DNA from: Streptomyces sp. McG3
GTDB taxonomy: Bacteria; Actinomycetota; Actinomycetes; Streptomycetales; Streptomycetaceae
Direction: 5' to 3'
Assembly (NCBI RefSeq): GCF_018619185.1
Contig: NZ_JAAXYC010000009.1
Coordinates: 1 to 64,000, forward strand
DNA: 64,000 nucleotides
In this document: piece after piece, positions 1 through 64,000 of the stretch
How positions within the stretch are numbered: the first letter of the stretch is position 1
How the letters are laid out: every line of letters starts with the position of its first letter
The notes under the pieces: generated by a model
What the model saw: the letters and a program-made list of their open reading frames with translations, nothing else
The model's database searches: none
Told to the model about the DNA's origin: nothing
Position numbers and translations under genes: made by a program

Positions 1-40
1 TAAGAGACAGACTCTGCTCCCCCGCCCCCGGGCGGCAGAG

Positions 41-763
41 GTGCTCCCGGACCCCGCAGCGCCCCGCCGCCCCTGGGCCACGGCCCTGCGCGCGACCGCG
101 TGCGGGGCAGCGACCGCGGGCCCGGTCATCGCCCTGGCGACCGGCTACGCGTCACCGACGCTGATCCACTTCACGGTCCTGGCGAACCTCCTGGTCGCGG
201 CCGCCTTCGGATGGTCGGCCGTACGCTCCTGGCGAGGCGGTCCACCGCTGTCGCCGAGGCTGTCGGGCGGGGTGCTCCTGCTCGCCGCGGTCACCGGCCT
301 GATGTACCACCTGGTACTGGTGAACCACGGCGGCTCCCCGATGAGCGCCTCCCGCGGCGGCCCGGACACGGGGGCCGGCTGGTCCACCACCGCGAGCCTC
401 CTGCTCCACACGGTGACCCCCTCGGCCGTCGCCGCGGACTGGCTCCTGCTGACCGCCCCCCGCACCCTGCGCCCGGCCCACATCCCCCTCTGGCTGTCCG
501 CCCCCGCGGCCTACCTGGGCATCGTCCTGACCCGCGGAGCCCTGCTCTCCCCCGACGCCCCGGCCCGCTACCCGTACCCGTTCCTCGACGTCGACACCTA
601 CGGCTACGCCGGCGCCCTCACCCAGGCCCTCGCCCTCGGCCTGCTCTTCGCAGCCCTGGGCGTCCTGATCACCACCGTGGACCACCTCCGGCCGAACGTG
701 GCGGGGTGGTTCCAGCACCGGAGAAACCGGATTTCGCCTCCGGCCGCCGGTGGGCTAAAGTAA
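41..763 (+). CDS. Pr6Pr-family integral membrane protein
   Basis: About 240 residues with roughly six hydrophobic segments alternating with short loops, and the pattern of actinobacterial Pr6Pr/FAR-17a-like membrane proteins (a VLVNHGG segment near residue 90, SLLLHTVTP near 120, a YPYPFLDVD loop near 175). It should sit in the cytoplasmic membrane; no reaction can be assigned. GTG at 41 is the first usable start, but the frame is open to the window edge, so the true start may lie upstream. It reads toward the tRNA-Pro gene and is the last chromosomal gene before the inserted elements. Confidence 0.7.
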
Positions 764-791
764 TCGATGTCGCCGGGAGTCCGGTGGACAT

Positions 792-865
792 CGGGGTGTA
801 GCGCAGCTTGGCAGCGCGCTTCGTTCGGGACGAAGAGGTCGTGGGTTCAAATCCCGCCACCCCGA
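792..865 (+). tRNA. tRNA-Pro, anticodon CGG
   Basis: A full cloverleaf can be drawn: acceptor CGGGGTG pairs with CACCCCG, the D stem is GCGC/GCGC, the anticodon stem CTTCG/CGAAG encloses TTCGGGA with CGG at 826-828, and the T arm GTGGG-TTCAAAT-CCCGC follows. The discriminator base is A at 865 and CCA is not encoded. This is the only complete copy; its 3' part serves as the attachment site for everything inserted to its right. Confidence 0.97.
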
Positions 866-866
866 C
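822..866 (+). repeat. Attachment site copy 1 (left end of element 1)
   Basis: 45 bp from the 3' anticodon stem to one base past the tRNA, identical to 14068-14112 and 42905-42949, and matched over 43 bp at 60841-60883. The sequence beyond 866 differs from the flank shared by the other three copies, as expected for the first attL. Confidence 0.93.
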
Positions 867-872
867 GCTGGT

Positions 873-908
873 CAGAGGCCACTTACGGATATCCGTAAGT
901 GGCCTCTG
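873..908. terminator. Perfect 36-nt palindrome after tRNA-Pro
   Basis: An 18-bp perfect inverted repeat starting CAGAGGCCAC without a loop spacer. It can end the tRNA transcript on the plus strand and the integrase transcript on the minus strand (integrase stops at 950). Confidence 0.7.
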
Positions 909-916
909 TCATGCTC

Positions 917-943
917 GGGGGGGCCAAACAGGGGGCCAAAGGG
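917..943. repeat. Element 1 left arm-type repeats
   Basis: Two tandem copies of GGGGGCCAAA separated by about two bases. The same pair recurs at 13942-13963 just inside the other end of the element. Paired tandem repeats flanking an att core are the usual arm-binding sites of tyrosine integrases; binding here is inferred. Confidence 0.65.
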
Positions 944-949
944 ATTTGA

Positions 950-2125
950 TCACCCCTTCGGCATGGGAGCCTTATTTCGCTCGGCGAAGATCTCGTCCAT
1001 AGCCTCTGCCCCCTGCGTGATCACTGGCCGGAGCTGCTTCCTGTACACCGCCTCGGTGGTCGCCTGGCTGCTGTGGCCGACCAGCATGGCGATGCGCTCC
1101 AGCGGGATGCCGTGATCGGAGAGTAGGGACACGAAGCTGTGGCGAAGTTCCCGCGGCGTCCATTCGGGATCGAGCCCCGCCTTTTTCACGATGGCGCGGA
1201 AGTCGCGCCGCACGTTCGCGGCATCCAGCGGCTCGCCGCTGCGTGTGGTGAACACTCGGCCATCAGGACGCCACTCGATCCCGTGCGAGACGCGCTCCTG
1301 CTTCTGCCACCGCAGGTGTTCGACCAGCACGTCCACGACCTGCTTCGGAAGGGCGATCGTCCGTCGACTCTTGCGCGTCTTGGTCTCCCCGTACCTGCGC
1401 ACGGACCGCCACACGGCGACGTGCGGCGGGATGCCGTCCTCGGGGCTCAGGTACACGTGATCCCAGGTGAGCGGCCGGGCCTCCTCGGTCCGTACCCCTC
1501 CGAGGAGTGACAGCACCAGGTAGGCGTAGAGGCGGCTCCCCCGCGCGGCCCCAAGCACGGCTTTAGCCTGCTCCAGGTTGAGCGCCTTGCTCGGCCGGCC
1601 GGTGCGCCCCTCCGGAACGGTCACCAGCAGGGCGACGTTGCGCACGGCCTTGTCTCGCCGCTGGGCGTGCTCGATGGATCGGCGGAGGATCGCGAGCACG
1701 TCTCGAAGGCTGCGCGTGGAGAGCGCCTCGACGCGACCGGTGAGCCAGTCGTCCACGTCGTCGGCGCTGAGGTCCTTGAGCTTGGCCTTGCCCACGAACG
1801 GGATCAGATGCTTGTCAGCGAGTGTGCGGTTCTTGGCCACGGTCTGAGCGTCTCGGCCCTTCAGTCCGCGCTCCAGCCAGTCGTTCACGGCGTTCTCAAC
1901 GGTGTAGTTGGCGGGGGTGCGAACACCCGCTGCGACCTCCTTCTTGAGATCGCGGATCTTTTCGCGGACCTCCGTCTTGGTCTTGCCGTAGACCTTGGGT
2001 CGCAGGCGCTTGCCGTTCGGCGCATGGCCCAGGGAGACCGCCCCCACGTAGCGGTTCTTCGCCTGGTCCCAGTAGATGGTGTCTTCCCCGTGCCCGGCCC
2101 TGCGGGTGGGCTTGCTGGTTGCCAC
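950..2125 (-). CDS. int: Tyrosine site-specific integrase of element 1
   Basis: Catalyses recombination between the element's attP and the tRNA-Pro 3' end. An N-terminal arm-binding/SAM-like region is followed by the catalytic domain with R in GGVRTEEA, HxxR in ELRHSF, H in VGHSS and the tyrosine in AVYRKQL, so the full R-H-R-H-Y set is present. GTG at 2125 is preferred because AAGGAA lies eight bases before it; the upstream ATG at 2143 has no ribosome site. The gene lies next to attL, reads toward it, and follows the small HTH gene, the standard int/xis order of actinomycete integrative elements. Confidence 0.93.
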   Translation of the reverse strand: MATSKPTRRAGHGEDTIYWDQAKNRYVGAVSLGHAPNGKRLRPKVYGKTKTEVREKIRDLKKEVAAGVRTPANYTVENAVNDWLERGLKGRDAQTVAKNRTLADKHLIPFVGKAKLKDLSADDVDDWLTGRVEALSTRSLRDVLAILRRSIEHAQRRDKAVRNVALLVTVPEGRTGRPSKALNLEQAKAVLGAARGSRLYAYLVLSLLGGVRTEEARPLTWDHVYLSPEDGIPPHVAVWRSVRRYGETKTRKSRRTIALPKQVVDVLVEHLRWQKQERVSHGIEWRPDGRVFTTRSGEPLDAANVRRDFRAIVKKAGLDPEWTPRELRHSFVSLLSDHGIPLERIAMLVGHSSQATTEAVYRKQLRPVITQGAEAMDEIFAERNKAPMPKG

Positions 2126-2191
2126 GTCGGCAGTTCCTTTCATGCAGCGGGGCCCGCCCACGAGTGGACGGGCCCCGCTGTTCTGGTTCGG

Positions 2192-2392
2192 TCAGTCGGA
2201 TTCGCGCTTGAGGAGGTCGATGTACTCCTCTACGTACTCCGTCGGGATGCGGCGACAGCGGCCGATCTGGACGGTGCGCAGCCGTCCGAGTCGGATCTCC
2301 TCGTATGCGGTGGATCGCTTGACGCCCAGGATTTCGGCCGCGACATCGACGCGGAGGAGGCGGGCGGGTGGCGAGGTGGTTGGCGTGGCCAC
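2192..2392 (-). CDS. xis: Excisionase-like HTH protein of element 1
   Basis: 66 residues with one MerR/Xis-type winged helix: LRVDVAAEILGVKRSTAYEEI followed by a basic wing and a conserved PTEYVEEYI end. Proteins of this size directly upstream of int act as recombination directionality factors, and that role is inferred here. GTG at 2392 is chosen because GAGGAGAA sits just upstream; a longer frame exists but has low-complexity sequence. It lies between the integrase and the repeat-rich 3' end of the DUF3631 gene. Confidence 0.8.
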   Translation of the reverse strand: MATPTTSPPARLLRVDVAAEILGVKRSTAYEEIRLGRLRTVQIGRCRRIPTEYVEEYIDLLKRESD

Positions 2393-2404
2393 GGGATTCT
2401 CCTC

Positions 2405-2690
2405 TGGGTGTGGCGGGTGGGTGCCCGCCCTGTCCTGGCAGATCCGCAACGTCCGCCACGCCGCCACACCGCAGGTCAGGGGCCTGGGTTTGTGGCGGAT
2501 GCCGGTGGTGTGGCGGATAGGTGCCGCCACATCCGGGGGGTGTGGCGGCACCTGGTGGTGTTGGGGGTCAGCCCGCGACCGGGAAGAGCGGTGTGGCGGT
2601 TTCCGCAGACGTGTGGCGGGTGAGTGTGGCGGTATCCGCCACGGATTCACCCCCGCTGACCTGCGGTGTGGCGGACGTGGCGGATGTTGC
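2405..2690. repeat. Iteron-like TGTGGCGG repeats
   Basis: About ten copies of TGTGGCGG or its complement, many extended to GTGTGGCGGAT, crowd the region covering the 3' end of the DUF3631 gene and the leader of xis. Some are phased with codons and encode the Ala-Thr-rich tail of that protein. Candidate replication origin or protein-binding array; the function is inferred. Confidence 0.5.
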
Positions 2691-3821
2691 GGATTCCTCG
2701 GGGGGTGGAGGGCAGTACCGGGTCCAGGCGTCCGTGAGGTCTTCCGCGTAGTAGCCCTTCGGGGTCCCAGAAGGAGTGCGGATGCCGCGCGGCTTGATGG
2801 GCTTGATGGCCGGGGTGACGTACTGGCCCAGCAGCTTGGCGAGCGTCCGGGAGTTCAGCGGCTTGTCGTCCAGGTCGCCCCAGGGGGCGTCGTCCATGCG
2901 GAGCAGGATTTCGAGGATGACGGCGGTGGGCACCCGGTCGGCGCCGCAGAACACCTTGTCGCGCAGGTCGGTCAGCAGCCGGACACCCAACGATGCTTCG
3001 TCGTTGTCCTGACCGGCGTTGATCAGGTCGAGGCAGGCGGCGCGGGCGCGGGCGGGCCAGGTTCCGCCGGCCGCGTCCGCGACGGCGAGGAGCGGTTCCC
3101 ACACGTCGGCGGGCCGGTCGGTGACCCCTTCGGGCATCTCGGGCCAGGCGTTGGCGACCTGGTCGCGGACGGTGTCGGCCCACTTCGCGATCCGGTCGCG
3201 CAGGGCGTGGCCCTGCTTCTCGTGGATGCGCTGGCGGTAGGGCTCAACCTTCTCGTTGGGGGCGCGCTTGCGCATCCGGATGATGACCGACCTGGTCAGG
3301 ACGGTGTCGGGGAGGGAGCCGAGTCCGGCCATGGCGACGGCGCAGTAGGAGCCGAACACCTGGGCGTTCTGGTTGGAGCCGTCCCCGACGCACCGCAGGG
3401 CCCCGCCGATGCGGCGGTATCCGGCGTTCAGAAAGCCGCGCAGGGCCTCGTCCGCTCCGGCCTTGGGGCCGAAGATGGTGTCCACCTCGTCGAACAGGAC
3501 CGTGGGCAGTCCCTCGGCGGAGTCGACCAGCCGGTAGAGGGCGTTCGCGGACGCGGACACCGTGCTCATGGGGCGGGGGGTGAGGATTTCCACGATCTCC
3601 AGTGCCCGGGACTTCCCCGACCCCGGTTCCGGGGAGAGGAACGCGATGCGCGGGGTGGTCTCGAAGCAGTCGATCAGGTGGGCGTGCGCGTCCCACAGGG
3701 CGACCGCGACGTAGGCGGACTCGGTCGGGAAGACGTTGAACCGGCGGTGGAAGGCTTCCAGTTCATTGAGCAGGGCAGCACCGTCGATGGGTGCCTTGGG
3801 CTGCTGGGCGGGGGTGTTCAT
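2568..3821 (-). CDS. DUF3631-domain ATPase of element 1
   Basis: 417 residues. A P-loop NTPase core carries Walker A EPGSGKSR near residue 70 and Walker B VLFDEVDTIF near 110, followed by the conserved DUF3631 block (LINAG, WEPLLAVAD and a C-terminal SRTLAKLLGQY wHTH-like part). The family sits beside prim-pol proteins on actinomycete integrative elements and is thought to act as a helicase-like replication partner; that role is an inference from context. The last 50 residues are Ala/Thr/Ser-rich and are encoded by the TGTGGCGG repeats. Its start overlaps the preceding gene by 4 bp. A homologue lies at 18468 in element 2. Confidence 0.82.
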   Translation of the reverse strand: MNTPAQQPKAPIDGAALLNELEAFHRRFNVFPTESAYVAVALWDAHAHLIDCFETTPRIAFLSPEPGSGKSRALEIVEILTPRPMSTVSASANALYRLVDSAEGLPTVLFDEVDTIFGPKAGADEALRGFLNAGYRRIGGALRCVGDGSNQNAQVFGSYCAVAMAGLGSLPDTVLTRSVIIRMRKRAPNEKVEPYRQRIHEKQGHALRDRIAKWADTVRDQVANAWPEMPEGVTDRPADVWEPLLAVADAAGGTWPARARAACLDLINAGQDNDEASLGVRLLTDLRDKVFCGADRVPTAVILEILLRMDDAPWGDLDDKPLNSRTLAKLLGQYVTPAIKPIKPRGIRTPSGTPKGYYAEDLTDAWTRYCPPPPEESATSATSATPQVSGGESVADTATLTRHTSAETATPLFPVAG

Positions 3822-4168
3822 GCGGCGTTCCTCCGGTGCTGCTCGGTGTGCGGGCAGTGGTCGACGCGGGCGCGGGTGGTCAGGTCGGTGACGCGGTCAC
3901 GGCCCCGGGCGCGTTCGTGGTGGCCGCAGGCGCAGAGCCAGTCGGCGGCGGGGATCTGGTTGCGGCCGAGCCCGCGCACCGTGAGGCCGGGTCGGATGCC
4001 GGTCACCGTGACGATGTGCGGGTCAGGGAGAACAGCAACGGGGACGGCCTGACGGCCGACGCCTTTCGGCACGCCACCACCGGCCGGTCCTGCGGCCCGG
4101 TTGGCGGCCTGCGGGCTGCTCGGGGTGACAGGCAGGCTCTTAAATCGCAGGTTCCTGGCGGTGGTCAT
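3818..4168 (-). CDS. Small hypothetical protein, Cys/His-rich tail
   Basis: 116 residues, not recognised. The C-terminal part has WLCACGHHERARGR and, later, VDHCPH, giving a possible zinc-binding set. ATG at 4168 overlaps the stop of the prim-pol gene (ATGA), and its own stop overlaps the DUF3631 start, so it is translationally coupled inside the replication block and probably expressed with it. Confidence 0.65.
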   Translation of the reverse strand: MTTARNLRFKSLPVTPSSPQAANRAAGPAGGGVPKGVGRQAVPVAVLPDPHIVTVTGIRPGLTVRGLGRNQIPAADWLCACGHHERARGRDRVTDLTTRARVDHCPHTEQHRRNAA

Positions 4169-5052
4169 GCCGCCCGCCCGGAGTTGTTGGCGATGGACCA
4201 GTTCAGAGCGCTCGCCACAGCCTTGCGGCACTCGTTCTCCCGGAGCCCGGCCGCCAATCCCGCCGAATTAAGAGCCTGCTCTACCTCATGGCGGGCGAGG
4301 TCGCCGGACGGGATGAACCGCCCCAGAGCGCGGGCGGCCCGAACCAGCGTCGAGTTCCGCACACCCTCCCCGGCCCCGGCTACGGCCGCCGTTTCGGCCC
4401 TGAGAGCCGCTGCGGCGTACCGGGAGGCCCGAACCGGCACGGGTGCGGCCGTCAATGACCGGGATGCCTGACGGGGCGTCAGGGGGGCGTACAGCCATTC
4501 CGGGAGCGGTACGGGATCGGTGGGGTCGACCACCTCGTACGTGCCGTTCGGGAGGGCGCTCCCGGCGGCGACGACGTAGCCGCCGTGGGCGCGGGTGTCG
4601 ATGTGCTTGCCGAGCCTGCCCGCGCTGTTGCCGAGCCGGGCCCCGTCCGGGGCGGTGAAGTACAGGTGGTGGCCACCGCTCGCGGTCCGGGTCCGGTAGG
4701 TGGCGGGGACGGTCCGCCCGGCGCGCTCGCAGAGCGCTTGCAGGGAAGTGACGCCGTCAGGCGTTCCTTTCGGGTCCTTGGTCTTGACCGTGTCCAGGTC
4801 GATCACGACCAGCCCGGACGGGCTGGTGGCGATGCCGACGTTGAACGCCCCGGTCGACCAGGCGGAGCGGATGCGGTCGGGGTCGGTGGTGGCCCGCTGC
4901 TCCCACTTGCGGTGACCGGTCGCGCAGTCGCCAGTACCGGGGCAGACGGTCTCTCCGTGGAGGGCGGGGCGCTTGTCGCGGGGGCGGAGCGGGAAGACGT
5001 GCCAGCCGCGTTCGGCCGCGTCCAGTGCGGCGGTGAGGAGGTGGGTGTTCAT
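4165..5052 (-). CDS. Bifunctional primase/polymerase-domain protein
   Basis: 295 residues with the prim-pol fold of integrative elements: AAERGWHVFPLRPRDKRP at the N-terminus, a Cys-rich CPGTGDCATGH loop, the catalytic acidic motif VVIDLD near residue 85 and the SGGHHLYF motif near 135. It should prime or replicate element DNA together with the DUF3631 protein downstream. ATG at 5052 overlaps the stop of the 63-residue gene before it. A longer frame upstream exists but is low-complexity and overlaps that gene. Confidence 0.87.
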   Translation of the reverse strand: MNTHLLTAALDAAERGWHVFPLRPRDKRPALHGETVCPGTGDCATGHRKWEQRATTDPDRIRSAWSTGAFNVGIATSPSGLVVIDLDTVKTKDPKGTPDGVTSLQALCERAGRTVPATYRTRTASGGHHLYFTAPDGARLGNSAGRLGKHIDTRAHGGYVVAAGSALPNGTYEVVDPTDPVPLPEWLYAPLTPRQASRSLTAAPVPVRASRYAAAALRAETAAVAGAGEGVRNSTLVRAARALGRFIPSGDLARHEVEQALNSAGLAAGLRENECRKAVASALNWSIANNSGRAA

Positions 5053-5240
5053 GCCGCGGCTCCGGTGGGCTCGTCGTGCGCGGCGACGATTTCCATGAGC
5101 AGGGTCTCGGCGGCCATGAGGTGGCCGACGAGGACACCGGCGTTGGTGAGGTCGATGACGCCGATGTTGGCGACGTAGGCGCGGGCGGCCTCGATCGCGA
5201 CGAGGCGTGCGGCCTCCCGCACGGGGGTGGGGTGAGTCAT
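5049..5240 (-). CDS. Small hypothetical protein
   Basis: 63 residues, mostly helical by composition, with no motif recognised. Support is the 4-bp ATGA overlap with the prim-pol start and its position as first gene of the replication block. Function unknown. Confidence 0.6.
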   Translation of the reverse strand: MTHPTPVREAARLVAIEAARAYVANIGVIDLTNAGVLVGHLMAAETLLMEIVAAHDEPTGAAA

Positions 5241-5341
5241 GATGGGTGTCTCCAGTTCTGGAAGGTTCTGGCAGACGAGAGCGGCCCCAGTTCATTGGCG
5301 TGAGAGGGGGTCGCTTTCGGCTTGCCGGGCGGTATCCGGAA

Positions 5342-5365
5342 TCCCTGCCGCTGGTGCGGCAGGGA
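5342..5365. terminator. Hairpin downstream of the translocase gene
   Basis: TCCCTGCCGC and GCGGCAGGGA form a stem of about ten pairs around a TGGT loop. It lies after the FtsK-like gene and before the replication block, consistent with a terminator or processing hairpin. Confidence 0.5.
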
Positions 5366-5538
5366 GGCTTGGGCACCCCTTGCCGGGGTGTGTGTGGAGG
5401 GGGGTTCGGGGGTCTGACCTGCGGTGCCTCCCTGCCTCCCTGCCAGATCATTTCTGCTGTTCAGGGCAGGGAGGCAGGGTCAGGGAGCGGGTCAGGGACT
5501 TCTCCCTGCCTCCCTGCCGACGGGGGTGCGCCTCCCTG
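5360..5538. repeat. 8-bp CCTCCCTG repeats next to the translocase stop
   Basis: CCTCCCTG occurs at 5427, 5435, 5509 and 5531 and inverted at 5360 and 5467. Tra proteins of Streptomyces plasmids recognise clusters of 8-bp repeats (clt/TRS) beside tra; the last copy here touches the tra stop codon. Candidate clt locus. The rest of 5241-5538 holds no gene. Confidence 0.55.
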
Positions 5539-7698
5539 CTATTCGGCGGCGGAAGTGGAACCGTCGGTGTCGCGGTTGTCGAGGTGGCGGGCGAGGCGGT
5601 CCCGGGCGATCGTCATGCGCCCGTCGGACTTGTAGGGCTCGGCCCCGGTGCCGTCCAGCGCCCGCTTGAGGTCGATGAACGACCACGAGCCGTAGACGTC
5701 CTTGCTCAGCACCGCGAGGCGCTTCAGCACGTCCTGGGTCAGCAGCCGCGGCGCGTCTCCGAGGACGGTCAAGATGTCGGCGACCTCGTCGCGCTCGGGG
5801 GTGTGGTCGACCGCGGCCACCGTGGTGACGCCATCGCGCAACGCTTTGGCCCGGTCCGCGATCTCGGCGGCCTGGTCGCCGTCGATGTAGTGCGTCCGCA
5901 CGGTCACCGACGTCTGCCCGGGGGACAGCTTGATCCCGTCCCCGGCGACGACGACGGTTCCCTTGTCGAGGCCCTGGCGGAGCTTGTGGGGGGCCGCGCC
6001 GCCGTCGATCGCCGCGTCCCCGACCGCCATGCGGGCCTGGGACTCGGTGCCGAGCACGAGGGACGAGCGGATGTGGTTGCCCTCACGGGAGCGCTTGGGC
6101 AGGTTCTCGTTCGTCGGGTCCTGGGTGCCCTCCCAGGTCGTGACGTTGACCGCCCGTCCCTGATCGTGGATCGCCTTGATCGCCCGGAAGTACCGGGACG
6201 TCGACTTCGCCCCACCCAGCGGGATCTTGTTCTCGTCGACGGCCCCGGACCCGTAGGCCACCTGCGCTTCGTCGACGATGACGACCAGCGGGTGGAACTC
6301 CTTGCCCGGGGCCAGCAGACGCCGGTTCATCTCCCGGGCGGCCTCTTCGACCATCTCCGTCACATCGAGTACGTGATCGTCGGTCGGCCCCTGGATCAGC
6401 ACCGTGGCGAGCCCGTCGAACATGGCCCAGTCGCCGATGCCCTTGAGGTCACCGATGCGGAACTCCACCTTCGGGTCGAACGACAGCCACAGGGCCAGCG
6501 CGCGCAGGGACGCGGTCTTGCCCTGGTTCGACAGCCCGGTGATCAGCAGCATCCGCTGGAACAAGCTGACCAGGGCGGCATCGCCGCGCAGGTCCTGGCC
6601 CCACGGTGCCCGGCCCGACTTGTAGTCGGCTCGGATATCGGGGTCGGTGACCAGCGGGGACGGGCCGATCGGCTCATCCAGCGCACCGCTGTCCGCGATC
6701 CACAACCGGACGGTGCGCGGGGCCGGCGGGATGGTGATGAACACTTCGTGCTCGTGCCGGTTGAGGTTCTCCGCGAGCTTCTTGCGCCGGTTCTGGATCT
6801 CCTCCGTCGACACCCCGGACGGGAGGTGAACGTCGACCTCGACACCGCACCCGGCGATCGTGATCGGGCTGAGCATCTGCGCCCCGACGTCGCCCATCTC
6901 CTTGATGGCCTTGCGGAGCGTCGACACCCCCAGGTCCCGCATCGCGGTGACCACGATGGACGGCGTGATCGGGGTGCCCTGACCGTCACGGTCCCTCACC
7001 GGCAGCGCCCACTGCGGCGCCGCCTGCTGATGACGGCCCACCCCCCACAGGGCCAGTAAGGCGGCCCACGGTCCGAGGATGACCAGCGGGCCCCAGACCA
7101 CGGTGATGATGAGCACGATCCACCGGATCAGCTCGATCAGGGCCAGGGTGGGGGTGGCGAGGTCGGCGAAGTTCTCGTTGGCGACGGCGAGGATGATGCC
7201 GAGGAGCAGCAGGCCACCGGCGGTGATGCCGAGCCCGGCCGCCGCCCCCTTGGCCGCCTTCACCGGCGCCGACAGCAGGTCCATGCGGCGCTGGTGACGT
7301 GCGGCGCGGAACCGCTGCCCGCGCTCCTCCCACTCGGTGGCAAGGTCGAGGTTCCCCGCGGCTTCCGCCGCCCGCAACATCCGCTCGTACCGGGCGGCGG
7401 TACGGCCCTCCCACGCCCGCCGGGCCACGATCCGGCCGCCGCCGACCACGTACATGCCGTGGCGGACAGTGAACCGGCCCGCCGTGCGGGTCCGTTCGTG
7501 CGTGGCGGCCGTGCGCAGAGCGCGGGCGGTGCGGACCACCCGCGACCCCTGCGGGACGACCTTGGGCGGGGTGCTGGTCGGCTCGGCGGTCGGGTCCTTG
7601 ACCAGATTCACCGGTTCGGCCGGCGGGGTGGTGGGGCGGTGGTCGTCGAGGTGGTGCACGGTCCCCATGACGGGGACCGTGCTGGCGGGTTCGGTCAT
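5539..7698 (-). CDS. FtsK/SpoIIIE-type conjugal DNA translocase (TraSA/TraB-like)
   Basis: 719 residues. A Pro/Arg-rich cytoplasmic N-terminus precedes two to three membrane helices (about residues 185-245), then the FtsK motor with Walker A GLSNQGKTAS near 415 and Walker B LVVIVDEAQ near 505, and a C-terminal winged-helix-like part (about 640-710). Streptomyces Tra proteins of this kind form a septal hexamer that pumps double-stranded DNA into the recipient, so one protein performs transfer. ATG at 7698 is chosen because AGGAGAG lies 13 bases upstream. The 8-bp repeats at the 3' end fit a Tra recognition locus. Confidence 0.9.
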   Translation of the reverse strand: MTEPASTVPVMGTVHHLDDHRPTTPPAEPVNLVKDPTAEPTSTPPKVVPQGSRVVRTARALRTAATHERTRTAGRFTVRHGMYVVGGGRIVARRAWEGRTAARYERMLRAAEAAGNLDLATEWEERGQRFRAARHQRRMDLLSAPVKAAKGAAAGLGITAGGLLLLGIILAVANENFADLATPTLALIELIRWIVLIITVVWGPLVILGPWAALLALWGVGRHQQAAPQWALPVRDRDGQGTPITPSIVVTAMRDLGVSTLRKAIKEMGDVGAQMLSPITIAGCGVEVDVHLPSGVSTEEIQNRRKKLAENLNRHEHEVFITIPPAPRTVRLWIADSGALDEPIGPSPLVTDPDIRADYKSGRAPWGQDLRGDAALVSLFQRMLLITGLSNQGKTASLRALALWLSFDPKVEFRIGDLKGIGDWAMFDGLATVLIQGPTDDHVLDVTEMVEEAAREMNRRLLAPGKEFHPLVVIVDEAQVAYGSGAVDENKIPLGGAKSTSRYFRAIKAIHDQGRAVNVTTWEGTQDPTNENLPKRSREGNHIRSSLVLGTESQARMAVGDAAIDGGAAPHKLRQGLDKGTVVVAGDGIKLSPGQTSVTVRTHYIDGDQAAEIADRAKALRDGVTTVAAVDHTPERDEVADILTVLGDAPRLLTQDVLKRLAVLSKDVYGSWSFIDLKRALDGTGAEPYKSDGRMTIARDRLARHLDNRDTDGSTSAAE

Positions 7699-7786
7699 GA
7701 TGAACGTGCCTCTCTCCTGCTCGTTGCTGCGGGGTGGGGTGTGATGGGGGCGGCCGGTTTCCTTGGCCGGGTCCGGCCGCCCCCGC

Positions 7787-8110
7787 TCAGCTCTGCTCGG
7801 CCTTGTGGACGGCCCGCTCAGCGAGGCGTACGCGCTGCTCGGCGGCCTTGCGGGCCTCGCGGGCGGTGGCCTTGTCGGCGCGGGGAGCGGTGCGCTCCAC
7901 GGCCTTCGCGGCGGCGAGGTCCTGGCGGGCGGCGGCCTGAACCTTGTGCAGGGCGGCGAGTTCGAGCGCACCGCGCTCGGCGGCGGCCTGGTCGATGCGC
8001 TCGATCCGGCGGCGGACGTCCGGGTCGACGCAGTCCGCGAGGGACTGCCGGAACCCCTTGCGGAACAGCCTGCCGCGTTCGCGGGACTCGGCCTTGGTGT
8101 AGCTGTGCAC
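7787..8110 (-). CDS. Small Ala/Arg-rich coiled-coil protein
   Basis: 107 residues, highly charged, with heptad-like Ala/Leu spacing through most of the chain (a long helical coiled coil is likely). Not recognised as a named family. GTG at 8110 has a GGGGAGGT ribosome site. It lies directly upstream of the translocase in the leftward transfer operon. Confidence 0.6.
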   Translation of the reverse strand: MHSYTKAESRERGRLFRKGFRQSLADCVDPDVRRRIERIDQAAAERGALELAALHKVQAAARQDLAAAKAVERTAPRADKATAREARKAAEQRVRLAERAVHKAEQS

Positions 8111-8197
8111 GGTGGACCTCCCCGTTGGATGGGGCCGGACTGTCCGGCTCCCCAACCACCCCCGAACCGGACTTGGTTCGGGGGCGGCGGGCAGCCG

Positions 8198-8386
8198 TCA
8201 GGCGAGCCGCAGTTCGTGGGAGTGGCACAGGACGGGGCCGATCAGCAGCCCGACCCGGTGCACGGTCCACCGGCCGTTCGTCAGCGGCCCCGGGGGGACC
8301 TCATCGACGATCCGGCCGGTCCTGCCGACCGCGCGTGGGTCGTCCTCACACGTCACGATCAGCACCTCTTGACCTGCCTGGAACAC
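8198..8386 (-). CDS. Small hypothetical protein, beta-rich
   Basis: 62 residues; the alternating pattern VLIVTC, GRIVDEV and GRWTVHRVGLLIGPV resembles a small SH3-like barrel, but no family is recognised. GTG at 8386 has AAGGGAG upstream. Member of the transfer operon by position. Confidence 0.55.
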   Translation of the reverse strand: MFQAGQEVLIVTCEDDPRAVGRTGRIVDEVPPGPLTNGRWTVHRVGLLIGPVLCHSHELRLA

Positions 8387-8404
8387 GGTGGTCTCCCTTC
8401 TGGG

Positions 8405-8761
8405 TCAGCGGCGCTTGCGGGCGTCCTTGCCGCCGCCGACGGACTTCACGACGGTCACGACACCCCAGGCGCACACGGACGCGACCAGGGCGAGCAGGGC
8501 GAGGTTCGCTGCGATGGCGGTGAGGACACCGACGAGGAGCGGGCCGAAGTAGACCCCGGCAGCGACGGCCCCGGCGCCCACGCCGGAGCCGAGCGCGAGA
8601 CGCTGCACCGTGCGGTCCGGGGGTGCCTGGTGGACGTGGACCACCTGCGGGATGGCGTTGGTGGGCTGGTAGGTGACGGGGAGGTGGTCGGTGTAGCCGG
8701 GGGTGCCGTCCGGGAGCTGCACGACGGACGGCAGCCGGGGGGCGGGCAGGTGCTGTTCCAT
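8405..8761 (-). CDS. SpdB-like small membrane protein
   Basis: 118 residues: a Pro-rich N-terminal third, then two adjacent hydrophobic segments (about residues 55-100) and a Lys/Arg-rich C-terminus. This is the pattern of Spd proteins, which spread plasmid DNA within recipient mycelium; assignment rests on topology and operon position. ATG at 8761 begins the conserved-looking part; the longer frame upstream is low-complexity. Confidence 0.6.
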   Translation of the reverse strand: MEQHLPAPRLPSVVQLPDGTPGYTDHLPVTYQPTNAIPQVVHVHQAPPDRTVQRLALGSGVGAGAVAAGVYFGPLLVGVLTAIAANLALLALVASVCAWGVVTVVKSVGGGKDARKRR

Positions 8762-8845
8762 GCGGGTCCTTCCGTGGGCCGGTGGTGGGAGTGCCCCGGG
8801 CCGGAGTCGATCCGGCAGCCTCACGCCGTGATCCGGGGCGGTTGA

Positions 8846-9022
8846 TCAGTGCTGGGCGGGCTCGGCGGCTCGGGCTTCGGCGGCTTCGGAGATGGAGGCG
8901 GACACGGCGAGCTGCGCGAGGATCTCGGCCCTGCGGAAGTCCTCGGGGTGGATGGGCCCGAAGCGGGGCGTGTCGCTGGCGATGATGCGTTCGGCGGCGG
9001 CGCGGTATTCGGCGGCGGTCAT
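8846..9022 (-). CDS. Small hypothetical protein
   Basis: 58 residues, Ala/Glu-rich, with a central TPRFGPIHPEDFRRAEILAQ segment. Its ATG overlaps the TGA of the RRQRL gene before it, which supports a real coupled gene. Function unknown. Confidence 0.55.
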   Translation of the reverse strand: MTAAEYRAAAERIIASDTPRFGPIHPEDFRRAEILAQLAVSASISEAAEARAAEPAQH

Positions 9023-9360
9023 GAGGTGGTGTCCTTCCAGGGCGACGTGGTGTCGTGGCAGGTGACGCACATGCCGAGCGACCGGGGGATGCAATAGCCC
9101 ATGTCGGTACGGCAGTTGGGGCAGGTACGGCGGGCCCGCATCGCCGCAGCCAGAGCAGCGGCACGGGCGGGGGTCATGGGCCGTACGGGCTTGGCGTGGT
9201 CGATGCGGTAGAGGTAGGCGACCAGCGGGGCGCGTCGGCGGCGGGGGCGGTGGAGTTCGGCGACGACGTCCTGACCACCCGGCCGCAGCCCCAACGCGCG
9301 GAGCTGACGGCGGGTAGCCAACCCGTCGGGGGCCAGACGCCACCGGTAGACGTCGGCCAT
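9019..9360 (-). CDS. RRQRL-motif zinc-binding protein
   Basis: 113 residues. The N-terminal RRQLRALGLRPGGQ matches the motif that names this Streptomyces element family, and the C-terminus has a four-cysteine zinc site (CPNC and, after a spacer, CVTC). It is common in transfer operons of actinomycete elements, with no known biochemical role. Both ends overlap neighbouring genes by a few bases. Confidence 0.75.
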   Translation of the reverse strand: MADVYRWRLAPDGLATRRQLRALGLRPGGQDVVAELHRPRRRRAPLVAYLYRIDHAKPVRPMTPARAAALAAAMRARRTCPNCRTDMGYCIPRSLGMCVTCHDTTSPWKDTTS

Positions 9361-10226
9361 CAGGCCGCCGCCTCACCCGTGCCGGCCGACGGCTCCCGCT
9401 CGGCGCGCAGCGTCTCGCGCAGAACGCGGGCCTTGGCCGGGGAAGTGCGGACCGCCTTGCGGATGCCCTCGGCGGTCAGCTCCCGATCGGTCCAGTCGGC
9501 CGTAGCCGACCGCGCCTCAATCAGGAGCTGATCGGCGGTGCGGGCAGGTCGACTCGACCGGGCCACCTCGGGGATGCGTCCGGTCGCCCGACGCGGGCGG
9601 GTCGACTCGGCGGCCACCGCACCGGCCGGGACCCGATCGGTCGGCTTCACCAGGGACACCGCCGGGGCCGCCGGGAGCTCCGCAGGAGCCGGGGGCGGAG
9701 TGATCGGCGCGGGGGCCGATACTTCCAGGTCAGCCGTAGACCGATTTACATATGTCTCGGCCGATTGATCCTGATTCGGTGTGGTGGCCGGGTGCTCGAT
9801 CGGTCGGTGGTGCAGGACCTTGGCGACGAGGTCGGAGCCGAAGTAGATCGACCCGACCGGCAGCGACGTGGCGAGCAGGACCAGCGCCCAGTTGGCGGGG
9901 TCCCAGTCGGCCAGTCGGCCCCAGTCGACCACCTTGTCGTGGAGCTCCGGAACCAGCCCGTGGACGTAGTTCAGGACGAGTGAGGCCAGCGTGTAGGCGG
10001 CCAGCACCCGCAGGGCGAAGCGGCGGGCGTCGCCGGTCAGAACAAGGGTCGCGACCAGGGCGAGCGCCATCAGTCCGTCGACGACGAACGGGTAGAGGGT
10101 GGCGGCGGTCTCGTCGGCCCCGGTGGCGGTGGCGACGTCCTTCAGCGCGTTCCAGGACACCCGGAACGCCATGCCGACCACACCGACCAGAGCGGCGATC
10201 AGCAGGCCCTTGCCCCAGCGGTTCAT
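9360..10226 (-). CDS. DUF2637 membrane protein of element 1
   Basis: 288 residues. The first 140 contain about four transmembrane helices with the family signature MAFRVSWNALKDVA, VVDGLMALALVATLVL and LVLNYVHGLVPELH. The rest is a Pro-rich linker and an Arg-rich helical tail that looks DNA-binding (DRELTAEGIRKAVRTSPAKARVLR). The family is found on almost all Streptomyces integrative elements; one role suggested is spread or partner sensing. ATG at 10226 overlaps the stop of the gene before it. A close homologue sits at 19966. Confidence 0.8.
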   Translation of the reverse strand: MNRWGKGLLIAALVGVVGMAFRVSWNALKDVATATGADETAATLYPFVVDGLMALALVATLVLTGDARRFALRVLAAYTLASLVLNYVHGLVPELHDKVVDWGRLADWDPANWALVLLATSLPVGSIYFGSDLVAKVLHHRPIEHPATTPNQDQSAETYVNRSTADLEVSAPAPITPPPAPAELPAAPAVSLVKPTDRVPAGAVAAESTRPRRATGRIPEVARSSRPARTADQLLIEARSATADWTDRELTAEGIRKAVRTSPAKARVLRETLRAEREPSAGTGEAAA

Positions 10227-10417
10227 GCCGCACCACCCCGGCGGTAGTGCACCGCGAGGACCCAACCGAAGGTCTGGGCGAGAGCACCGACGGCCACGGC
10301 CCGCCACACCGGACGGCCGGTGGCCATGGCGAGCGAGGCCCCGATGACGGCCAGGGCGATACCCGCGAACACCAGCAGGAGCGCCCGACGCACGGCGATG
10401 GTGTTGATGTCGCTCAT
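10223..10417 (-). CDS. Small two-helix membrane protein
   Basis: 64 residues with two hydrophobic segments (ALLLVFAGIALAVIGASLAM and VAVGALAQTFGWVLAV) joined by a short basic loop. Spd-like by size and position. Start and stop each overlap neighbours by four bases, so it is coupled to the DUF2637 gene. Confidence 0.65.
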   Translation of the reverse strand: MSDINTIAVRRALLLVFAGIALAVIGASLAMATGRPVWRAVAVGALAQTFGWVLAVHYRRGGAA

Positions 10418-10686
10418 GACGCACCGTCCTTGCGCTGGGCGTCTACGGAGGCCAGCAGGCGAACGCGGTCCGCGGCGCCAGTGGGGCACTCCTGCCACTC
10501 CCACTCCGCGTCGTCCGCGAGGACGAAGCCGAGCTGGGCCAACGCATCCGCCCGCTCCTGCAACGTGGGGACCGGCTCGGTCCGCCCGAACGAGTGCTCG
10601 GGCCAGTCCAGGCTGATCCCGTCGGTGACGACGTACAGCTCCCACTCACCGAGGAAGCTGTTGGACAACCGCGCGCCGTACGTCAT
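10414..10686 (-). CDS. DUF6303-like small protein
   Basis: 90 residues, acidic, Trp-rich (GEWELYVVTDG, WEWQECPTG). It resembles the DUF6303 proteins of Streptomyces transfer operons; no function is known. ATG at 10686 and the stop overlap both neighbours. Confidence 0.6.
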   Translation of the reverse strand: MTYGARLSNSFLGEWELYVVTDGISLDWPEHSFGRTEPVPTLQERADALAQLGFVLADDAEWEWQECPTGAADRVRLLASVDAQRKDGAS

Positions 10687-10961
10687 GCCGCACCTCCCGA
10701 CACCGTGGTGTCCGTCGCGGCGGCGGTGTGGTTGGCCAGGTCGCGGCGGGCGGCCAGCACACGGCGGCGGGCCCGGCGGATGCGCTGGTGGTCCAGCTCG
10801 GTCGGGGTGCGGTCGATGGTCATGATCTGCGCGTCCAGCAGATCGACGTCCGCCAGGATCGCCGGGAGTTCCCGGTCGATCGCGTCCAGCTCGGCGTCCG
10901 TCGGCTCACCGTTGAACGGGGTGGCCGTAACAACGGCTTGAAGTGCTGCGATGGTCTTCAT
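10683..10961 (-). CDS. DUF6284-like small helical protein
   Basis: 92 residues; acidic first half, then a basic helix RRARRRVLAARRDL. It matches the general look of DUF6284 proteins that accompany DUF6303 in element operons. ATG at 10961 starts the conserved part, with GGGAGAG upstream. Function unknown. Confidence 0.6.
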   Translation of the reverse strand: MKTIAALQAVVTATPFNGEPTDAELDAIDRELPAILADVDLLDAQIMTIDRTPTELDHQRIRRARRRVLAARRDLANHTAAATDTTVSGGAA

Positions 10962-11061
10962 GAGTCGTTCTCTCCCTGTGAAGGTGGTGCGGCTCGACAG
11001 CGGCCCCGGGGTGCAACCCGGGGCCGCGCTGCGTACGGGTGTGGGGTGGAGGCCGCTGGTC

Positions 11062-11415
11062 TTATCCGGCGGCGTGCTGCTGGGGCGTCCAGGGCAGTGG
11101 CAGGGTGTCCCCGGCGGTGCGGGGTACGACGTGCAGGTGCAGGTGGGCGACTGTCTGTGTCGCGGCGCTGCCCTTGCTGGTGATGACGTTCGCGGCGGGC
11201 AGTTCGGCGGCCAGTTCCGCCGCGCAGGCCATCGTCCGGGCGGAGACGAACGCGTCCTCTCCGACGTCGGCGACGTGGGTGTGCGGGATGACCAGGACAT
11301 GCCCGGGGGTGACCGGGCCGAGCGGGCGGATCGCGATCACGTCGTCCCACTCACGGACGATGTCCGCCGGGGCCAGCCCGGCGACGATCTTGCAGAACAC
11401 GCAGGAAGCAGTCAC
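11062..11415 (-). CDS. HIT-family nucleotide hydrolase/transferase
   Basis: 117 residues with the histidine-triad motif HLHLHVV near residue 95, an N-terminal CVFC zinc half-site and the GHVLVIPHTHV strand. HIT proteins hydrolyse or transfer nucleoside phosphoramidates and dinucleotides; the substrate here is unknown. GTG at 11415 has GGGAG upstream. Its presence in a transfer operon is common in Streptomyces elements but unexplained. Confidence 0.85.
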   Translation of the reverse strand: MTASCVFCKIVAGLAPADIVREWDDVIAIRPLGPVTPGHVLVIPHTHVADVGEDAFVSARTMACAAELAAELPAANVITSKGSAATQTVAHLHLHVVPRTAGDTLPLPWTPQQHAAG

Positions 11416-11461
11416 GCGGACTCCCAGTTCAGAAGGGGGTGTGCGGAGGTTTGTGGTGCGG

Positions 11462-11842
11462 TCAGTGGTGGACGACGTCCTTGGCGATGTCGCGGTCCCG
11501 GACGCTCACGCTGTGCCCGGCGGCGGTGAGCCGCTCGGCCAGGGCGCGGGCGAACGTCGGGGCCCGGTGGCGGCCACCGGCGCACCCGTCGGCCACCGTC
11601 ACGACGCCCGCCGTGGGGCCGGACGCGAACGCGTCGACCGCCGTGGCGGTCGCGTCGACCAGGGCCGTAATGCCGGGCGTGGCCAGCACGGCGGCGCGGA
11701 CCGGCGCGTCATCGGCGGTCATGTACCGCAGCTCAGGCCGGACGTGCGGGTCGCGGAAGTGGTGACGCAGGTCGATGGTCAGGTGCGCGGCCGGCGGCTC
11801 GCCGTGCAGGTAGCCGAACGAGACGATCTCAACTTCACTCAC
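11462..11842 (-). CDS. RapZ C-terminal-domain protein
   Basis: 126 residues matching only the C-terminal half of RapZ (former YvcJ/UPF0042): SFGYLHGEPP, DLRHHFRDPH and the VTVADGCAGGRHRAP loop that resembles the substrate pocket. The P-loop kinase half is absent. Stand-alone copies are frequent on actinomycete elements. First gene of the long leftward transfer operon; GTG at 11842 has GGGAG upstream. Confidence 0.8.
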   Translation of the reverse strand: MSEVEIVSFGYLHGEPPAAHLTIDLRHHFRDPHVRPELRYMTADDAPVRAAVLATPGITALVDATATAVDAFASGPTAGVVTVADGCAGGRHRAPTFARALAERLTAAGHSVSVRDRDIAKDVVHH

Positions 11843-12133
11843 GATGACTCCCAGAAGGGGAAAGGAGGGCGGAAGGTCCGGCTCCCCTCAGCCCCGCCCG
11901 TACGGCACCGCCACAGGGGCAGTCCGGACGGGCGGGGGAGGCAACCGGCCGCAGCGTGAGCTGCGGAGGATGGGGCGCCATCTCTCTGCCTGGCGCTCAG
12001 CAGGGCAGCTCACTGCGGGTGGCACCGTGGTGTTCTCCAGGGCCGCAGGATCGTGCGTACAGCGCCGACGCGCCGTACTACTGCCGACGGCTCACCCGGC
12101 CGTCACGGGAGCGAGGGCTCTCACCCCGCTTCA

Positions 12134-12159
12134 GTTCACTGTTCAGTTCTCAAGGAACA
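12134..12159 (-). promoter_or_regulatory. rRNA-leader-like segment in the transfer operon leader
   Basis: On the minus strand this reads TGTTCCTTGAGAACTGAACA followed by GTGAAC, very like the conserved leader/spacer segment of actinobacterial rRNA operons. It lies in the roughly 450-bp untranslated leader of the operon starting at 11842. No gene is seen in 11843-12372. An antitermination or processing role is inferred. Confidence 0.45.
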
Positions 12160-12265
12160 GGGCTTCCTTTGGGCTCACTCCCGATACCGGGACCCTCCGG
12201 GCGCTCTGGTCGTGCAGGTCGGAGCAGCCCAAAGAGGGGCCACCCCGCTTCCGAGCTGACCAACT

Positions 12266-12332
12266 TGGCTAGCCCGATTGCGATGCCCTTAACGTAGCCA
12301 TCATGGCTAGCCATGTCAACAGATGGCTAGCC
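12266..12332. promoter_or_regulatory. TGGCTAGCC operator triplet
   Basis: TGGCTAGCC occurs at 12266, 12304 (as palindromic TGGCTAGCCA) and 12324. The sites lie between the leftward operon and the GntR gene, the arrangement of KorSA-type autoregulators, so they are likely its operators. Confidence 0.65.
12291..12319 (-). promoter_or_regulatory. Leftward promoter of the transfer operon
   Basis: A consensus -35 TTGACA (12319-12314) and a -10 TACGTT (12296-12291) are separated by exactly 17 bp. The palindromic operator TGGCTAGCCA lies inside the spacer, so a bound repressor would block RNA polymerase. Confidence 0.65.
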
Positions 12333-12372
12333 TGGCTGCCCTGATCACGGATTTGAGGCGTAGCATTGAGGC

Positions 12373-13239
12373 ATGACTTTCACGCCCGAACCGCTGGACC
12401 CGGACGACAGCCGCCCGCCCTACGAGCAGGTCGCAAGCAGCCTTGCCGCAGCCATTCGGACGAGGAGGCTCGCCCCCGGAGACAAGCTGCCGTCGCACAA
12501 GAACCTCACCGACCTGTACGGGTTCGCCAGGGCGACGATCCAACGCGCACTGCGGGATCTGGAAGATGAGGGGCTGGTCGTCTCCCGCAAGGGAAGCGGT
12601 GTGTACGTCCGGAACCGGACCGAGCGGCCGGCCGGTCTGCGGCCCTACGTCGAGCAGGCTTTCACCAGCCCGAACGTCTCAATCGACTTCGCTGGGTTCT
12701 CCAGCGAGACGCTGCACGGAGCCCTACAGGAACCGATCGACAAGATCCGGGTCGGCCGACTGACACCGACCAGCATCAGTATCCGAATCCTGGTGCCGGA
12801 CATGGCCGTGCCCCAAGCTGCCCCAGTGCGCCAGAGTGACGGCGCTGACGATCCCCGCCTCCGGGTCCGCATGCACGACATGATGGTCGGCTTCACCCGA
12901 AGCATCGCCAACGCCGTGGGGGAACTTCAGCACCTCGGCCTGGTCCAAGAGGCCACTGTCAGCGTGCGGGTTCACAGTGGAACGCAATTCTTCAAGCTCT
13001 ACGTCATCAACCAGGGAGATGCGTTCTTCGGGTACTACCCCATCCGCCCGAACAAGGTGTCCGCGGGAGGGGAAGCAATCGACATCTACGACCTGGTGGG
13101 CGCAGACGCCGCGCTGTTCCACTACTCGACCAACGAGGGAGACGCGACCAGCGGCGCGCAGCAAGTCGAACAGGCACGCCTCTGGTTTGAGAGCGTCTGG
13201 AGCACCATTGGAAGGGACTTTGACCCCTATGGCGTCTGA
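12373..13239 (+). CDS. GntR-family repressor (KorSA-like)
   Basis: 288 residues. The N-terminal GntR winged helix is clear (PYEQVASSLAAAIRTRRLAPGDKLPS, then ATIQRALRDLEDEGLVVSRKGSG, residues about 17-75), followed by an unfamiliar C-terminal sensing domain. KorSA-type GntR proteins repress the transfer/replication operon of their element; the divergent promoter with TGGCTAGCC sites supports that here. The stop overlaps the HAD gene, so the two form a small operon. Confidence 0.85.
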   Translation: MTFTPEPLDPDDSRPPYEQVASSLAAAIRTRRLAPGDKLPSHKNLTDLYGFARATIQRALRDLEDEGLVVSRKGSGVYVRNRTERPAGLRPYVEQAFTSPNVSIDFAGFSSETLHGALQEPIDKIRVGRLTPTSISIRILVPDMAVPQAAPVRQSDGADDPRLRVRMHDMMVGFTRSIANAVGELQHLGLVQEATVSVRVHSGTQFFKLYVINQGDAFFGYYPIRPNKVSAGGEAIDIYDLVGADAALFHYSTNEGDATSGAQQVEQARLWFESVWSTIGRDFDPYGV

Positions 13240-13930
13240 GAGCCTGGCCGCAATCGTCGCCGCTACCAGCGGCGTGCTTTTCGACTTCGACGGGCCTGTC
13301 TGCGACGTTTTCGCCGGGTACCCCGCCCCTGGCGTCGCGCGAGAACTGGCCTCCATGCTCGCCCAGATCGACGCGACGACCGGCGAGCGGGCTTTCGAAA
13401 CGGACGACCCGATGGAAGTACTGCGACTGGCACCCCGCGTCGGCGAGGATGCCGTGCGCCGAATCGAAGAAGTCCTCACGTCGGCGGAAGTCGCGGCGGT
13501 GAAGGCAGCGGGTGCCCCCGTCGCGGGCGCCGTGGATTCCCTTCGTGCGGCCCACGTGTCCGGCCGAAGAGTCGCGATCGTCAGCAACAACTCGTCGGCG
13601 TGCGTGAAGGAGTTCCTAGCACTTCACGACCTCGATCGATTCGTGCACCAAGTGATCGGCCGCGCCCCGAACCGCCCTGCCCTCATGAAACCCTCGCCGT
13701 TCTCTCTCGAAAGAGCCGCCAAGGAACTTGGGGTCAGAGCGAGCACCTGCACACTGATCGGTGATTCCACTACGGACATCGAGGCCGCCGCGCGGGCAGG
13801 CTCCATGGCGATCGGCTTCGCCAACAAGCCAGGCAAAGAGGCAAGTCTCGTTGCGGCTGGAGCTAGGACGATCGTCACGGCCATGGCCACCGTCGCTGAG
13901 GCCCTTCTGACGCCGCCCCTTGCGCGTTGA
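13229..13930 (+). CDS. HAD-family hydrolase of element 1
   Basis: 233 residues. HAD motif I is LFDFDGPVCD near residue 17, motif II VSNN near 120, the lysine follows in the MKPSP segment and motif IV is IGDSTTDIEAA. It is probably a phosphatase of unknown substrate. ATG at 13229 overlaps the GntR stop by 11 bp. In the related element pSAM2 the gene at this position class is a NUDIX protein (Pif); here it is a HAD enzyme, and a similar immunity role would be speculation. Confidence 0.8.
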   Translation: MASESLAAIVAATSGVLFDFDGPVCDVFAGYPAPGVARELASMLAQIDATTGERAFETDDPMEVLRLAPRVGEDAVRRIEEVLTSAEVAAVKAAGAPVAGAVDSLRAAHVSGRRVAIVSNNSSACVKEFLALHDLDRFVHQVIGRAPNRPALMKPSPFSLERAAKELGVRASTCTLIGDSTTDIEAAARAGSMAIGFANKPGKEASLVAAGARTIVTAMATVAEALLTPPLAR

Positions 13931-13941
13931 CCCTCTCGCCC

Positions 13942-13963
13942 GGGGGGCCAAACGGGGGGCCAA
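13942..13963. repeat. Element 1 right arm-type repeats
   Basis: Tandem GGGGGGCCAAAC and GGGGGGCCAAC, matching the pair at 917-943. Located about 100 bp inside attachment copy 2, as expected for the other arm of the same integrase. Confidence 0.65.
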
Positions 13964-14067
13964 CGCACTCAACCGAGGGCGGACGAGCGTGGACGCCCAC
14001 GGACAAGCCGACGCTGCTCCTGCCCAGCACGGGACCAAGCTGACCAGCCTGACAGCCCCCTGAATAG

Positions 14068-14112
14068 CGTTCGGGACGAAGAGGTCGTGGGTTCAAATCC
14101 CGCCACCCCGAC
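14068..14112 (+). repeat. Attachment site copy 2 (junction of elements 1 and 2)
   Basis: 45 bp identical to the tRNA-Pro 3' part. Only 3' tRNA sequence is present, with no acceptor 5' half or D arm upstream, so it is not a tRNA gene. The 20 bp after it (starting AGCTGAAACACC) are shared with copies 3 and 4. Confidence 0.93.
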
Positions 14113-14127
14113 AGCTGAAACACCAGG

Positions 14128-14164
14128 TCAGGGGCCTGATCCGCTTTGCGGGTCGGGCCCCTGA
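14128..14164 (+). terminator. Hairpin after attachment copy 2
   Basis: TCAGGGGCC and GGCCCCTGA frame a 17-bp stem with two imperfect positions and a TTT loop. Same position and outer stem as the hairpin after copy 3, different inner stem. Confidence 0.65.
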
Positions 14165-14180
14165 CTCGTTCCCGGAGATC

Positions 14181-14208
14181 GTTTGGGAGAAATCTGGGAG
14201 AAGATCTT
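14181..14208. repeat. Element 2 left arm-type repeats
   Basis: Tandem TTTGGGAGAA and TCTGGGAGAA followed by GATCTT; the same arrangement recurs at 42781-42807 at the right end of the element. Confidence 0.65.
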
Positions 14209-14321
14209 GGTCGGCTTCTCCCAGCGGCCGATCGCCCGGCAAGGGAGGCACGCCTCCCACGCGTCCGCTCGCACCTGCGCGGTCGCGAACTTCAGTCGAC
14301 CACTCGACCGGAGGACAGCCC

Positions 14322-15614
14322 GTGGACTACGGCTTCAGCAGCACCGACGACGCCGACAACAGCGCCTCTGAACGAGCGGGTCGCCCGTGCTCGGTCTGCG
14401 GCACCGTGATGGAGTATTGGCGCCCGCGCAGCCAGAAGTACTGCTCCGATCCTTGCCGTACCTCGGCTGCCAAGAGGCAGCGGGTCGAGCGCCCGAAGGA
14501 CACGCCGAAGGTGCGGCGCCCGATGCAGACGCTCACACCGGGGACGCCTCCGGTGCCCGACCCCGCCAGGACCCGCAAGGTTCCTGGTGATCCTTACTGG
14601 AACCCCATCCTCGCGGCGGCGGAACGTGCCACGGGCGGCGAACCTTGCCGGATCTGCGGAGTGCCCGTGCCAAAGAGCGCGCACTGGGAGCACCGCGATC
14701 GGCACGTCTGCTCGGGTCGGTGCAACACCACTCTCAAGCGGCGCACGAAGACGCGGATCGCGAAGGGTGAGATCGACTTGGCCGCCATACCTGATCGAGG
14801 TGACCGATCCTCCGCCGATGCCGACCAGCGTGTCCGGTTCGCGGCTGCACGGGAACCGCAGGTCTTCGGCACCAGGGCGGCCGACGACGACTTCCCCTAC
14901 GAGTTCTACGGGCTGAGCCCCATCGAAGGCGATGTCATCGAGCGGCACGACTCCGTCACGGCGTACGCCACCGCAACGTCCCTGGGCGCTGACGAGATCG
15001 TCGCGCTGGTCCGAGCAAACTCCGAACCCCACGCAGAGCCGATGGTCGCGATCCACCAGCAGACCGGCGCGCTTCTGGCCTACACGGACCGCATCCTGTG
15101 GTGGACCAAGGCGCCCGGCCAAGAACACCCCCTCGTCCAGCAGACTTCGTTCGAGGGAGACGACGGCCGGCAGTGGCACTGGCAGAACGAGATCTTCCGT
15201 GACGTGGACGAAGGCAGGAAGACCTACGACTGGGAAGCCTGGGTCTGCGTCGCCGAACCGACACCCACCCTCTGGACTCCGGCATATGCCGCCCGCTCGG
15301 AAAAGCAGCGGCGCTCCACCCGGGCCCGCAACAGCTACCAGGCCCGCATGCGCGGCTACGGCACTCTCAACGCAGGCGCTGATCAGGTGGACCCGTTCGA
15401 CATCTACGATCGCGATCAATGGGTATGCAAGCTGTGCCACCGCGCCATGAACCCTTCCGCTGAGTGGCCCGACCCGTGGTCCGCCACCCTCGACCACATC
15501 CAGCCGGTCGCGGAGAGCGGCGCACACACAGCCGAGAACCTGCAGGCAGCTCACTGGATCTGCAACATCCGCAAGGGAGACACCTGGGGACCTGGCGAGG
15601 CCCAACCCTCCTAG
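14322..15614 (+). CDS. HNH endonuclease with zinc fingers
   Basis: 430 residues. Two Cys-rich zinc clusters occupy the N-terminal third (CSVCGT...CSDPC near 22-46; CRICG...CSGRC near 105-130). The C-terminus (about 365-425) is an HNH nuclease: CKLC, then LDHIQPV, HTAENLQAAH and CNIRKG. GTG at 14322 is preceded by GGAGG. It lies between attL and the integrase of element 2, reading away from the att site and convergent with int. Possible roles are element nicking or defence; no closer family is recognised. Confidence 0.8.
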   Translation: MDYGFSSTDDADNSASERAGRPCSVCGTVMEYWRPRSQKYCSDPCRTSAAKRQRVERPKDTPKVRRPMQTLTPGTPPVPDPARTRKVPGDPYWNPILAAAERATGGEPCRICGVPVPKSAHWEHRDRHVCSGRCNTTLKRRTKTRIAKGEIDLAAIPDRGDRSSADADQRVRFAAAREPQVFGTRAADDDFPYEFYGLSPIEGDVIERHDSVTAYATATSLGADEIVALVRANSEPHAEPMVAIHQQTGALLAYTDRILWWTKAPGQEHPLVQQTSFEGDDGRQWHWQNEIFRDVDEGRKTYDWEAWVCVAEPTPTLWTPAYAARSEKQRRSTRARNSYQARMRGYGTLNAGADQVDPFDIYDRDQWVCKLCHRAMNPSAEWPDPWSATLDHIQPVAESGAHTAENLQAAHWICNIRKGDTWGPGEAQPS

Positions 15615-15634
15615 GGAGGGCTGGGCCTGCCTCG

Positions 15635-17140
15635 TCAGCCGCCACCCTGCAGGAGCCGGTCCAGCGCAGATACTGGGGAACGCGGGTGCAGAGCACGCCT
15701 GGCGGCGAGTGCCGCCTCCCACTGCTCGGTCAAGCCGAGCATGAGGCGCCGGCGCATGCCGGGCGTGACGTGGGCGTAGCGCGCGGAGACCGAGCCGTCG
15801 ATGTGGCCCATGCGCTCGTCCATGAGGACCTTCTCGGTGCCGAGGTCCTCCATCATCGTCCGGTGCGTGTGGCGAAGCCCGTGCGGCGTGAGGCCCTTGG
15901 CGATCGGGAGCCAGCAGGCGTCCGCCCGAGCGGCGGCCCCTCGACCTCGGGCCGGGACACCAGGCCACGGCTCACCAAGAATCGGCACCGGGCGGGCCTC
16001 CTGGGGCGCCTTCTTCGGGTACCAGCCGGAGGCCGCCGGAGTGAAAAGCCAGGTGGCGAAGCCGTTTCGACGCCAGTGAGCAGCATGCTCCGACGTAGCG
16101 CCGCCACGTACGAACCCGAGCTCTGCGATAGCGAGCTCGACTCGTATGCGGGTCTCCTCGCGTACACGGTCAGAATGGTTGAGGACGTTCGAGACCGTGC
16201 CTGTGGAGACTTCGGCACGGCGGGCGACATCGACGAGCTTCGCGCCCTGGTGTCCGCCGGTACGCGCCACACCCTGGCCCCGGAAGACGTACGTCCTGCC
16301 ATGGCAGGGGCAGGACATCGGCTTCGTGCGGGCAATGTGGTTGAAGACCAGGGCCGACAACCAGTCCGTCGAGTCGATGTCGCGGTAGCTGTCATCCTTG
16401 GGCGGGCAGCGCACCAGCTCGCCGGTGTCGAGTTCGTACAGCTGCCACTCAACCCGGATAGCGTTTCGCCGGACGAACTCCGTTTCCAAGCCGACGATTT
16501 CACCCCAGCGCTTGCCGGTGTAGCCCTTGAGGACCGTGGCGACGAACTCGTCGTCGCGGCCGGACAGTAGGGCGGCCCGCTCTGCGGTGAGCAGGATGCC
16601 GAGTGCGTCGGTGACGACCTTCTCCGGGCCGCGGTCACGGGAACGGCCGGCCCGCTTGCCTCGCCCGCGCCGACGGGCCGCCGGGTTGGACGTGAGCAGA
16701 CCCTCGTCGATCGCGTCCTCGAAGATCAGGTGGAGTGTCGAGCGCCAGGTCTTGACGCTGGAGGCCGCGTACTCGGCCCGCTCCTTCTTCTCCCAGGCGT
16801 CGACGTCCGTGCGCAGGATGCCCGCGAGCGCCTTGTCCTCGAAGTCGGGGAGCAGGTGCTCCTCGATGTGGCGCTTGTAGTTCTGCATGGTCGAGGCAGC
16901 CAGGTCCTGGCCGGCGTACCAGCGGCTGGCGTATGCGCCGAAGGTCTCCTGACCAAGGCCCGGGTCGCGCCACTCACCGCGCCGAACGGTCACCTCTTCC
17001 GCGTCTGCAGCCTGCTTGGCCTCGCGCTTGGTGGCGAACTTGACCACGACGCCCGTGGAATCGGCGACGGTGCCGTACTTGCCGTCCTCGATCTCGTATC
17101 GGCCGCGCCAGTAGCCGCCACGCTTTTCTGCGTACCCCAC
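15635..17140 (-). CDS. int: Tyrosine integrase with inserted LacI-type HTH (element 2)
   Basis: 501 residues. An N-terminal arm-binding region (VGYAEKRGGYWRGRY start) and core-binding domain (TMQNYKRHIEEHLLPDFEDK) precede the catalytic domain. The catalytic arginine (YTGKRWGEIVG, near 215) and the HxxR box (GLRHTHRT, near 425) are split by about 190 residues that include a LacI-family HTH (KLVDVARRAEVSTGTVSNVLN). H in MGHIDG and the tyrosine in SARYAHV complete the site. GTG at 17140 has AGGGAGG upstream. An N-terminally truncated relative is at 46796 in element 3. Confidence 0.9.
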   Translation of the reverse strand: MGYAEKRGGYWRGRYEIEDGKYGTVADSTGVVVKFATKREAKQAADAEEVTVRRGEWRDPGLGQETFGAYASRWYAGQDLAASTMQNYKRHIEEHLLPDFEDKALAGILRTDVDAWEKKERAEYAASSVKTWRSTLHLIFEDAIDEGLLTSNPAARRRGRGKRAGRSRDRGPEKVVTDALGILLTAERAALLSGRDDEFVATVLKGYTGKRWGEIVGLETEFVRRNAIRVEWQLYELDTGELVRCPPKDDSYRDIDSTDWLSALVFNHIARTKPMSCPCHGRTYVFRGQGVARTGGHQGAKLVDVARRAEVSTGTVSNVLNHSDRVREETRIRVELAIAELGFVRGGATSEHAAHWRRNGFATWLFTPAASGWYPKKAPQEARPVPILGEPWPGVPARGRGAAARADACWLPIAKGLTPHGLRHTHRTMMEDLGTEKVLMDERMGHIDGSVSARYAHVTPGMRRRLMLGLTEQWEAALAARRALHPRSPVSALDRLLQGGG

Positions 17141-17172
17141 AGATTTCCCTCCCTTCTGCTGTGTGGGGTGCG

Positions 17173-17547
17173 TTAAGCAGCGATGCCGTACTGGGGCTTG
17201 GTCGTCCGGCGTGGAGGCCGGGCCTTGAGGCGGACGGTGGGCACGGTCGTATCGGGCTGCTGCCGAGCGTGAGCCTTCCGGGGCGGCGCAGGGGTACCAG
17301 GACGCTGCGGAGTCCGGACCGGGCGCTCTTCGTGCATGCGGATGATCTCCGCGAGGTGGTCGTCCGAGAAGCGGTACGCGCGGCCGACGCGGGTGAACGG
17401 GATGAGTCGCCGACGAGCACGGTCTTTGACCCACCAGGCGGAGCAGCCGAGTACGGCGGCGACCTCCTCGGGGGCATAGAGGCGCGGCAGGGCGGCCTCG
17501 GCATGCGAAGACAGTGCGGAGGCAGGGGCTATCGCGGGTTGGCGCAA
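17173..17547 (-). CDS. xis: Excisionase-like HTH protein of element 2
   Basis: 124 residues with a MerR/Xis-type helix-turn-helix (LYAPEEVAAVLGCSAWWVKDRARRR, about 23-47, then a wing FTRVGRAYRFSDDHL) and a Pro/Arg-rich tail. It lies 32 bp upstream of int on the same strand. The start appears to be TTG at 17547 with AGAGGA eight bases before it; a shorter start is possible. Confidence 0.75.
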   Translation of the reverse strand: MRQPAIAPASALSSHAEAALPRLYAPEEVAAVLGCSAWWVKDRARRRLIPFTRVGRAYRFSDDHLAEIIRMHEERPVRTPQRPGTPAPPRKAHARQQPDTTVPTVRLKARPPRRTTKPQYGIAA

Positions 17548-17673
17548 GGGATGGGTCCTCTTCTGGCGGGTATGGGGCGCGGCAACGCCGACCCGCCGGT
17601 CGATCGCTAGGGATGAGATTGGTCTGCCCGTACTGGGGGCTTGCGGGCCCAGTACGGGAGAGGGAGCAGGGGG

Positions 17674-18186
17674 CTATACCTCGTCAGCAGGCTCGACGTC
17701 GCCGCCGCCGGGCGGAGGGCCGTGCATCTTCAGCATGGTCCTGCTGGCCTCCTCCGCCATGGCGTTGGAGACCATCACGTCGGCTTCCTCGCGGATATCG
17801 GGATACTCGGCGAGGTAGGCGTCGAGGGCGTCGCGCGCCTCGGTGAAAGCCAAGTTGGCTCTCTGGGTCGCGCGGAACGCGTCAATGATCTCGTCGATGA
17901 GCTCCATGGCGCGGGCCTTGGCGGCCAGCTGCGGGGGGCCGACGAGGTTGCGCAGGTCGAGGCCGAAGACCTCGGCGAAGCCGATGGTCTCGTCGAGGTT
18001 GATGCGGCGCTTGCCGTTTTCGATCCGCCAGACTGCGGACGGATTCATCTCAAAGCCGGCCTCGTTCATGCGGTCGGACAGGGCGTTGGTGCTCCAACCG
18101 CGCGCCTCGCGTTCCAGTTTGATGCGCACCGCGACGTTGCCCTCACCGCTGAGTAGTACGCCCTGCGGCGGGTCTTCATCCGCCAT
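17674..18186 (-). CDS. XRE-family repressor of element 2
   Basis: 170 residues: an N-terminal XRE-type HTH (VRIKLEREARGWSTNALSDRM...NPSAVWRIENGKRRI, about 20-65), then a helical C-terminal part rich in Ala/Glu. ATG at 18186 has AGAGGTGG just before it. It is divergent from the DUF3631 gene with a shared operator region, which makes it the likely master repressor of element 2 replication and mobilization genes. Confidence 0.78.
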   Translation of the reverse strand: MADEDPPQGVLLSGEGNVAVRIKLEREARGWSTNALSDRMNEAGFEMNPSAVWRIENGKRRINLDETIGFAEVFGLDLRNLVGPPQLAAKARAMELIDEIIDAFRATQRANLAFTEARDALDAYLAEYPDIREEADVMVSNAMAEEASRTMLKMHGPPPGGGDVEPADEV

Positions 18187-18236
18187 GGCCACCTCTTTCC
18201 GTACGTAGCGCTCCCCTGCCATTTGCAGGACCCCTA

Positions 18237-18299
18237 ACAGTAGCATGCCCACTGCGAGATGCAGAACACTTCTGCGATCCGCAATTCATGTGGCATAGT
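18237..18299. promoter_or_regulatory. Symmetric divergent promoters with palindromic operator
   Basis: GCAGAACACTTCTGC (18261-18275) is a perfect 6-3-6 inverted repeat. Each half, read outward as TTCTGC, can serve as a -35: rightward with CATAGT at 18294-18299 and leftward with TACTGT at 18242-18237, both after 18 bp. One repressor dimer could shut both promoters. Confidence 0.5.
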
Positions 18300-18467
18300 G
18301 GTGGTCCCACCCGATCAACCCGAGGAGCCCGCACGACCGCACGTGACATGAAAGAAGCCCCCGGCGATGCCGGGGGCTCAAGCGCAAACCTCTCAACCGC
18401 CATCCCTAGCGATCAACCTGCGGAGACCGGGATTGCCGTCCCATATGGCCCGCAAGCAGAGGAGCTG

Positions 18468-19754
18468 ATGCCCAGTATGACCGATCCCCAGCCGAATACG
18501 CCATCCCGTCCCAACGACTCCTGCACCTCGTGGCCTCCAGTCGCGGTGCCCGGCCAACCGGCCGGCCCCGTTGCGCCTTCGCCAGAGGAGGACTGCGACG
18601 ACTGCCCGTCGCCACCGCCGCTGTCCGAAGGAGCGCGGATCCTGGAAGCCCTTCGAGCGCAGGTCAAGCGGTACGTGGCGATGCCGAGCGAGGAGGCCGT
18701 CACGGCGGTGGCCTTGTGGGTCGCGGCGACGCATCTGCAGCGCGCGTGGCAGCACGCGCCGCGCCTGGCGATCGTCGCGCCGGAGAAGCGGTGCGGCAAG
18801 TCCAGGCTGCTGGACGTGGTGACCGAGACCGTGCACAACCGCCTGATCACGGTCAACGCCAGCGCAGCGGCGATCTTCCGGTCGATCGACGGGGACGACC
18901 CGCCGACTCTCCTGGTAGACGAGGCCGACACCATGTTCAGCACCACCAAGGCCGCAGAGAAGAACAAGGAGGTCCGCGGCCTCATCAACGCGGGGCACCA
19001 GCGTGGCCGGCCCACTCTGCGAGTATCCGGGCCCGAGCACCAAGTGCAGGAGTTCCCCACCTTCGCCATGGCCGCTCTCGCCGGGATCGGTGACCTGCCG
19101 GACACGATCATGGACCGGGCGGTGGTGATCCGGATGCGCCGCCGTGCGGCAGGGGAGAAGGTGGCGTCCTTCCGCACCAACCGGGACACCCCTGCCCTGA
19201 ACGCGATCCGCGACCGCCTCCACGCCTGGCTGCAACCCTTGTACGAGCAGGCGATGGCCATGGAGCCCCCCATGCCGGTCGAGGACCGCGCGGCAGACAC
19301 CTGGGAACCGCTGGTCATCATCGCCGACCTCGCCGGGGGCGACTGGCCCGCGCTCGCCCGCACCGCCTGCCGAACCATGACGGACTACGAGGCCGGCCAG
19401 GACGAGGAGGGCGGTCTACGCACCCGCCTCCTGGTCGGGATCCGCCGCGCCTTCGCCGCTGTGGGCGACCCGGCCGTGCTGAGCACGAAGCATCTGCTGG
19501 AATCCCTGAACGCGGATCGGGAAGCTCCCTGGGCCGAGTACGGCGCCAACGGGCTGACTCCGCGAGGACTGCAGCTGCTCCTGAAGCCGTACGGCATCGG
19601 CTCAGCCAACCGCCGCTTCCCCGACGGCACCCAGGCCAAGGGCTTCGCCCGGAACCAATTCCTCGACACCTGGGCCCGCTACTGCCCCGAGCCCAGGGCT
19701 GTGGCCGAGGCCGCCCGGCCGGCGGATGAGCCGCTGCCCGACACCGCAGCCTGA
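18468..19754 (+). CDS. DUF3631-domain ATPase of element 2
   Basis: About 428 residues. Pro/Ser-rich N-terminus, then the P-loop core with Walker A APEKRCGKSRL near 105, Walker B LLVDEADTMF near 145 and the DUF3631 blocks (LINAGHQRG, LPDTIMDRAVVIRMRRR, TWEPLVIIADLAGG). It parallels the element 1 protein at 2568 and is probably the replication partner of element 2, though no prim-pol gene is visible here. ATG 18468 or 18477 fits the GAGGAG site best; earlier in-frame starts (18288, 18348) are possible and the start is uncertain. Confidence 0.78.
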   Translation: MPSMTDPQPNTPSRPNDSCTSWPPVAVPGQPAGPVAPSPEEDCDDCPSPPPLSEGARILEALRAQVKRYVAMPSEEAVTAVALWVAATHLQRAWQHAPRLAIVAPEKRCGKSRLLDVVTETVHNRLITVNASAAAIFRSIDGDDPPTLLVDEADTMFSTTKAAEKNKEVRGLINAGHQRGRPTLRVSGPEHQVQEFPTFAMAALAGIGDLPDTIMDRAVVIRMRRRAAGEKVASFRTNRDTPALNAIRDRLHAWLQPLYEQAMAMEPPMPVEDRAADTWEPLVIIADLAGGDWPALARTACRTMTDYEAGQDEEGGLRTRLLVGIRRAFAAVGDPAVLSTKHLLESLNADREAPWAEYGANGLTPRGLQLLLKPYGIGSANRRFPDGTQAKGFARNQFLDTWARYCPEPRAVAEAARPADEPLPDTAA

Positions 19755-19771
19755 CCCGACTCCACTCGCAC

Positions 19772-19807
19772 CACTCGTCCCCGCGCAGGTCAGCGCGGGG
19801 ACGAGTG
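19772..19807. terminator. Strong 15-bp hairpin after the DUF3631 gene
   Basis: CACTCGTCCCCGCGC and its exact complement enclose AGGTCA. It lies 18 bp after the stop codon and is probably a terminator or attenuator before the DUF2637 gene. Confidence 0.65.
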
Positions 19808-19965
19808 GGAGAGCCGCAACGAGTCGAGTCGACATCACCACGCCACCCGTACCTGTCCTGACCAGGCACGCGACGAGTGGTACGAGACATCACACCTCAC
19901 GGCGGCCACCCCCTGCCCTCCCCTGCGCCAAGGCCGCCGCCCCGAGCCCACCTGGAGTACCCCGC

Positions 19966-21057
19966 TTGCTTGCCCGCATCACCGCCCTCCTCGGCCGAGG
20001 CGATTCGCATCGGCATCATCCTGCTACTGCTCCACGAGATGCTCGCCGGACAGGCGCACGTACCACCCTGGTCCTCGGGCTGGTAGCCGTGGTCCTCATG
20101 GCCTTTCGGGTCTCGTGGAACGCACTGTCCGACGTGGCCCGCGCCATCGGCGCAGACACCACCGCCGCCCTGCTCTACCCGATCGTGGTCGACGGCCTGA
20201 TGGCCCTCGCACTGGTCGCCACGCTCGTGCTCACGGGTACGGACCGGAAGTTCGCGCTCCGGGTCCTTGCGACCTATACGCTCGCCAGCCTCCTGCTGAA
20301 CTACGTGCACGGCCTCATACCGACCCTGCACACCGGGTCGACGCAGTGGGGCCGACTGGCCGACTGGGACCCCGCGAACTGGGCCCTCGTGCTGCTGGCC
20401 ACCTCGCTCCCGGTCGGGTCGATCTACTTCGGATCGGACCTCGTGGCAAAGGTGCTGCACCACAACCCCGAGTCGGCCGACTCTGCCGAAACGGCCTCTG
20501 CCCAGTCGGCCGGCCGGCCAGCCATCGAGTCGGACGGCGAACGAGCCGACGTGCACGCCACTGAGTCGGCCCCTATTCCTGACCAGGACAAATCTGGCCC
20601 GGCGCAGGTACCTGAGCCGACTCCCACGAAGGTCGTGGAGGGGCTCGTGACAGGGCCGACTGAGGCCGACATGTCGGCCACCTCTAGCCGATCACGGCAG
20701 TCGGCCGCCGTGTCGGCGTCGACCGGGGCTTCGCCGCGTCGGGCGGCCGATCGGGGTCGAGCCACCCCCAAGTCGACCGCCGACCGTCCCCGCACCGACG
20801 CCGAAGTCCTAGATGAGGCACGGCTCCTGACCGCCGACTGGAGTGACGACCGACTGACAGCCATGCGTCTGCGTAGCGCCCTGGAGATCGGCCAGAAGCG
20901 AGCCCGCATCGTGCGTGACCAGCTGAGGGCCGAGCGCACCACCAACGCCGAGCCCGTCACGTACGGCGGCGTCGAAGGCGAGCCTCTCGGCGGACTCGAC
21001 GATGCCGACCAACAGCAGGAACAGAACCCAGCTACAGCCCTTTCCGGCGCCGCCTGA
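19966..21057 (+). CDS. DUF2637 membrane protein of element 2
   Basis: About 363 residues. The membrane part (VVLMAFRVSWNALSDVA, VVDGLMALALVATLVL, LLLNYVHGLIPTLH, DWDPANWALVLLATSLPVGSIYFG) is nearly the same as in the element 1 protein at 9360, while the Ser/Pro-rich linker has diverged. The basic C-terminal helix region (LTADWSDDRLTAMRLRSALEIGQKRAR) is again present. The start is taken as TTG 19966 because GGAG lies nine bases before it and the strong hairpin at 19772 precedes it; the frame is open further upstream. Confidence 0.72.
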   Translation: MLARITALLGRGDSHRHHPATAPRDARRTGARTTLVLGLVAVVLMAFRVSWNALSDVARAIGADTTAALLYPIVVDGLMALALVATLVLTGTDRKFALRVLATYTLASLLLNYVHGLIPTLHTGSTQWGRLADWDPANWALVLLATSLPVGSIYFGSDLVAKVLHHNPESADSAETASAQSAGRPAIESDGERADVHATESAPIPDQDKSGPAQVPEPTPTKVVEGLVTGPTEADMSATSSRSRQSAAVSASTGASPRRAADRGRATPKSTADRPRTDAEVLDEARLLTADWSDDRLTAMRLRSALEIGQKRARIVRDQLRAERTTNAEPVTYGGVEGEPLGGLDDADQQQEQNPATALSGAA

Positions 21058-21152
21058 TCTCTGCGCTTGCCCCGTGCCCTCCTGTGCCGACGAGCACGAG
21101 GACACGGGGCCCGCGATCACTCCGCTCCCAGCCACCCTCGGAGAACCAGCCC

Positions 21153-21755
21153 GTGCACGACCAGCATCACGAAATCCCAGCCCAACAGCAGGAGATGACC
21201 ACCGACCCCGACAGCGCAGCAAGTTGTCGGGTAAGGAGTCCTTACCCGGCCTCCGCCCCAGGGGAGGCGGAGGCTTCCGGCGCTGAGGCGGCACCGGAGT
21301 CGGTCGGCCCGGGGGTGCCGACCGAGGGAGGGACCAACACTCCTTCGCCGCTCGACCCGCACAAGCCCGTGCCACGCCGCCGACTGCGTGACCGACAGCT
21401 GCGCGAGCGCCGCGTCCACCCCCGCTACAACGATCACGAGTTCGACCTCGTCCAGCACGCTGCCGCCGTGAGCCAGATGGCACCCGGCGGCTACGTCGCC
21501 GAGAGCTCGCTGGCCGCCGCACGCGCCGAGGACCCCACCGCCGCCGTGGCCGACTACCGCGCCACCGTAAAGGCGCTGCTCGCCGCGAACGGGCAGCTCG
21601 GCCGGGTCGGCAACAACCTCAACCAGCTCACCGGACACCTGAACAAGGACGGCGACATGCCCGCAGCCGACACCGTCCTGCGGATCCTCCACCGCGTCGA
21701 GGCATCTGTGGATGCGGTGGACGGTGCCGTCGCCCGGGTGATGGAGGGGCGGTGA
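21153..21755 (+). CDS. mobC: MobC-like relaxosome accessory protein
   Basis: About 200 residues. The C-terminal half has the MobC pattern: a basic RLRDRQLRERRVHPRYNDHE entry to a ribbon-helix-helix, AVSQMAPGGYV, and the hallmark GNNLNQLTGHLN near 165. It should bind oriT and assist the relaxase encoded 4 bp downstream. The first 60 residues are low-complexity. GTG at 21153 has GGAGAA seven bases upstream; ATG 21195 is an alternative. A 21-bp palindrome lies within its 5' coding part. Confidence 0.78.
   Translation: MHDQHHEIPAQQQEMTTDPDSAASCRVRSPYPASAPGEAEASGAEAAPESVGPGVPTEGGTNTPSPLDPHKPVPRRRLRDRQLRERRVHPRYNDHEFDLVQHAAAVSQMAPGGYVAESSLAAARAEDPTAAVADYRATVKALLAANGQLGRVGNNLNQLTGHLNKDGDMPAADTVLRILHRVEASVDAVDGAVARVMEGR
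21228..21248. promoter_or_regulatory. Palindrome inside mobC, candidate oriT hairpin
   Basis: CGGGTAAGGA and TCCTTACCCG flank a single G, a perfect 10-1-10 inverted repeat. Relaxases commonly nick next to such a hairpin near mobC; here it sits in the poorly constrained N-terminal coding part. Confidence 0.45.
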
Positions 21756-21759
21756 GTCG

Positions 21760-23454
21760 GTGATACCCAAGATCATCCTTGGCCAGGGCGGCACCCGCGG
21801 ACTGATCCGCTACCTCTTCGGCAAGGGGCAGGCGAACGAGCACGTGGATCCACACCTGGTGGCATCCTGGAACGACTTCGCACCCGACCCCGGCCGCAGC
21901 CCGCACCGCGACCCCAAAGCCGTGGAGAAGCAGCTCGCCGCACAGCTCGACCAGCCCGTGCGAATGCTGGGCAACCGCGCACCACAAACCACCTTCTGGC
22001 ACTGCCCCGTCCGCGCCGCCCCCGAGGACCCGATCCTCACCGACGCCCAGTGGGCGGACATCGCGCGCAGGATCGTGGCCGCCGCCGGCATCGCCTCCGA
22101 TGGCGACGAGAAGGCGTGTCGGTGGGTGGCCGTGCGCCACGCGGACGACCACATCCACATCGCCGCCACCCTGGTTCGCCAGGACGGACGCCGCCCCCAG
22201 CGCAACCACGACAAGCGGGCCGTGCAGAAGGAAGCCCGTCAGATCGAAATCGACCACGGGCTACGTCAGTTGAAAGCGGGCGATGGGACCGCTGCCAAGC
22301 AGCCGACCAGCAAAGAACACTTCAAGGCCAAGCGCCTGGGCCAGGACACCACGGCCCGCGAAGTTCTCCGGACACGTGTGCGAAGGGCGGTCGCCGCCGC
22401 AGACAGCGAGACAGAGTTCTTCTCGCTGCTGGAGGCTACCGGCGTAACCGTGCGCCTCAAGTGCGGGCCGTCCGGCGACGCACTTGGATGCAACTTCGCG
22501 CTGCCCGGCAACACCAACGAGAACGGCGATCCCGTCTGGTTTGCAGGATCCACGCTGTCCCCCGATCTCTCCTTGCCGAAGATCCGCGAACGCCTCGCCA
22601 CCAGCGTTCCCGAACCGGTTACCGCCCGGCCGAGCAATCCGTGGCACGAAGCCACCGCCGCCACCGAACGCATCCCCCACCACCTCTCCGCCGCCGACGA
22701 CCCCGCCGCCCAAGGACAGCTGGTCGCTCTCGGCGCAACACTCGACCTGCTGCCCATCACCGCGCCGGCCGCAGCCAGGGCCGAACTGCAACAGGCCGCC
22801 ATCGTGTTCGAGCGCGCTACCCGCTCCCGCATTACCGCCGACCTCGACAGCACCCGCGTACTGCGCCGCAGCGTCCAGGCAATCTGGCGTGACCGACCCC
22901 AGGACAAGGACGGTGCCGGATTCGCCATGCTCCTGGACGCTGCATTCACAGCGGTTGCTTTCGCGGCCCACTGGCACCGCACCCGCCAGAACGCCCAGCA
23001 GGAGGAGGCCGCCGGGCGGGCTCTCCTCCACCTGCGGGCAGCCTACGGACAGGTCGCCGAGCCGGTCCTGGCCGGCCTCGCGCGTCGCGCCCCCGCCCAG
23101 CAGACGAAGCGCCGCCTCGCCCACCACATCCAGCAAGCAGTACCGGAGTACGCCGAGCGCATTCTCGATGGCCCCGCCTGGGACGCGCTCGCCACCGTCC
23201 TGGCCGAGGCAGAAGCAGCAGGGCACAACGCAGCCACCATCCTCAGCCAGGCACTGGGCCAGCGCACCCTGGAAGACGCCCACAACCCCGCCCGAGCGCT
23301 GACCTGGCGCATCCGCCGCCTCAGTCAGCGCCACGCACCCGGCCCGCGGGCCCAGGCCGCCAGGGCCCCAAGCACCACACAACGGATCGGTGTCCCAGCC
23401 CATTCGACGACCGCGGCTCCTCCCCCGCAGCGGTCATCGGCTCGGCAGCGCTGA
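21760..23454 (+). CDS. mobA: Relaxase / mobilization endonuclease
   Basis: 564 residues. The N-terminal 200 form a Relaxase-family domain: IPKIILGQGGTRGLIRYLFG at the start and the three-histidine metal site HADDHIHIAATLV near residue 128. The remainder is helical with a basic, Pro-rich tail. It should nick one strand at oriT and pilot it into the recipient, using a secretion channel supplied by another conjugative element since none is encoded here. GTG at 21760 follows mobC after 4 bp. Confidence 0.85.
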   Translation: MIPKIILGQGGTRGLIRYLFGKGQANEHVDPHLVASWNDFAPDPGRSPHRDPKAVEKQLAAQLDQPVRMLGNRAPQTTFWHCPVRAAPEDPILTDAQWADIARRIVAAAGIASDGDEKACRWVAVRHADDHIHIAATLVRQDGRRPQRNHDKRAVQKEARQIEIDHGLRQLKAGDGTAAKQPTSKEHFKAKRLGQDTTAREVLRTRVRRAVAAADSETEFFSLLEATGVTVRLKCGPSGDALGCNFALPGNTNENGDPVWFAGSTLSPDLSLPKIRERLATSVPEPVTARPSNPWHEATAATERIPHHLSAADDPAAQGQLVALGATLDLLPITAPAAARAELQQAAIVFERATRSRITADLDSTRVLRRSVQAIWRDRPQDKDGAGFAMLLDAAFTAVAFAAHWHRTRQNAQQEEAAGRALLHLRAAYGQVAEPVLAGLARRAPAQQTKRRLAHHIQQAVPEYAERILDGPAWDALATVLAEAEAAGHNAATILSQALGQRTLEDAHNPARALTWRIRRLSQRHAPGPRAQAARAPSTTQRIGVPAHSTTAAPPPQRSSARQR

Positions 23455-23479
23455 CCAACAAACGAGCGCAACATAGACG

Positions 23480-23510
23480 ACGATCGCCGGTTAGCCAAAC
23501 CGGCGATCGT
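23480..23510 (+). terminator. Terminator of the mobilization operon
   Basis: ACGATCGCCGGTT and AACCGGCGATCGT form a 13-bp stem with a five-base loop, 26 bp after the relaxase stop. Confidence 0.7.
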
Positions 23511-23555
23511 CCGGAGAGTTGATGCCTCGACCCCCACTCCGGAAGGACTCCCTGT

Positions 23556-23945
23556 ATGGCCATCACCGACACCCGACCCCGTGCCATCGTTCTCCTCACC
23601 GACATAGACGCCTCCCGCAGCGACGAACCCGATCACCTTTTCCACCACGACGGGCGCCCGTTCACCACTGCCGAATACGAGCTGCTCTCCACCTGCACGC
23701 CGACGGAGATAGACATCGCAGTCGCGCACATGCAGCCGGTTGGCGACTGGATGAGTGAACGCCAGACGGTGCAGAAGGCCCTCATCGGCCTGTACATGAA
23801 GTACGCATACCAAATGCCCGATGCCTTTCCGGATAGCGTCTACGACCTCATGACCGAAGAGGACTACTCGGAGTTCGAGCGCCTGGCCGACATCGTCAGC
23901 GCCGACGATGCCTTCGAAGAGCACACCGGACACGAACAGGACTGA
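23556..23945 (+). CDS. Hypothetical acidic protein
   Basis: 129 residues, strongly acidic, not recognised. Segments include TDIDASRSDEP, FTTAEYELLSTCTPTEIDIAVAHM and LIGLYMKYAYQMPDAFPDSVYDLM. ATG at 23556 has GGAAGG upstream. It follows the mobilization terminator, so it likely has its own promoter. Confidence 0.6.
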   Translation: MAITDTRPRAIVLLTDIDASRSDEPDHLFHHDGRPFTTAEYELLSTCTPTEIDIAVAHMQPVGDWMSERQTVQKALIGLYMKYAYQMPDAFPDSVYDLMTEEDYSEFERLADIVSADDAFEEHTGHEQD

Positions 23946-24213
23946 CCGGCTGAAACCAACGGGCCGCGCTTCAGGGCTCCGTCTGTCGCACAGCCTCCGC
24001 AGGGTCGCGTACCCATCCCCGTGAGCCCCGGCCCCGCACATGCCGCAGGCCCGACCGGAATCACCGGCCGGGCCTGCGGCACACCCACGAGTTCAGGTGG
24101 TCACACGAGCTTTCGCCACCGCCTTCTCCACGAGGTCGACGACCAGCGCGACGGACCCGAGACTACGCAGGGGCGAGCCGTGCCCAACCGCCCAGGCAGT
24201 GAGGTGAGGGCGA

Positions 24214-25038
24214 TCAGCTGGACGGGGCCCATAGAAGCTGATCCCGCGTGCTCTCCGGAAGCACTCGGCGCAGCACCGGTGTGGTGGAGCTGAGCGAGGT
24301 CGCGAACGCGGCGACCAGGCTGTGCGGCACGCTGGCGCTGAACGACGCAGCCCACAGATACGGGGCCCCCATGGCTGGCTCGGCCCACGCCTGCCAGCCC
24401 ATCGGCCCGTGCTCCTCCGCATCGGCTGTCAGAGCGCGGGGATCGGAGTCCTGGATGAAGGGCGGCACCTCACCAAGGCTGACACGAGCAGTGAACGTGG
24501 GGTGCACAGCTGCCGCGTGGAGCTGTTCTGCGTCGCGGAACCAGCCGTGCGCGGTGACCCCATCGATGACCGCCTCGGGACCGGCGGACGCAGCAGCGGG
24601 CCGGCCACATCCGTCGAGTGCGAGGAGGAAATCGGCGATGACCTCACCCGGGACGTCACGAGTGAAGTAGGCAGACCAGTCCGCGAGCAGACTGCTCACG
24701 TCCGAGCGGGCAGAGACCTGCCACGCGACCGGCAGCCCACCGAGGTAGAACGGCTCGTCCGGCAGCACCCACTGCGCCCACCGAAGAGCATCAGGACTGA
24801 TGTGCAGGACCGTGCTGCGCATCACCTGAAGGTCCTCCAGGGGCTCATCGAGCAGACGCTGCCCTCGAATGACTGTCAGGCTCGTCCAACCGCAGTTGGC
24901 GAGGTTGTCCGCGACGGCATCGTAGAGACGACCGTCGTCGCCGGCCAGGTGTCGGGGGCCGACCCAGTACGTGGGAGGGGGGCCGCTCGCGAGGGGATCG
25001 AATGGGAAATGCGGGTTCAGGAGCGCCTCCAAGGGCAT
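24214..25038 (-). CDS. DUF317-domain protein
   Basis: 274 residues, with two DUF317-like repeats: the central LADWSAYFTRDVPGEVIADFLLAL and the C-terminal YLWAASFSASVPHSLVAAFATSLSSTTPV are diagnostic of this Streptomyces family. No biochemical role is known; the family is frequent near element cargo. The frame stops at 24214, while a neighbouring frame continues with coding-like sequence down to about 24093, so a recent frameshift of the C-terminus is possible. Confidence 0.72.
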   Translation of the reverse strand: MPLEALLNPHFPFDPLASGPPPTYWVGPRHLAGDDGRLYDAVADNLANCGWTSLTVIRGQRLLDEPLEDLQVMRSTVLHISPDALRWAQWVLPDEPFYLGGLPVAWQVSARSDVSSLLADWSAYFTRDVPGEVIADFLLALDGCGRPAAASAGPEAVIDGVTAHGWFRDAEQLHAAAVHPTFTARVSLGEVPPFIQDSDPRALTADAEEHGPMGWQAWAEPAMGAPYLWAASFSASVPHSLVAAFATSLSSTTPVLRRVLPESTRDQLLWAPSS

Positions 25039-25434
25039 GAGGTTGGATTTTCTGCCGCCGCGGCGAAGTGGGCGGAACGACGAGGGCCGACACAGTAGAG
25101 CGAGCCATCGGCGGTGGGATGCCGGGTTACCAGATCCCTATCCTTGCTCCGAACCACGTGACCTGACGGTCTCCGGGAAGGTCATTTACGTTGGCATGCC
25201 TTCCCCCTCGTTTCCAGTCTTTCTGCGGGCTTTGCTGTCTGCCCCCGGCGAACTGGCTCGAATTCGGGAAATAATCATCCCTTTCCACGACACTCGCCGA
25301 AGTCGAATCGATATCTGAGCGCATGACCTGCCCGGTTACCGCACCGAGGTGGGCTGAGATTGGCGGGCTCCATGGGCGTGGCCAAGGCAGCCCGCCCCCA
25401 TGGGCTGCTGCCACATGGGAGGGAGGAAATGGCA
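25039..25434. other. Intergenic region, no gene seen
   Basis: Nearly 400 bp between the DUF317 gene and the terminator of the cargo operon. Short frames are present on both strands, but none has a ribosome site or recognisable protein. GC content looks lower around 25170-25320 than in the flanking genes. Confidence 0.5.
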
Positions 25435-25467
25435 ACGGCGGCGCCCACTACGAGTGGGCGCCGCCGT
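25435..25467 (-). terminator. Terminator of the leftward cargo operon
   Basis: ACGGCGGCGCCCACT and its exact complement enclose a 3-base loop, 9 bp beyond the stop of the TyrRS gene. A 15-bp GC-rich stem is consistent with a terminator for the operon read from 34560 leftward. Confidence 0.75.
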
Positions 25468-25476
25468 TCTCTGACC

Positions 25477-26883
25477 TCAGCTGTCGACCCGGGCGACCTT
25501 CCGGCCCACCTTGAGGTACAGGTCAGCGCCCTCGCTGCTGTCGACCTCGGCGAGCACGGCAGCGAGGGTCTGTTGTACCGCGGCTTCAGTGAGCGTCGTG
25601 GTGCGCTGGTCGCCACTGCTGGTCTCGCTGATCAGGCGAAGGCCGTTCTGCTTGGCGATGCGGCGGACGGCAGAAGAGCTGGGTGCGAAGTCCAGCACCT
25701 GACTGATCAGCTGGCCCAGCGTGGTCTCGGCGTGCTCCTTGAGAGAGACACCCGGGAGGTTCTGCGTGTCACCGAACGAGCGCTTCGAGAAGCGGGCGGT
25801 GAACTCCGCACGGGCTGCCTCAGCGGCCTCCAGACCGTGGAGGGCCGCCACGACCTCGCTGGCGAGGATGCGCTTGACGGCCATGGGGTGCGCGGTGCCG
25901 TCCGCCAGCCGCTTGGAGACCAGCTGGATCTCGTCGTCCGTCCACTCCGTGAGCAACTTGAGGTAGGACTCGGTGACGTGGTCCGGGATGGACATCAGAC
26001 GACCGTAGACCTCGTCCGGGGCGGCGGAGAGGCCCACGTAGTTGCCCTTGGACTTGCTCATCTTGGAACCGGTGCCGTCGGTGCCCTCGATGAGGGGCGT
26101 GGTGATGACGACCTCAGGGGTTTGCTCCCTGATCTCCATGACCTTGCGGCACATCTGAAGGTTGAGGAGCTGGTCGACGCCGCCGAGTTCAACGTCGGCG
26201 GTGATGGCGACCGAATCCAGTGCCATGACCACGGAGTAGACGAACTCCGCGACCGAAAGGCCGTCGCCGGCGGCGAGCCGACTGCGGAAGTCCTCCCGCT
26301 GGAGGGACATGGAGACTGGCACGCGGGCGAGGATCTCGACCAGCTCGGGGAGGCTGACCTTGTTGAGCCACTCGCCGTTGAAGCGCAGGTCGGCTCGTTC
26401 GAAGTCGATGAACGGGGTGACCTGAGCCTGGTAGCCGGAGAGGTTTGCCGCGATGTCGGAGTCGGTGAGCGGCGGACGATCGGAGGAGCGTCCGGACGGG
26501 TCGCCGATCTTCGCGGTCACGTCGCCGATGATGAACACGACGTGATGCCCCATGCGCTGGAACCGGCTCGCGATGATGATGGGCACCGAGTGGCCGAGGT
26601 GCACATCCGGCGAGGTCGGGTCGATGCCGTACTTCACGATGAACGGCCGGCCTGCGGACTGCGCAGCCGTGATCTTGTCGGCGAGCGTGGAAGCCGACGG
26701 GATCACGTTGATGGCGCGGCCTTCGACGAGAGCGGCCTGCTCCTGGGGGGAGAGGTCCGACAGGTCCAGGGAGCGCCGCGTATATGTCTCTTCCAGGAGC
26801 CGGGCGACCGTATAGTCCGCGGCCAGGTCCGATCCAGAGAGGATCTGCATGGCGCGGGTAACGGACTCGCTGAGGCGGCTCAT
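25477..26883 (-). CDS. tyrZ: Tyrosyl-tRNA synthetase, TyrZ-like type
   Basis: 468 residues. Class I synthetase with HIGH as HLGH (YGIDPTSPDVHLGHSVP), the GDPSGRSSDRPPL loop, KMSKS as SKMSKSKGN and a C-terminal S4-like domain (VRRIAKQNGLRLIS...KVGRKVARV). The KMSKS form marks the TyrZ-like subclass; housekeeping Streptomyces TyrRS has KFGKT instead. A second TyrRS at the end of a biosynthetic-looking operon suggests self-resistance or a dedicated tyrosyl supply. ATG at 26883 has AGGAG 12 bases upstream; a longer frame is unlikely. Confidence 0.88.
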   Translation of the reverse strand: MSRLSESVTRAMQILSGSDLAADYTVARLLEETYTRRSLDLSDLSPQEQAALVEGRAINVIPSASTLADKITAAQSAGRPFIVKYGIDPTSPDVHLGHSVPIIIASRFQRMGHHVVFIIGDVTAKIGDPSGRSSDRPPLTDSDIAANLSGYQAQVTPFIDFERADLRFNGEWLNKVSLPELVEILARVPVSMSLQREDFRSRLAAGDGLSVAEFVYSVVMALDSVAITADVELGGVDQLLNLQMCRKVMEIREQTPEVVITTPLIEGTDGTGSKMSKSKGNYVGLSAAPDEVYGRLMSIPDHVTESYLKLLTEWTDDEIQLVSKRLADGTAHPMAVKRILASEVVAALHGLEAAEAARAEFTARFSKRSFGDTQNLPGVSLKEHAETTLGQLISQVLDFAPSSSAVRRIAKQNGLRLISETSSGDQRTTTLTEAAVQQTLAAVLAEVDSSEGADLYLKVGRKVARVDS

Positions 26884-26958
26884 GATGCCTGTTCGCTCCT
26901 GGATTGGATCACTGGCGGGGCCAGTAAGAAGGGGAAGCGGCAATTTTATCACCGCTGG

Positions 26959-27900
26959 TCATGTCCTCGTATTTGAATGATCACTTTCGGTGTCTCCGGC
27001 TCCGCTGTTATCGAGTTCTCGGAGTGGCGCTTGCGGATGGCCGGTCACCGCGCTGGCGATCGCCCTCAGCCAGGGGCGTGGCGGTGCGCAAGATCGGATG
27101 GTGCCGGCCAGCATGGCGGCGAGCGGGCGCCAGCAGGCGTGACGCTGCCCGGTCTGTACGTACGCCTCGACGCGGTGTCCGGCAGCTTGGGCATGGAAGT
27201 GGTGGGCCATCCGGCGCAGGACGCTGGCGGTGGTCCAGGCCGGGGGCTCCGCGGCCATAGTGCGCAGTCGGATGGCGAGTGCGGTACAAACGTCGGCCCG
27301 ATAGCGCTGGGAGACTCCGGGGGTATGGCGGTCGGTCATGTTGTGCGCGTGGACGCGGTAGTGGACCAGGGGCACGGGGAGGACGCAGCCGTGACCCGCG
27401 TGACGCAGGGCGTGGAAGAAGATCTCGTTGACGACGGGCAGCAGCGTAAGAGCAGCCTCCCGATGCACGAGCAGGGTGCTGGTGTTTCCGCCGGGATGGG
27501 GATCGGTGACGAGGGGGCGGCCGGCCGCGTCGACGACGTACTCCCAGTGCTCGATGAAGAGCCGTTCGCCGGTGATCGCTTCAGCGCAAGCACGGAGCTT
27601 GGCGGGGTGGAACCAGTCATCGGCGTCGAGCGGGGCTACCCAGTCGCCTTCGGCGAGGAGGAAGGCGTCAGTCAGGGTGGGGCCGAACCCTCGGGAGTCG
27701 CGGCGGACGACCCGGACGGAATCTCGGTAGCGACGGCACACTTCCGCTGTCTCGTCGGTGGAACCGTCGTCGATGACGATGATCTCCTGCAGGAGATAGT
27801 CGCCAGGTTCCTGGTCGAGGCAACTGGTGATGGCACGGGCGAGGTAGCGGCCGTAGTCGTGGCACAGGATGACGCACGAGATCCGGGGTGGGGTGGTCAT
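26959..27900 (-). CDS. Family 2 glycosyltransferase
   Basis: 313 residues with the GT-A fold of GT2: SCVILCHDYGRYLARAITSCL at the N-terminus, IIVIDDGSTDETAEV, and the DxD-like LDADDW near residue 95. It should transfer a sugar from a nucleotide donor; acceptor unknown. There are no obvious membrane helices, so it is cytosolic. ATG at 27900 overlaps the stop of the upstream glycosyltransferase by 4 bp, and the TyrRS follows 75 bp downstream. Confidence 0.87.
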   Translation of the reverse strand: MTTPPRISCVILCHDYGRYLARAITSCLDQEPGDYLLQEIIVIDDGSTDETAEVCRRYRDSVRVVRRDSRGFGPTLTDAFLLAEGDWVAPLDADDWFHPAKLRACAEAITGERLFIEHWEYVVDAAGRPLVTDPHPGGNTSTLLVHREAALTLLPVVNEIFFHALRHAGHGCVLPVPLVHYRVHAHNMTDRHTPGVSQRYRADVCTALAIRLRTMAAEPPAWTTASVLRRMAHHFHAQAAGHRVEAYVQTGQRHACWRPLAAMLAGTIRSCAPPRPWLRAIASAVTGHPQAPLRELDNSGAGDTESDHSNTRT

Positions 27901-28991
27901 CGGGCACCTCCGTAGACCCCGGCGTAGGCGGCAAGGATCGCCTTGTGTTCCTGATCGCGGTGCTCCAGGAAGGTGCGGTCGAGGCGCTGGGCATCAGAGC
28001 CCGTGCGGGAACGGGCGTTCTCGACCGCCGCGAGGAAGCGTTCGCCGAAGAGGTTCGGGTGGCCGGTCGTCCAGTCGACCCATTCCGGTTCGGTGACCAG
28101 TTGCCCGTGCTGCCGGTACTGCTCGGGCAGATGGCCGGTGCGCGAGCACACAGGGAGCAGGTTCAGGTCGAAGGCAAGCTCCAGCTGTCCGGAGTGGCTC
28201 CCCCAGAGGTAGGGGAGCAGGAGTACGTCCGAGGCGAGGCCCGCGTCGGTGACTTCGTCGTCCGTGGGGTAGGGGCGCATGGACAGCCGGATGCGTGGAT
28301 CGTGGCGAGCCGTCTCCAGGAGGAGGGGCACGGGGCTGCCCGGGATGAAGTCGGCGGGGCTGAAGGCGCGCAGGAGCAACCGGAGGGTGCTGCCGGGGTC
28401 GGTGACTCCGAGACTCCAGTTGACGACGGGCGAGAGTTGGTCGCGGCTCGGGCGCGAGGCGCCGAACATGAGGAAGCGAGCAGACGTGACGGCCTGCTCG
28501 CGCTCCCGGCCACGGAGCGCCTCCGGAGGTACGACGTAGCCGTGAGGAATGACGGTCGCCGGCGAGGTAGTGCCGAGGAGGCCGACCATCTCCCTGCGGG
28601 AACTCTCCGTGAGGAAGACCCAGTCGACATCCGCGCTGAGGAGGAGCCGGAGCCGTTCGGTGAATGCGGATTCGTCGCCGTGCATGGACTGAGTGTCGTG
28701 GGCGGTGAAGACGACGCGGACTCCGGATTCCGCGCAGGCGTCGAGGAGACGTTCCAGAACAGCCGTCTCCTCGATGTCGATGTGGTGGAGGTGGAGCACG
28801 TCGAGCCAGGTGAGCGGAGCGTGGGCGAGGAGCCACGTAGCGGTCACAGCTGTGGGAACGACGGCGCCGGAGCTGATCGCGGTGCCGTTGAGAATGTGGA
28901 AATCGGGTCCGTGTAGCTTGCGCGCGTACGGGGTGCGGGCCGGGACATGGACGACGCGCAGCCCTCGGCTGGGCGAGACGGTCGTGGTCAC
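27897..28991 (-). CDS. GT-B glycosyltransferase (GT4-like)
   Basis: 364 residues. GLRVVHVPARTPYARKLHG opens a GT-B N-terminal domain, HLHHIDIEE and VVFTAHDTQSMHGDE follow, and the donor domain has FLTESSRREMVGLLG, VIPHGYVVPP and a late LLLPYLWGSHSGQLELAFDLNLLPV (acidic/E-containing donor-binding loop). GTG at 28991 overlaps the methyltransferase TGA (GTGA) and has GGGAGGGG upstream. The longer frame upstream is the methyltransferase gene read out of frame. Confidence 0.8.
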   Translation of the reverse strand: MTTTVSPSRGLRVVHVPARTPYARKLHGPDFHILNGTAISSGAVVPTAVTATWLLAHAPLTWLDVLHLHHIDIEETAVLERLLDACAESGVRVVFTAHDTQSMHGDESAFTERLRLLLSADVDWVFLTESSRREMVGLLGTTSPATVIPHGYVVPPEALRGREREQAVTSARFLMFGASRPSRDQLSPVVNWSLGVTDPGSTLRLLLRAFSPADFIPGSPVPLLLETARHDPRIRLSMRPYPTDDEVTDAGLASDVLLLPYLWGSHSGQLELAFDLNLLPVCSRTGHLPEQYRQHGQLVTEPEWVDWTTGHPNLFGERFLAAVENARSRTGSDAQRLDRTFLEHRDQEHKAILAAYAGVYGGAR

Positions 28992-29689
28992 AAGTCCCCC
29001 CTCCCGAGGCCGACGACGACCAGCTGCGTGGAAAGCCCGTTGGACACGTCGTCGCTGCGGGTCAGCCCCGCGTAGTGGATCTCGAAACCGGAGGCGCGGA
29101 GCAGCGCCTGGAACTCGTCGCCGGCCCACTCGCGGACATGGCTGGGGTTCCGGGGAGGGCCGGGCGTTTCGTATCCGCTGCGGAACTCGCGCGCCGGGGT
29201 GGAGAAGACCGCAGCGGAGCTTCCGGCGGCGAGCAGTCCGCGTACCAGGGCCAGGAGTGGGCGAGGGTCGAGTACGTGTTCCACCACGTCGGAGCAGACC
29301 ACGAGGGAACGCTTGATGACTGCGCGGGCGAGGGGGAGCGCTCGGGTAGTCTCCAGATCCGCCTCGATCCACTCGCCGAAGGGATGGTTGGCGCGGCACC
29401 AGCGGAGGTTGTCGCCGACGTCGACCCCGACGAAGGACCAGTCGGGGTGCGTGGAGGCAAGGGCCGCGAGCTTGCCGGCACGGCCGCATCCGATGTCGAT
29501 CAGAGCGTCGCAGCCGAGCTGCGCGGCGCGGGCGGCGGCGTAGGGGTAGACGTCGGGCTGCCAGACCGTGGCCTCGTCGGTCTCGTCGGCGAAGTACTGC
29601 ACGCTGTCGCGGCTGCGGTACCCGGCCCGTATGAAGTACGAGGCGGCGTCGCCGAGCGGGAGAGTGGAGAGCACAGGTGCGGTAGGCAT
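28988..29689 (-). CDS. Class I SAM-dependent methyltransferase
   Basis: 233 residues. Motif I LIDIGCGRAGKLAAL near 58, the acidic end of strand 2 FVGVDVGD, motif with CSDVVEHVLDPRPLL near 135 and a C-terminal FEIHYAGLTRSDD. The N-terminal FIRAGYRSRDSVQYFADE resembles methyltransferases that act on glycan or small-molecule substrates. It sits between the TrpRS-like gene (16-bp gap) and the glycosyltransferase (4-bp overlap), so a joint product is likely. Confidence 0.82.
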   Translation of the reverse strand: MPTAPVLSTLPLGDAASYFIRAGYRSRDSVQYFADETDEATVWQPDVYPYAAARAAQLGCDALIDIGCGRAGKLAALASTHPDWSFVGVDVGDNLRWCRANHPFGEWIEADLETTRALPLARAVIKRSLVVCSDVVEHVLDPRPLLALVRGLLAAGSSAAVFSTPAREFRSGYETPGPPRNPSHVREWAGDEFQALLRASGFEIHYAGLTRSDDVSNGLSTQLVVVGLGRGDL

Positions 29690-29705
29690 GTCAGGGCTCC
29701 GTCCG

Positions 29706-30722
29706 TCACTTCGGCCAGTGGGCGAAGAGGGTGATCAGGCGTTCGATGAGTTCCTCGCGCAGTACCCGCCACTCGCGGGAGCCGGTCCTGCGGACCGCGG
29801 TGGCGCGGTCGTAAGAGGCGCCGTCCACCTCGGGCAGGCAGGCATACATCTGGAGCAGAGCCGAGCCCTCGTCCTCTCCGGATGTGTCGCGGTCGCCAGC
29901 GATCAGGGCCCGGATGTCGCCGGCGGGCATCGATGCGTCGAGGCCGGAGCCGGGGATGCTCTTGCTCATCTTCGGCAGGCCCCCGAGGCCGGGGATCATC
30001 TTGGTGTAGATGCCGGACAGTTGGTCTGCGGGCAGGCCCCAGCGTGCGGCCCCGCGTCGGGCGAGCGCCACGTACTTGTGCTCGTCGACGCCGAGCGAGA
30101 CCAGGACGTGCCGCCCCTCGGTCAGCAGCTGAACGAAGTCGGCAGCCATGAGGAGCGTGGCCTGCTTCATGCCGTAGGTGAGGCCGTCGAAGACACCGTG
30201 ATTGCGGTAGAGACCGGAGAGGTCCTCCTCGGCCCAGTGGAAGTCCTCGTCGTCCAGGTGGCGGGAGAGGAGGAAGGCGGTGGCCAGGACATCGGTGTGG
30301 CCCTCCTGGCGACGCAGCACACCGCGCTGTTCGTCGAAGCCAAGACGGCGGATGAACTCCTCGTACTGGTCAGCGGTGCGGCGCACCTTGTCCAGCGGGG
30401 TACGGCGAGCGTTGTACGAGTCCAGGTCGCCGAGCACGATCTGCACATCGAGGCCCTGCTGCTGGAGTTTGACGGCACGCAGGAGCTGGAAGAGAGTGCC
30501 GGCGTGCGGCGGCCCGCCGAGACCGACGCCCGTGGTGACGATGGCGGGCTTGCCGGCCGCCACGGCCTCGGCGAAGTCGAGGGCACCGGTGTGACACATC
30601 CACTTGGTGCGGAGGTCGTCCGGGCTCATCCCCGCCAGAGCGAAGTCGATGGTTCCCAGGCCGAGGCGCTCGTACCGGTGCTGGTCGATGACGTTGTCGT
30701 AATAGGCCGTGTCGAACTTCAT
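29706..30722 (-). CDS. TrpRS/TyrRS-like class I aminoacyl-tRNA synthetase paralogue
   Basis: 338 residues. HIGH appears as PPHAG (GLGGPPHAGTLFQLLRA near 70), KMSKS is intact (LPKMSKSIPGSG near 255), and VSLGVDEHKYVALARRGA matches the amino-acid pocket region of archaeal/eukaryotic-type TrpRS. No recognisable large anticodon domain remains beyond about 80 residues. It could activate an aromatic amino acid for the product, charge tRNA for tRNA-dependent acyl transfer, or be a resistant synthetase; these cannot be separated here. ATG at 30722 overlaps the radical SAM stop by 4 bp. Confidence 0.78.
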   Translation of the reverse strand: MKFDTAYYDNVIDQHRYERLGLGTIDFALAGMSPDDLRTKWMCHTGALDFAEAVAAGKPAIVTTGVGLGGPPHAGTLFQLLRAVKLQQQGLDVQIVLGDLDSYNARRTPLDKVRRTADQYEEFIRRLGFDEQRGVLRRQEGHTDVLATAFLLSRHLDDEDFHWAEEDLSGLYRNHGVFDGLTYGMKQATLLMAADFVQLLTEGRHVLVSLGVDEHKYVALARRGAARWGLPADQLSGIYTKMIPGLGGLPKMSKSIPGSGLDASMPAGDIRALIAGDRDTSGEDEGSALLQMYACLPEVDGASYDRATAVRRTGSREWRVLREELIERLITLFAHWPK

Positions 30723-31639
30723 GCGGACGTCTCCTCGGGTGTGATTGGCGCCGTGCGGAAGGGATCGCCCTCGCGAAGGGCGAAGGCATGGCGGACGAGG
30801 GACTCGAAGCCGTCGTCCAGGAGGTTGCCGAGCTCGGTGTTGCGGGGCGCGGCCACGCTGCCGAGGTCGGCGGTGACCGTGCCGTCGCCCAAGACCCAGA
30901 CGCGGAAGGGATAGGCGTCGTCCGGCTCGCGGGTGGGCTGCGCATAGACCGGCAGATCCGGAACAACATCGCGTACGCCGTTCACCGCCTGGACGAATTC
31001 CTCGCGACTGAATCCGTAGATCCCGGCCTTGCGGGAATTCGCCCGCCCGATCGGCCTGTACTGGGAGATCAACCAGTACTCGACCGGGGTGGCCTGGGCG
31101 CAGTCGGCGATTTTCTCGGCGAGTCGCGGGAGTTCGGCGAGAGAGGCAGCTGTGGTGAAGGTGTTGAAGGCCAAACGCCGATGGTCGGCGATGAGCATGG
31201 CCGTGTTGGCCTGGAAGCGGTCGAAGTAGCCCTGACCGCGGAACCAGTCGGCGCTCTCCGCGTCAGGGCCGTCGATGGCCAGGGAGTACACCGTGACGTT
31301 CTCGCGCAGGCCGGGGTAGCGGTCCTTGAGGAGAAGGCCGTTGGTGTGCAGGTTCGTGTCGAAGCCGCTGCCGTGCGCGTGCTGGAGGGCAGGCTCAAGG
31401 TGGTTGTCGTACGGCATGACCGGGTCTCCGCCGGTGAAGACGATGCGGTGCGCCGAGGACTCGGCTCGGATGCGGTCGATCACCTGGGCGATGACCGCAG
31501 GGGTGGTGGTGACCCGGTTCCGCTCGCGGTAGCAGAAGCGGCACACGCCAGGGGACGCGGTGGCCGGGGCCAGGTCCCACGCATTGCAGTCGGTGTTGAG
31601 CACCAGGTGGACGATGCCCAGCTCGTCGCGGGTCAGCAC
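30719..31639 (-). CDS. Radical SAM enzyme with CX14CX2C cluster motif
   Basis: 306 residues. Cys18, Cys33 and Cys36 form CX14CX2C (CNAWDLAP... CRFCY) instead of the common CX3CX2C; some QueE enzymes use the same spacing. FTGGDPVMPYD is the SAM-binding GGE-like motif, and the strand LHTNGLLL and the WLISQYRPIGR segment fit the partial TIM barrel. No SPASM cluster of extra cysteines follows. GTG at 31639 has GGAGGAGA upstream and overlaps the TrpD-like stop. It should do a radical step on the intermediate made by its operon partners. Confidence 0.82.
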   Translation of the reverse strand: MLTRDELGIVHLVLNTDCNAWDLAPATASPGVCRFCYRERNRVTTTPAVIAQVIDRIRAESSAHRIVFTGGDPVMPYDNHLEPALQHAHGSGFDTNLHTNGLLLKDRYPGLRENVTVYSLAIDGPDAESADWFRGQGYFDRFQANTAMLIADHRRLAFNTFTTAASLAELPRLAEKIADCAQATPVEYWLISQYRPIGRANSRKAGIYGFSREEFVQAVNGVRDVVPDLPVYAQPTREPDDAYPFRVWVLGDGTVTADLGSVAAPRNTELGNLLDDGFESLVRHAFALREGDPFRTAPITPEETSA

Positions 31640-32784
31640 GGGATCTCCTCCTTGCGTGACGTCCGGGCGGAGGCGGCTCCGTATGCGGCCGTCGGTAGAA
31701 GTCCCTCAAGCGCGTGCGGGGAGCCGCCGGTGAGCCTGATGAAGCACCGCAGGGTGCCGAAGGCCGCGTCCGTGCGCAGGATGGCTTGCGCTGTGTCGAG
31801 TCCAGCTCGGAGGGTGGGGGCGGCTTGGCCGGCCACCATGAGCAGAGCCGCGTTGAGGGCTACGGCGTTGCGGGCCGACGAGCTGCCGCGGCCCGCCAGA
31901 ACGCTGACGGCGGCGGCCACGTTCGCCTGGGGATCGGGCCGCTGGGCGATGGAGCGCAGGTCCTTGGGCATGCTCGCCGCGGCAAGGCGCACCTCCTGGG
32001 GCAGGGACGAATCGCCGAGCCCGTCACGGGTGCGACTGGTGCGCACTGTGGCGCCGGGCAGCAGCTCGTCCACCTGCAGGACACCGTCGACGGACGAGTT
32101 GACGACGGTCACGTCCGCGAGCCCGAGACGGGTGAGGAGCTGAGCGGAGACGTCGACTGCGGGGTGCGAGAGCCCATAGACGTAGGAAGAGCAGACGACT
32201 GGGCTGAGCAGAGCGGGAAAGGCCAGACTGAGCGCGTGCACGGCTTGGAACCGGCCGCCGTATCGACGGTCGAACTCGGGCACCCGGTGCTCGATGGAGA
32301 AGAAGCCGAACCCGCACTCGGTGGCGATGCCGACCATTTCATCGTGCGGCACCGCGTCACAGCTTGCGCCCACCAGGTCGATGAAGTCCCGCGAGCCTGT
32401 CTTCGACGAAGCACTGCGCGAGCCGAGCTTGGCGATGTGAGCGCCGCCGGTAGCGGCGACGAAAGCCGCGGCGGAGCTGAGATTGAGGGTCTTGAAGGTC
32501 TTCTTTCCACTACCGGTGTAGCCCACGAATCGCACACCTGCGGCCGGCCGGCAGTAGTCCCAGCCGTCCCGGTCCAGGCAGGTGGCGGCCTGGACGGCGG
32601 CTTCGACTTCGGCGATTCTCGGGCCCCGTAAGAGAAGACCGGTCAGGACGCTTCCCAGCATCACGTCCCGCGTGTGGCCGTCGGGAAGGCCGAGGATGCC
32701 GAGGATGCCGCCATGGACGTCGTGGGGGTCGATGTCGGCAGGGGAATTGATCTTGTGGACCAGTGGTGGGATCTGCAAAGCCAC
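31633..32784 (-). CDS. TrpD-like phosphoribosyltransferase-family protein
   Basis: 383 residues of the anthranilate phosphoribosyltransferase / nucleoside phosphorylase class II fold. NLSSAAAFVAATGGAHIAKLGSRSASSKTGSRDF aligns with the TrpD core where HGNRSVSSKSGS is usual (region about 120-155). The PRPP loop, GTGGD in TrpD, reads YTGSGKK here, and the acidic residue is lost, so substrate or chemistry has probably changed. GTG at 32784 has GGAG upstream. Not a tryptophan pathway gene by context; a role in making a ribosyl or C-glycosidic scaffold is inferred. Confidence 0.75.
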   Translation of the reverse strand: MALQIPPLVHKINSPADIDPHDVHGGILGILGLPDGHTRDVMLGSVLTGLLLRGPRIAEVEAAVQAATCLDRDGWDYCRPAAGVRFVGYTGSGKKTFKTLNLSSAAAFVAATGGAHIAKLGSRSASSKTGSRDFIDLVGASCDAVPHDEMVGIATECGFGFFSIEHRVPEFDRRYGGRFQAVHALSLAFPALLSPVVCSSYVYGLSHPAVDVSAQLLTRLGLADVTVVNSSVDGVLQVDELLPGATVRTSRTRDGLGDSSLPQEVRLAAASMPKDLRSIAQRPDPQANVAAAVSVLAGRGSSSARNAVALNAALLMVAGQAAPTLRAGLDTAQAILRTDAAFGTLRCFIRLTGGSPHALEGLLPTAAYGAASARTSRKEEIPC

Positions 32785-32812
32785 GGTGAGCGCTCCATTC
32801 AGGTCTGACCGG

Positions 32813-33814
32813 TCAGGAATCGACGGTGAGCAGGGCCTTCAGCGGCCGGTGTCTGTCCGTGCCGCGGAGATCGGCGAGTGCCCGCGGCAGATCGAGAAGC
32901 GGGTAGCGATCCTTGGTGAGTAAGTCGGCCCAACTACCGCCGTAAGTAAGGAGGGTCAGGGCGTCGCGGAAGTCGTCGCGGCCCTTCGCACGGCAGTAGG
33001 AGTACGAGCCGCGGACAGTAATCGAGCGGCGGAAAACGTCACGAAGCGGCAGGGACAGCGTGACCTGCGGTGCGTAGGCGCTTTGGACGACGACGGTGCC
33101 GCCGTCCCGAACGCAGGACACGGCCTGACGCAGCGGGGCGTCATCCTGCCCGGATGCCGCGTCCACCACGGCCTCGCATGGCGGCAACATGCCCTGGTGC
33201 ACGGCAACGGGTACGTCACCGAGAGCCTGGTGCAGTCGGTCGCGACGCTCGGCGGACCGAGCGGCAAGGTGGACCTCCCACCCGGCCTGAACGGCACAGA
33301 CAGCGGTGCACACGGCTATGGCGCCGGTCCCGATGACGCCGAGGCGGCCCGGTCGCATGGGGAGGCCACAGCGCACCCCGTGCAGGGCCACCGCCATGGC
33401 ATCGGCCAAAACCCCGTGCGCCGGGTCGGCCAAGGCGGGGAGCCGCACGATGCTGGAGGACGGCACGCGGACCGCTTCGGCGAACCCGCCCGGCAGATCC
33501 CAGCCGACACGCTGCAGACCGTGACAGAGATGCACGTGTCCGTCCGTGCATGCGGGACACGACCGGCATCCGATCAGCGGGTCCACACAGACCCAGTCGA
33601 CTGTGCGGGCAACGGTGCCGACGATCTCGTGTCCCGGGAACCACGGCCTCGGCACTGGGCCGCGCCATGACGGGCACAGCTTGGCGATATCGCTTCCGCA
33701 GATCCCTGAGTAACGGACGTGGATCAACGTGGTGTCTTCGGTGTCGGTGGGACTCGGAGCAGCCGTGAGACGCAACGAGCCGTCGCGCACGGCCCAGGCG
33801 TGTGCCGGGGTCAT
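32813..33814 (-). CDS. Zinc-dependent medium-chain dehydrogenase
   Basis: 333 residues. GroES-like part with catalytic Cys in GICGSD (near 38) and His in PGHE (near 60), structural zinc cysteines CRSCPACTDGHVHLC (about 84-98), and a Rossmann domain with LGVIGTGAIAV near 160. It resembles threonine- or sugar-alcohol-type dehydrogenases that oxidise a secondary alcohol with NAD(P). ATG at 33814 overlaps the HAD stop. It is the second gene of the cargo operon. Confidence 0.87.
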   Translation of the reverse strand: MTPAHAWAVRDGSLRLTAAPSPTDTEDTTLIHVRYSGICGSDIAKLCPSWRGPVPRPWFPGHEIVGTVARTVDWVCVDPLIGCRSCPACTDGHVHLCHGLQRVGWDLPGGFAEAVRVPSSSIVRLPALADPAHGVLADAMAVALHGVRCGLPMRPGRLGVIGTGAIAVCTAVCAVQAGWEVHLAARSAERRDRLHQALGDVPVAVHQGMLPPCEAVVDAASGQDDAPLRQAVSCVRDGGTVVVQSAYAPQVTLSLPLRDVFRRSITVRGSYSYCRAKGRDDFRDALTLLTYGGSWADLLTKDRYPLLDLPRALADLRGTDRHRPLKALLTVDS

Positions 33815-34560
33815 CGGCCCCGCCTCGCGGTCAACACGGCGGGCACGTCCTCCACTGAAGCCACAGATTCTCCGTGCCAGGGCCTCTCACCGAAGGCGAG
33901 CCCGGCCGGGCCGCCCCGCCGCTCAACGCGCAGCGCACGAATTCCGGCCTTCCGCGCGCCCGTCAGCTCGTCGCCGCCTCCGTCCCCGCAGTAGAGGCTG
34001 CGGTGAGCCGGGACGCCGAGCTGTTCCAGCGCTCGTGCGAAGAGTCCGGGATCCGGCTTGATCGCGCCTTCCTCGCAAGAGAACACCGCGGTGGGGAAGT
34101 AGGACGCCAGAGGCGTCCTACCCCAGCATTCGGCGATCTCGGGAGAGGCGTCGCTGAGGAGTGCCAACCGGACTCCGGCACGCCGCAACGTGTCCAGAAC
34201 CAGAAATACGGAGCGGTCAGCCCGTAATCGGGCCAAGGCCAAGCGCCGCAGCGTCGTCTCCACGTCGTTCACGTGGCTCTCGGCCGCACCACACCGCGAT
34301 ACCAGGTACGCGGCGACTTTTTCGACCGATGAGAGTCGGCCGTCGTGGCGTACACGCCAACTAGCTCCCAGGGCCGAGGCGACGATGCCGGCGCCGACCT
34401 CCATCGCTGCGGCGAACTCGCGCACCGCCGAGCTGCGTTCGGCATCGCTGGGAGCCGGCACGAGCGTGCCGAACAGATCGAAGATCACAGCCTCGCACTC
34501 GTACTCCACGGCAAAGGTGCGTTCCACTCGGTCGTTCCTTGTGCGGGGTGCGGTGGGCAC
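33811..34560 (-). CDS. HAD-family hydrolase of the cargo operon
   Basis: 249 residues. Motif I is IFDLFGTLV near 30, lacking the second aspartate seen in most phosphatases and resembling haloacid-dehalogenase-type members; motif II LLSDAS near 130, the lysine in IKPDP near 163 and YCGDGGGDELTGA near 185 follow. Likely a phosphatase on an operon intermediate. GTG at 34560 has GGGAGG five bases upstream. First gene of the leftward operon, 151 bp from the divergent regulator; the promoters must lie in that gap. Confidence 0.8.
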   Translation of the reverse strand: MPTAPRTRNDRVERTFAVEYECEAVIFDLFGTLVPAPSDAERSSAVREFAAAMEVGAGIVASALGASWRVRHDGRLSSVEKVAAYLVSRCGAAESHVNDVETTLRRLALARLRADRSVFLVLDTLRRAGVRLALLSDASPEIAECWGRTPLASYFPTAVFSCEEGAIKPDPGLFARALEQLGVPAHRSLYCGDGGGDELTGARKAGIRALRVERRGGPAGLAFGERPWHGESVASVEDVPAVLTARRGR

Positions 34561-34711
34561 GTTGCCTCCCGGTCATCGCGTCGGCCGGTCCGTCGTTTCC
34601 GCCGAATCGACGACGGGTTGGCCTGGGTGGTGTGACCGTAGAAGCGTTCTGGGCGCGCACCCTGGAAAATTCTTCCGGGGTCGTCCGGGCAAGGACGGAG
34701 AGAATCTGGCC

Positions 34712-35941
34712 ATGCGCGGAATCAGCGACACCTTGACCATCGGCGAGCGCGTCGCGTGGTACCGACGGCGCCGCGGGCTGTCCCAGGACATACTGGCCGG
34801 GCTCGTGGGCAGGACCACGGACTGGCTGAGCAAGGCGGAGAACAACCGCATCGAACTCGACCGGCTCTCCGTGATCCAGACCCTGGCCGGCGCCCTCGGA
34901 GTGACGGTCGGCGACTTACTGGGCGAGCCGACGCTCGTGAACTGGGGTACCGACACCGGTCGGCACGCCCTGCCCGACCTGCGTGCGGTCCTCATGGACT
35001 ACCGCACGCTCACCTCTCTGTTCACTGCTGGCCGACAGGAGGGCGAGCCGATCGGACTCGTGGAACTTCGCCGGGACATATCCGCCGCAATGGACGGCTA
35101 CCAGGCGGCGCGGTACGCGTGGGTCGCCGACCGGCTCCCCGAGCTGCTCGCGTCCGCGCTTGCCGCCACCCGCGCCCACCATGGCGCAAAACGCGACGAG
35201 GCCCAGCGGCTCTTGGCGCTCGCGTACCAGGCCACCGCCCAAGTACTGGGGAAGGTGGGCGAAGCAGAACTCGCCTGGATGGCCGCGGACCGAGGACTCG
35301 CCGCCGCCCAGCAGAGCGGTGACCTCGCAGTGACCGGGTCGCTGCTGAGGTCCGTAATGCACTGCCTCACCTCGACCGGCCGGTTCGACGCCGCTCTGAA
35401 CCTACTGGAGGACGCCGAGACACTGCTGCGGCCGACGGATTCGGAGTCGTCCGGAGAGCAGGTGGCCGTATACGGCGCGCTGCATCTGGCTGGCGCGATG
35501 GCAGCGGCCCGCGCCGGAGACCGGAACGCCGTACGTGACATCCTCGGCCGGGCCGATCAGGCCGCTCAGCGCCTCGGGGCGGACAGCAATGCGCTCTGGA
35601 CCGCGTTCGGCCCCACCAATGTCGCTATTCACACGGTGGCCACTGCCGGCGAGCTCGGTGACCACCAGATCGCAGCCGACCTCGGACAGCGCGTGGACAC
35701 CAGCGGCCTCCCCGTCGAGCGGCAGGTGCGCCACCATCTCGAAATCGCCCGAGCCCTCGCGGCCCGCAACCGGGGCGACGAAGCCCTGGAGGTTCTGCTC
35801 CAGGCGGAGTCTCTCGCACCCGAGCAGATCCGTCACCACACCATGAGCCGGGAACTGGTCCTCCGCTGGATACGCAACTCTCGAGGTCGGCCTCACGGCA
35901 ATCTCACCGCGCTCGCCCGACGGCTCCACGTCGTGGCCTGA
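34712..35941 (+). CDS. XRE-family regulator with TPR-like C-terminus
   Basis: 409 residues. N-terminal XRE HTH (GERVAWYRRRRGLSQDILAGLVGRTTDWLSKAE, about 10-45), then about 300 residues of helical repeats (LALAYQATAQVLGKVGEAELAWMAADRGLAAA and similar). Such proteins often sense a peptide or small molecule. It is divergent from the cargo operon and so is the likely pathway regulator. ATG at 34712 begins the HTH domain; the long frame upstream is out-of-frame overlap with the HAD gene. Confidence 0.8.
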   Translation: MRGISDTLTIGERVAWYRRRRGLSQDILAGLVGRTTDWLSKAENNRIELDRLSVIQTLAGALGVTVGDLLGEPTLVNWGTDTGRHALPDLRAVLMDYRTLTSLFTAGRQEGEPIGLVELRRDISAAMDGYQAARYAWVADRLPELLASALAATRAHHGAKRDEAQRLLALAYQATAQVLGKVGEAELAWMAADRGLAAAQQSGDLAVTGSLLRSVMHCLTSTGRFDAALNLLEDAETLLRPTDSESSGEQVAVYGALHLAGAMAAARAGDRNAVRDILGRADQAAQRLGADSNALWTAFGPTNVAIHTVATAGELGDHQIAADLGQRVDTSGLPVERQVRHHLEIARALAARNRGDEALEVLLQAESLAPEQIRHHTMSRELVLRWIRNSRGRPHGNLTALARRLHVVA

Positions 35942-35985
35942 AGGCATCGGCTGCGGTCGACCGCGTCACGGATAGGGTGCCCCGC

Positions 35986-36474
35986 ATGGACCGCAGCGAA
36001 TTCCTGGCCGGCAAGGCCACACCCCTCTTGGCGGCCGGCGCCCTGTTCTTCGACGAGGCCGGACACGTGCTGCTGGTCGAGCCGACCTACAAGGACTACC
36101 GCGATATCCCTGGCGGATACGTCGAGCAGGGAGAGTCACCGCTCCAGACGTGCGTCCGCGAAGTGCGGGAAGAACTCGACATCGCCCCGCCGATCGGGCG
36201 GCTCCTCGCGATGGACTGGGCTCCCTCGGAAGCGGAGGGCGACAAGATCCTTTACCTGTTCGACGGTGGAGTCCTGGACCAGGCTACCTTGAACCGTGTC
36301 GTGTTCAAGGACGGCGAGATCCGGGCGGTCGCCTTCCACCCGGTCTCCGAGATCGCGAAGCTGACCATCCCGCGCCTGGCCCGCCGGATCGGGCAGGCCG
36401 TCCAGGCGCGGCAGCGCGGCGAGACGGTGTATCTGGAGCACGGGGCGTTCCCGGGAGTTGACAGCACCCAGTAG
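35986..36474 (+). CDS. NUDIX hydrolase
   Basis: 162 residues with the Nudix box GGYVEQGESPLQTCVREVREELDI near residues 45-68, including the REVREEL metal-binding core. It probably hydrolyses a nucleoside diphosphate derivative. It lies 44 bp after the XRE/TPR regulator, likely cotranscribed. NUDIX proteins next to such regulators are common in Streptomyces; a house-cleaning role for a pathway nucleotide is possible. GTG 35977 is an alternative start. Confidence 0.87.
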   Translation: MDRSEFLAGKATPLLAAGALFFDEAGHVLLVEPTYKDYRDIPGGYVEQGESPLQTCVREVREELDIAPPIGRLLAMDWAPSEAEGDKILYLFDGGVLDQATLNRVVFKDGEIRAVAFHPVSEIAKLTIPRLARRIGQAVQARQRGETVYLEHGAFPGVDSTQ

Positions 36475-36748
36475 AGACGCGAACGCCCTCCAATACGACC
36501 GGCTTGTGGAGCACAGTGGACCGTGCCCGCTCCCCCTGCTCCATGGCTTGGGCGACTCGACGGAGTCCGAGCTGATCGGTACCCGCCATACGGCCCGACC
36601 GCACCCGACCGTCGCCGGGTACGGCGCTGCTGGATCGGCCGGAAGGCCAACGCCGTAAGGGTTCTCAACCGGGGTGCGGGAGGGTTGCACTTTGGTTTTG
36701 CTTGCAGCTCTGCTTGGGTTGCAGTTCCCGCGCTACGCCCCTTGACAT
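36475..36748. other. Intergenic region, no gene seen
   Basis: Between two genes that converge here. Short GC-poor tract around 36690-36720; no clear hairpin, no recognisable protein. Confidence 0.5.
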
Positions 36749-38008
36749 CTACGGGCAGGCTTCGGTCCGGCAAGCATTACACGCCATCGCTGCGTTGCGA
36801 CCGTAGCGGCGCATCAGCTGGGAGCACCGGAGACACGGACCAACCTCCCACGGCGGGCAACCGAGGGCCGCCGCTGCCGCGGTCCGCTCCACCGCAGTGA
36901 TCCAGGTGCTGCGGCGCTGACGCTGAGCGGGCATGCGGGCGAGGGTGAACCCGCCTGTGGGCTGTCCCAGGTCCCTGACTGGTCGGGCGTCGCTCTTGAA
37001 CCAGCCTTCTTCTCCAGCACGGCAGGTCCAGTCGACCTCCTGCTCGGAGAAGGTAATCTCGTCATCTTCCTCAGGCTCCTGTGCCTTGGGTAAGGGATCC
37101 CACTGGCCGGTCAGCTCCCGCCAGGTCCCGCAGTCGGCGCGGGGAACCCACATGTGGCGACCCGCCCGGCCGCCCCTCCGGCTCGGTACGAAGACCGGCA
37201 CACTGTCCCCGGTCGCACTGGTGAGAATGAGGTCCTCGATCCGGACGGAAGGCTTGGGCGGATCGCAGAGCGCGGGAAGAAACCACTCGGCGTGAATCGC
37301 GCCGCAATGGCCTGCCCCCTCGGTGTCGGGGCAGTGCAACGCGCTACTCGACAGGCAGCGCCAGACCTGAAGGTGCCGGTAGCCACCACGGATGATCATC
37401 TCGCTACCGTCGGCGATCTTCTTCCAGGACATGTCGTCGACCCTGGCCCAAGGCGCCCGGTCGATGAGGGCCGCCCGGTCGTCCTTCGCGACCCACAGCG
37501 GCGTGATGTCGTGCTCCATCGCGATGATCGATCGCCGGTGGACGCTGCTGGGACTGAGTGGGGAGTACTGGATCTCCCATCCGATCCGGACGCCGGCAGG
37601 CCCCGTGACCATCGCGTCAGTGACGCCGCGCCGATTGGGCAACCCCACCTCGGCGTCGGCGGACAGTCCGAACTGAACGGCGGCTTGGACGATCCGCTCC
37701 TTGGTGGCCTTGTGCTGGTCACTTTCCGCCGGTGTCGGCTTGTGTGTGATCGGCAGGTGGGCGGCGACCAAGGGGTAACGCCCCCCGACACGAGCGCGCC
37801 GGATGAACATCCACGGCGATTTGCCACCGGTCTCGGATGCACACGGCTTCCCTGCTCTGTGCGCGAGGCACTCCAGCAGTTGCGGGTTCCGCTCGGAGAC
37901 GCTCGTCATGATCTCTTCGAGCAATCCGGGGTAGCCGTCGGCCCCTAGATCGGGCCGCGTCAGGTTGATCTCAATGTCGTACTGGGTGTGCCACACGCCA
38001 TTGGCCAT
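36749..38008 (-). CDS. CoiA-like nuclease-family protein
   Basis: 419 residues. The central SADAEVGLPNRRGVTDAMVTGPAGVRIGWEIQYSP segment resembles the conserved competence-protein CoiA core (D and E..Q residues of a PD-(D/E)XK-like fold), followed by a Cys/His cluster (CLSSSALHCPDTEGAGHC) and a C-terminal zinc pair (CLRCSQLM...CNACRTEAC). Function on the element is unknown; a DNA-processing or defence role is inferred. ATG at 38008 is preferred because the frame before it is low-complexity. Confidence 0.68.
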   Translation of the reverse strand: MANGVWHTQYDIEINLTRPDLGADGYPGLLEEIMTSVSERNPQLLECLAHRAGKPCASETGGKSPWMFIRRARVGGRYPLVAAHLPITHKPTPAESDQHKATKERIVQAAVQFGLSADAEVGLPNRRGVTDAMVTGPAGVRIGWEIQYSPLSPSSVHRRSIIAMEHDITPLWVAKDDRAALIDRAPWARVDDMSWKKIADGSEMIIRGGYRHLQVWRCLSSSALHCPDTEGAGHCGAIHAEWFLPALCDPPKPSVRIEDLILTSATGDSVPVFVPSRRGGRAGRHMWVPRADCGTWRELTGQWDPLPKAQEPEEDDEITFSEQEVDWTCRAGEEGWFKSDARPVRDLGQPTGGFTLARMPAQRQRRSTWITAVERTAAAAALGCPPWEVGPCLRCSQLMRRYGRNAAMACNACRTEACP

Positions 38009-38413
38009 CAACCCACGATAGGAGCGACCGCTCACACGCAACAGAGTGCACCTGGGCCCGAACTGCCTTTGCCGACGCTGGGTTGAGCGAGGCCAGCCAG
38101 CAGGATCCGGCTGGGCAGTCGCCAGCCGAGGGTGCCACAAATCGCACTGCCGTGTGGCGCCCTTGGGCCCATGTCTCTCGAACGAGTGGAGATACCTGGC
38201 CCCATTTCTCGGCGGGCCGCTAGGAAGGCAGGACAGCCAGCGTCGGCCTGGATCCGGCGCTGGGATTTCCGTCGCTGACCGAGGAGAAGAACGATCAAGC
38301 CCTTCATAGCCCCGGAAGAATCCACGACGCTGCCTCGAAGAACGCGCGCATCCCGCGCCGATATCGACCTCGACGCGCTCCCTCCACATACCCTCGTCGT
38401 CAAGGACGGCCAG

Positions 38414-38788
38414 GTGACTCCGATAGGGAAAGTGGTCATCGCGAAGGTGGCCAGCGACCTGACGGCCGTCTGCCAGGGGGCTGACGACCCGCAGGCCGCG
38501 ATCCAGCTGGTCCTACAGCTCATCCCCAAGCACATGGCAGAGATCGTCCGCGAACGCAGCCACGTCGAACCCAGCCCGCTGCGCGCCGCCCTCACCAGCG
38601 TCGTCGGGTCCGAATGTCTGGAACGACGCCCGAGCCGCGACGCCCTCACCGGTGATCGAACGGACGGCCAGCCGGACGCCGACGAAACCTGGCACGACCG
38701 TCTGCCGTGCACCCAACAGCATGGCCACAGCGACCACTACCGTGACGCTCTCGGGCGGAACTGGCAACGAGCGGAGGTATCGGCATGA
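38414..38788 (+). CDS. Hypothetical protein, start unclear
   Basis: At least 124 residues from GTG 38414, not recognised (helical VIAKVASDLTAVCQGADDPQAAIQL). The same frame upstream, from 38279, also reads as plausible protein but has no ATG, GTG or TTG; a GAGGAG site ends just before ATC at 38294, so a rare ATC start is conceivable. The stop overlaps the next gene by 4 bp, which supports a two-gene operon. Confidence 0.55.
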   Translation: MTPIGKVVIAKVASDLTAVCQGADDPQAAIQLVLQLIPKHMAEIVRERSHVEPSPLRAALTSVVGSECLERRPSRDALTGDRTDGQPDADETWHDRLPCTQQHGHSDHYRDALGRNWQRAEVSA

Positions 38789-39402
38789 CGCTTCTGACGC
38801 GTAGGCGCCTCTCTGGCGTTTCACTCCGCGTGCACCGAGGAGATTCGGCACAATCAACGGCTATCACGCTGCGCCGTGAGGGACAAAGCTGTATAGCCGC
38901 CTATGATCCCGAACGAATCTCCCTCGACGCAGCAACCATGCTCATCCGTATGCTCTCCTCCAGCGAGGGCGAGATCATCTCCGAAGTGGTCCTCGACGAT
39001 CACGACCCGGCTCTGGCGGCCTTGTACCACGCAGCCTCGAAGCTACTCCTGGACGTAGAGATCACCGATGGGCCGCGGATCACGTGTCCCACGGTGAGAG
39101 CACGCGGCCAGGACCCGGCGCGAGCGACCTACTTCATTCCCCAGGGCTGGGACCTGACCGACGCCCTCGACGAATTGCCTGCTGCCTTCACCGACGCCAG
39201 GCCGGAAGCAGCTCGCAATCTGAAGTTGATCGAGCGGGCCAAGAAGGACTCCGAAGGCAAAATCGACCATGCCCTCGACATAGTGGCCATGCTAATCCTG
39301 GAGACTGACGATCCGGATAGCGTCTACGACGAAATGCTGAGCCTGTTCGACGAGGGCCGCTCCGAAGAGACGACAGTCGACGCCCCCGCAACGGCAGCTT
39401 GA
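38785..39402 (+). CDS. Hypothetical protein
   Basis: 205 residues, acidic C-terminus, not recognised. It starts with a basic stretch, then SLDAATMLIRMLSSSEGEIISEVVLDDHDP and a helical IERAKKDSEGKIDHALDIVAMLI region. Coupled to the preceding gene by an ATGA overlap. No function assigned. Confidence 0.6.
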   Translation: MTLLTRRRLSGVSLRVHRGDSAQSTAITLRREGQSCIAAYDPERISLDAATMLIRMLSSSEGEIISEVVLDDHDPALAALYHAASKLLLDVEITDGPRITCPTVRARGQDPARATYFIPQGWDLTDALDELPAAFTDARPEAARNLKLIERAKKDSEGKIDHALDIVAMLILETDDPDSVYDEMLSLFDEGRSEETTVDAPATAA

Positions 39403-39587
39403 CCCGGTCGAAGAGCAAGCCAAATCGGGCAGCAGCGACACCACATGAAGCGACTCCGTGGTTGCAGTTCTGGTTGCCTTCACCGGCGTACGGCACCGTT
39501 CAGAAGCTTCGCCCACACCCCCTGCACCGTAGGTCAGGACGCTCCCGAGCCCTCCGGAACCCCGGACGAACATTAGGAAAGCGTCTT

Positions 39588-39687
39588 TGGGGCGGTCAAG
39601 CCCAATGAGCTCGAATCTCGTATCCTCCGCCAGTGCCTCACCGGGCACGTTGTCGAAGGCCCCACCGTTCGCGGTGGGGCCTTCGAC
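39588..39687 (+). repeat. Relic tRNA 3' end with terminator
   Basis: A T-arm-like CTCGAATCTC followed by ATCCTCCG and then a perfect 16-bp hairpin (GTCGAAGGCCCCACCG, TTCG loop, 39652-39687). This looks like a tRNA-Ser 3' end plus its terminator, without the rest of a tRNA; probably a scar of another element's attachment site. The surrounding 39403-40150 holds no supported gene. Confidence 0.4.
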
Positions 39688-40150
39688 GTTGAGGGTTGCA
39701 GTTGGCGCGATCAGGCGGCGACGGCCTCTTCGCGCCGAAACAACTGGCCACGTTCTTGTACGCCCGGCCTGGGCGCTCTGGCAAGGTTCCACGCATGGGT
39801 GTCTCCGAGAAGACGCGCAAGATCGTGTAGGCCGAAGCCGGCGGGAGAGGCACACATCGTGGCCCAATCCGAGCGCAGCGCACGGGTGGGGAAGCTCGAC
39901 GATGACTCTAGACAAGCATCTCGCCATCGCCGACAAGGCCGAACCCGCCCTGCGCCTGTTGCTGTGTAGCACGCCTGTCCACCTCGGTCCGGCCCAGGCA
40001 CAGGTCGGCAGTCACGTCCGCCAGCTCGCCGAGACTCTGATGAAGGCGGAGCTGTGTGTACCACTGACCGCGGGGTTGTCTTCGGGTTACGCCAAACCGG
40101 TCATGACCGCGACCTGGGGTTCACCCCATCAGAGCGCGAGCTGAAAAGGC

Positions 40151-41107
40151 TCACTCATAGGGGCCGAGGAACCGTGAGCCGTTCAGGTGGATCAGGTGGT
40201 CAGGCGCGTCAGCCACCCAGGCTTCGGTCTCCCATGCAAGGTCGGCCAGCCACTTGCGCATCGTGGCGCGGTCCGGGAAGCAGTTCACAAACACCAGCCC
40301 TGCCTTTTCCGTCGCGAAGAGGTTCTTCAGGTGCTCACGCCGTCCGAAGTCGATCGGTCCGTGAGAAGTGACGGCTTCCATCAGGAAGAGCCAACCGCGC
40401 TGCTCGTCGTAGACCACGAGGTCCGGGTTCTTGCCGTGCTCGTCGAAGGCCAGCCCGAGACGTGCGAAGACGTCGTCTTGGCGGATGTCGTAGCGGTGAT
40501 CCTTGGCGTCCCCCAGGTAGAGCACCTGTCCGCCGGGGGCGAAGCGAGGGCAAAACTCCTCGACCATGTCCCGGATCAGGGGGTTCTGGCCACCGGGAGA
40601 GAGGCGGAACAGAGAGCCGTCGGGCAGCGTGACCGGGAGCATCTGCATCTCGCGGGTGGCCCTGTAAGCGGCCTGCTGGGTGGGAGCTTCGGCTACCCAG
40701 GCGTCGAGGGCTTCTTGGAACCCCCGGGTGCCGAAGAGACGCACTACGGACAGAGCAGCCGGAGCGATCCGGTAATTATTCTTGGAGGAGTTGACCGCGC
40801 GCCCTTCGGGGGCATCGGAGTTGTGCTCAGCGAACCCCGCGTCGACGAACTGGTGGAGCGTCTGTTTGCGGAAGGTCTCGCGCGAGTTCGGCGCGTACCC
40901 CTTGCCCCATTTCTCCGCAATGACGCCCATGATTTCCGTGACGCCGAGACGCGGGTTGGTCGCCGCGTTCCACGGCTCGCCGGGCTCCAGGCCGAGCAGA
41001 ACGAGGGCCGTCAGAGCGGACCTGTTGTTGCAGCGGACCTTGTCGAAGCCGAAGGCTTGCAGGAGGGCGCTGACGTTGTCGACGGATGCTCGTAAAGTGC
41101 TGATCAC
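40151..41107 (-). CDS. BsuBI/PstI-family restriction endonuclease
   Basis: 318 residues matching the type II BsuBI/PstI family: an N-terminal wHTH-like domain (CNNRSALTALVLLGLEPGEPW, GVTEIMGVIAEKWGKGYAPNSRETFRKQTLHQF), then the nuclease part with VLYLGDAKDHRYD and DLVVYDEQRGWLFLMEAVTSHGPID (D, E and downstream residues of the PD-(D/E)XK site). Prototype enzymes cut CTGCAG. The start overlaps the methyltransferase stop by 4 bp, so the protective methylase is translated first. Confidence 0.88.
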   Translation of the reverse strand: MISTLRASVDNVSALLQAFGFDKVRCNNRSALTALVLLGLEPGEPWNAATNPRLGVTEIMGVIAEKWGKGYAPNSRETFRKQTLHQFVDAGFAEHNSDAPEGRAVNSSKNNYRIAPAALSVVRLFGTRGFQEALDAWVAEAPTQQAAYRATREMQMLPVTLPDGSLFRLSPGGQNPLIRDMVEEFCPRFAPGGQVLYLGDAKDHRYDIRQDDVFARLGLAFDEHGKNPDLVVYDEQRGWLFLMEAVTSHGPIDFGRREHLKNLFATEKAGLVFVNCFPDRATMRKWLADLAWETEAWVADAPDHLIHLNGSRFLGPYE

Positions 41108-42564
41108 ACTGCGGAGCCTACGACAGCGGGAAACAAGTCAGCCACGAGTGCGTCGAGCTTTGCCTGCTCCGGGAGCCATTCCGGCGCGTTCTGCGCCAAG
41201 CGCACCAGGTCGTCACGGGAGGGGAAGGGGAGCATCTTGACGTCCCCGGCGTTGACCTGGGTGTGTCCGGAGAAGGTGCGGAAGATCGCGTCGAGCGTCG
41301 AGGAGTTCAGCCAGAGCATCAGCCCGTGCGCGAGCTGAGGGTCGATAGGCCCCTTCTTCTCGTGCAGGTAGTTGGTCTTGTTGTCTAGGGCAACCGGGCC
41401 GTCGTGCTTCCAGACGCCCGCGACCACGCGCCGCTTCTCCTCCTTGGCGGAGAAACGCTTGATGACGACGTAGCGCCCTTCGGGCAGGAGTAGTTTGCGG
41501 GCGGCCTCGGTGCTGGGGGAGAAGCCCTGTGGCTTCTTGGCGGGGCGCTGTGGCCACTCGATCTCTCCGCCGCGCACGTTGGCCTGGTAGACCATCGGCA
41601 CGACATTGTCGGCGCTAAGGTCCTCGGTCAAGTGTTCGCGGTTGCGGAAGTCGACGACCTTGCCCGTGCTGACGCCCAAGCCCAAGTCGGCCAAGGTAAA
41701 CGAGACGGCCGGCGGCACGACAGCGGAGTCATCGAAGCGGACGAACCGCTCGCGGTCCCCGGGCAGGACCACGGCGCCGAACGGGACGGTACGGCGCAGC
41801 GGGACGTCGTCGTGCGCGATCGACGCCGACAGGACGACCTCTGGCTGCTGGTCGCCTCGCGTGCCAGCCACGATGACGTTTTCCTGGAGGACTCCGGTGT
41901 CAGCAAAGACTGTGTTGCGGCTCTCAAAGACGTGTAGGAGGTCGAGGCTGGTGCGGTCGAGCATCCACTGGCGGAAGGCGCGATGGTAGGTGCCGTTGGC
42001 CCAGGAGCGGGGCACGATGATCGAGATCTGGCCGCCGGGGGCAAGAGCGGCTGTAGCCCTGGCCCAGAAGGCCGTGTAGATGTTGCTGGTATCGACCAGG
42101 ACGTGGGCTGTGTGCGTACGGTGCAGGCTGCCTGCGGCGAGCTTTCCGTAGGGTGGGTTGGCAACGACAAGGTCGAACGGCCTGTCAATGAGTGCGTCGT
42201 CGTCCGTGAGGTAGTCGCCCTGCACGAGGTCGAACGTGGTGCCGTAGGTTGCCCTGCATTCCTCGAGCGTGGTCCGCAGGTAGGGCGTGACCTGCGGGTC
42301 GGTCTCCACAGCAACGACGTGAACGTCCAGGTCAGGGCGGCCTTCGTGCAGTCGGGTCACCAGCGCGGCGGTCAGTGAGCCGACCCCGGCGCCAGGATCC
42401 AGAACGCGCACCGAACGGCTCAGGGCGTCTAGGCGAGGCATCGAGGCAATCAAGGCGGCGGCTGGTGCAGGGGTAAAGAACTGCCCCAGGGCGGCCTGGG
42501 TCCGAGGGGCAAGGAAACTGAGCGCCTCCACCCGTCGCGCCTCGGTGTTCTCGATCAGTTTCAC
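41104..42564 (-). CDS. N6-adenine DNA methyltransferase (PstI-type partner)
   Basis: 486 residues. SAM motif I LDPGAGVGSL near 54, catalytic motif IV VANPPYGKL near 138, and an N-terminal ARRVEALSFLAPRTQAALGQFFTP typical of gamma-class Eco57I/M.BsuBI enzymes. The C-terminal half is the target-recognition region. It protects DNA from the adjacent endonuclease and, as first gene of the pair, stabilises element 2 as a possible addiction module. No separate controller protein is seen. Confidence 0.88.
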   Translation of the reverse strand: MKLIENTEARRVEALSFLAPRTQAALGQFFTPAPAAALIASMPRLDALSRSVRVLDPGAGVGSLTAALVTRLHEGRPDLDVHVVAVETDPQVTPYLRTTLEECRATYGTTFDLVQGDYLTDDDALIDRPFDLVVANPPYGKLAAGSLHRTHTAHVLVDTSNIYTAFWARATAALAPGGQISIIVPRSWANGTYHRAFRQWMLDRTSLDLLHVFESRNTVFADTGVLQENVIVAGTRGDQQPEVVLSASIAHDDVPLRRTVPFGAVVLPGDRERFVRFDDSAVVPPAVSFTLADLGLGVSTGKVVDFRNREHLTEDLSADNVVPMVYQANVRGGEIEWPQRPAKKPQGFSPSTEAARKLLLPEGRYVVIKRFSAKEEKRRVVAGVWKHDGPVALDNKTNYLHEKKGPIDPQLAHGLMLWLNSSTLDAIFRTFSGHTQVNAGDVKMLPFPSRDDLVRLAQNAPEWLPEQAKLDALVADLFPAVVGSAV

Positions 42565-42780
42565 GTCACGATCCTCTCACGGGGCATCCCGGGAACCGTG
42601 TGTCATGCGCTGATCGGCAAGCGTGACCGAGCCGCCGTGTGCCCAGCCAGCGGTTCTTGATCTCCCAACGTGAACCCGACTACTAAGCAGCCGGCCACTC
42701 GCCACATGAGTCGACGGCATCTGCAAACTCACGCCAGCAATCTTTGACGAAGCACAGTCGAGACAGGGAGGCACTCCGCT

Positions 42781-42807
42781 CCTGGGAGAATTCTGGGAGA
42801 TGATCTT
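42781..42807. repeat. Element 2 right arm-type repeats
   Basis: CCTGGGAGAATTCTGGGAGA followed by TGATCTT, matching 14181-14208 in base order and spacing, about 100 bp inside attachment copy 3. Confidence 0.65.
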
Positions 42808-42904
42808 CCTTCGGAGGGCAACCGAACCCTCGTCACGCCACCTCAGACCAACGCCCTGACCTGCATGTTTGCAAGCTCCGCAGGTCTCGATCTTGCTCGA
42901 ACCT

Positions 42905-42949
42905 CGTTCGGGACGAAGAGGTCGTGGGTTCAAATCCCGCCACCCCGAC
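42905..42949 (+). repeat. Attachment site copy 3 (junction of elements 2 and 3)
   Basis: 45 bp identical to the tRNA-Pro 3' part, without the 5' half of a tRNA. Followed by the shared AGCTGAAACACCAGGTCAGG flank. Confidence 0.93.
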
Positions 42950-42964
42950 AGCTGAAACACCAGG

Positions 42965-43001
42965 TCAGGGGCCTGATCCACTTAGTGGATCAGGCCCCTG
43001 A
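42965..43001 (+). terminator. Hairpin after attachment copy 3
   Basis: TCAGGGGCCTGATCCAC, loop TTA, and the exact complement: a perfect 17-bp stem. Outer stem as after copy 2, inner stem changed with compensation. Confidence 0.7.
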
Positions 43002-43018
43002 GTGGTTTCCGGGGGCGT

Positions 43019-43055
43019 CTTGGGAGCCGTTTGGGAGCCGTTTGGGAGCCGATCT
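43019..43055. repeat. Element 3 left arm-type repeats
   Basis: Three tandem copies of TTGGGAGCCG(T), followed by GATCT. Matches the CTGGGAGCC pair at 60716-60737 at the other end of element 3. Confidence 0.6.
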
Positions 43056-43190
43056 CGGGATCCGGCTCCCCGTTGGCTCCCGAAGCAGTTCGGCGTTTCT
43101 ACGATTCGGCGAGATAGCCCTCGTAGAGGGACCCCGCCCGCGTACGCTCTGGGCGTCCGACGCACCGCGCCGGGCGCACGAGGGGGCATC

Positions 43191-44591
43191 GTGGATCATC
43201 TCTTCACCGTGGACGGCCGGACGGCCACGCCGATATCGCGCACCGGGCTCGCCGCCGAGAGCCTGCTGGAGCGGCGGCACCTCCAGGAATGGGTGATCGC
43301 CCATCCCCAGGTGCTCGGGGAGTCAGTGCTCGTGATCACCGCGGAGTACGACCGGTGGGCCGACACCGACGGAGTGCCGGCCCGCGACCGGCTGGACGTG
43401 CTCGGGTTGGATGCGACAGGGCGCCTCGTCGTGGTCGAGCTGAAGCGGGGGACGGCCGACCGGGACGTGCACCTCCAGGCGATCACCTACGCCGCCCTGG
43501 TGTCCCGCTTCGACCTCGACACCCTCACCCAGGCGCACCGCGACTTCCTGTCGCGCAGGGGGCAGACCCTCGACATCGGCGCGTGCAGGCAGCGGCTGCT
43601 CGACCACGTGGACGGGGAGTGGAGCCCGGCGTTGCTCCAGCGGCCTCGGCAGGTGATCATCGCCGCCGACTTCCCCAAGCAGGTCACCCACTCCGTCGTC
43701 TGGCTTTCGGAGATGGGCATCGACATCGACCTCGTCCAGGTCGGCCTGTGGCGGGTGGAAGGGCATATCGTCGCCGGGTTCACCAAGGTCTATCCGACCC
43801 CGGAGGTCGAGGAGTTCACGCTCACCCCGACCCGGGTCGAAGGCGAGGCGGCGGCCAAGAAGCTGCAGGAACGCTCGCGTTCACGCAACGCCGTCCACGT
43901 GCTTGTCGGCGCGGGCCTGTTGCCTGATGGGACGAGGCTGCTAATGACACCGCGCCACGGTGTGACGGAAGCGATCCGCGCCGAGATCCGGGCGTGGGTG
44001 GCGCAGGACACCGGCCGGGCAGCCGCCACCTGGACCAATGACACCGCCAAGCCACTGGTCTGGGACGCGGACGGAGCCTCCTACTCCCCTACCGGGCTGG
44101 CCAACCACATCTTCACGAACGTGACCGGACGCACCGCCGACGGCATACAGGGAACGACGTGGTGGGACGTGGACACCGCCCATGTGCCCGCCGACGTCGA
44201 CCCCGACGCATGGGCCACGCTCGCAGGGTCCGACCTCACCGGGCTGGCCAGGCAGCTCAGCGGCACTCGCAAGGACTGGACCGGGCTGCACACTCTGCTG
44301 AGCGGTGTCCCGGCTGGGCGATGGACCACCTACGGCGACCTGGCGGCGGCGGTCGGGAGCCATGCCGTCCCCATAGGTCAACACCTCGGCACCTGCGGTC
44401 GATGCCCCAACCCCTGGCGCGTCCTCACGGCCGCCGGGAAGGTCAGCCCCGGCTTCCAGTGGCCCGACCCCTCGCGTACGGACACCGCCGCATCCCTCCT
44501 GATCAGGGAAGGCGTGCGCTTCGATGGGGACACCGCCGACCCGGACCAGCGCCTGCGCCAGGACGAGCTCCGACACGTCCTCGACGGCTGA
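43191..44591 (+). CDS. NucS-like nuclease fused to alkyltransferase-like domain
   Basis: 466 residues. The N-terminal domain (about 1-200) looks like a DUF91/EndoMS-NucS-type nuclease: LQEWVIAHPQVLGE, RLDVLGLDATGRLVVVELKRG (D...ELK catalytic set) and YAALVSRFDLDTL. The C-terminal domain (about 380-455) resembles the alkylguanine-methyltransferase/ATL fold: VPAGRWTTYGDLAAAVGS, IGQHLGTC and NPWRVLTAAGKVSPGFQW, where the usual PCHR active-site block is replaced by NPWRV, so it probably recognises lesions without alkyl transfer. GTG at 43191 has GAGGGG upstream. It is convergent with metG. Confidence 0.75.
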   Translation: MDHLFTVDGRTATPISRTGLAAESLLERRHLQEWVIAHPQVLGESVLVITAEYDRWADTDGVPARDRLDVLGLDATGRLVVVELKRGTADRDVHLQAITYAALVSRFDLDTLTQAHRDFLSRRGQTLDIGACRQRLLDHVDGEWSPALLQRPRQVIIAADFPKQVTHSVVWLSEMGIDIDLVQVGLWRVEGHIVAGFTKVYPTPEVEEFTLTPTRVEGEAAAKKLQERSRSRNAVHVLVGAGLLPDGTRLLMTPRHGVTEAIRAEIRAWVAQDTGRAAATWTNDTAKPLVWDADGASYSPTGLANHIFTNVTGRTADGIQGTTWWDVDTAHVPADVDPDAWATLAGSDLTGLARQLSGTRKDWTGLHTLLSGVPAGRWTTYGDLAAAVGSHAVPIGQHLGTCGRCPNPWRVLTAAGKVSPGFQWPDPSRTDTAASLLIREGVRFDGDTADPDQRLRQDELRHVLDG

Positions 44592-44633
44592 GAGCCCTTC
44601 GAAGCCCTCAGCCCATCGTGACCGGTCCCTGGC

Positions 44634-46355
44634 TCAGGCGTCAGCCCCGCCGAAGCGCTCGCGGTAGGACTCCAGGTCCTCCTCCGTGATCTTCGCGAAG
44701 AGCACCGGCGGCACGGTGAACGGCGTGCCGGCCGGGACAGCGTCCAGGGACTTCGTCTGCTCGGCGGTCACCCAGGTCGCGGTGTCGTTCTCCAAGGCGA
44801 AGGCCCCGCGCATGGCGGCGGCCGAGGCCGGGATGAACGGCTCGGAGACGACCGAGTAGAGGTGGATGAGGTTCATCGCCGTGCGCAGGGTCAGGGCCGC
44901 GCCGTCCGGGTCGGTCTTGATCTCCAACCAGGGGGCCTTCTCCTCCAGGTAGGAGTTGCCCGCCGACCACAGGGCACGCAGGGCGGCGCCGGCCTTGCGG
45001 TACTGGAGAGCGTCCATGTGCTCCTCGTACTCGGCCAGCAGCCGCGCGATCTCCTCGCCGAGCTTCGTCTCCGCCTCGCCGGCCACCGCGCCTGCGGGAA
45101 CCTCGTCGCCGAAGCGCTTGCGGGAGAAGGAGAGCACGCGGTTGACGAAGTTGCCGAGGGTGTCGGCCAAGTCCTTGTTGACTGTGGCGGCGAAGTGCTC
45201 CCAGGTGAAGGAGGAGTCATCCGACTCGGGGGCGTTGGCGATCAAGAAGTAGCGCCAGTAGTCGGCCGGGAGTGACTCCAGCGCGGCGTCGGTGAAGATG
45301 CCGCGCTTCTGGGAGGTGGAGAACTTGCCGCCGTAGTACGTGAGCCAGTTGAAGCCCTTGACGACGTCGACCTTCTTCCACGGCTCGCGGACACCGAGCT
45401 CCGTGGCCGGGAACATCACCGTGTGGAACGGGACGTTGTCCTTCGCCATGAACTGGGTGTAGCGGACGGTGTCGTCGGCCTCGTACCACCACGACTTCCA
45501 GTCGCGCCTCTCGCCGTTCGGGGCGGCGTCCGACCACTCCTTCGTCGCGCCGATGTACTCGATCGGGGCGTCGAACCAGACGTAGAAGACCTTGCCCTCG
45601 GCCGCCAGCTCCGGCCAGGTGTCCGCCGGGACCGGCACGCCCCAGTCCAGGTCGCGGGTGATCGCCCGGTCGTGCAGACCCTCGGTCAGCCACTTGCGGG
45701 CGATGGAGGACGACAGGTGCGGCCAGTCGGCCTCGTGCCGCGCCACCCACACCTCGACCTCGTGCTGGAGCTTCGACTGGAGCAGGAACAGGTGCTTGGT
45801 CTCGCGGACCTCCAGCTCCGTGGAGCCGCTGATCGCGGAGCGCGGGTCCAGCAGGTCGGTCGGGTCCAGGACGCGGGTGCAGTTTTCGCACTGGTCGCCG
45901 CGCGCCTTGTCGTAACCGCAGTGCGGGCAGGTCCCCTCGACGTACCGGTCAGGGAGGAAACGACCGTCGACCGGCGAGTACACCTGGCGGATCGCCCGCT
46001 CCTCGATGAAGCCGTTCTCGTTCAGCTGCCGCGCGAAGTGCTGGGTGATCTCGACGTTCTGCTGCGAAGAACTACGTCCGAAATAGTCAAAGGCCAGCTG
46101 GAAGCCGTCGTACACGGCCTTCTGCGCGTCGTGAGCCTGCGCGCAGAACTCCGCCACCGACGTGCCGGCCGCCTTGGCCGCCAGCTCGGCGGGCGTCCCG
46201 TGCTCGTCGGTCGCGCAGATGTACAGGACGTCGTGACCACGCTGGCGGAGGTACCGGGAGTACACGTCCGCCGGAAGCATCGACCCGACCATGTTGCCCA
46301 GGTGCTTGATCCCGTTGATGTAGGGAAGCGCGCTGGTTACCAGGTGTCGAGCCAT
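44634..46355 (-). CDS. metG: Methionyl-tRNA synthetase
   Basis: 573 residues, full length. HIGH region [15 protein letters not shown], zinc knuckle [17 protein letters not shown] near 140-156, KMSKS as KFSTSQKRG near 345 and the helical anticodon domain. It charges tRNA-Met in the cytosol. ATG at 46355 has GGAG nine bases upstream and gives the normal [20 protein letters not shown] start. It lies inside the att boundaries of element 3; whether the genome has another metG cannot be seen from here. No T-box-like leader was recognised upstream (46356-46795). Confidence 0.93.
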
Positions 46356-46795
46356 CCTTGGATGCTCCATTTCGTACGTTTGGCGCCTGGCGGCAGTGCC
46401 ACGGCGGACCGAAGTCGGGAGGGTGCAGCAGGCGCGACCGCGCAAGGTCGCTCAACCGTGTCACGCATGGTGACGGCCGGATCTGCAAGCCGCCGCAATC
46501 GTATGGCACCCGGGGGCCACTCCGCCGGGTCGTTTACCGGCGGCCGGGCTCGCGCGGAAAGGCGCTCGGCCGTCCGAGACAGGCGGCCAAGCAAGTCTCG
46601 AACGGCCGAGGCGGTCCTCATATTAGGCCCGTATGTCCGTGGTTACGCATCCCCCTCTTCATCCGAGGCCCAATAGGCGGTCCGTATGATCCGAGAACCA
46701 ACTTCCAGCAGGACCGTGTGCTCCCGATCGGACTTCACCCCTGCGATCGGGAAGTCCGGGTGCCTCGCGCCGCCCAGACTTCGCCTCGGCCCGTG

Positions 46796-47472
46796 TTACC
46801 GGCGTACACGCAGGAGGGCGTCGAGCACGTGCACGGGCGACGTGGGATACATCGACAAGCGGGCAGCGAGTGCTGCGTCCCACTGCTCTGTCAGGCCGAG
46901 CATGAGGCGCTTGCGCATGCCAGGGGTGACGTGGGCATAGCGTGCTGAGACGGAGCCGTCGATGTCTCCCATGCGCTGGTCCATGAGGACCTTCTCGGTG
47001 CCAAGGTCCTCCATCACGGTCCTGTGGGTGTGGCGCAGTCCGTGGGGCGTGAGGCCCTTGGCGATCGGGAGCCAGCAGGCGTCGGCCCGTTGGCCGGCGC
47101 CGCGTCCTCGTGCGGGGACTCCGGGCCACGGCTCGCCTAGTAGCGGTACGGGGCGTGCTTCCTGCGGTGCCTTCTTCGGATACCAGCCCGATACCGCTGG
47201 GGTGAACAGCCACGTCGCGAATCCGTTCCTGCGCCAGTGGACCGCAGGCTCAACCACCGTGCCGCCTCGTACGAACCCAAGATCCGTGATGGCCTCCTCC
47301 ACCCGTATTCGCGTCGCCTCGGTGACGCGATCGGGGTGGTTGAGGACGTTGGACACCGTCCCAGTGGAGACTTCGGCCCGGCGTGCGACATCAACGAGTT
47401 TCGCGCCCTGGTGCCCTCCGGTGCGAGCTGCACCCTGTCCGCGGAAGACGTAGGTCCTGCCGTGGCAGGGGG
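46796..47472 (-). pseudogene. N-terminally truncated LacI-insert integrase (element 3)
   Basis: About 225 residues equivalent to the C-terminal half of the element 2 integrase: HGRTYVFRGQG, the LacI HTH KLVDVARRAEVSTGTVSNVLN, the LRHTHRT box, MGDIDGSVSARYAHV with the tyrosine. The first catalytic arginine and all N-terminal DNA-binding domains are missing, so it should be inactive. Homology stops abruptly near 47472, where an Imm21-like gene begins. Two changes (GDIDG for GHIDG) also affect the active site. Confidence 0.85.
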
Positions 47473-48050
47473 ATGGGCAGCATCTGGACCAGGCCGACCC
47501 AGTTCTCTTCGTCCGCCTTGGTATGGGTGGCTCGGACCCTCCAGCGGCCAGCGGGCAGCGCAACCGGCGCCTGGGAGGGCATCCCGCCGCCGGGATACTC
47601 GGTGTCGAGCGCGGAACCTGCTTCGGCAGAGTCCATGAGTGTGGCTGGTCCGTCTGATGACCACGTGCCGCACTCCTCCCACTCAGTGGCGGGGTTTGCA
47701 AGAACAGCCCTGGCCGCCGCCTTCAGCCCGGCCTCGGAGTCAGCCGCAAGCCACCGCAGGAAGGCCCGATGCTCGGGTAGAAAACAGCTGGTGGCTGGCT
47801 CGTCCGCCAACACCAGTGCTTGCGCACCGTTCTCGCCAACGGTGATCACACCAGCCAAACCGTCCACCGCGCAGGCCCGGTCGTAGTCGTCTGGAGCGGT
47901 GGCGTCCCCCACCATGACCCCGGTCTCCGTACACCCACGCCATGCAGCCAACGCGGAGACGGGGACAGCGATCAAAGGCCCGCCCATCGACTCCGCCCAG
48001 ACAGGGGAGGTGCAGGACGCATGGGCTTCGGGAGACGAAGAAACGCTCAT
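47391..48050 (-). CDS. Imm21-like immunity protein, 3' end replaced
   Basis: About 220 residues; the first 190 match the Imm21 immunity family (ESMGGPLIAVPVSALAAWRG, DYDRACAVDG, FLRWLAADSEAGL, WRVRATHTKADEENWVGLVQMLP). Such proteins neutralise polymorphic toxins; no toxin gene is adjacent. From about 47472 the frame runs into integrase DNA out of frame, so the last 28 residues are foreign. The core may be complete. ATG at 48050 begins the conserved part. The IS element lies about 100 bp upstream and may separate it from its promoter. Confidence 0.68.
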   Translation of the reverse strand: MSVSSSPEAHASCTSPVWAESMGGPLIAVPVSALAAWRGCTETGVMVGDATAPDDYDRACAVDGLAGVITVGENGAQALVLADEPATSCFLPEHRAFLRWLAADSEAGLKAAARAVLANPATEWEECGTWSSDGPATLMDSAEAGSALDTEYPGGGMPSQAPVALPAGRWRVRATHTKADEENWVGLVQMLPIPLPRQDLRLPRTGCSSHRRAPGRETR

Positions 48051-48164
48051 GACGTCAGTGTGCCCTCGCCCACTGACAACGCCCACGGTGGCGACTGGCA
48101 CCAGGGCAAAAACGGCCCAGGGTCTCCCGCACCTGCAGTTACGGGACAGCCCTTACTGATCGTT

Positions 48165-48640
48165 TCAGAATGAGGTTCTGAGCCGTCTCAAGCAGATGAT
48201 GCTGCAGGCGAGTTGGAGGAGGCCCAGGTGAAGGTCGGCGCGTATCTCGTAGCGGATGCGGAGCCGTTTGAACTGGTGGAGCCAGGCAAAGGTCCGCTCG
48301 ACAACCCATCGAGTCTTGCCCAGGCCGGAACCGTGCAGGGCACCACGTCGGGCGATCTTGGGAGTGATGCCGCGAGCCCTGATGAGACGGCGGTACTTGT
48401 CGAAGTCGTAGCCGCGGTCGGCGAACAGCCGCCGGGGCCGGTGCCTTGGCCGGCCGCGCAGACCACGAATACGGGGCATCGCGTCCAGCAGGGGCATGAG
48501 CTGAGTGACGTCGTGACGGTTTCCGCTGGTCAGAGAGACAGCGAGCGGAGTTCCGTTCCGATCGACGATCAGGTGGTGCTTGCTGCCCGGCCGCGCTCGG
48601 TCAACCGGCGAAGGTCCGGTGTGAGCCCCCCTTTGAGGGC
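48165..48640 (-). CDS. IS5-family transposase, second frame (OrfB)
   Basis: C-terminal DDE part: SKHHLIVDRNGTPLAVSLTSGNRHD, RRLFADRGYDFDKYR (second Asp) and WVVERTFAWLHQFKRLRIRYE (Glu). It is expressed as an OrfAB fusion by -1 frameshifting, the usual arrangement in IS427-group elements; the upstream end is therefore the slip region rather than an independent start. Confidence 0.87.
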
Positions 48641-48973
48641 CCTGACGTGCGAGGCATCGATCGCCGCGTCGTCCATCTCCAGCAGTCCGTCTCTGCGAAG
48701 CTCTGCCAGCAGGACTTCGTGCAGGCGGGGCCACACTCCAGCCTCGGTCCAGTCCCGCATACGACGCCAGGCCGTCACCCCACTGCACCCGACAAGCTCA
48801 GCGGGGACGTCCCGCCAGCTCACACTCTTGCGCAGCACGTAAACGATCCCGCACAGAGCAGCACGGTCATCGGCAGGCAACCGCCCCGGGTAGCGGTGCC
48901 GACGCGGAGCACGAGCCGGCAGCAGCGGAGCCACACGTTCCCACAGGTCATCAGACACAAGATCAGCAGACAC
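48569..48973 (-). CDS. IS5-family transposase, first frame (OrfA)
   Basis: 134 residues with the DUF4096 N-terminal domain (LVSDDLWERVAPLLPARAPR, GIVYVLRKSVSWRDVPAEL) and the first catalytic region MDDAAIDASHVRALKGG. Translation past this point to the second frame needs a slip at the AAAGGGGGG run (plus-strand 48626-48634). Confidence 0.88.
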   Translation of the reverse strand: MSADLVSDDLWERVAPLLPARAPRRHRYPGRLPADDRAALCGIVYVLRKSVSWRDVPAELVGCSGVTAWRRMRDWTEAGVWPRLHEVLLAELRRDGLLEMDDAAIDASHVRALKGGLTPDLRRLTERGRAASTT

Positions 48974-49164
48974 CCAACAGATCCTGCCGACACATCACCC
49001 AACCGCCAAGGGGCACAGCAAACTTCATTCTGAAACGATCAGTTAGTCGACGATGAAATCGGGAGCTCGCCGCCTCCGGCCTGAGCAAAACATCTCGCAC
49101 CCTAGTGCCCACGGTCAGCGGGACAACCGGCCCCAGTCCCCGGCAGACCGGCTGCCGTTCTGAC

Positions 49165-49821
49165 TCACGGAGTGTCGAGATCTAGGTACGTATCCGTAGC
49201 GGGGTGGGGCCATGGGAGTTCTTCGTAGTCGATCACCTGCTGCGCGATGTGAGCCTTGGCCTCTATCGTTAGCTTTTCAATGTCATGAACGACACCACCA
49301 TGAGTGCGCCGACGCCCATCATGCACCGTGTCCCACTTACTCTTCTTGCTCTGGCGGGTCGTCGCCCCCTGCTCTTTGCTGCCGAAGCCCTTGAGCTTGC
49401 TGTTCCAGACTGGCGTGTATCCGACCCTCAGCGCGTTCTCCCCCAGATCGGCGTGAACGTCAGGCAGCAGGAGGGCCCGAAACCGGAACTCCACGATCGG
49501 CAGGCCGCCTTCCATGATCGACAGACGGTGTTGCTTAAGCCTGCTATGAAGGGGGTATCGCTCCCGAACCCTCTCCCCAGTAGCGCTGTTACTGGAAAGG
49601 GCCTGCCCCGCGTAAACGGGGATTTGGAGGCTGGCGAGCGGCAGATACATGTCCACGCTCGCACCGCGAAAGTACAGGGCATACAGCCCTGAACCCTCGA
49701 ACCTCGAGATCTCGTGGGTCATGGAGACCAGAGGTTGCCGCTCGAAGGTCTCGCAGATGGTGTTCGCGATCTGCTCGGTTGACAGAGGGTCGAACCACGC
49801 GGGGGCGTACTCGGCAGGCAT
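49165..49821 (-). CDS. Eco29kI-type restriction endonuclease
   Basis: 218 residues of the Eco29kI family, a GIY-YIG-like type II nuclease: ISRFEGSGLYALYFRG (GIY equivalent near 45), IPVYAGQAL (YIG equivalent), RLKQHRLSI, YTPVWNSKLKGFGSKEQGA and KWDTVHDGRR. Prototype enzymes cut CCGCGG. ATG at 49821 has AGGAAG upstream; the longer frame is a weaker choice. Divergent from the C5 methyltransferase at 50241, its likely partner. Confidence 0.82.
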   Translation of the reverse strand: MPAEYAPAWFDPLSTEQIANTICETFERQPLVSMTHEISRFEGSGLYALYFRGASVDMYLPLASLQIPVYAGQALSSNSATGERVRERYPLHSRLKQHRLSIMEGGLPIVEFRFRALLLPDVHADLGENALRVGYTPVWNSKLKGFGSKEQGATTRQSKKSKWDTVHDGRRRTHGGVVHDIEKLTIEAKAHIAQQVIDYEELPWPHPATDTYLDLDTP

Positions 49822-49919
49822 GGCTTCCTGATCGGTGATCGGCCCGTCTGCGGGAAGACCCCGCTGGAACGGACTAGGTCGACTACTACGTGTCCTGCTC
49901 ACCCGTCGGCACGAAGAGG

Positions 49920-50177
49920 TCATCCTCGGCGATCCCCCGGGCGGCGTCTCGGTAACTCTGCCAGACCGGCAGTACCGCCAGGCGCTCTTGTGCTCGCTCG
50001 GGAACTCCGGGTACCGAAAAGCCTCACTGCGCGGGCCAGTCGATCACCAAGGGCCTTGGTGATGCTCAGCCGAAAATCATCGTGGCGGGCGCCCGGGCCG
50101 ACCGACCTGGCCGCCTGCGCCATCCCCCTGACCCTCTCCGCCGTGTTGATCACCACGAACTCTATGGTCTTGCTCAC
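49920..50177 (-). CDS. Possible small protein between R and M genes
   Basis: 85 residues from GTG 50177. The first half (KTIEFVVINTAERVRGMAQAARS...DDFRLSITKALGDRLARAV) reads like a real protein, the second half does not. It could be a small regulator of the R-M pair or a decayed fragment. No family recognised and no clear ribosome site. Confidence 0.3.
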   Translation of the reverse strand: MSKTIEFVVINTAERVRGMAQAARSVGPGARHDDFRLSITKALGDRLARAVRLFGTRSSRASTRAPGGTAGLAELPRRRPGDRRG

Positions 50178-50240
50178 TTTTAGGCGACCCGTTCGAGTGA
50201 TGGTTCGCCATGATCACCAACTCCGCGGTATGGTTTCGCC

Positions 50241-51593
50241 ATGGTTGACCTGCCTGAAGAAGCGAAGAAGCAGCGGACCAGCGTTGAACTGTTCGCGGGT
50301 GGAGGCGGCCTTGCCATGGCGGTCCACCAAGCAGGCTTCCGCCCGCTCCTGTTCAACGAGTTCAACAACCGCGCCTGCGAGACACTCATCTCGAGTGCGC
50401 GAAAGACCCTCGGTGTCGACGGCTTGAAGCGCACCGAGGAGAAGAAGCCTCAGCCGCCAAAACCGGGGCAGCCCGCCCCCCTCTATCCGGGCGACGTGCG
50501 CGACCTGGACTTCAGCGCCTTCCAGGGCGAGGTCGATGTCCTGGCAGGAGGCCCTCCGTGCCAGCCGTTCAGCGCCGGCGGGGTCGCCAAGGGCGATGAA
50601 GACAAGCGCAACATGTTCCCGGCCATGTTCAAGGCAGTGCAAGAGATGCGGCCGAAGGTGGTTATCTGCGAAAACGTCCGCGGACTCCTGCGGCCGTCTT
50701 TCGTCGACTATTTCCAGTACATCCAGAACGAGCTGAGTCTCCCGTTCGAGAAGCGCGACGATGAGGTCAAGTGGCAGGATCACAACGCTGACCTGACGCG
50801 CATTCTCGATCAACTATCTGACGACGACAGCAACCCGGATCACTACAGAGTCGTGATGGTGCCGGTCAACGCCGCCAGCTATGGCGTCCCGCAGGTACGC
50901 AACCGGGTCGTAATCGTAGCCTTCCGAGCCGACCTCGGCGTGGACGTCGACGGCTTCGAGAAGTACGTGAAAACGGAGAGATTCTCCGAGGCGGCCCTGT
51001 TCCGGTCCATGCGCGACGAGGACGGACCCTACTGGAAGCGCCACCCAACCGTAGAGGACCACGTTCGCGACCGAGTGCGTGCGCGTCTCCCGAAGGTGAT
51101 CAAGGAAGACGACTGCCAGCCGTGGCGCACAATGCGCGACGCCATTCAGGGACACGGCACGGACGTGAAACTCCCGGCACTCCCCCCTGTCGATAGGAAC
51201 CGACTTTCGGAGAAGTTCGACTTCGGTGAAGAGATCGGAGCCGTCGGTCACGTCGGTTGGCCTGGAGCCCGTATCTACAAGGGGCACACCCCGAACGAAC
51301 TCGATCGTCCCGCGAAAACGGTCAAGGCCGGCGTTCACGGCGTGCCAGGCGGCGAGTCCGTGATGCTGCTGGACGAGCGGGTCCGCGACGTCTCAGCACC
51401 GGGTGGTTTTACCTACTTGCACCGCTACATGACCGTGCGCGAGACCGCCCGGGTAATGACGTTCCCGGATGAATGGCATGGCTCAGGCCCTCGAGGCGAG
51501 CAAATGCGGCAGTTGGGCAACGCCGTGCCGGTCGCTCTCGGTGAGTTCTTCGCCAAGGCCGTCTCCGATGCCCTGGCTGCGGCGGGACACTAG
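50241..51593 (+). CDS. dcm: C5-cytosine DNA methyltransferase
   Basis: 450 residues with all key motifs: I VELFAGGGGLAMA near 15, IV GGPPCQPFSAGG near 105 with the catalytic Cys, VI ENVRG near 135, VIII QVRNRVVIVAF near 220 and X QLGNAVPVALG near 420. It methylates cytosine and should protect the site of the divergent Eco29kI-like nuclease. A Vsr-type repair gene follows 4 bp downstream, as expected since 5-methylcytosine deaminates to T. Confidence 0.93.
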   Translation: MVDLPEEAKKQRTSVELFAGGGGLAMAVHQAGFRPLLFNEFNNRACETLISSARKTLGVDGLKRTEEKKPQPPKPGQPAPLYPGDVRDLDFSAFQGEVDVLAGGPPCQPFSAGGVAKGDEDKRNMFPAMFKAVQEMRPKVVICENVRGLLRPSFVDYFQYIQNELSLPFEKRDDEVKWQDHNADLTRILDQLSDDDSNPDHYRVVMVPVNAASYGVPQVRNRVVIVAFRADLGVDVDGFEKYVKTERFSEAALFRSMRDEDGPYWKRHPTVEDHVRDRVRARLPKVIKEDDCQPWRTMRDAIQGHGTDVKLPALPPVDRNRLSEKFDFGEEIGAVGHVGWPGARIYKGHTPNELDRPAKTVKAGVHGVPGGESVMLLDERVRDVSAPGGFTYLHRYMTVRETARVMTFPDEWHGSGPRGEQMRQLGNAVPVALGEFFAKAVSDALAAAGH

Positions 51594-51597
51594 CTTC

Positions 51598-52395
51598 ATG
51601 CCGCAGACAGGGGTCGGGGGGCGCTGGAAGGACAGGCTGCCTCCGGAACGCGCGTATAAGCGTCGAGCTGGCGCGGCCGCGCCAGCAGTTGAGCAAGACC
51701 GCGCCGCCGGCGGTCGCAATCGGCGCAACGTCGACCTGGGTGACGGGCGTCTCGCACGCGCCTCCGTCACACTCCGCCTCTACCGGAGTACACGTCGCGT
51801 TCGCGCATATCTACGGTGGTCACAAAACGGCAAGACTGAGGAGCGCTACGTCTGCGAAGTCGAGTTCGACTCACGCAAGCAGAACCTTGCTGAGGCATGG
51901 CGACAAGCCCGAACAAAGGGGCTCTTGGCGCAAGAGACGCTGCCGCCCGAGTCGACCGCGTCGTCGCTCGAGGTTCGAGCCTCGATGCGCGGCAACCGCG
52001 GCAAGGACACCAAACCAGAACTGCTGCTCCGCAGGCTGCTCCATCGCCGCGGCGTGCGCTACCGGGTCGACGCCCGGCCAATCGCCGACGTCCGGCGGAG
52101 AGCCGACCTCGTGTTCCCCGGCGATCGCATCGCGGTATTCGTGGATGGCTGCTTCTGGCATGGCTGCCCGGACCATTACAGGCCCGCAACGAAGAACGCA
52201 GACTTCTGGCGGGAAAAGATCAACCGCAACAGGGCGAGGGACACTCAGACCAACGACACCCTGACGGCGGCTGGTTGGACAGTCATCCGAGTTTGGGAGC
52301 ACGACGACCTCGCCCGAGCAGCGACCCGAATCGAGAACGCCGTCCGGCGAAAGCGCGGTGCAGCGCATCTCGTCGCTACAGCGGGCGACCATTGA
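51598..52395 (+). CDS. vsr: Very-short-patch repair endonuclease (Vsr)
   Basis: 265 residues; the C-terminal 140 are Vsr: SMRGNRGKDTKPELLLRRLLH, RRADLVFPGDRIAVFVDGCFWHGCP (catalytic Asp and zinc ligands), the KNADFW segment, RNRARD and VIRVWEHDD. It nicks at T:G mismatches left by deaminated 5-methylcytosine. The first 120 residues are an extra Arg-rich domain with a RVRAYLRWSQNGKTEERYVCEVEF beta segment, unusual for Vsr (about 140-150 residues). ATG at 51598 follows the methyltransferase stop closely. Confidence 0.88.
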   Translation: MPQTGVGGRWKDRLPPERAYKRRAGAAAPAVEQDRAAGGRNRRNVDLGDGRLARASVTLRLYRSTRRVRAYLRWSQNGKTEERYVCEVEFDSRKQNLAEAWRQARTKGLLAQETLPPESTASSLEVRASMRGNRGKDTKPELLLRRLLHRRGVRYRVDARPIADVRRRADLVFPGDRIAVFVDGCFWHGCPDHYRPATKNADFWREKINRNRARDTQTNDTLTAAGWTVIRVWEHDDLARAATRIENAVRRKRGAAHLVATAGDH

Positions 52396-52564
52396 TCAGA
52401 TCACTGACAGCCTCTTCTAGACGGCGCAGGACGATCTGGCCATCCCCGTCGCTGTGAGCCAGCAGTGTCTCACCGGGGTCAATCCCAGCCTCGTCCAAGA
52501 CGCTCATGGGCAGGGCAACCGTGCCGTCGGCGCCTACGGTGACTTCGGATGGGCTTCGAATCAT
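52376..52564 (-). CDS. AbrB/MazE/SpoVT-family small DNA-binding protein
   Basis: 62 residues: VTVGADGTVALPMSVLDEAGIDPGETLLA is the swapped-hairpin AbrB fold, followed by an acidic helix EEAVSDLINGRPL. Such proteins are antitoxins or transition-state regulators; no toxin gene is adjacent. Convergent and overlapping with the end of vsr. ATG at 52564 has GGAAG upstream. Confidence 0.72.
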   Translation of the reverse strand: MIRSPSEVTVGADGTVALPMSVLDEAGIDPGETLLAHSDGDGQIVLRRLEEAVSDLINGRPL

Positions 52565-52859
52565 GACGCCAGTCTTCCATGCGTGGTGGAGGAAAGATCA
52601 GGCGCAAAAGCGCACTGCAGCAAGTGAGTCAGCTTGCCACGCGGTCTGAACCGACACGAAGATGACGACTGCGGCCTGGGCCGAGGCGCGGCCGCGGCCG
52701 CTGGTGGAGGTACGACCGCCACCAGCCGGATGGATGCGCGTCATTATCTTCGGCAAGGGCCTCGATGCGCGTGGCAGAGAAAACCCTCCGGTCCCTGCTG
52801 CACAGACAGCATCTACGCCACCACGTCTCTGCGGCTCCCGTGCCGACACTGCGCCGGAC

Positions 52860-53062
52860 GCGGATCTCGTCTCGAGGGCCCGAGTCCCGGTCTTGATGGA
52901 CAGCTGTCATTGGCATGTCCGTCAGCGTCTACGGCCAGCGGCGAACGTCAGGAATTTTGGCGAGACACGACCATCGCGAACGGAATCCCGGACGCCGAGC
53001 GGCGGAAACATCCCGCGGTTCTGGGAACACGAAAATCTGAGGCTGCCGCGGAACGCGCCGTG
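52860..53062 (+). pseudogene. Decayed second vsr fragment
   Basis: In two neighbouring frames this region resembles the Vsr core: DSCHWH, a QEFWRD segment and RFWEHENL lie in the same order and spacing as CFWHGC, ADFWRE and RVWEHD in the intact gene. Frame changes and loss of the start make it a relic. The rest of 52565-53346 has no gene that can be supported. Confidence 0.5.
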
Positions 53063-53346
53063 AAACTGGACGACCAAGGAAACCGCGCGCTATGACGGCC
53101 ACATCTGTTTTCCTCACCACCATCTGTGACTAAATCATCCCTGTTCGCGTGGGTTCAACACCTTCCTCCCCGTCCCGGTAGCCACACAGTTCGCCGGGGT
53201 TCGCAAACTCCGGCCAGATTGTCGGTGGGCCCCTCTAACCTCGGGATCGGACGTTCGGCTCATGAGGGTCGGGCGGCTTCGCCGTACCCAGACACGCCGC
53301 AGCCGCCGCGACAGCGTCCCGATTCCGCCAGGAGGGTCCCACCAGA

Positions 53347-55689
53347 GTGAAAATCACCCCTTCCGCCCGCGTACTGAGCATGCTGGGCGAGATCGATTTC
53401 GATGAGTGGCAGTGCGTGGCCGAGCTCGTCGACAACCCCTTCGACGACTTCCTCGACATCCTTCGCTCGGGGACGGAATGGCCGGACGGCTTCACCGTCA
53501 GCGTGACCCTGCCATCGTCCGCGAAAGGGGTCTTGGAGGTCCGTGATACCGGGCGGGGCATGTCGTACGACCGGCTGGCGCGTGCGGTGCGAGCCGGTTG
53601 GTCCGGGAACGACAAGCACGACAAGCTCGGCCTGTTCGGTATGGGCTTCAACATCTCGACTGCCCGCCTCGGCAGGCGCACCCGCATCCTTACAACGCGA
53701 GCTGGCGACACGGAATGGATCGGCGTCGAGATCGACCTCGACCAGATCAAGGATGACTTCGAAGCGAAGGACATCACTGAGTCGAAGAGCGACCCGTCTC
53801 ATCACGGCACGCGGATCATCGTCGACCGTCTGCAGCCGACGCGTGCCGAGTGGCTGCGTCGCAATGGCGCCTCGCTCCGCAACACTCTGGGCTCGGTGTA
53901 CTCATGGATCCTGACCGAGCGGCCCTTCGAACTCTACGTCGGCGGAACCCGGGTCAAGCCAGTCCGCCACTGCCGCTGGGGCGACGACCGTTACGTGCTC
54001 TACAACGGCAAGGAACAGATCCCCGCCTACATCCCCATCGACGCGAAGCTCCAGGACGGGACCGCCTGCCAGGACTGCGGGGAGTGGCAGATTGGTGTGG
54101 GTGAGGTCTGCTCGGTCTGCGGCAGCGGCAACCTGACGGTGCGCGAACGCCGGATCCACGGCTGGCTTGGCGTCCAGCGCTATCTCGACAAGACCGAGTA
54201 CGGGATCGACTTCCTGCGTAATGGCCGGAAGATCCTTCGCTGGGACAAGCGGGTCTTCACCTGGAACAACCCCCACGGGCGCGAGGGCGAGGAGGAGGAG
54301 CCTGAGTATCCGGTCGAACTCGCCCACCAAGGCGGCCGCCTTATCGGCGAGATCCACCTTGACCACGTCCCCGTCATGTACCAGAAGGACGCTTTCGAGT
54401 ACGGGGACCCCAGCTGGCTCGCAGCTGTAGAGCTGCTGCGCGGCGTGGCGCCACTGCAGCCAAAGCGCGCACCGGCCTACCCGGAGAACGAGAGTCCACT
54501 GGCCCTGCTGTTCAAGGGCTTTCGCCGCAACGACGCGGGCCTGCGCTGTCTCGTTCCGGGCGACGGCCAGAAGCCGGTCCATACAGATACCCGGAACTGG
54601 GGTCGGAAGTTCCAGGCCGGCGCCGCCGAGTTCCAGTCCGACGAACACTGGTGGCAGGCGGTTCTGCGGCACGAGGAAATCAAGAAGCGAGGCAAGGAAG
54701 CCAAGACGGCGGCCAGTGTGCCGGCCCAGCCCGACGAGCAGGCCGTCAAAGACGCGCTTGGCTTCCCGATCGACATGCCTACCTCCGGCACGGCTGTCGG
54801 GCCGGTGGGTGCGCCCACCACCTTCAGCACCACTGCTGTGGCGGTGAAGGAGGAGAAGGAGACCCGCAGCGAGCGCCTGGCCCGTTACGAGAGTGCGGCG
54901 TCGCCGCACTCCTACCTGAGCCGGCCGTTCGGCCACCCCGAACTCGGTTACGTGAAAGTCCGGACCCTTCTGCTGAAGCCGGGCGATCCGCTCCTCGACG
55001 ACCGTGGGCTGTCCGTCCCGGTCCTCCTCGACCAGCGATCGGGCAACGAGGTCACCGCCCTCGTCGATCCCGAGCACTCCGCATTCAGGCGGTTCGGCAC
55101 GGACTACGCCGATCTCCTCCTGGTCGAACTGGCCGCTGTCCTGAAAGTTCGGGCGCGCTCTGACTGGAGCCCGTCCCAGCTCGTCGCCGCGATCCGCGCC
55201 GAGTCCCTGCAAGACAGCGTGCTCGACGGCACCACGGTTGGCGCGGAGGGCCGTGATCTCCTCACGGAGATCCGTGCGCGTGTGGCCGAGGCCATCGACC
55301 GGAACGACATCGATTGCCCTACCTCCTACGATCACCTCTCCGACGAAGAGAAGGTCGCGACCGAGGAGGCGATGATCGCCGCCGGACGCGTCGGCCTCGT
55401 CGGCCGTCTCGGTCGGGACTCCGGTTTTGTCCACCACATGCCCGCCTTGGCCTTGGTCCGGCTCGTCCAGGCAATGCCGCAGTCGTTCATGGACGGTGCC
55501 GTCTTCCGTGGCCCGTACGCTGGGGTGTCGTCGCCGTCCGGGAAGGCGCTGAGTCTGGCCCGGGTCACGGGCTGCCTCGCGGACGTGGCGACGCTCGGCA
55601 CGTTCGCGGGCGGGGCGACCACTCAGCAGCTGCGGCGGGGCCGCCTAAGCATCGCCTTGCTGCGCGACGAACTGGCGGGCGAAGGGTGA
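53347..55689 (+). CDS. GHKL (MORC/MutL-like) ATPase with zinc ribbon
   Basis: 780 residues. Bergerat ATP site: N-box ELVDNPFDD (26-34), G1 DTGRGMS near 67, G2 GLFGMGFN near 95. A zinc ribbon CQDCGEW...CSVCGSG lies near 240-260 and a charged helical region (HEEIKKRGKEAKTAA) near 440. Bacterial GHKL ATPases of this kind accompany helicases, nucleases and methylases in predicted restriction-like systems. GTG at 53347 has AGGAGGG upstream. It starts a six-gene operon whose next start overlaps its stop. Confidence 0.85.
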   Translation: MKITPSARVLSMLGEIDFDEWQCVAELVDNPFDDFLDILRSGTEWPDGFTVSVTLPSSAKGVLEVRDTGRGMSYDRLARAVRAGWSGNDKHDKLGLFGMGFNISTARLGRRTRILTTRAGDTEWIGVEIDLDQIKDDFEAKDITESKSDPSHHGTRIIVDRLQPTRAEWLRRNGASLRNTLGSVYSWILTERPFELYVGGTRVKPVRHCRWGDDRYVLYNGKEQIPAYIPIDAKLQDGTACQDCGEWQIGVGEVCSVCGSGNLTVRERRIHGWLGVQRYLDKTEYGIDFLRNGRKILRWDKRVFTWNNPHGREGEEEEPEYPVELAHQGGRLIGEIHLDHVPVMYQKDAFEYGDPSWLAAVELLRGVAPLQPKRAPAYPENESPLALLFKGFRRNDAGLRCLVPGDGQKPVHTDTRNWGRKFQAGAAEFQSDEHWWQAVLRHEEIKKRGKEAKTAASVPAQPDEQAVKDALGFPIDMPTSGTAVGPVGAPTTFSTTAVAVKEEKETRSERLARYESAASPHSYLSRPFGHPELGYVKVRTLLLKPGDPLLDDRGLSVPVLLDQRSGNEVTALVDPEHSAFRRFGTDYADLLLVELAAVLKVRARSDWSPSQLVAAIRAESLQDSVLDGTTVGAEGRDLLTEIRARVAEAIDRNDIDCPTSYDHLSDEEKVATEEAMIAAGRVGLVGRLGRDSGFVHHMPALALVRLVQAMPQSFMDGAVFRGPYAGVSSPSGKALSLARVTGCLADVATLGTFAGGATTQQLRRGRLSIALLRDELAGEG

Positions 55690-57350
55690 GCGCCGCATTC
55701 CTGGCGGCCGCCGAACTGCGCGACGGCGGCCCGGAGGGACTGACCAAGGCGCTCGAACGGACCCTGTGGCATCTCGGCTTCCAGGACGTCCGCGTGATCG
55801 ACGGCGCTCACGACCATGGCGCCGACCTGCTCGCGGTCCGCACCCGCGAGCAGTGGGTGTTCCAGAGCAAGTGGAAGGCGCACGGCCCGGCCGACCACGC
55901 GGGCGTCGACGACCTCGAACGCGCGCGCACCCACTACCGGGCTGACAAGGCCGTGTTGGTGACCAACACGGACATCACCGCTTCGGCCAAGGCGCGGCGC
56001 CAGGCGCTGGCGGACATCGGTATCGACATCGCCCTTTGGCACGGGGCCACCCTGGACGCGATCGGTCAGAGGATGCCCGATCGCGTGCCCGCTCCCTACT
56101 CCCTGCGGCCATACCAGGAACAGGCCGTGACCGCGATCGAGCGGGACCTCGACACTGAGGGAACGGCGATGCTGATCCTGGCGACAGGACTGGGAAAGAC
56201 AGTCGTCGGCGGCGAGGTCATCGGGAACTTGCTGGCGTCGCGGCCGAACGCGCGCGTCCTGGTCGTCGCTCACATGCGCGACCTGGTCGGACAGCTGGAG
56301 AAGGCATTGTGGCGGCACCTGCCAAAGAGTGTTCCCACCCGTCTCCTGACCGGCGAGAGCAAGCCCCGGGACCTCAACGGCGTCGTAGTGGCGACGGTCG
56401 AGTCGGCGCTGGCCGCTGTACGCGTGGGATACAAACCCGACCTCATCATGATCGACGAGACCCATCACGTGGCCGAGACCGGCAGGTTTGCGGAGCTCCT
56501 CGATCTGTGCGGGACTGCGGGGCAATTTGGAGTCACCGCCACTCCTTGGCGTGGCGACAAGTTCGATATCACGGCTCGCTTCGGCCCCCCCAGCTTCAAG
56601 ATGGGCATTGCCGAGGGCATGGCGGCGGGCTACCTGTCAGCCGTCGATTACAAGCTGTACGCGGATGGCGTGGACTGGGACGCCGTCCAGGACACTAGCC
56701 GTCACGGCTACTCCATCAAGGATTTGAACCGTCGATTGTTCCTTCCCCAGCGGGACGAGGAGATCGTCGAGCACCTGCGGACGGCCTGGCGAGAGACCGC
56801 CGAGCCCCGCGCCATCTTGTTCTGTCAGACCATCGAGCACGCCGAGCACATGGCCGGCCTCCTCGCCGTCTCGGACCCGGCGTGGGCCAACGCCTCCCAC
56901 CTGCACAGCGGTCTGCCGAAGCGTCACCGTGACGTCCTGCTCAACGAGTTCCGCCTCGGCCGCGTCCCAGTGATCACCTGTGTCGACGTGTTCAACGAAG
57001 GCGTCGACGTGCCCGACGTGAACCTGATCGCCTTCCTACGCGTCACCCACAGCCGAAGGATCTTCGTGCAGCAGCTCGGCCGGGGGCTGCGTCTGAGCCC
57101 CGGCAAGAAGGCTCTGAAGGTCCTCGACTTCGTGACCGACATCCGTCGCGCCGCGGCGGTACTGAACCTGCGCCGGACGCTAGAGGCCGAGGAGACCGAG
57201 CATCTGGAACTCCCGCGCGTATCCCGGATCGAGTTCCAAGACGAGACGGTCGGCTCATTGATGGACATGTGGATCCAAGACGCCGCCGACCTCGAGACCG
57301 CAGCGGACGAGGTCCGCCTCCAGTTCCCCCTGCCGAAAGGAATTCTGTGA
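55686..57350 (+). CDS. Mrr-like nuclease fused to SF2 helicase
   Basis: 554 residues. N-terminal restriction-endonuclease-like domain (about 1-120): LWHLGFQDVRVIDGAHDHGADLLAV and WVFQSKWK give the D...QxK catalytic set. A DEAD/H helicase follows with Q-like RPYQEQAV, Walker A ATGLGKTVV near 170, DETH in IMIDETHHV near 255, TATPWRGD and the arginine-finger motif QQLGRGLRLS near 465. It should translocate on and cleave foreign DNA with the GHKL ATPase. GTG at 55686 overlaps the previous stop; its own stop overlaps the next start. Confidence 0.88.
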   Translation: MSAAFLAAAELRDGGPEGLTKALERTLWHLGFQDVRVIDGAHDHGADLLAVRTREQWVFQSKWKAHGPADHAGVDDLERARTHYRADKAVLVTNTDITASAKARRQALADIGIDIALWHGATLDAIGQRMPDRVPAPYSLRPYQEQAVTAIERDLDTEGTAMLILATGLGKTVVGGEVIGNLLASRPNARVLVVAHMRDLVGQLEKALWRHLPKSVPTRLLTGESKPRDLNGVVVATVESALAAVRVGYKPDLIMIDETHHVAETGRFAELLDLCGTAGQFGVTATPWRGDKFDITARFGPPSFKMGIAEGMAAGYLSAVDYKLYADGVDWDAVQDTSRHGYSIKDLNRRLFLPQRDEEIVEHLRTAWRETAEPRAILFCQTIEHAEHMAGLLAVSDPAWANASHLHSGLPKRHRDVLLNEFRLGRVPVITCVDVFNEGVDVPDVNLIAFLRVTHSRRIFVQQLGRGLRLSPGKKALKVLDFVTDIRRAAAVLNLRRTLEAEETEHLELPRVSRIEFQDETVGSLMDMWIQDAADLETAADEVRLQFPLPKGIL

Positions 57351-57946
57351 CCGACTACAAGATCCCGCCCGCCGTCGAGAAGGCCGTGGTCACACGGATC
57401 TACACCCAGGCCGACGAGGCACGGTGGCCACACCTCCAGGACGCGGACCGCACCCGCCTCTATCGGGAGTGGACGGAGGACCCGGAGATCGGCGGCCGTC
57501 TCCTCAACTTCGTGGAACAGCGGGCGAACATCCGCCCGTGGCTGAAGGACTGCCCGATGAAGGAGTACGAGCGGGCACGACGAGGAGAGGGCAAGTACGC
57601 CAAGTACGTGTCGCGTCCAGCCGCGACGCTTGAGCAGATGGTTGCAGTAACCCTCGGCCCTGATTGGGAGGTCATCCCGGGGACCATCCAACAGAAGCCG
57701 ATGCGAACCAAGATCCGCGAGGTGGGCACAGAGGACGAGGAGCGGCACTTCGTGGCCGGCACGGCGGCGAATCTCAAGCACCTCGTGTGGCCTGCGGTGC
57801 TCGACCGGTCCAACGGGGAGACCTGGCCCTGGACGATCTGCGTCGTCGATCCGTTCCGCGCCCCTGTGCCGCCCGAGAAGAAGGAAGAACACCGGCGCGT
57901 AGCCGAGTTCCTCGGCGTGCGGGTCGTCTATTTCAACGAGATGTAG
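57347..57946 (+). CDS. Unknown protein of the GHKL-helicase operon
   Basis: 199 residues, not recognised. Charged N-terminal half (KAVVTRIYTQADEARWPHLQDADRT, YREWTEDPEIGGRLLNFVEQRANIRPWLKDC), then LEQMVAVTLGPDWEVIPGTIQQK and a C-terminal strand WTICVVDPFRAPVPPEKKEEHRRVAEFLGVRVVYF. The alternating D, E and K residues in the last 60 could hide a nuclease fold, but no canonical motif is visible. GTG at 57347 has AAAGGA upstream and overlaps the helicase stop. Confidence 0.7.
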   Translation: MTDYKIPPAVEKAVVTRIYTQADEARWPHLQDADRTRLYREWTEDPEIGGRLLNFVEQRANIRPWLKDCPMKEYERARRGEGKYAKYVSRPAATLEQMVAVTLGPDWEVIPGTIQQKPMRTKIREVGTEDEERHFVAGTAANLKHLVWPAVLDRSNGETWPWTICVVDPFRAPVPPEKKEEHRRVAEFLGVRVVYFNEM

Positions 57947-57954
57947 GGGGACCG

Positions 57955-59307
57955 ATGGGGGACGAGTGGCCTATGGGCGAGTGGCTTGTCAGGGCGTGGG
58001 AAACCGGGGTCGTCGACGAGCGTGAGCGGACGGTCATTACGGGCCGGGCCGAAGGGCGAACGCTGGACATGATCGGAGCAACGCTCGGGCTGACCCGCGA
58101 GCGCGCGCGTCAGATCCAGAACCAGGCGCGGAGGCGGCTCTCGGAGATGGCGGACATCGTCCAGGACGGTTGGCGGGAGACAACCCACGCTGCGGGCACG
58201 GGGCCGGCCACCCCGCGAGCAGCCTTCGCCGCCGCGCTTGGGGTCGTCGACCACGTGGCGCTGGAGGAGCTGCTAGCCGCAGCGGGGCTGGACGTGCCTC
58301 GCACGTGGGCGGGACCCTTGCGCGGCTGGTGGAGTGCAGACCCCGGCGCGCTGGACGGCGCGCTGCGCCGTCTCGTCGACACCGCTCCCTTCTGCGGCGA
58401 CGACCTCGGCCGGGCGGCCTCCGAAGCTGGACTGCCCGCAGGTCTCCCCCTGGCCTGGCTCCTGAGCCACTCCGAGTCGCGGCTCGCCCTGAGCTCCGAC
58501 AGGCACTGGGTGCGCCGCAAAGCGCGGGGACGCGACGCCGCGTACCTGTGGCTGCTGGAGGCCGGGCGCCCGTGTCGGGCCGACGAGCTGCTCACCCCGA
58601 TGGCCGCGACGACCGTCGCGGCCGTGCGGGAGGCGCTGCGCCGTGATGACCGGTTCCGGCAGATCCGCCCCGAGAGCACCTGGGCCCTGGCCGAGTGGAC
58701 GCATCTGCAAGCGTCCACGTACGCCACTGCGGTGGAGGCGATGATCGCGGTAGTCACCGAGTCGGGCCCTCTATCGCGTGCACGGCTCTTCGCCAGGGTG
58801 ACAGAGCTGTACCCGGTTACCCCGTGGCGCCTGAAGCAGTGCCTGCTCAGTAACCAGCTCGGTGAGACCTCTGACGGCCTCGTCGACCTCGTCTCCCGCG
58901 GTGCCCGCCCCTTCGAGGAAGAGGAACCCACCCGACCGGACACAATGGCCGTTGAAGGCGAGGTCCTCGGTGTGCGGATCCCCGTGAACCGGGACATCTT
59001 GCGCGGCAGCGGCGTCAACGTGCACACCTGGCTGACTTGGCGGCTCGGGCTGCGACAGGCCCCGACGAGCCGCACGTTCACGACGCCCGGCGACCACTCG
59101 CCGCTCGTCGTCCGCCGCCGCACCGGCAGCGCCCAGCTCTCCAGCCTCCGCCGCCACGCGCTCGAACTCAAGGTCGTCGATGGCTGCGTACTTGCCGTCC
59201 TCCTCCGCCTCGACGACGGCACCGCACGCGTCGGACACGGCTGCGCGCCGGACACCTGCCCGGCACGGAAGAAACAGGCAGCGACGCCGTCGACGTCGAA
59301 CGTCTGA
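57955..59307 (+). CDS. Sigma-70 region-4-like HTH protein of the defence operon
   Basis: 450 residues. The N-terminal HTH (ERERTVITGRAEGRTLDMIGATLGLTRERARQIQNQARRRL, about 22-60) is a clear sigma-70 region 4 type. The middle has repeated winged-helix-like segments (AYLWLLEAGRPCRADELLTPMAATTVAAVREALRRDDRFRQI) as in DNA-binding recruiters. No sigma region 2 is present, so it is not a complete sigma factor; it more likely binds DNA for the system or controls it. ATG at 57955 is 8 bp after the previous stop with AGGGGGA upstream. Confidence 0.75.
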   Translation: MGDEWPMGEWLVRAWETGVVDERERTVITGRAEGRTLDMIGATLGLTRERARQIQNQARRRLSEMADIVQDGWRETTHAAGTGPATPRAAFAAALGVVDHVALEELLAAAGLDVPRTWAGPLRGWWSADPGALDGALRRLVDTAPFCGDDLGRAASEAGLPAGLPLAWLLSHSESRLALSSDRHWVRRKARGRDAAYLWLLEAGRPCRADELLTPMAATTVAAVREALRRDDRFRQIRPESTWALAEWTHLQASTYATAVEAMIAVVTESGPLSRARLFARVTELYPVTPWRLKQCLLSNQLGETSDGLVDLVSRGARPFEEEEPTRPDTMAVEGEVLGVRIPVNRDILRGSGVNVHTWLTWRLGLRQAPTSRTFTTPGDHSPLVVRRRTGSAQLSSLRRHALELKVVDGCVLAVLLRLDDGTARVGHGCAPDTCPARKKQAATPSTSNV

Positions 59308-59402
59308 TGCGCCGATGACCGCACCCCCGCGAAGTGGCAAAGCGCCAGAAGGGTCATAGACCGAGCAGTTGCCCCAAAGCGGCTCTCAATGACGAGGGAA
59401 AC

Positions 59403-59963
59403 ATGAATCAACTCGAACTGCGCGGCGTAGAGCACCAGCTCCGCGAAGCGCTACAAGACACTGCCCTGAGTTGGGTGCTCGACGATGTCGACGCGGCAAT
59501 CGCCGCAGGAGTGCCCGAGGAGAAGATCCTCCGCCGACGCCAGCAGCGCCGCGGTGATGACTCCCCTGCCGCGAGCCCGGCCGCAGCAGCAGCTCGATAC
59601 GAGGTCGTGGACCGCAGCGTGCTCGGCCTCGGCGAGTACGAGGCATCGCGCAAGCGGGGGACGCTGGTCATCGCCACGCGATCCATGACGGATGAGGAGC
59701 GCGTCCAGCTCCTCCTGGATGCCGTGAGGCGAGTTCTCGTTGAACTGCCTGAAATTGAACTGGAGGTGCTGAAGACGCTCCGGACCGAGCCCGAGGGTGA
59801 CACTGGCAGCCGGAGCATCGGCGAAGCGGTCGTGTTCGAGCCGGACGAAAGCGCTCGATCGCGACGTAGTCGAACAGATTTTCAGGGAAATCGGATGCCG
59901 ACAGAACGACGTATCCACGTCAGCCAACTGCTCGCCGACGTGACGAGGGAGCTTGTCAGGTGA
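59403..59963 (+). CDS. Unknown protein of the GHKL-helicase operon
   Basis: 186 residues, not recognised. A helical N-terminus (VEHQLREALQDTALSWVLDDVDAAI), an Ala/Pro-rich linker and a second half GTLVIATRSMTDEERVQLLLDAVRRVLVELPEIELEVLKTL. The stop overlaps the next start by 4 bp, so the pair is coupled. ATG at 59403 follows GAGGG. Confidence 0.65.
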   Translation: MNQLELRGVEHQLREALQDTALSWVLDDVDAAIAAGVPEEKILRRRQQRRGDDSPAASPAAAAARYEVVDRSVLGLGEYEASRKRGTLVIATRSMTDEERVQLLLDAVRRVLVELPEIELEVLKTLRTEPEGDTGSRSIGEAVVFEPDESARSRRSRTDFQGNRMPTERRIHVSQLLADVTRELVR

Positions 59964-60640
59964 GTACGGTCGACCGCCTAGTCAACGAGATCAAGAGCCT
60001 GCTGGCGGCAGGGGCGGTGTCATACGACTCTGCTTCGAAGCCGTCCGACGTCTATGAGGGCTTCATCTTCTCCCTAATCGTCGCCACTGCCAGTCGGCAC
60101 GGTGCCAATGTCACCTACGAAGACGTGTACGGGGTGAAGGCCAGCAGCCTTGTCTTCCGAACGGGGCCCGGCCACCTGTACAGCAAAAGCCAGCCCTTCA
60201 CTCACGCTGTGATCGAGTTCGACGGCGCTCCCGCCCTTGAAGTCCACCTCGGCGTCTACGTGACCGGCTCGTCGGGCGTCCTGCACGAGTGCGATGTGCT
60301 GGTGTTGCCAGCCGAGGAAGCCGCCCTGAGCCGGGCACAGGGCATCGCACCACGAGGCAGTCAGAGCGTGCTCGTCGTCGAGTGCAAGTACTACGTCTCC
60401 AACCTCGGCATCGGTCTCGCGCGGAACTTCGAGGGACTACGCGCCGACATTCGCACCCAGAACGAACTCTTCGTCGCTAACACCAGATCATCGAGCATCG
60501 TGCGGTACCTCGATGCCCGAAAGAGAGGTTTCGAGCCGGACGTAGTACCCAACTCCCCGCAGGCAGGCTATCTGCAGGCGGAGATCAGGAAGACCTTCAA
60601 GAGCTACCTGAGCAAGCACTCACCCTCAACGGTGATCTGA
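59960..60640 (+). CDS. PD-(D/E)XK-like nuclease of the defence operon
   Basis: 226 residues. HAVIEFDGAPALEVHLGVYVTGSSGVLHECDVLVL followed by QSVLVVECKYYVS (near 140) gives the E...D...ECK arrangement of the PD-(D/E)XK fold. N-terminal helices (STVDRLVNEIKSLLAAGAVSYD) precede it. It likely cuts DNA once the system is triggered. GTG at 59960 overlaps the previous gene; it is the last gene before the element end. Confidence 0.78.
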   Translation: MSTVDRLVNEIKSLLAAGAVSYDSASKPSDVYEGFIFSLIVATASRHGANVTYEDVYGVKASSLVFRTGPGHLYSKSQPFTHAVIEFDGAPALEVHLGVYVTGSSGVLHECDVLVLPAEEAALSRAQGIAPRGSQSVLVVECKYYVSNLGIGLARNFEGLRADIRTQNELFVANTRSSSIVRYLDARKRGFEPDVVPNSPQAGYLQAEIRKTFKSYLSKHSPSTVI

Positions 60641-60715
60641 GCCCGCCGATCGAGCGTCGCACGCCAAGGATTCCGCGCAAGCCGATACTGAGGGATATGC
60701 GGCCTCAGCCGTCGG

Positions 60716-60737
60716 CTGGGAGCCATCTGGGAGCCAA
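60716..60737. repeat. Element 3 right arm-type repeats
   Basis: CTGGGAGCCATCTGGGAGCC plus AA, the partner of the tandem TTGGGAGCC repeats at 43019-43055. Confidence 0.6.
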
Positions 60738-60840
60738 CCCGCTCCCCGAGCCCCTTCGACACCAACCGAGACCATCTCACCCCAACGCCCTGACCAGGCA
60801 AAACGACAAACCGACCGGTGATGATCACGCCCGACCCTCA

Positions 60841-60883
60841 TTCGGGACGAAGAGGTCGTGGGTTCAAATCCCGCCACCCCGAC
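60841..60883 (+). repeat. Attachment site copy 4 (right end of the array)
   Basis: 43 bp identical to the tRNA-Pro 3' part; the two bases before it differ (CA for CG). Followed by the common AGCTGAAACACCAGGTCAGG flank, so this is probably the original chromosomal downstream side. Confidence 0.92.
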
Positions 60884-60895
60884 AGCTGAAACACC

Positions 60896-60937
60896 AGGTC
60901 AGGCCCGGTACTGAGAAATCAGTGCCGGGCCTGACCT
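60896..60937 (+). terminator. Hairpin after attachment copy 4
   Basis: AGGTCAGGCCCGGTACTGA, loop GAAA, and its complement with one G-T pair: a 19-bp stem. Likely the original tRNA-Pro terminator. Confidence 0.7.
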
Positions 60938-61010
60938 GCGATGTGGGGCCATTCCTGGAGCCGTTCGGGAGCCGCCTTCGAGGTCCGGCGTCTGCCCTAG
61001 AGTTCGCTCT

Positions 61011-61409
61011 GTGCCGTCGTACAGCATTGGGCAGGCAGCGAAGCTGCTGGGCGTGAGTTCGGAGACCGTCCGGAGGTGGGCCGACTCCGGGCGTCTGGCC
61101 ATGGACCGGGAAGGGCCGGGCAACCGTGCGATCGACGGGGTGGGGCTGGCCGCGTTCGCGAAGGAGCGGGCGCAGGGGATGCATCCGGTGGCGGAGAGTC
61201 CCGTGGCCACTTCCGTGCGGAACGCGTTCCGCGGGATCGTGACCCGGGTGACGTTCGACGACGTCGCCGCGCAGGTCGAGGTCCAGTCGGGGCCGCACCG
61301 GATCGTCTCGCTGGTGACGCGGGAGTCGGTGGAGGAGCTCGGCATCGAGGTCGGTGTCACCGTGACCGCCCGGGTGAAGTCGACCAACGTGCACATCGAC
61401 ACCCCTTGA
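61011..61409 (+). CDS. MerR-type HTH / TOBE (molybdate-pterin) binding protein
   Basis: 132 residues. An N-terminal MerR-like helix-turn-helix (YSIGQAAKLLGVSSETVRRWADSGRL, 4-29) is joined to a C-terminal TOBE/Mop domain (SVRNAFRGIVTRVTFDDVAAQVEV, VTVTARVKSTNVHI). It probably senses molybdate and controls molybdenum genes, matching the molybdenum hydroxylase subunit 2 kb to the right. GTG at 61011 has no ribosome site, and a -10-like TAGAGT at 60998-61003 suggests a leaderless mRNA. Confidence 0.85.
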   Translation: MPSYSIGQAAKLLGVSSETVRRWADSGRLAMDREGPGNRAIDGVGLAAFAKERAQGMHPVAESPVATSVRNAFRGIVTRVTFDDVAAQVEVQSGPHRIVSLVTRESVEELGIEVGVTVTARVKSTNVHIDTP

Positions 61410-61460
61410 AGCGCCGGCCGTGCCTTCGGCCGCCGGGTGGCCGGACCGGTCGTGGGTGGC

Positions 61461-62978
61461 TCAGCGGCACAGCAGCGCGGCACGCAGGTCGAGCTTGTGG
61501 TCGAGGCGGGAGAGGTCCCTTCCGGTGAGCACCTGAACGCGGTCGATGCGGTAGTGGACCGTGTTCACGTGCAGGTGGAGCGCCTCCGCCGTGCGGGCCC
61601 AGGAGCAGTTGTGGGCGAGGAAGACCTCCAGGGTCTCCAGCAGTGTGTGGTGCGAGGCCGTGCCGCTGTCGGCGAGGGGGCCGAGTGTCCTGGCGCTGAA
61701 GATCGTTCGTACCTCGGCGGGGATGCCGGCCAGGAGTGATTCCAGGGTGGCGAGTTCCTCGACCGTGGTCACGCGGCCGACCGTCGGGGAGGTGTGGCGT
61801 GCTGTCGCCAGGGCGTAGCGGGCTTGGGTGAGGGCCGCGTGGAGTCCGGTGGGTTCCGTGGTGAGGGCGCTGACTCCGGCGTACAGCGGAGTGTCGGGGC
61901 GGCAGTTGTGGAGCAGGGGCCAGGGCTCGTCCAGGGCGAAGGGGGCTTCGCCGGCGCTTCGTACGACGGCTACGGCTTCGGTCTCCGGGGTCGTGCCTGC
62001 GGCGAAGAACGTGGCGGGGTGGTGCTGGAGGGCCTCCGTGAGCGCCGCCTCCGCGGCGCCGTCCGGGTGTCGCTCGCCGGTGGTCGTGACCACGACCCGC
62101 CAGGGGCCCTCGGCGAGCGGCCCGCAGGAGGTCAGGGCGTTCGCGAGCGTCGGGGCGTCGGTGTCGCCCTGGTCGAGGAGGGCGATCAGGTCCCGGCCGG
62201 TCCGGCGGCGGGCCGCGTGTCCGCGGTCGTGGTGGTCGCGGTACTGGCCGATGATCTCCGCTATCTCGTGCAGCGCTCGGGGAGGCGCCGCGCCGGCCTG
62301 TGGCACGTGGAGGTACCAGGCGTCGTACGGCGTCGTCTCGGCCTGGACGCGCAGCGTCGCACCGGTGGGGCTGCGCAGGCTCGCCACCGCTCGCCCGGCC
62401 GGCAGCGCGGGGGCCGCCGCGGTGCGGGCGATCGTGCGCCCGGTGCTCGTGAGCACGTAGGCCGGGGGTGTGTCGAACGGGGCCAGCGCCCGCCCCAGCA
62501 GTTCGTCCGCGTCGGTGCCGTGGTCGAGCAGACGGCCGAGGTCGCCGCGTACCTGCTCGGGCAGGGCGAAGTGGTCGGCGGGGCGGCGGCTGAGGTCGCC
62601 CCACTGGTGCCGGTAGACGACTTCGGTGATGACCCGGAAGTTGGTGTGCGCGGGTACGGCCAGGAGCGCGATGCCGTGTTCGCGGCAGGAGTCGACGATG
62701 TCGGCCGGGACAGCGCCGTGGGTCTCCTCTCCGGCGAGGAGCGCCGTGGCTCCGGCCCGGGCCAGTGCGGAGACGAAGCGCTCGGTCCTGGTCCGGCCGT
62801 TCGCCTCGTTCCACCACACGAGGCCGCTGAGCACGATCTCTCCGGGCCGGAGGAACCGGGCGGGGTCCTCCAGGTCGGTGGCGGTCACTCCGCCGATCGC
62901 CCGGCTGAGCAGGTTCTCGCCACCCCAGAGGAGGGTCAGGTCGAGCCCCTCGGTCCGGAGGAGGTCTCCGACGCGCAT
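61461..62978 (-). CDS. PucR-family transcriptional regulator
   Basis: 505 residues. N-terminal PucR domain (MRVGDLLRTEGLDLTLLWGGENLL, VTATDLEDPARFLRPGEIVLSG), a GGDEF-like central region and the C-terminal PucR HTH: TLLETLEVFLAHNCSWARTAEALHLHVNTVHYRIDRVQVLTG. PucR proteins control purine or urate breakdown. It is divergent from the molybdenum hydroxylase FAD subunit, its likely target. Confidence 0.92.
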   Translation of the reverse strand: MRVGDLLRTEGLDLTLLWGGENLLSRAIGGVTATDLEDPARFLRPGEIVLSGLVWWNEANGRTRTERFVSALARAGATALLAGEETHGAVPADIVDSCREHGIALLAVPAHTNFRVITEVVYRHQWGDLSRRPADHFALPEQVRGDLGRLLDHGTDADELLGRALAPFDTPPAYVLTSTGRTIARTAAAPALPAGRAVASLRSPTGATLRVQAETTPYDAWYLHVPQAGAAPPRALHEIAEIIGQYRDHHDRGHAARRRTGRDLIALLDQGDTDAPTLANALTSCGPLAEGPWRVVVTTTGERHPDGAAEAALTEALQHHPATFFAAGTTPETEAVAVVRSAGEAPFALDEPWPLLHNCRPDTPLYAGVSALTTEPTGLHAALTQARYALATARHTSPTVGRVTTVEELATLESLLAGIPAEVRTIFSARTLGPLADSGTASHHTLLETLEVFLAHNCSWARTAEALHLHVNTVHYRIDRVQVLTGRDLSRLDHKLDLRAALLCR

Positions 62979-63209
62979 TGCTGACTCCTTGCACAGTCAT
63001 CGGAGACGGGCTCCAGCTTCTCACATTCCTCAAGCGAAGACGGGCTTCGTCATCGTAAATGCAAGGGTGAGGAAACAGAATGCCTCTTGGTTGATCCACC
63101 AGGGCGAGAGGCCTCCGGCTGGAGCTTTTCCGTGTGGCACACCAGTCGTTTTCGGCCTCGGGCGCGGCTTCACTGAGGCAGTCAGACAGCGGTCGACGGC
63201 GGTGGGGAC

Positions 63210-64000
63210 ATGGATCTGAACACGGTTCTCGATGTGCGGGACGGACGCCGTCACGAGCCCTGGCGTCCCGGCGACGCCTGGCTCGGCGGCGGAACGTATC
63301 TCTTCTCCGAACCCCAGCCGCAGCTGCGGCGGCTGGTCGATCTGAGCCGGATGGGCTGGGCGCCGGTCCGGGAAGGTCCCGACGGATCGGTGGAGATCGC
63401 GGCCACCTGCACGATCGCCCAGCTGTCCCGGTTCGGGCGGACGCTCGACGCGGTCGCGGCACCGCTGATCGAGCAGTGCTGCCGGGCCTTCCTCGCCTCC
63501 TTCAAGATCTGGAACATGGCGACCGTCGGGGGGAACCTCTGCAACGCCCTGCCCGCGGGGCCGATGATCTCCCTCGCCGCGGCACTCGACGGCGTGTGTC
63601 TGCTGCGGGCGCAGGACGGCACGCTGCGGCGGGTGAAGGCGGCGGACTTCGTCACCGGAGCCGGGCGCAGAGATCTCGCCGAGGGCGAGTTGCTGCGGTC
63701 GGTGACGCTCCCCGCCCGTTCCCTGGGGGGCCGCACCGCGTTCCGGCAGGCGTCGCTCTACGGCCTCGGACGCTCCGGCGCCCTCGTCATCGGGTCGCTG
63801 GATCCGCTGGACGGTTCGCTGGCCGTGACCATCACGGCCGCGACCGTCCGGCCCTTCCGCCTCTGGTTCGCCCTGCCGCCCGACCGGTCCGGGCTGCGCC
63901 GGGCGATCGGCTCGGCGGTGGAGGAGACCGACTGGTTCGACGACATCCACGGACTGCCCGAGTGGCGCCGGCACATGGCCTTCCACCTCGCCGAACAGGT
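63210..64000 (+). CDS. Molybdenum hydroxylase FAD-binding subunit (partial)
   Basis: First 263 residues; the gene runs off the window. Signature GDAWLGGGTYLF near 20-33 and ATVGGNLCNALPAGP near 105 are the two FAD-contact motifs of the xanthine dehydrogenase medium subunit family. It passes electrons from the Fe-S subunit to NAD or oxygen; partner subunits should follow downstream. ATG at 63210 follows GGTGGGG. The pair with the divergent PucR regulator points to purine oxidation. Confidence 0.9.
   Translation, partial: MDLNTVLDVRDGRRHEPWRPGDAWLGGGTYLFSEPQPQLRRLVDLSRMGWAPVREGPDGSVEIAATCTIAQLSRFGRTLDAVAAPLIEQCCRAFLASFKIWNMATVGGNLCNALPAGPMISLAAALDGVCLLRAQDGTLRRVKAADFVTGAGRRDLAEGELLRSVTLPARSLGGRTAFRQASLYGLGRSGALVIGSLDPLDGSLAVTITAATVRPFRLWFALPPDRSGLRRAIGSAVEETDWFDDIHGLPEWRRHMAFHLAEQ

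What the first reader, a model, noticed from the sequence alone, without database searches (positions are those of the whole stretch)
53347..60640. Six-gene GHKL ATPase / Mrr-helicase operon, candidate new defence system
GHKL ATPase with zinc ribbon, Mrr-type nuclease fused to SF2 helicase, unknown, sigma-region-4 HTH protein, unknown, and a PD-(D/E)XK-like nuclease overlap or nearly touch. GHKL ATPases with helicases and nucleases are known from predicted MORC/MutL-linked restriction systems, but the sigma-like HTH protein and the two unknown proteins do not match a system I can name.
Basis: partly seen in the sequence, partly recalled or inferred. Interest (0 to 1): 0.85.

Follow-up and report, generated by a model that had tools for sequence, protein, structure and literature searches.

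The report
MORC-type restriction-modification locus with passenger genes
The six genes are not one new system: four are the ATP-driven half of a predicted but, as far as I could find, untested restriction-modification system whose methylase, repair nuclease and cutting enzyme lie just upstream, the last two are an unrelated neighbouring pair, and the locus brings to light an unannotated protein family and a sigma-like protein that is probably a DNA reader.

Summary
The six ORFs are real and close-packed, but not one six-gene system. In 58 of 61 related genome loci with enough flank (chosen by the ATPase gene), the conserved unit is C5-methyltransferase + Vsr + MORC-like GHKL ATPase + Mrr-helicase + a ~200-aa protein, P3. 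In the window the methyltransferase, Vsr and an Eco29kI-type GIY-YIG enzyme lie at 49165-52395, outside the finding. The sigma-like gene occurs in about half the loci. Its model is HTH, winged helix and a B3-like domain, with no sigma region 2 detected: a DNA-recognition protein is likelier than a sigma factor. The last two genes are an independent pair: 9 of 295 genus genomes, 7 of them without an ATPase match. All lie in an 18-kb segment bounded by tRNA-Pro-end repeats.

This is a MORC-type R-M operon of the class predicted by Iyer et al. 2008 (PMC2292703). New here: P3, an unannotated family with a PD-(D/E)XK-like fold lacking catalytic residues, also fused to PIN_8 and to a kinase; the B3 reading of the sigma-like protein; loose coupling of methylase and ATPase module. 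Best mechanism: ATP-dependent, target-directed restriction of unmodified DNA, inferred and untested. New variant of a known kind.

The parts
49165..49923 (-). Eco29kI-family GIY-YIG restriction endonuclease, 252 aa, divergent from the methyltransferase
   Evidence: Pfam RE_Eco29kI 1e-26; counterparts of all six R.Eco29kI active-site residues listed in the PMC1952068 abstract seen by eye, with R-x3-H and E-x11-N spacing kept; the spacing of the two tyrosines differs
50241..51593 (+). C5-cytosine DNA methyltransferase, 450 aa
   Evidence: Pfam DNA_methylase 2e-47; family present in 60 of 61 well-flanked loci
51598..52395 (+). Vsr endonuclease with a ~120-150 aa N-terminal extension, 265 aa
   Evidence: TIGR00632 vsr 6.5e-36; extended ORF recurs in a 57-locus cluster; start codon from the bases printed
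53347..55689 (+). MORC-like GHKL ATPase with zinc ribbon, 780 aa
   Evidence: HATPase_c_3; best PDB profile hits MORC3 (1.9e-8) and MORC4 (1.5e-5); ATP-binding boxes conserved in 101 rows, ribbon cysteines in 93-95 of 101
55686..57350 (+). Mrr nuclease fused to SF2 helicase, 554 aa
   Evidence: Mrr_cat, ResIII, Helicase_C; Mrr D, Q, K and the key Walker A and DExH residues invariant in 97 of 97
57347..57946 (+). P3, unannotated 199-aa family: helical N-domain with R-x-W-[IL]-K-D-x3-K-x3-R, plus PD-(D/E)XK-like C-domain without catalytic D/ExK
   Evidence: 60 of 61 loci; AF2 pLDDT 93.8; fold matches; column counts in 65 members
57955..59307 (+). Sigma-region-4-like HTH + winged helix + B3-like domain, 450 aa; probable DNA-recognition protein, clade-specific
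   Evidence: Sigma70_r4; AF2 pLDDT 90.8; B3 and winged-helix matches; 30 hits in 61 loci, one a genuine sigma factor (L093) and one a fragment (L068)
59403..59963 (+). P5, unknown 186 aa; part of an independent pair, not of the system
   Evidence: 9 of 295 genus genomes, each time beside P6; 7 of the 9 have no ATPase match
59960..60640 (+). P6, putative PD-(D/E)XK nuclease (D..ECK by eye), 226 aa; partner of P5, not of the system
   Evidence: 18 of 295 genus genomes, 9 of them at 62% identity or more
42904..42949 (+). 46-nt exact copy of the tRNA-Pro 3' end (att-like scar)
60841..60883 (+). 43-nt exact copy of the tRNA-Pro 3' end (att-like scar) closing the segment
   Evidence: its core also follows the operon in L037, L039 and L040, but was not found in L023, L036 or L042

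Best explanation
A MORC-type restriction-modification locus carried in a segment bounded by integration scars. Shown by sequence: the gene set, conserved catalytic motifs of the ATPase, helicase and Mrr nuclease, and co-inheritance of the ATPase, helicase, P3 and HTH-B3 genes. Inferred: the C5-methyltransferase marks self DNA; Vsr repairs T:G mismatches left by 5mC deamination; the Eco29kI-type enzyme, where present, cuts unmodified sites (CCGCGG for R.Eco29kI itself). The MORC-like ATPase, Mrr-helicase and P3 form a second, ATP-dependent restriction arm. The HTH-winged helix-B3 protein and/or P3 recognise DNA, the MORC dimer clamps or loops it, the helicase remodels or translocates, and the Mrr domain cuts. 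P5-P6 is a passenger pair.
For: Five core families in 58 of 61 well-flanked loci. Methyltransferase, ATPase, helicase and P3 also on 4 of 5 plasmid hits, Vsr on 2 of those 4. In 295 genus genomes P3 is in all 12 with full-length ATPase plus helicase, and in one other. Rank correlations of distances: ATPase-helicase 0.92, ATPase-P3 0.90, ATPase-sigma-like 0.89, against methyltransferase-ATPase 0.32 and Eco29kI 0.04-0.24. Mrr D/Q/K and helicase key residues 97 of 97. B3-like domain. CglI/NgoAVII (C5-methyltransferase, B3-domain R protein, SF2 ATPase) is a worked precedent. DISARM-like DrmA/DrmB relatives next door in 7 loci.
Against: No experiment. The Eco29kI-type gene (28 of 61) and the sigma-like gene (28 of 61 after dropping a true sigma factor and a fragment) are each missing from about half the loci, so neither can be essential to the class. 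Loose methyltransferase coupling is not uniform: within the sigma-like set it follows the ATPase at rho 0.70 (n 31), and in 27 loci with Vsr rows at Pearson 0.87. CCGCGG depletion does not separate loci with the Eco29kI gene (0.76) from those without (0.77) or from control loci (0.80). The B3-like domain shows only a weak extra correlation with the methyltransferase (partial rho 0.37, no significance test). P3 and B3 assignments rest on fold models with Z about 8, near the level of common arrangements.
Confidence: 0.6

Rival explanations
1. The ATPase-helicase-P3 arm is a MutL-like partner of Vsr: it processes T:G mismatch nicks at methylated sites and protects the host from 5mC deamination, while the Eco29kI-type enzyme does all the restriction.
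For: Vsr is in 58 of 61 loci and tied to the methyltransferase (rho 0.63, n 27). The ATPase is MORC/MutL-like. P3's top fold match is the mismatch nuclease EndoMS (Z 8.2).
Against: 33 of 61 loci have no Eco29kI-type gene by HMM, so they would have no recognised type II restriction enzyme of that kind (other enzyme types were not sought). Mrr nuclease residues are invariant. Vsr and ATPase correlate at only 0.47 (n 30).
Confidence: 0.15
2. Type IV-like arm: the Mrr-helicase with MORC attacks DNA bearing foreign modification, complementing the type II enzyme that attacks unmodified DNA.
For: Mrr_cat domain; best PADLOC model for the helicase is mREase_IV (3e-34, matching the helicase part); across all loci the ATPase module is loosely coupled to the methyltransferase.
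Against: A C5-methyltransferase is in 60 of 61 loci, which a purely modification-directed enzyme would not need. The PADLOC match does not cover the nuclease.
Confidence: 0.2
3. The sigma-like gene is a transcription regulator of the locus, not a subunit of the restriction complex.
For: Sigma70_r4 HTH in 23 of 24 members and a winged helix, common in regulators.
Against: No sigma region 2 among the Pfam matches listed. The gene is about 450 aa, ends in a B3-like domain, sits in the operon and co-evolves with helicase and ATPase (0.93, 0.89; n 33), less with P3 (0.77).
Confidence: 0.3
4. The six genes form one functional defence system.
For: They are co-oriented and close-packed in the window, and the same six occur in two other genomes, L039 and L040.
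Against: P5-P6 in only 2 of 61 well-flanked loci; the pair stands without an ATPase match in 7 of 9 genomes; in L037 the operon ends at the sigma-like gene and the att core follows.
Confidence: 0.03

Closest known systems
MORC/paraMORC restriction-modification operons (Iyer, Abhiman, Aravind 2008, PMC2292703; text parts 1-3 of 4 read)
   Same: GHKL ATPase beside an SF2 helicase carrying a RE-fold nuclease, with cytosine methylase and Vsr; mobile and patchy.
   Different: The text I read does not describe P3, the HTH-B3 protein or Eco29kI-type enzymes (its figures were not seen and may show them); the strict MORC motif is met in only 2 of 99 sequences here.
MZA (mzaABCDE; Gao 2020, not read; seen through passages of PMC9523054 and NCBIfam models)
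   Same: A sigma-like protein plus a MutL-like ATPase in a multi-gene defence operon.
   Different: No MzaC, MzaD or MzaE model matches among the rows shown; MzaB and MzaA matches are far below cutoff (15.6 of 850 bits; 12.2 of 800).
CglI / NgoAVII (PMC4267653, passages)
   Same: C5-methyltransferase, SF2 ATPase and a B3-domain DNA reader; ATP hydrolysis is required for cleavage.
   Different: There the nuclease is a PLD domain in the same protein as B3, the ATPase carries a Z1 domain, and the three-gene systems have no GHKL ATPase; here Mrr is fused to the helicase and the B3-like domain to HTH and winged helix.
Eco29kI R-M (PMC1952068, abstract)
   Same: GIY-YIG restriction enzyme; pairing with a C5-methyltransferase is recalled.
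   Different: Here joined to Vsr and a MORC-like ATPase-helicase module; cleavage site untested.
VcSduA (Shedu with GHKL domain; PMC12137116, passages)
   Same: GHKL ATPase coupled to a PD-(D/E)XK nuclease in phage defence.
   Different: Single protein with a DUF4263 nuclease domain.

Membership tests
MORC-type R-M operon (Iyer 2008) | GHKL ATPase with intact ATP-binding boxes | tested here: met
   E, D, N of the N-box, D and second G of box 1 and the glycines of box 2 in 101 of 101 rows; first G of box 1 in 97 of 101
MORC-type R-M operon (Iyer 2008) | Neighbouring SF2 helicase with RE-fold nuclease | tested here: met
   61 of 61 well-flanked loci; Mrr_cat + ResIII in the window protein
MORC-type R-M operon (Iyer 2008) | Cytosine methylase and Vsr in the neighbourhood | tested here: met
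   60 and 58 of 61
MORC family proper (ATPase) | S5 motif GhXhhpXXRhl | tested here: inconclusive
   Strict form in 2 of 99 ORFs of 600 aa or more; with the tenth position free (usually K) 98 of 99; best PDB profile hit MORC3, 1.9e-8
MZA | MzaA-MzaE all present above NCBIfam cutoffs | tested here: not met
   Only sub-threshold MzaA and MzaB matches among the nine window proteins scanned; no MzaC, D or E among the rows shown (best 25 per protein; the helicase had 34)
Sigma factor (57955-59307) | Sigma region 2 for core RNA polymerase binding | tested here: not met
   Region 4 and generic HTH models, no region 2 model, among the 17 Pfam families matched by 24 members
B3 DNA-binding domain (57955-59307, residues 334-433) | B3 fold | tested here: inconclusive
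   Foldseek probability up to 1.00, TM-score by target 0.60 to VAL1 B3; VIA Z 8.3, 3.2 A over 99 residues to ARF1; no B3 family match by sequence
Active PD-(D/E)XK nuclease (P3) | Catalytic D and ExK in the core strands | tested here: not met
   No conserved D or ExK in residues 119-139 of 65 members; the fold itself is supported but near background (EndoMS Z 8.2, 3.0 A over 93)
Eco29kI-type restriction endonuclease (49165-49923) | GIY-YIG active-site residues | tested here: met
   Pfam 1e-26; residue list of PMC1952068 compared by eye
Eco29kI-type restriction endonuclease (49165-49923) | Cleaves CCGCGG | not testable with these tools
   Site depletion not diagnostic
   P5 and P6 in 2 of 61 loci; 7 of 9 genomes with the pair have no ATPase match

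The most novel reading that the evidence does not exclude
An ATP-dependent restriction machine driven by a bacterial MORC-like ATPase and aimed by a sigma-like HTH-winged helix-B3 reader, in which P3, a dead-nuclease domain, is the adaptor that tells foreign from self DNA. The same P3 domain is re-used with other effectors (PIN_8 nuclease and a protein kinase), making P3 a general, unrecognised sensing or docking domain of bacterial immunity.
Probability: 0.25. Interest if true: 0.8.

Novelty: new variant of a known kind. Interest (0 to 1): 0.52.

Why it matters
Bacterial MORC operons were predicted to be restriction systems in 2008. The searches made here (titles and abstract openings seen) listed no experimental test of one with this gene set. 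This locus gives a clear core gene set, an unannotated family (P3) present in nearly every locus of this ATPase, and a plausible DNA reader. It makes the question 'what does a MORC ATPase do in restriction, and by extension in eukaryotic silencing' testable with five or six genes. It also shows how a segment between integration scars can make an unrelated gene pair look like part of one operon.

Tried and rejected
Six-gene unit: rejected on co-occurrence. Sigma factor: rejected, region 4 only. MZA: rejected, models below cutoff. CCGCGG avoidance as proof of specificity: observed/expected 0.64 in the window, 0.76 in 26 loci with a strong Eco29kI hit, 0.77 in 54 without, 0.80 in ten control loci; not diagnostic. 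B3-methyltransferase co-evolution: weak. P3 against viral fold models: no match at E 0.001. PDB sequence search with P3: best E 0.06, not meaningful. In P3's fold list rows 1-6 (Z 6.3-8.2) stand above the first Ras-like row (5.5); rows 7-9 are tied with it, and I read the Ras-like rows as a shared alpha/beta arrangement. YprA/DISARM preprint passages: Vsr domains there are fused to YprA helicases, a different system.

Limits. The 80 genome loci are the best 80 of 263 by ATPase similarity, so presence counts hold for that set; 19 of the 80 were left out of the 61 for short flanks. Dropped before the distance counts: short matches, and Eco29kI hits weaker than 1e-15, which left 22 Eco29kI and 30 Vsr rows. 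With that stricter cutoff Eco29kI is in 24 of the 61 instead of 28. Low methyltransferase-ATPase correlation can also come from a slowly evolving methyltransferase: mean distance is 0.47 against 0.57, and of 4005 pairs 685 are close in methyltransferase and far in ATPase but only 6 the reverse. The neighbour clusters contain antisense and frame-shifted ORFs; only clusters annotated, plus the Vsr extension, are used. No correction for shared ancestry was made in any correlation.
Full report
Observation. The finding's six ORFs exist on the + strand and are tightly packed. With refined starts they are: GHKL ATPase 53347-55689, Mrr-helicase 55686-57350, P3 57347-57946, sigma-like 57955-59307, P5 59403-59963 and P6 59960-60640. 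The longest gap, 95 nt, falls between the sigma-like gene and P5. HMM scans confirm the GHKL, Mrr/helicase and Sigma70_r4 calls. P3 and P5 match nothing at E up to 1 in Pfam, NCBIfam and PADLOC, and P6 only at chance level; PHROGs gives none for P3, P5 or P6 at 0.01.

What lies upstream. A C5-methyltransferase (50241-51593) and a Vsr endonuclease (51598-52395, with an N-terminal extension) read in the same direction, and an Eco29kI-family GIY-YIG enzyme (49165-49923) is divergent. Its sequence keeps counterparts of the six active-site residues listed for R.Eco29kI (PMC1952068 abstract), compared by eye. This is an ordinary type II modification half that the finding left out.

The conserved unit. 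An ATPase profile found 263 relatives in genome contigs; the best 80 were kept. Of the 61 with at least 4.5 kb on both sides, 60 have the methyltransferase, 58 Vsr, 61 the Mrr-helicase, 60 P3, 28 an Eco29kI-type gene (24 at E below 1e-15), 30 a sigma-like hit and 2 P5-P6; 58 have all five core families. Of the 30 sigma-like hits one is a genuine sigma factor (L093) and one a fragment (L068). By record titles the 80 loci are mostly Actinomycetota, with single loci labelled Myxococcales, delta proteobacterium, spirochete and Chloroflexi, three of these four from records named MAG. Five plasmids have an ATPase match. Four of them (Ruegeria, Rhodococcus, Pseudosulfitobacter, Deinococcus) carry methyltransferase, ATPase, helicase and P3, and two of the four (Ruegeria, Rhodococcus) also Vsr; the fifth, Streptomyces cathayae, has the GHKL gene alone. 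Viral contigs gave 18 loci; of the 8 with full flanks 4 hold all five families.

Genus-level control. In 295 genomes of the window's genus the ATPase is in 14 (15 matches). Twelve genomes have a full-length copy with helicase and P3; the three shorter matches (one in a genome that also has a full copy) have neither. P3 is in 13: those twelve plus one. The sigma-like protein is full-length in 4, all with the ATPase; two further weak matches cover only the HTH. P6 is in 18, nine of them at 62% identity or more; P5 is in those same nine, beside P6 each time. Only two of the nine (the window's own genome and G187) have an ATPase match. In the other seven, 12-14.5 kb around the pair holds none of the core genes apart from one weak partial Vsr match in L172. 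P5-P6 is therefore an independent pair.

Why they sit together. The 3' end of the window's one tRNA gene (tRNA-Pro, 792-866) recurs exactly at 14068-14112, 42904-42949 and 60841-60883. I read this as three tandem integrated segments. The whole R-M locus and P5-P6 lie in the third. In L037 (Streptomyces radiopugnans) the operon ends at the sigma-like gene and the same att core follows; in L039 and L040 P5-P6 stands between them, as in the window. The core was not found in L023, L036 or L042.

Modules. Rank correlations of pairwise protein distances are 0.92 for ATPase-helicase (n 97), 0.90 for ATPase-P3 (n 93), 0.89 for ATPase-sigma-like and 0.93 for helicase-sigma-like (n 33), 0.77 for P3-sigma-like (n 32), 0.32 for methyltransferase-ATPase (n 90), 0.63 for methyltransferase-Vsr (n 27), 0.47 for Vsr-ATPase (n 30) and 0.04-0.24 for Eco29kI against the others that could be computed (n 10-22). 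Outside the sigma-like set the contrast is sharper: methyltransferase-ATPase 0.21 (n 58), P3-ATPase 0.88 (n 56), helicase-ATPase 0.93 (n 57). Against it: inside the sigma-like set the methyltransferase follows the ATPase at 0.70 (n 31) and the sigma-like protein at 0.75 (n 32), and in the 27 loci with Vsr rows its Pearson values with ATPase, helicase and P3 are 0.80-0.87. So ATPase, helicase and P3 travel together, and methylase and endonuclease are coupled to them loosely across clades but not within the sigma-like one. Example: L027 shares 72-78% identity with the window in methyltransferase, Vsr and Eco29kI but 36% in the ATPase, 54% in the helicase and 32% in P3. Exchange is the likelier reading, slow methylase evolution the alternative.

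The proteins. The ATPase profile's best solved relatives are MORC3 (1.9e-8) and MORC4 (1.5e-5), ahead of Hsp90-type proteins. The MORC S5 motif is strict in 2 of 99 and complete except for one position in 98 of 99, so I call it MORC-like. ATP-binding boxes, Mrr D/Q/K and the key Walker A and DExH residues are conserved almost without exception. P3 models at pLDDT 93.8: a helical part with the conserved R-x-W-[IL]-K-D-x3-K-x3-R segment, then residues 93-199 in a PD-(D/E)XK-like fold. The top six fold rows are EndoMS (twice; Z 8.2 and 7.1), a CdiA toxin domain, two XisH-family proteins and AF2093 (Z 6.3-6.9); that these are PD-(D/E)XK relatives is from recall. The next rows, PaqCI and a CRISPR-activated nuclease, are tied with the first Ras-like row at 5.5. 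The catalytic D and ExK are not conserved in 65 members. P3-like domains also occur C-terminal to PIN_8 in second genes of L098, L103 and L048 and C-terminal to a protein kinase domain (Pkinase 1e-27) in G213, where no core gene was found in the 11.9-kb piece fetched. The sigma-like protein models at pLDDT 90.8: sigma-4-type HTH, a winged helix at 190-250 (Z up to 8.4 for rows confined there), probably a second at about 253-315 (one FOXP3 row, Z 7.2), and a B3-like domain at 334-433 (Z 8.3 to ARF1; Foldseek probability up to 1.00). In CglI and NgoAVII only the B3-bearing protein binds the target specifically, and a partner SF2 ATPase must hydrolyse ATP for cleavage (PMC4267653 passages).

Mechanism. 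The best reading is a self-marking C5-methyltransferase with Vsr repair, an optional type II enzyme, and an ATP-dependent restriction arm made of MORC-like ATPase, Mrr-helicase and P3, aimed in this clade by the HTH-B3 protein. Gene set, motifs and co-inheritance are shown; complex formation, target choice and cleavage are inferred. Rivals are a MutL-like repair partner for Vsr and a type IV arm against modified DNA.

Known or new. Iyer et al. 2008 (PMC2292703, text parts 1-3 of 4 read) predicted MORC R-M operons with Rad25-like helicases bearing RE-fold nucleases, cytosine methylases and Vsr; this locus fits that class. Related reports seen in passages: PMC8011034, PMC9523054 on MZA-like systems, PMC12137116. 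Searches listed no paper that I could recognise as naming this gene set (most listings seen as titles and abstract openings only); most subscription papers are not held. Verdict: a new variant of a known kind, with P3 and the HTH-B3 protein as the parts worth following.

Noticed in passing
792-866, 14068-14112, 42904-42949, 60841-60883: Exact repeats of the tRNA-Pro 3' end suggest three tandem integrated segments; a phage-type integrase (950-2161, -) sits beside the tRNA and a relaxase (21760-23454, +) in the second segment.
   Followed up: partly
40151-42564: A second R-M pair, BsuBI/PstI-type endonuclease and Eco57I-like N6 methylase, at the end of the second segment.
   Followed up: no
44634-46445: A methionyl-tRNA synthetase gene inside the third att-bounded segment; whether the genome has another copy was not checked.
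   Followed up: no
52839-53039: Weak Vsr-like stretch in the 951-nt gap before the ATPase gene (E 7e-5); L064 and L076 have two Vsr ORFs in tandem there, so this may be the remnant of a second copy.
   Followed up: no
51598-52395: Vsr carries an N-terminal extension with no convincing family match; the extended ORF recurs in a cluster of 57 loci.
   Followed up: partly
L098:15113-16219, L103:14989-16224, L048:5488-6699, L188:6680-7240: P3-like domains in second genes fused to PIN_8 nuclease domains and, in G213, to a protein kinase with no ATPase gene in the piece fetched.
   Followed up: partly
L093, L095, L099, L100, L102, L108, L113: DISARM-like DrmA and DrmB relatives lie within 4 kb of the MORC locus in seven loci, nearly all on the opposite strand to the ATPase; one representative of each was identified by family scan, the rest by clustering.
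   Followed up: no
59403-60640: P5-P6 pair, in 9 of 295 genus genomes and in 7 of those without the ATPase: a candidate two-gene unit with a putative PD-(D/E)XK nuclease.
   Followed up: partly
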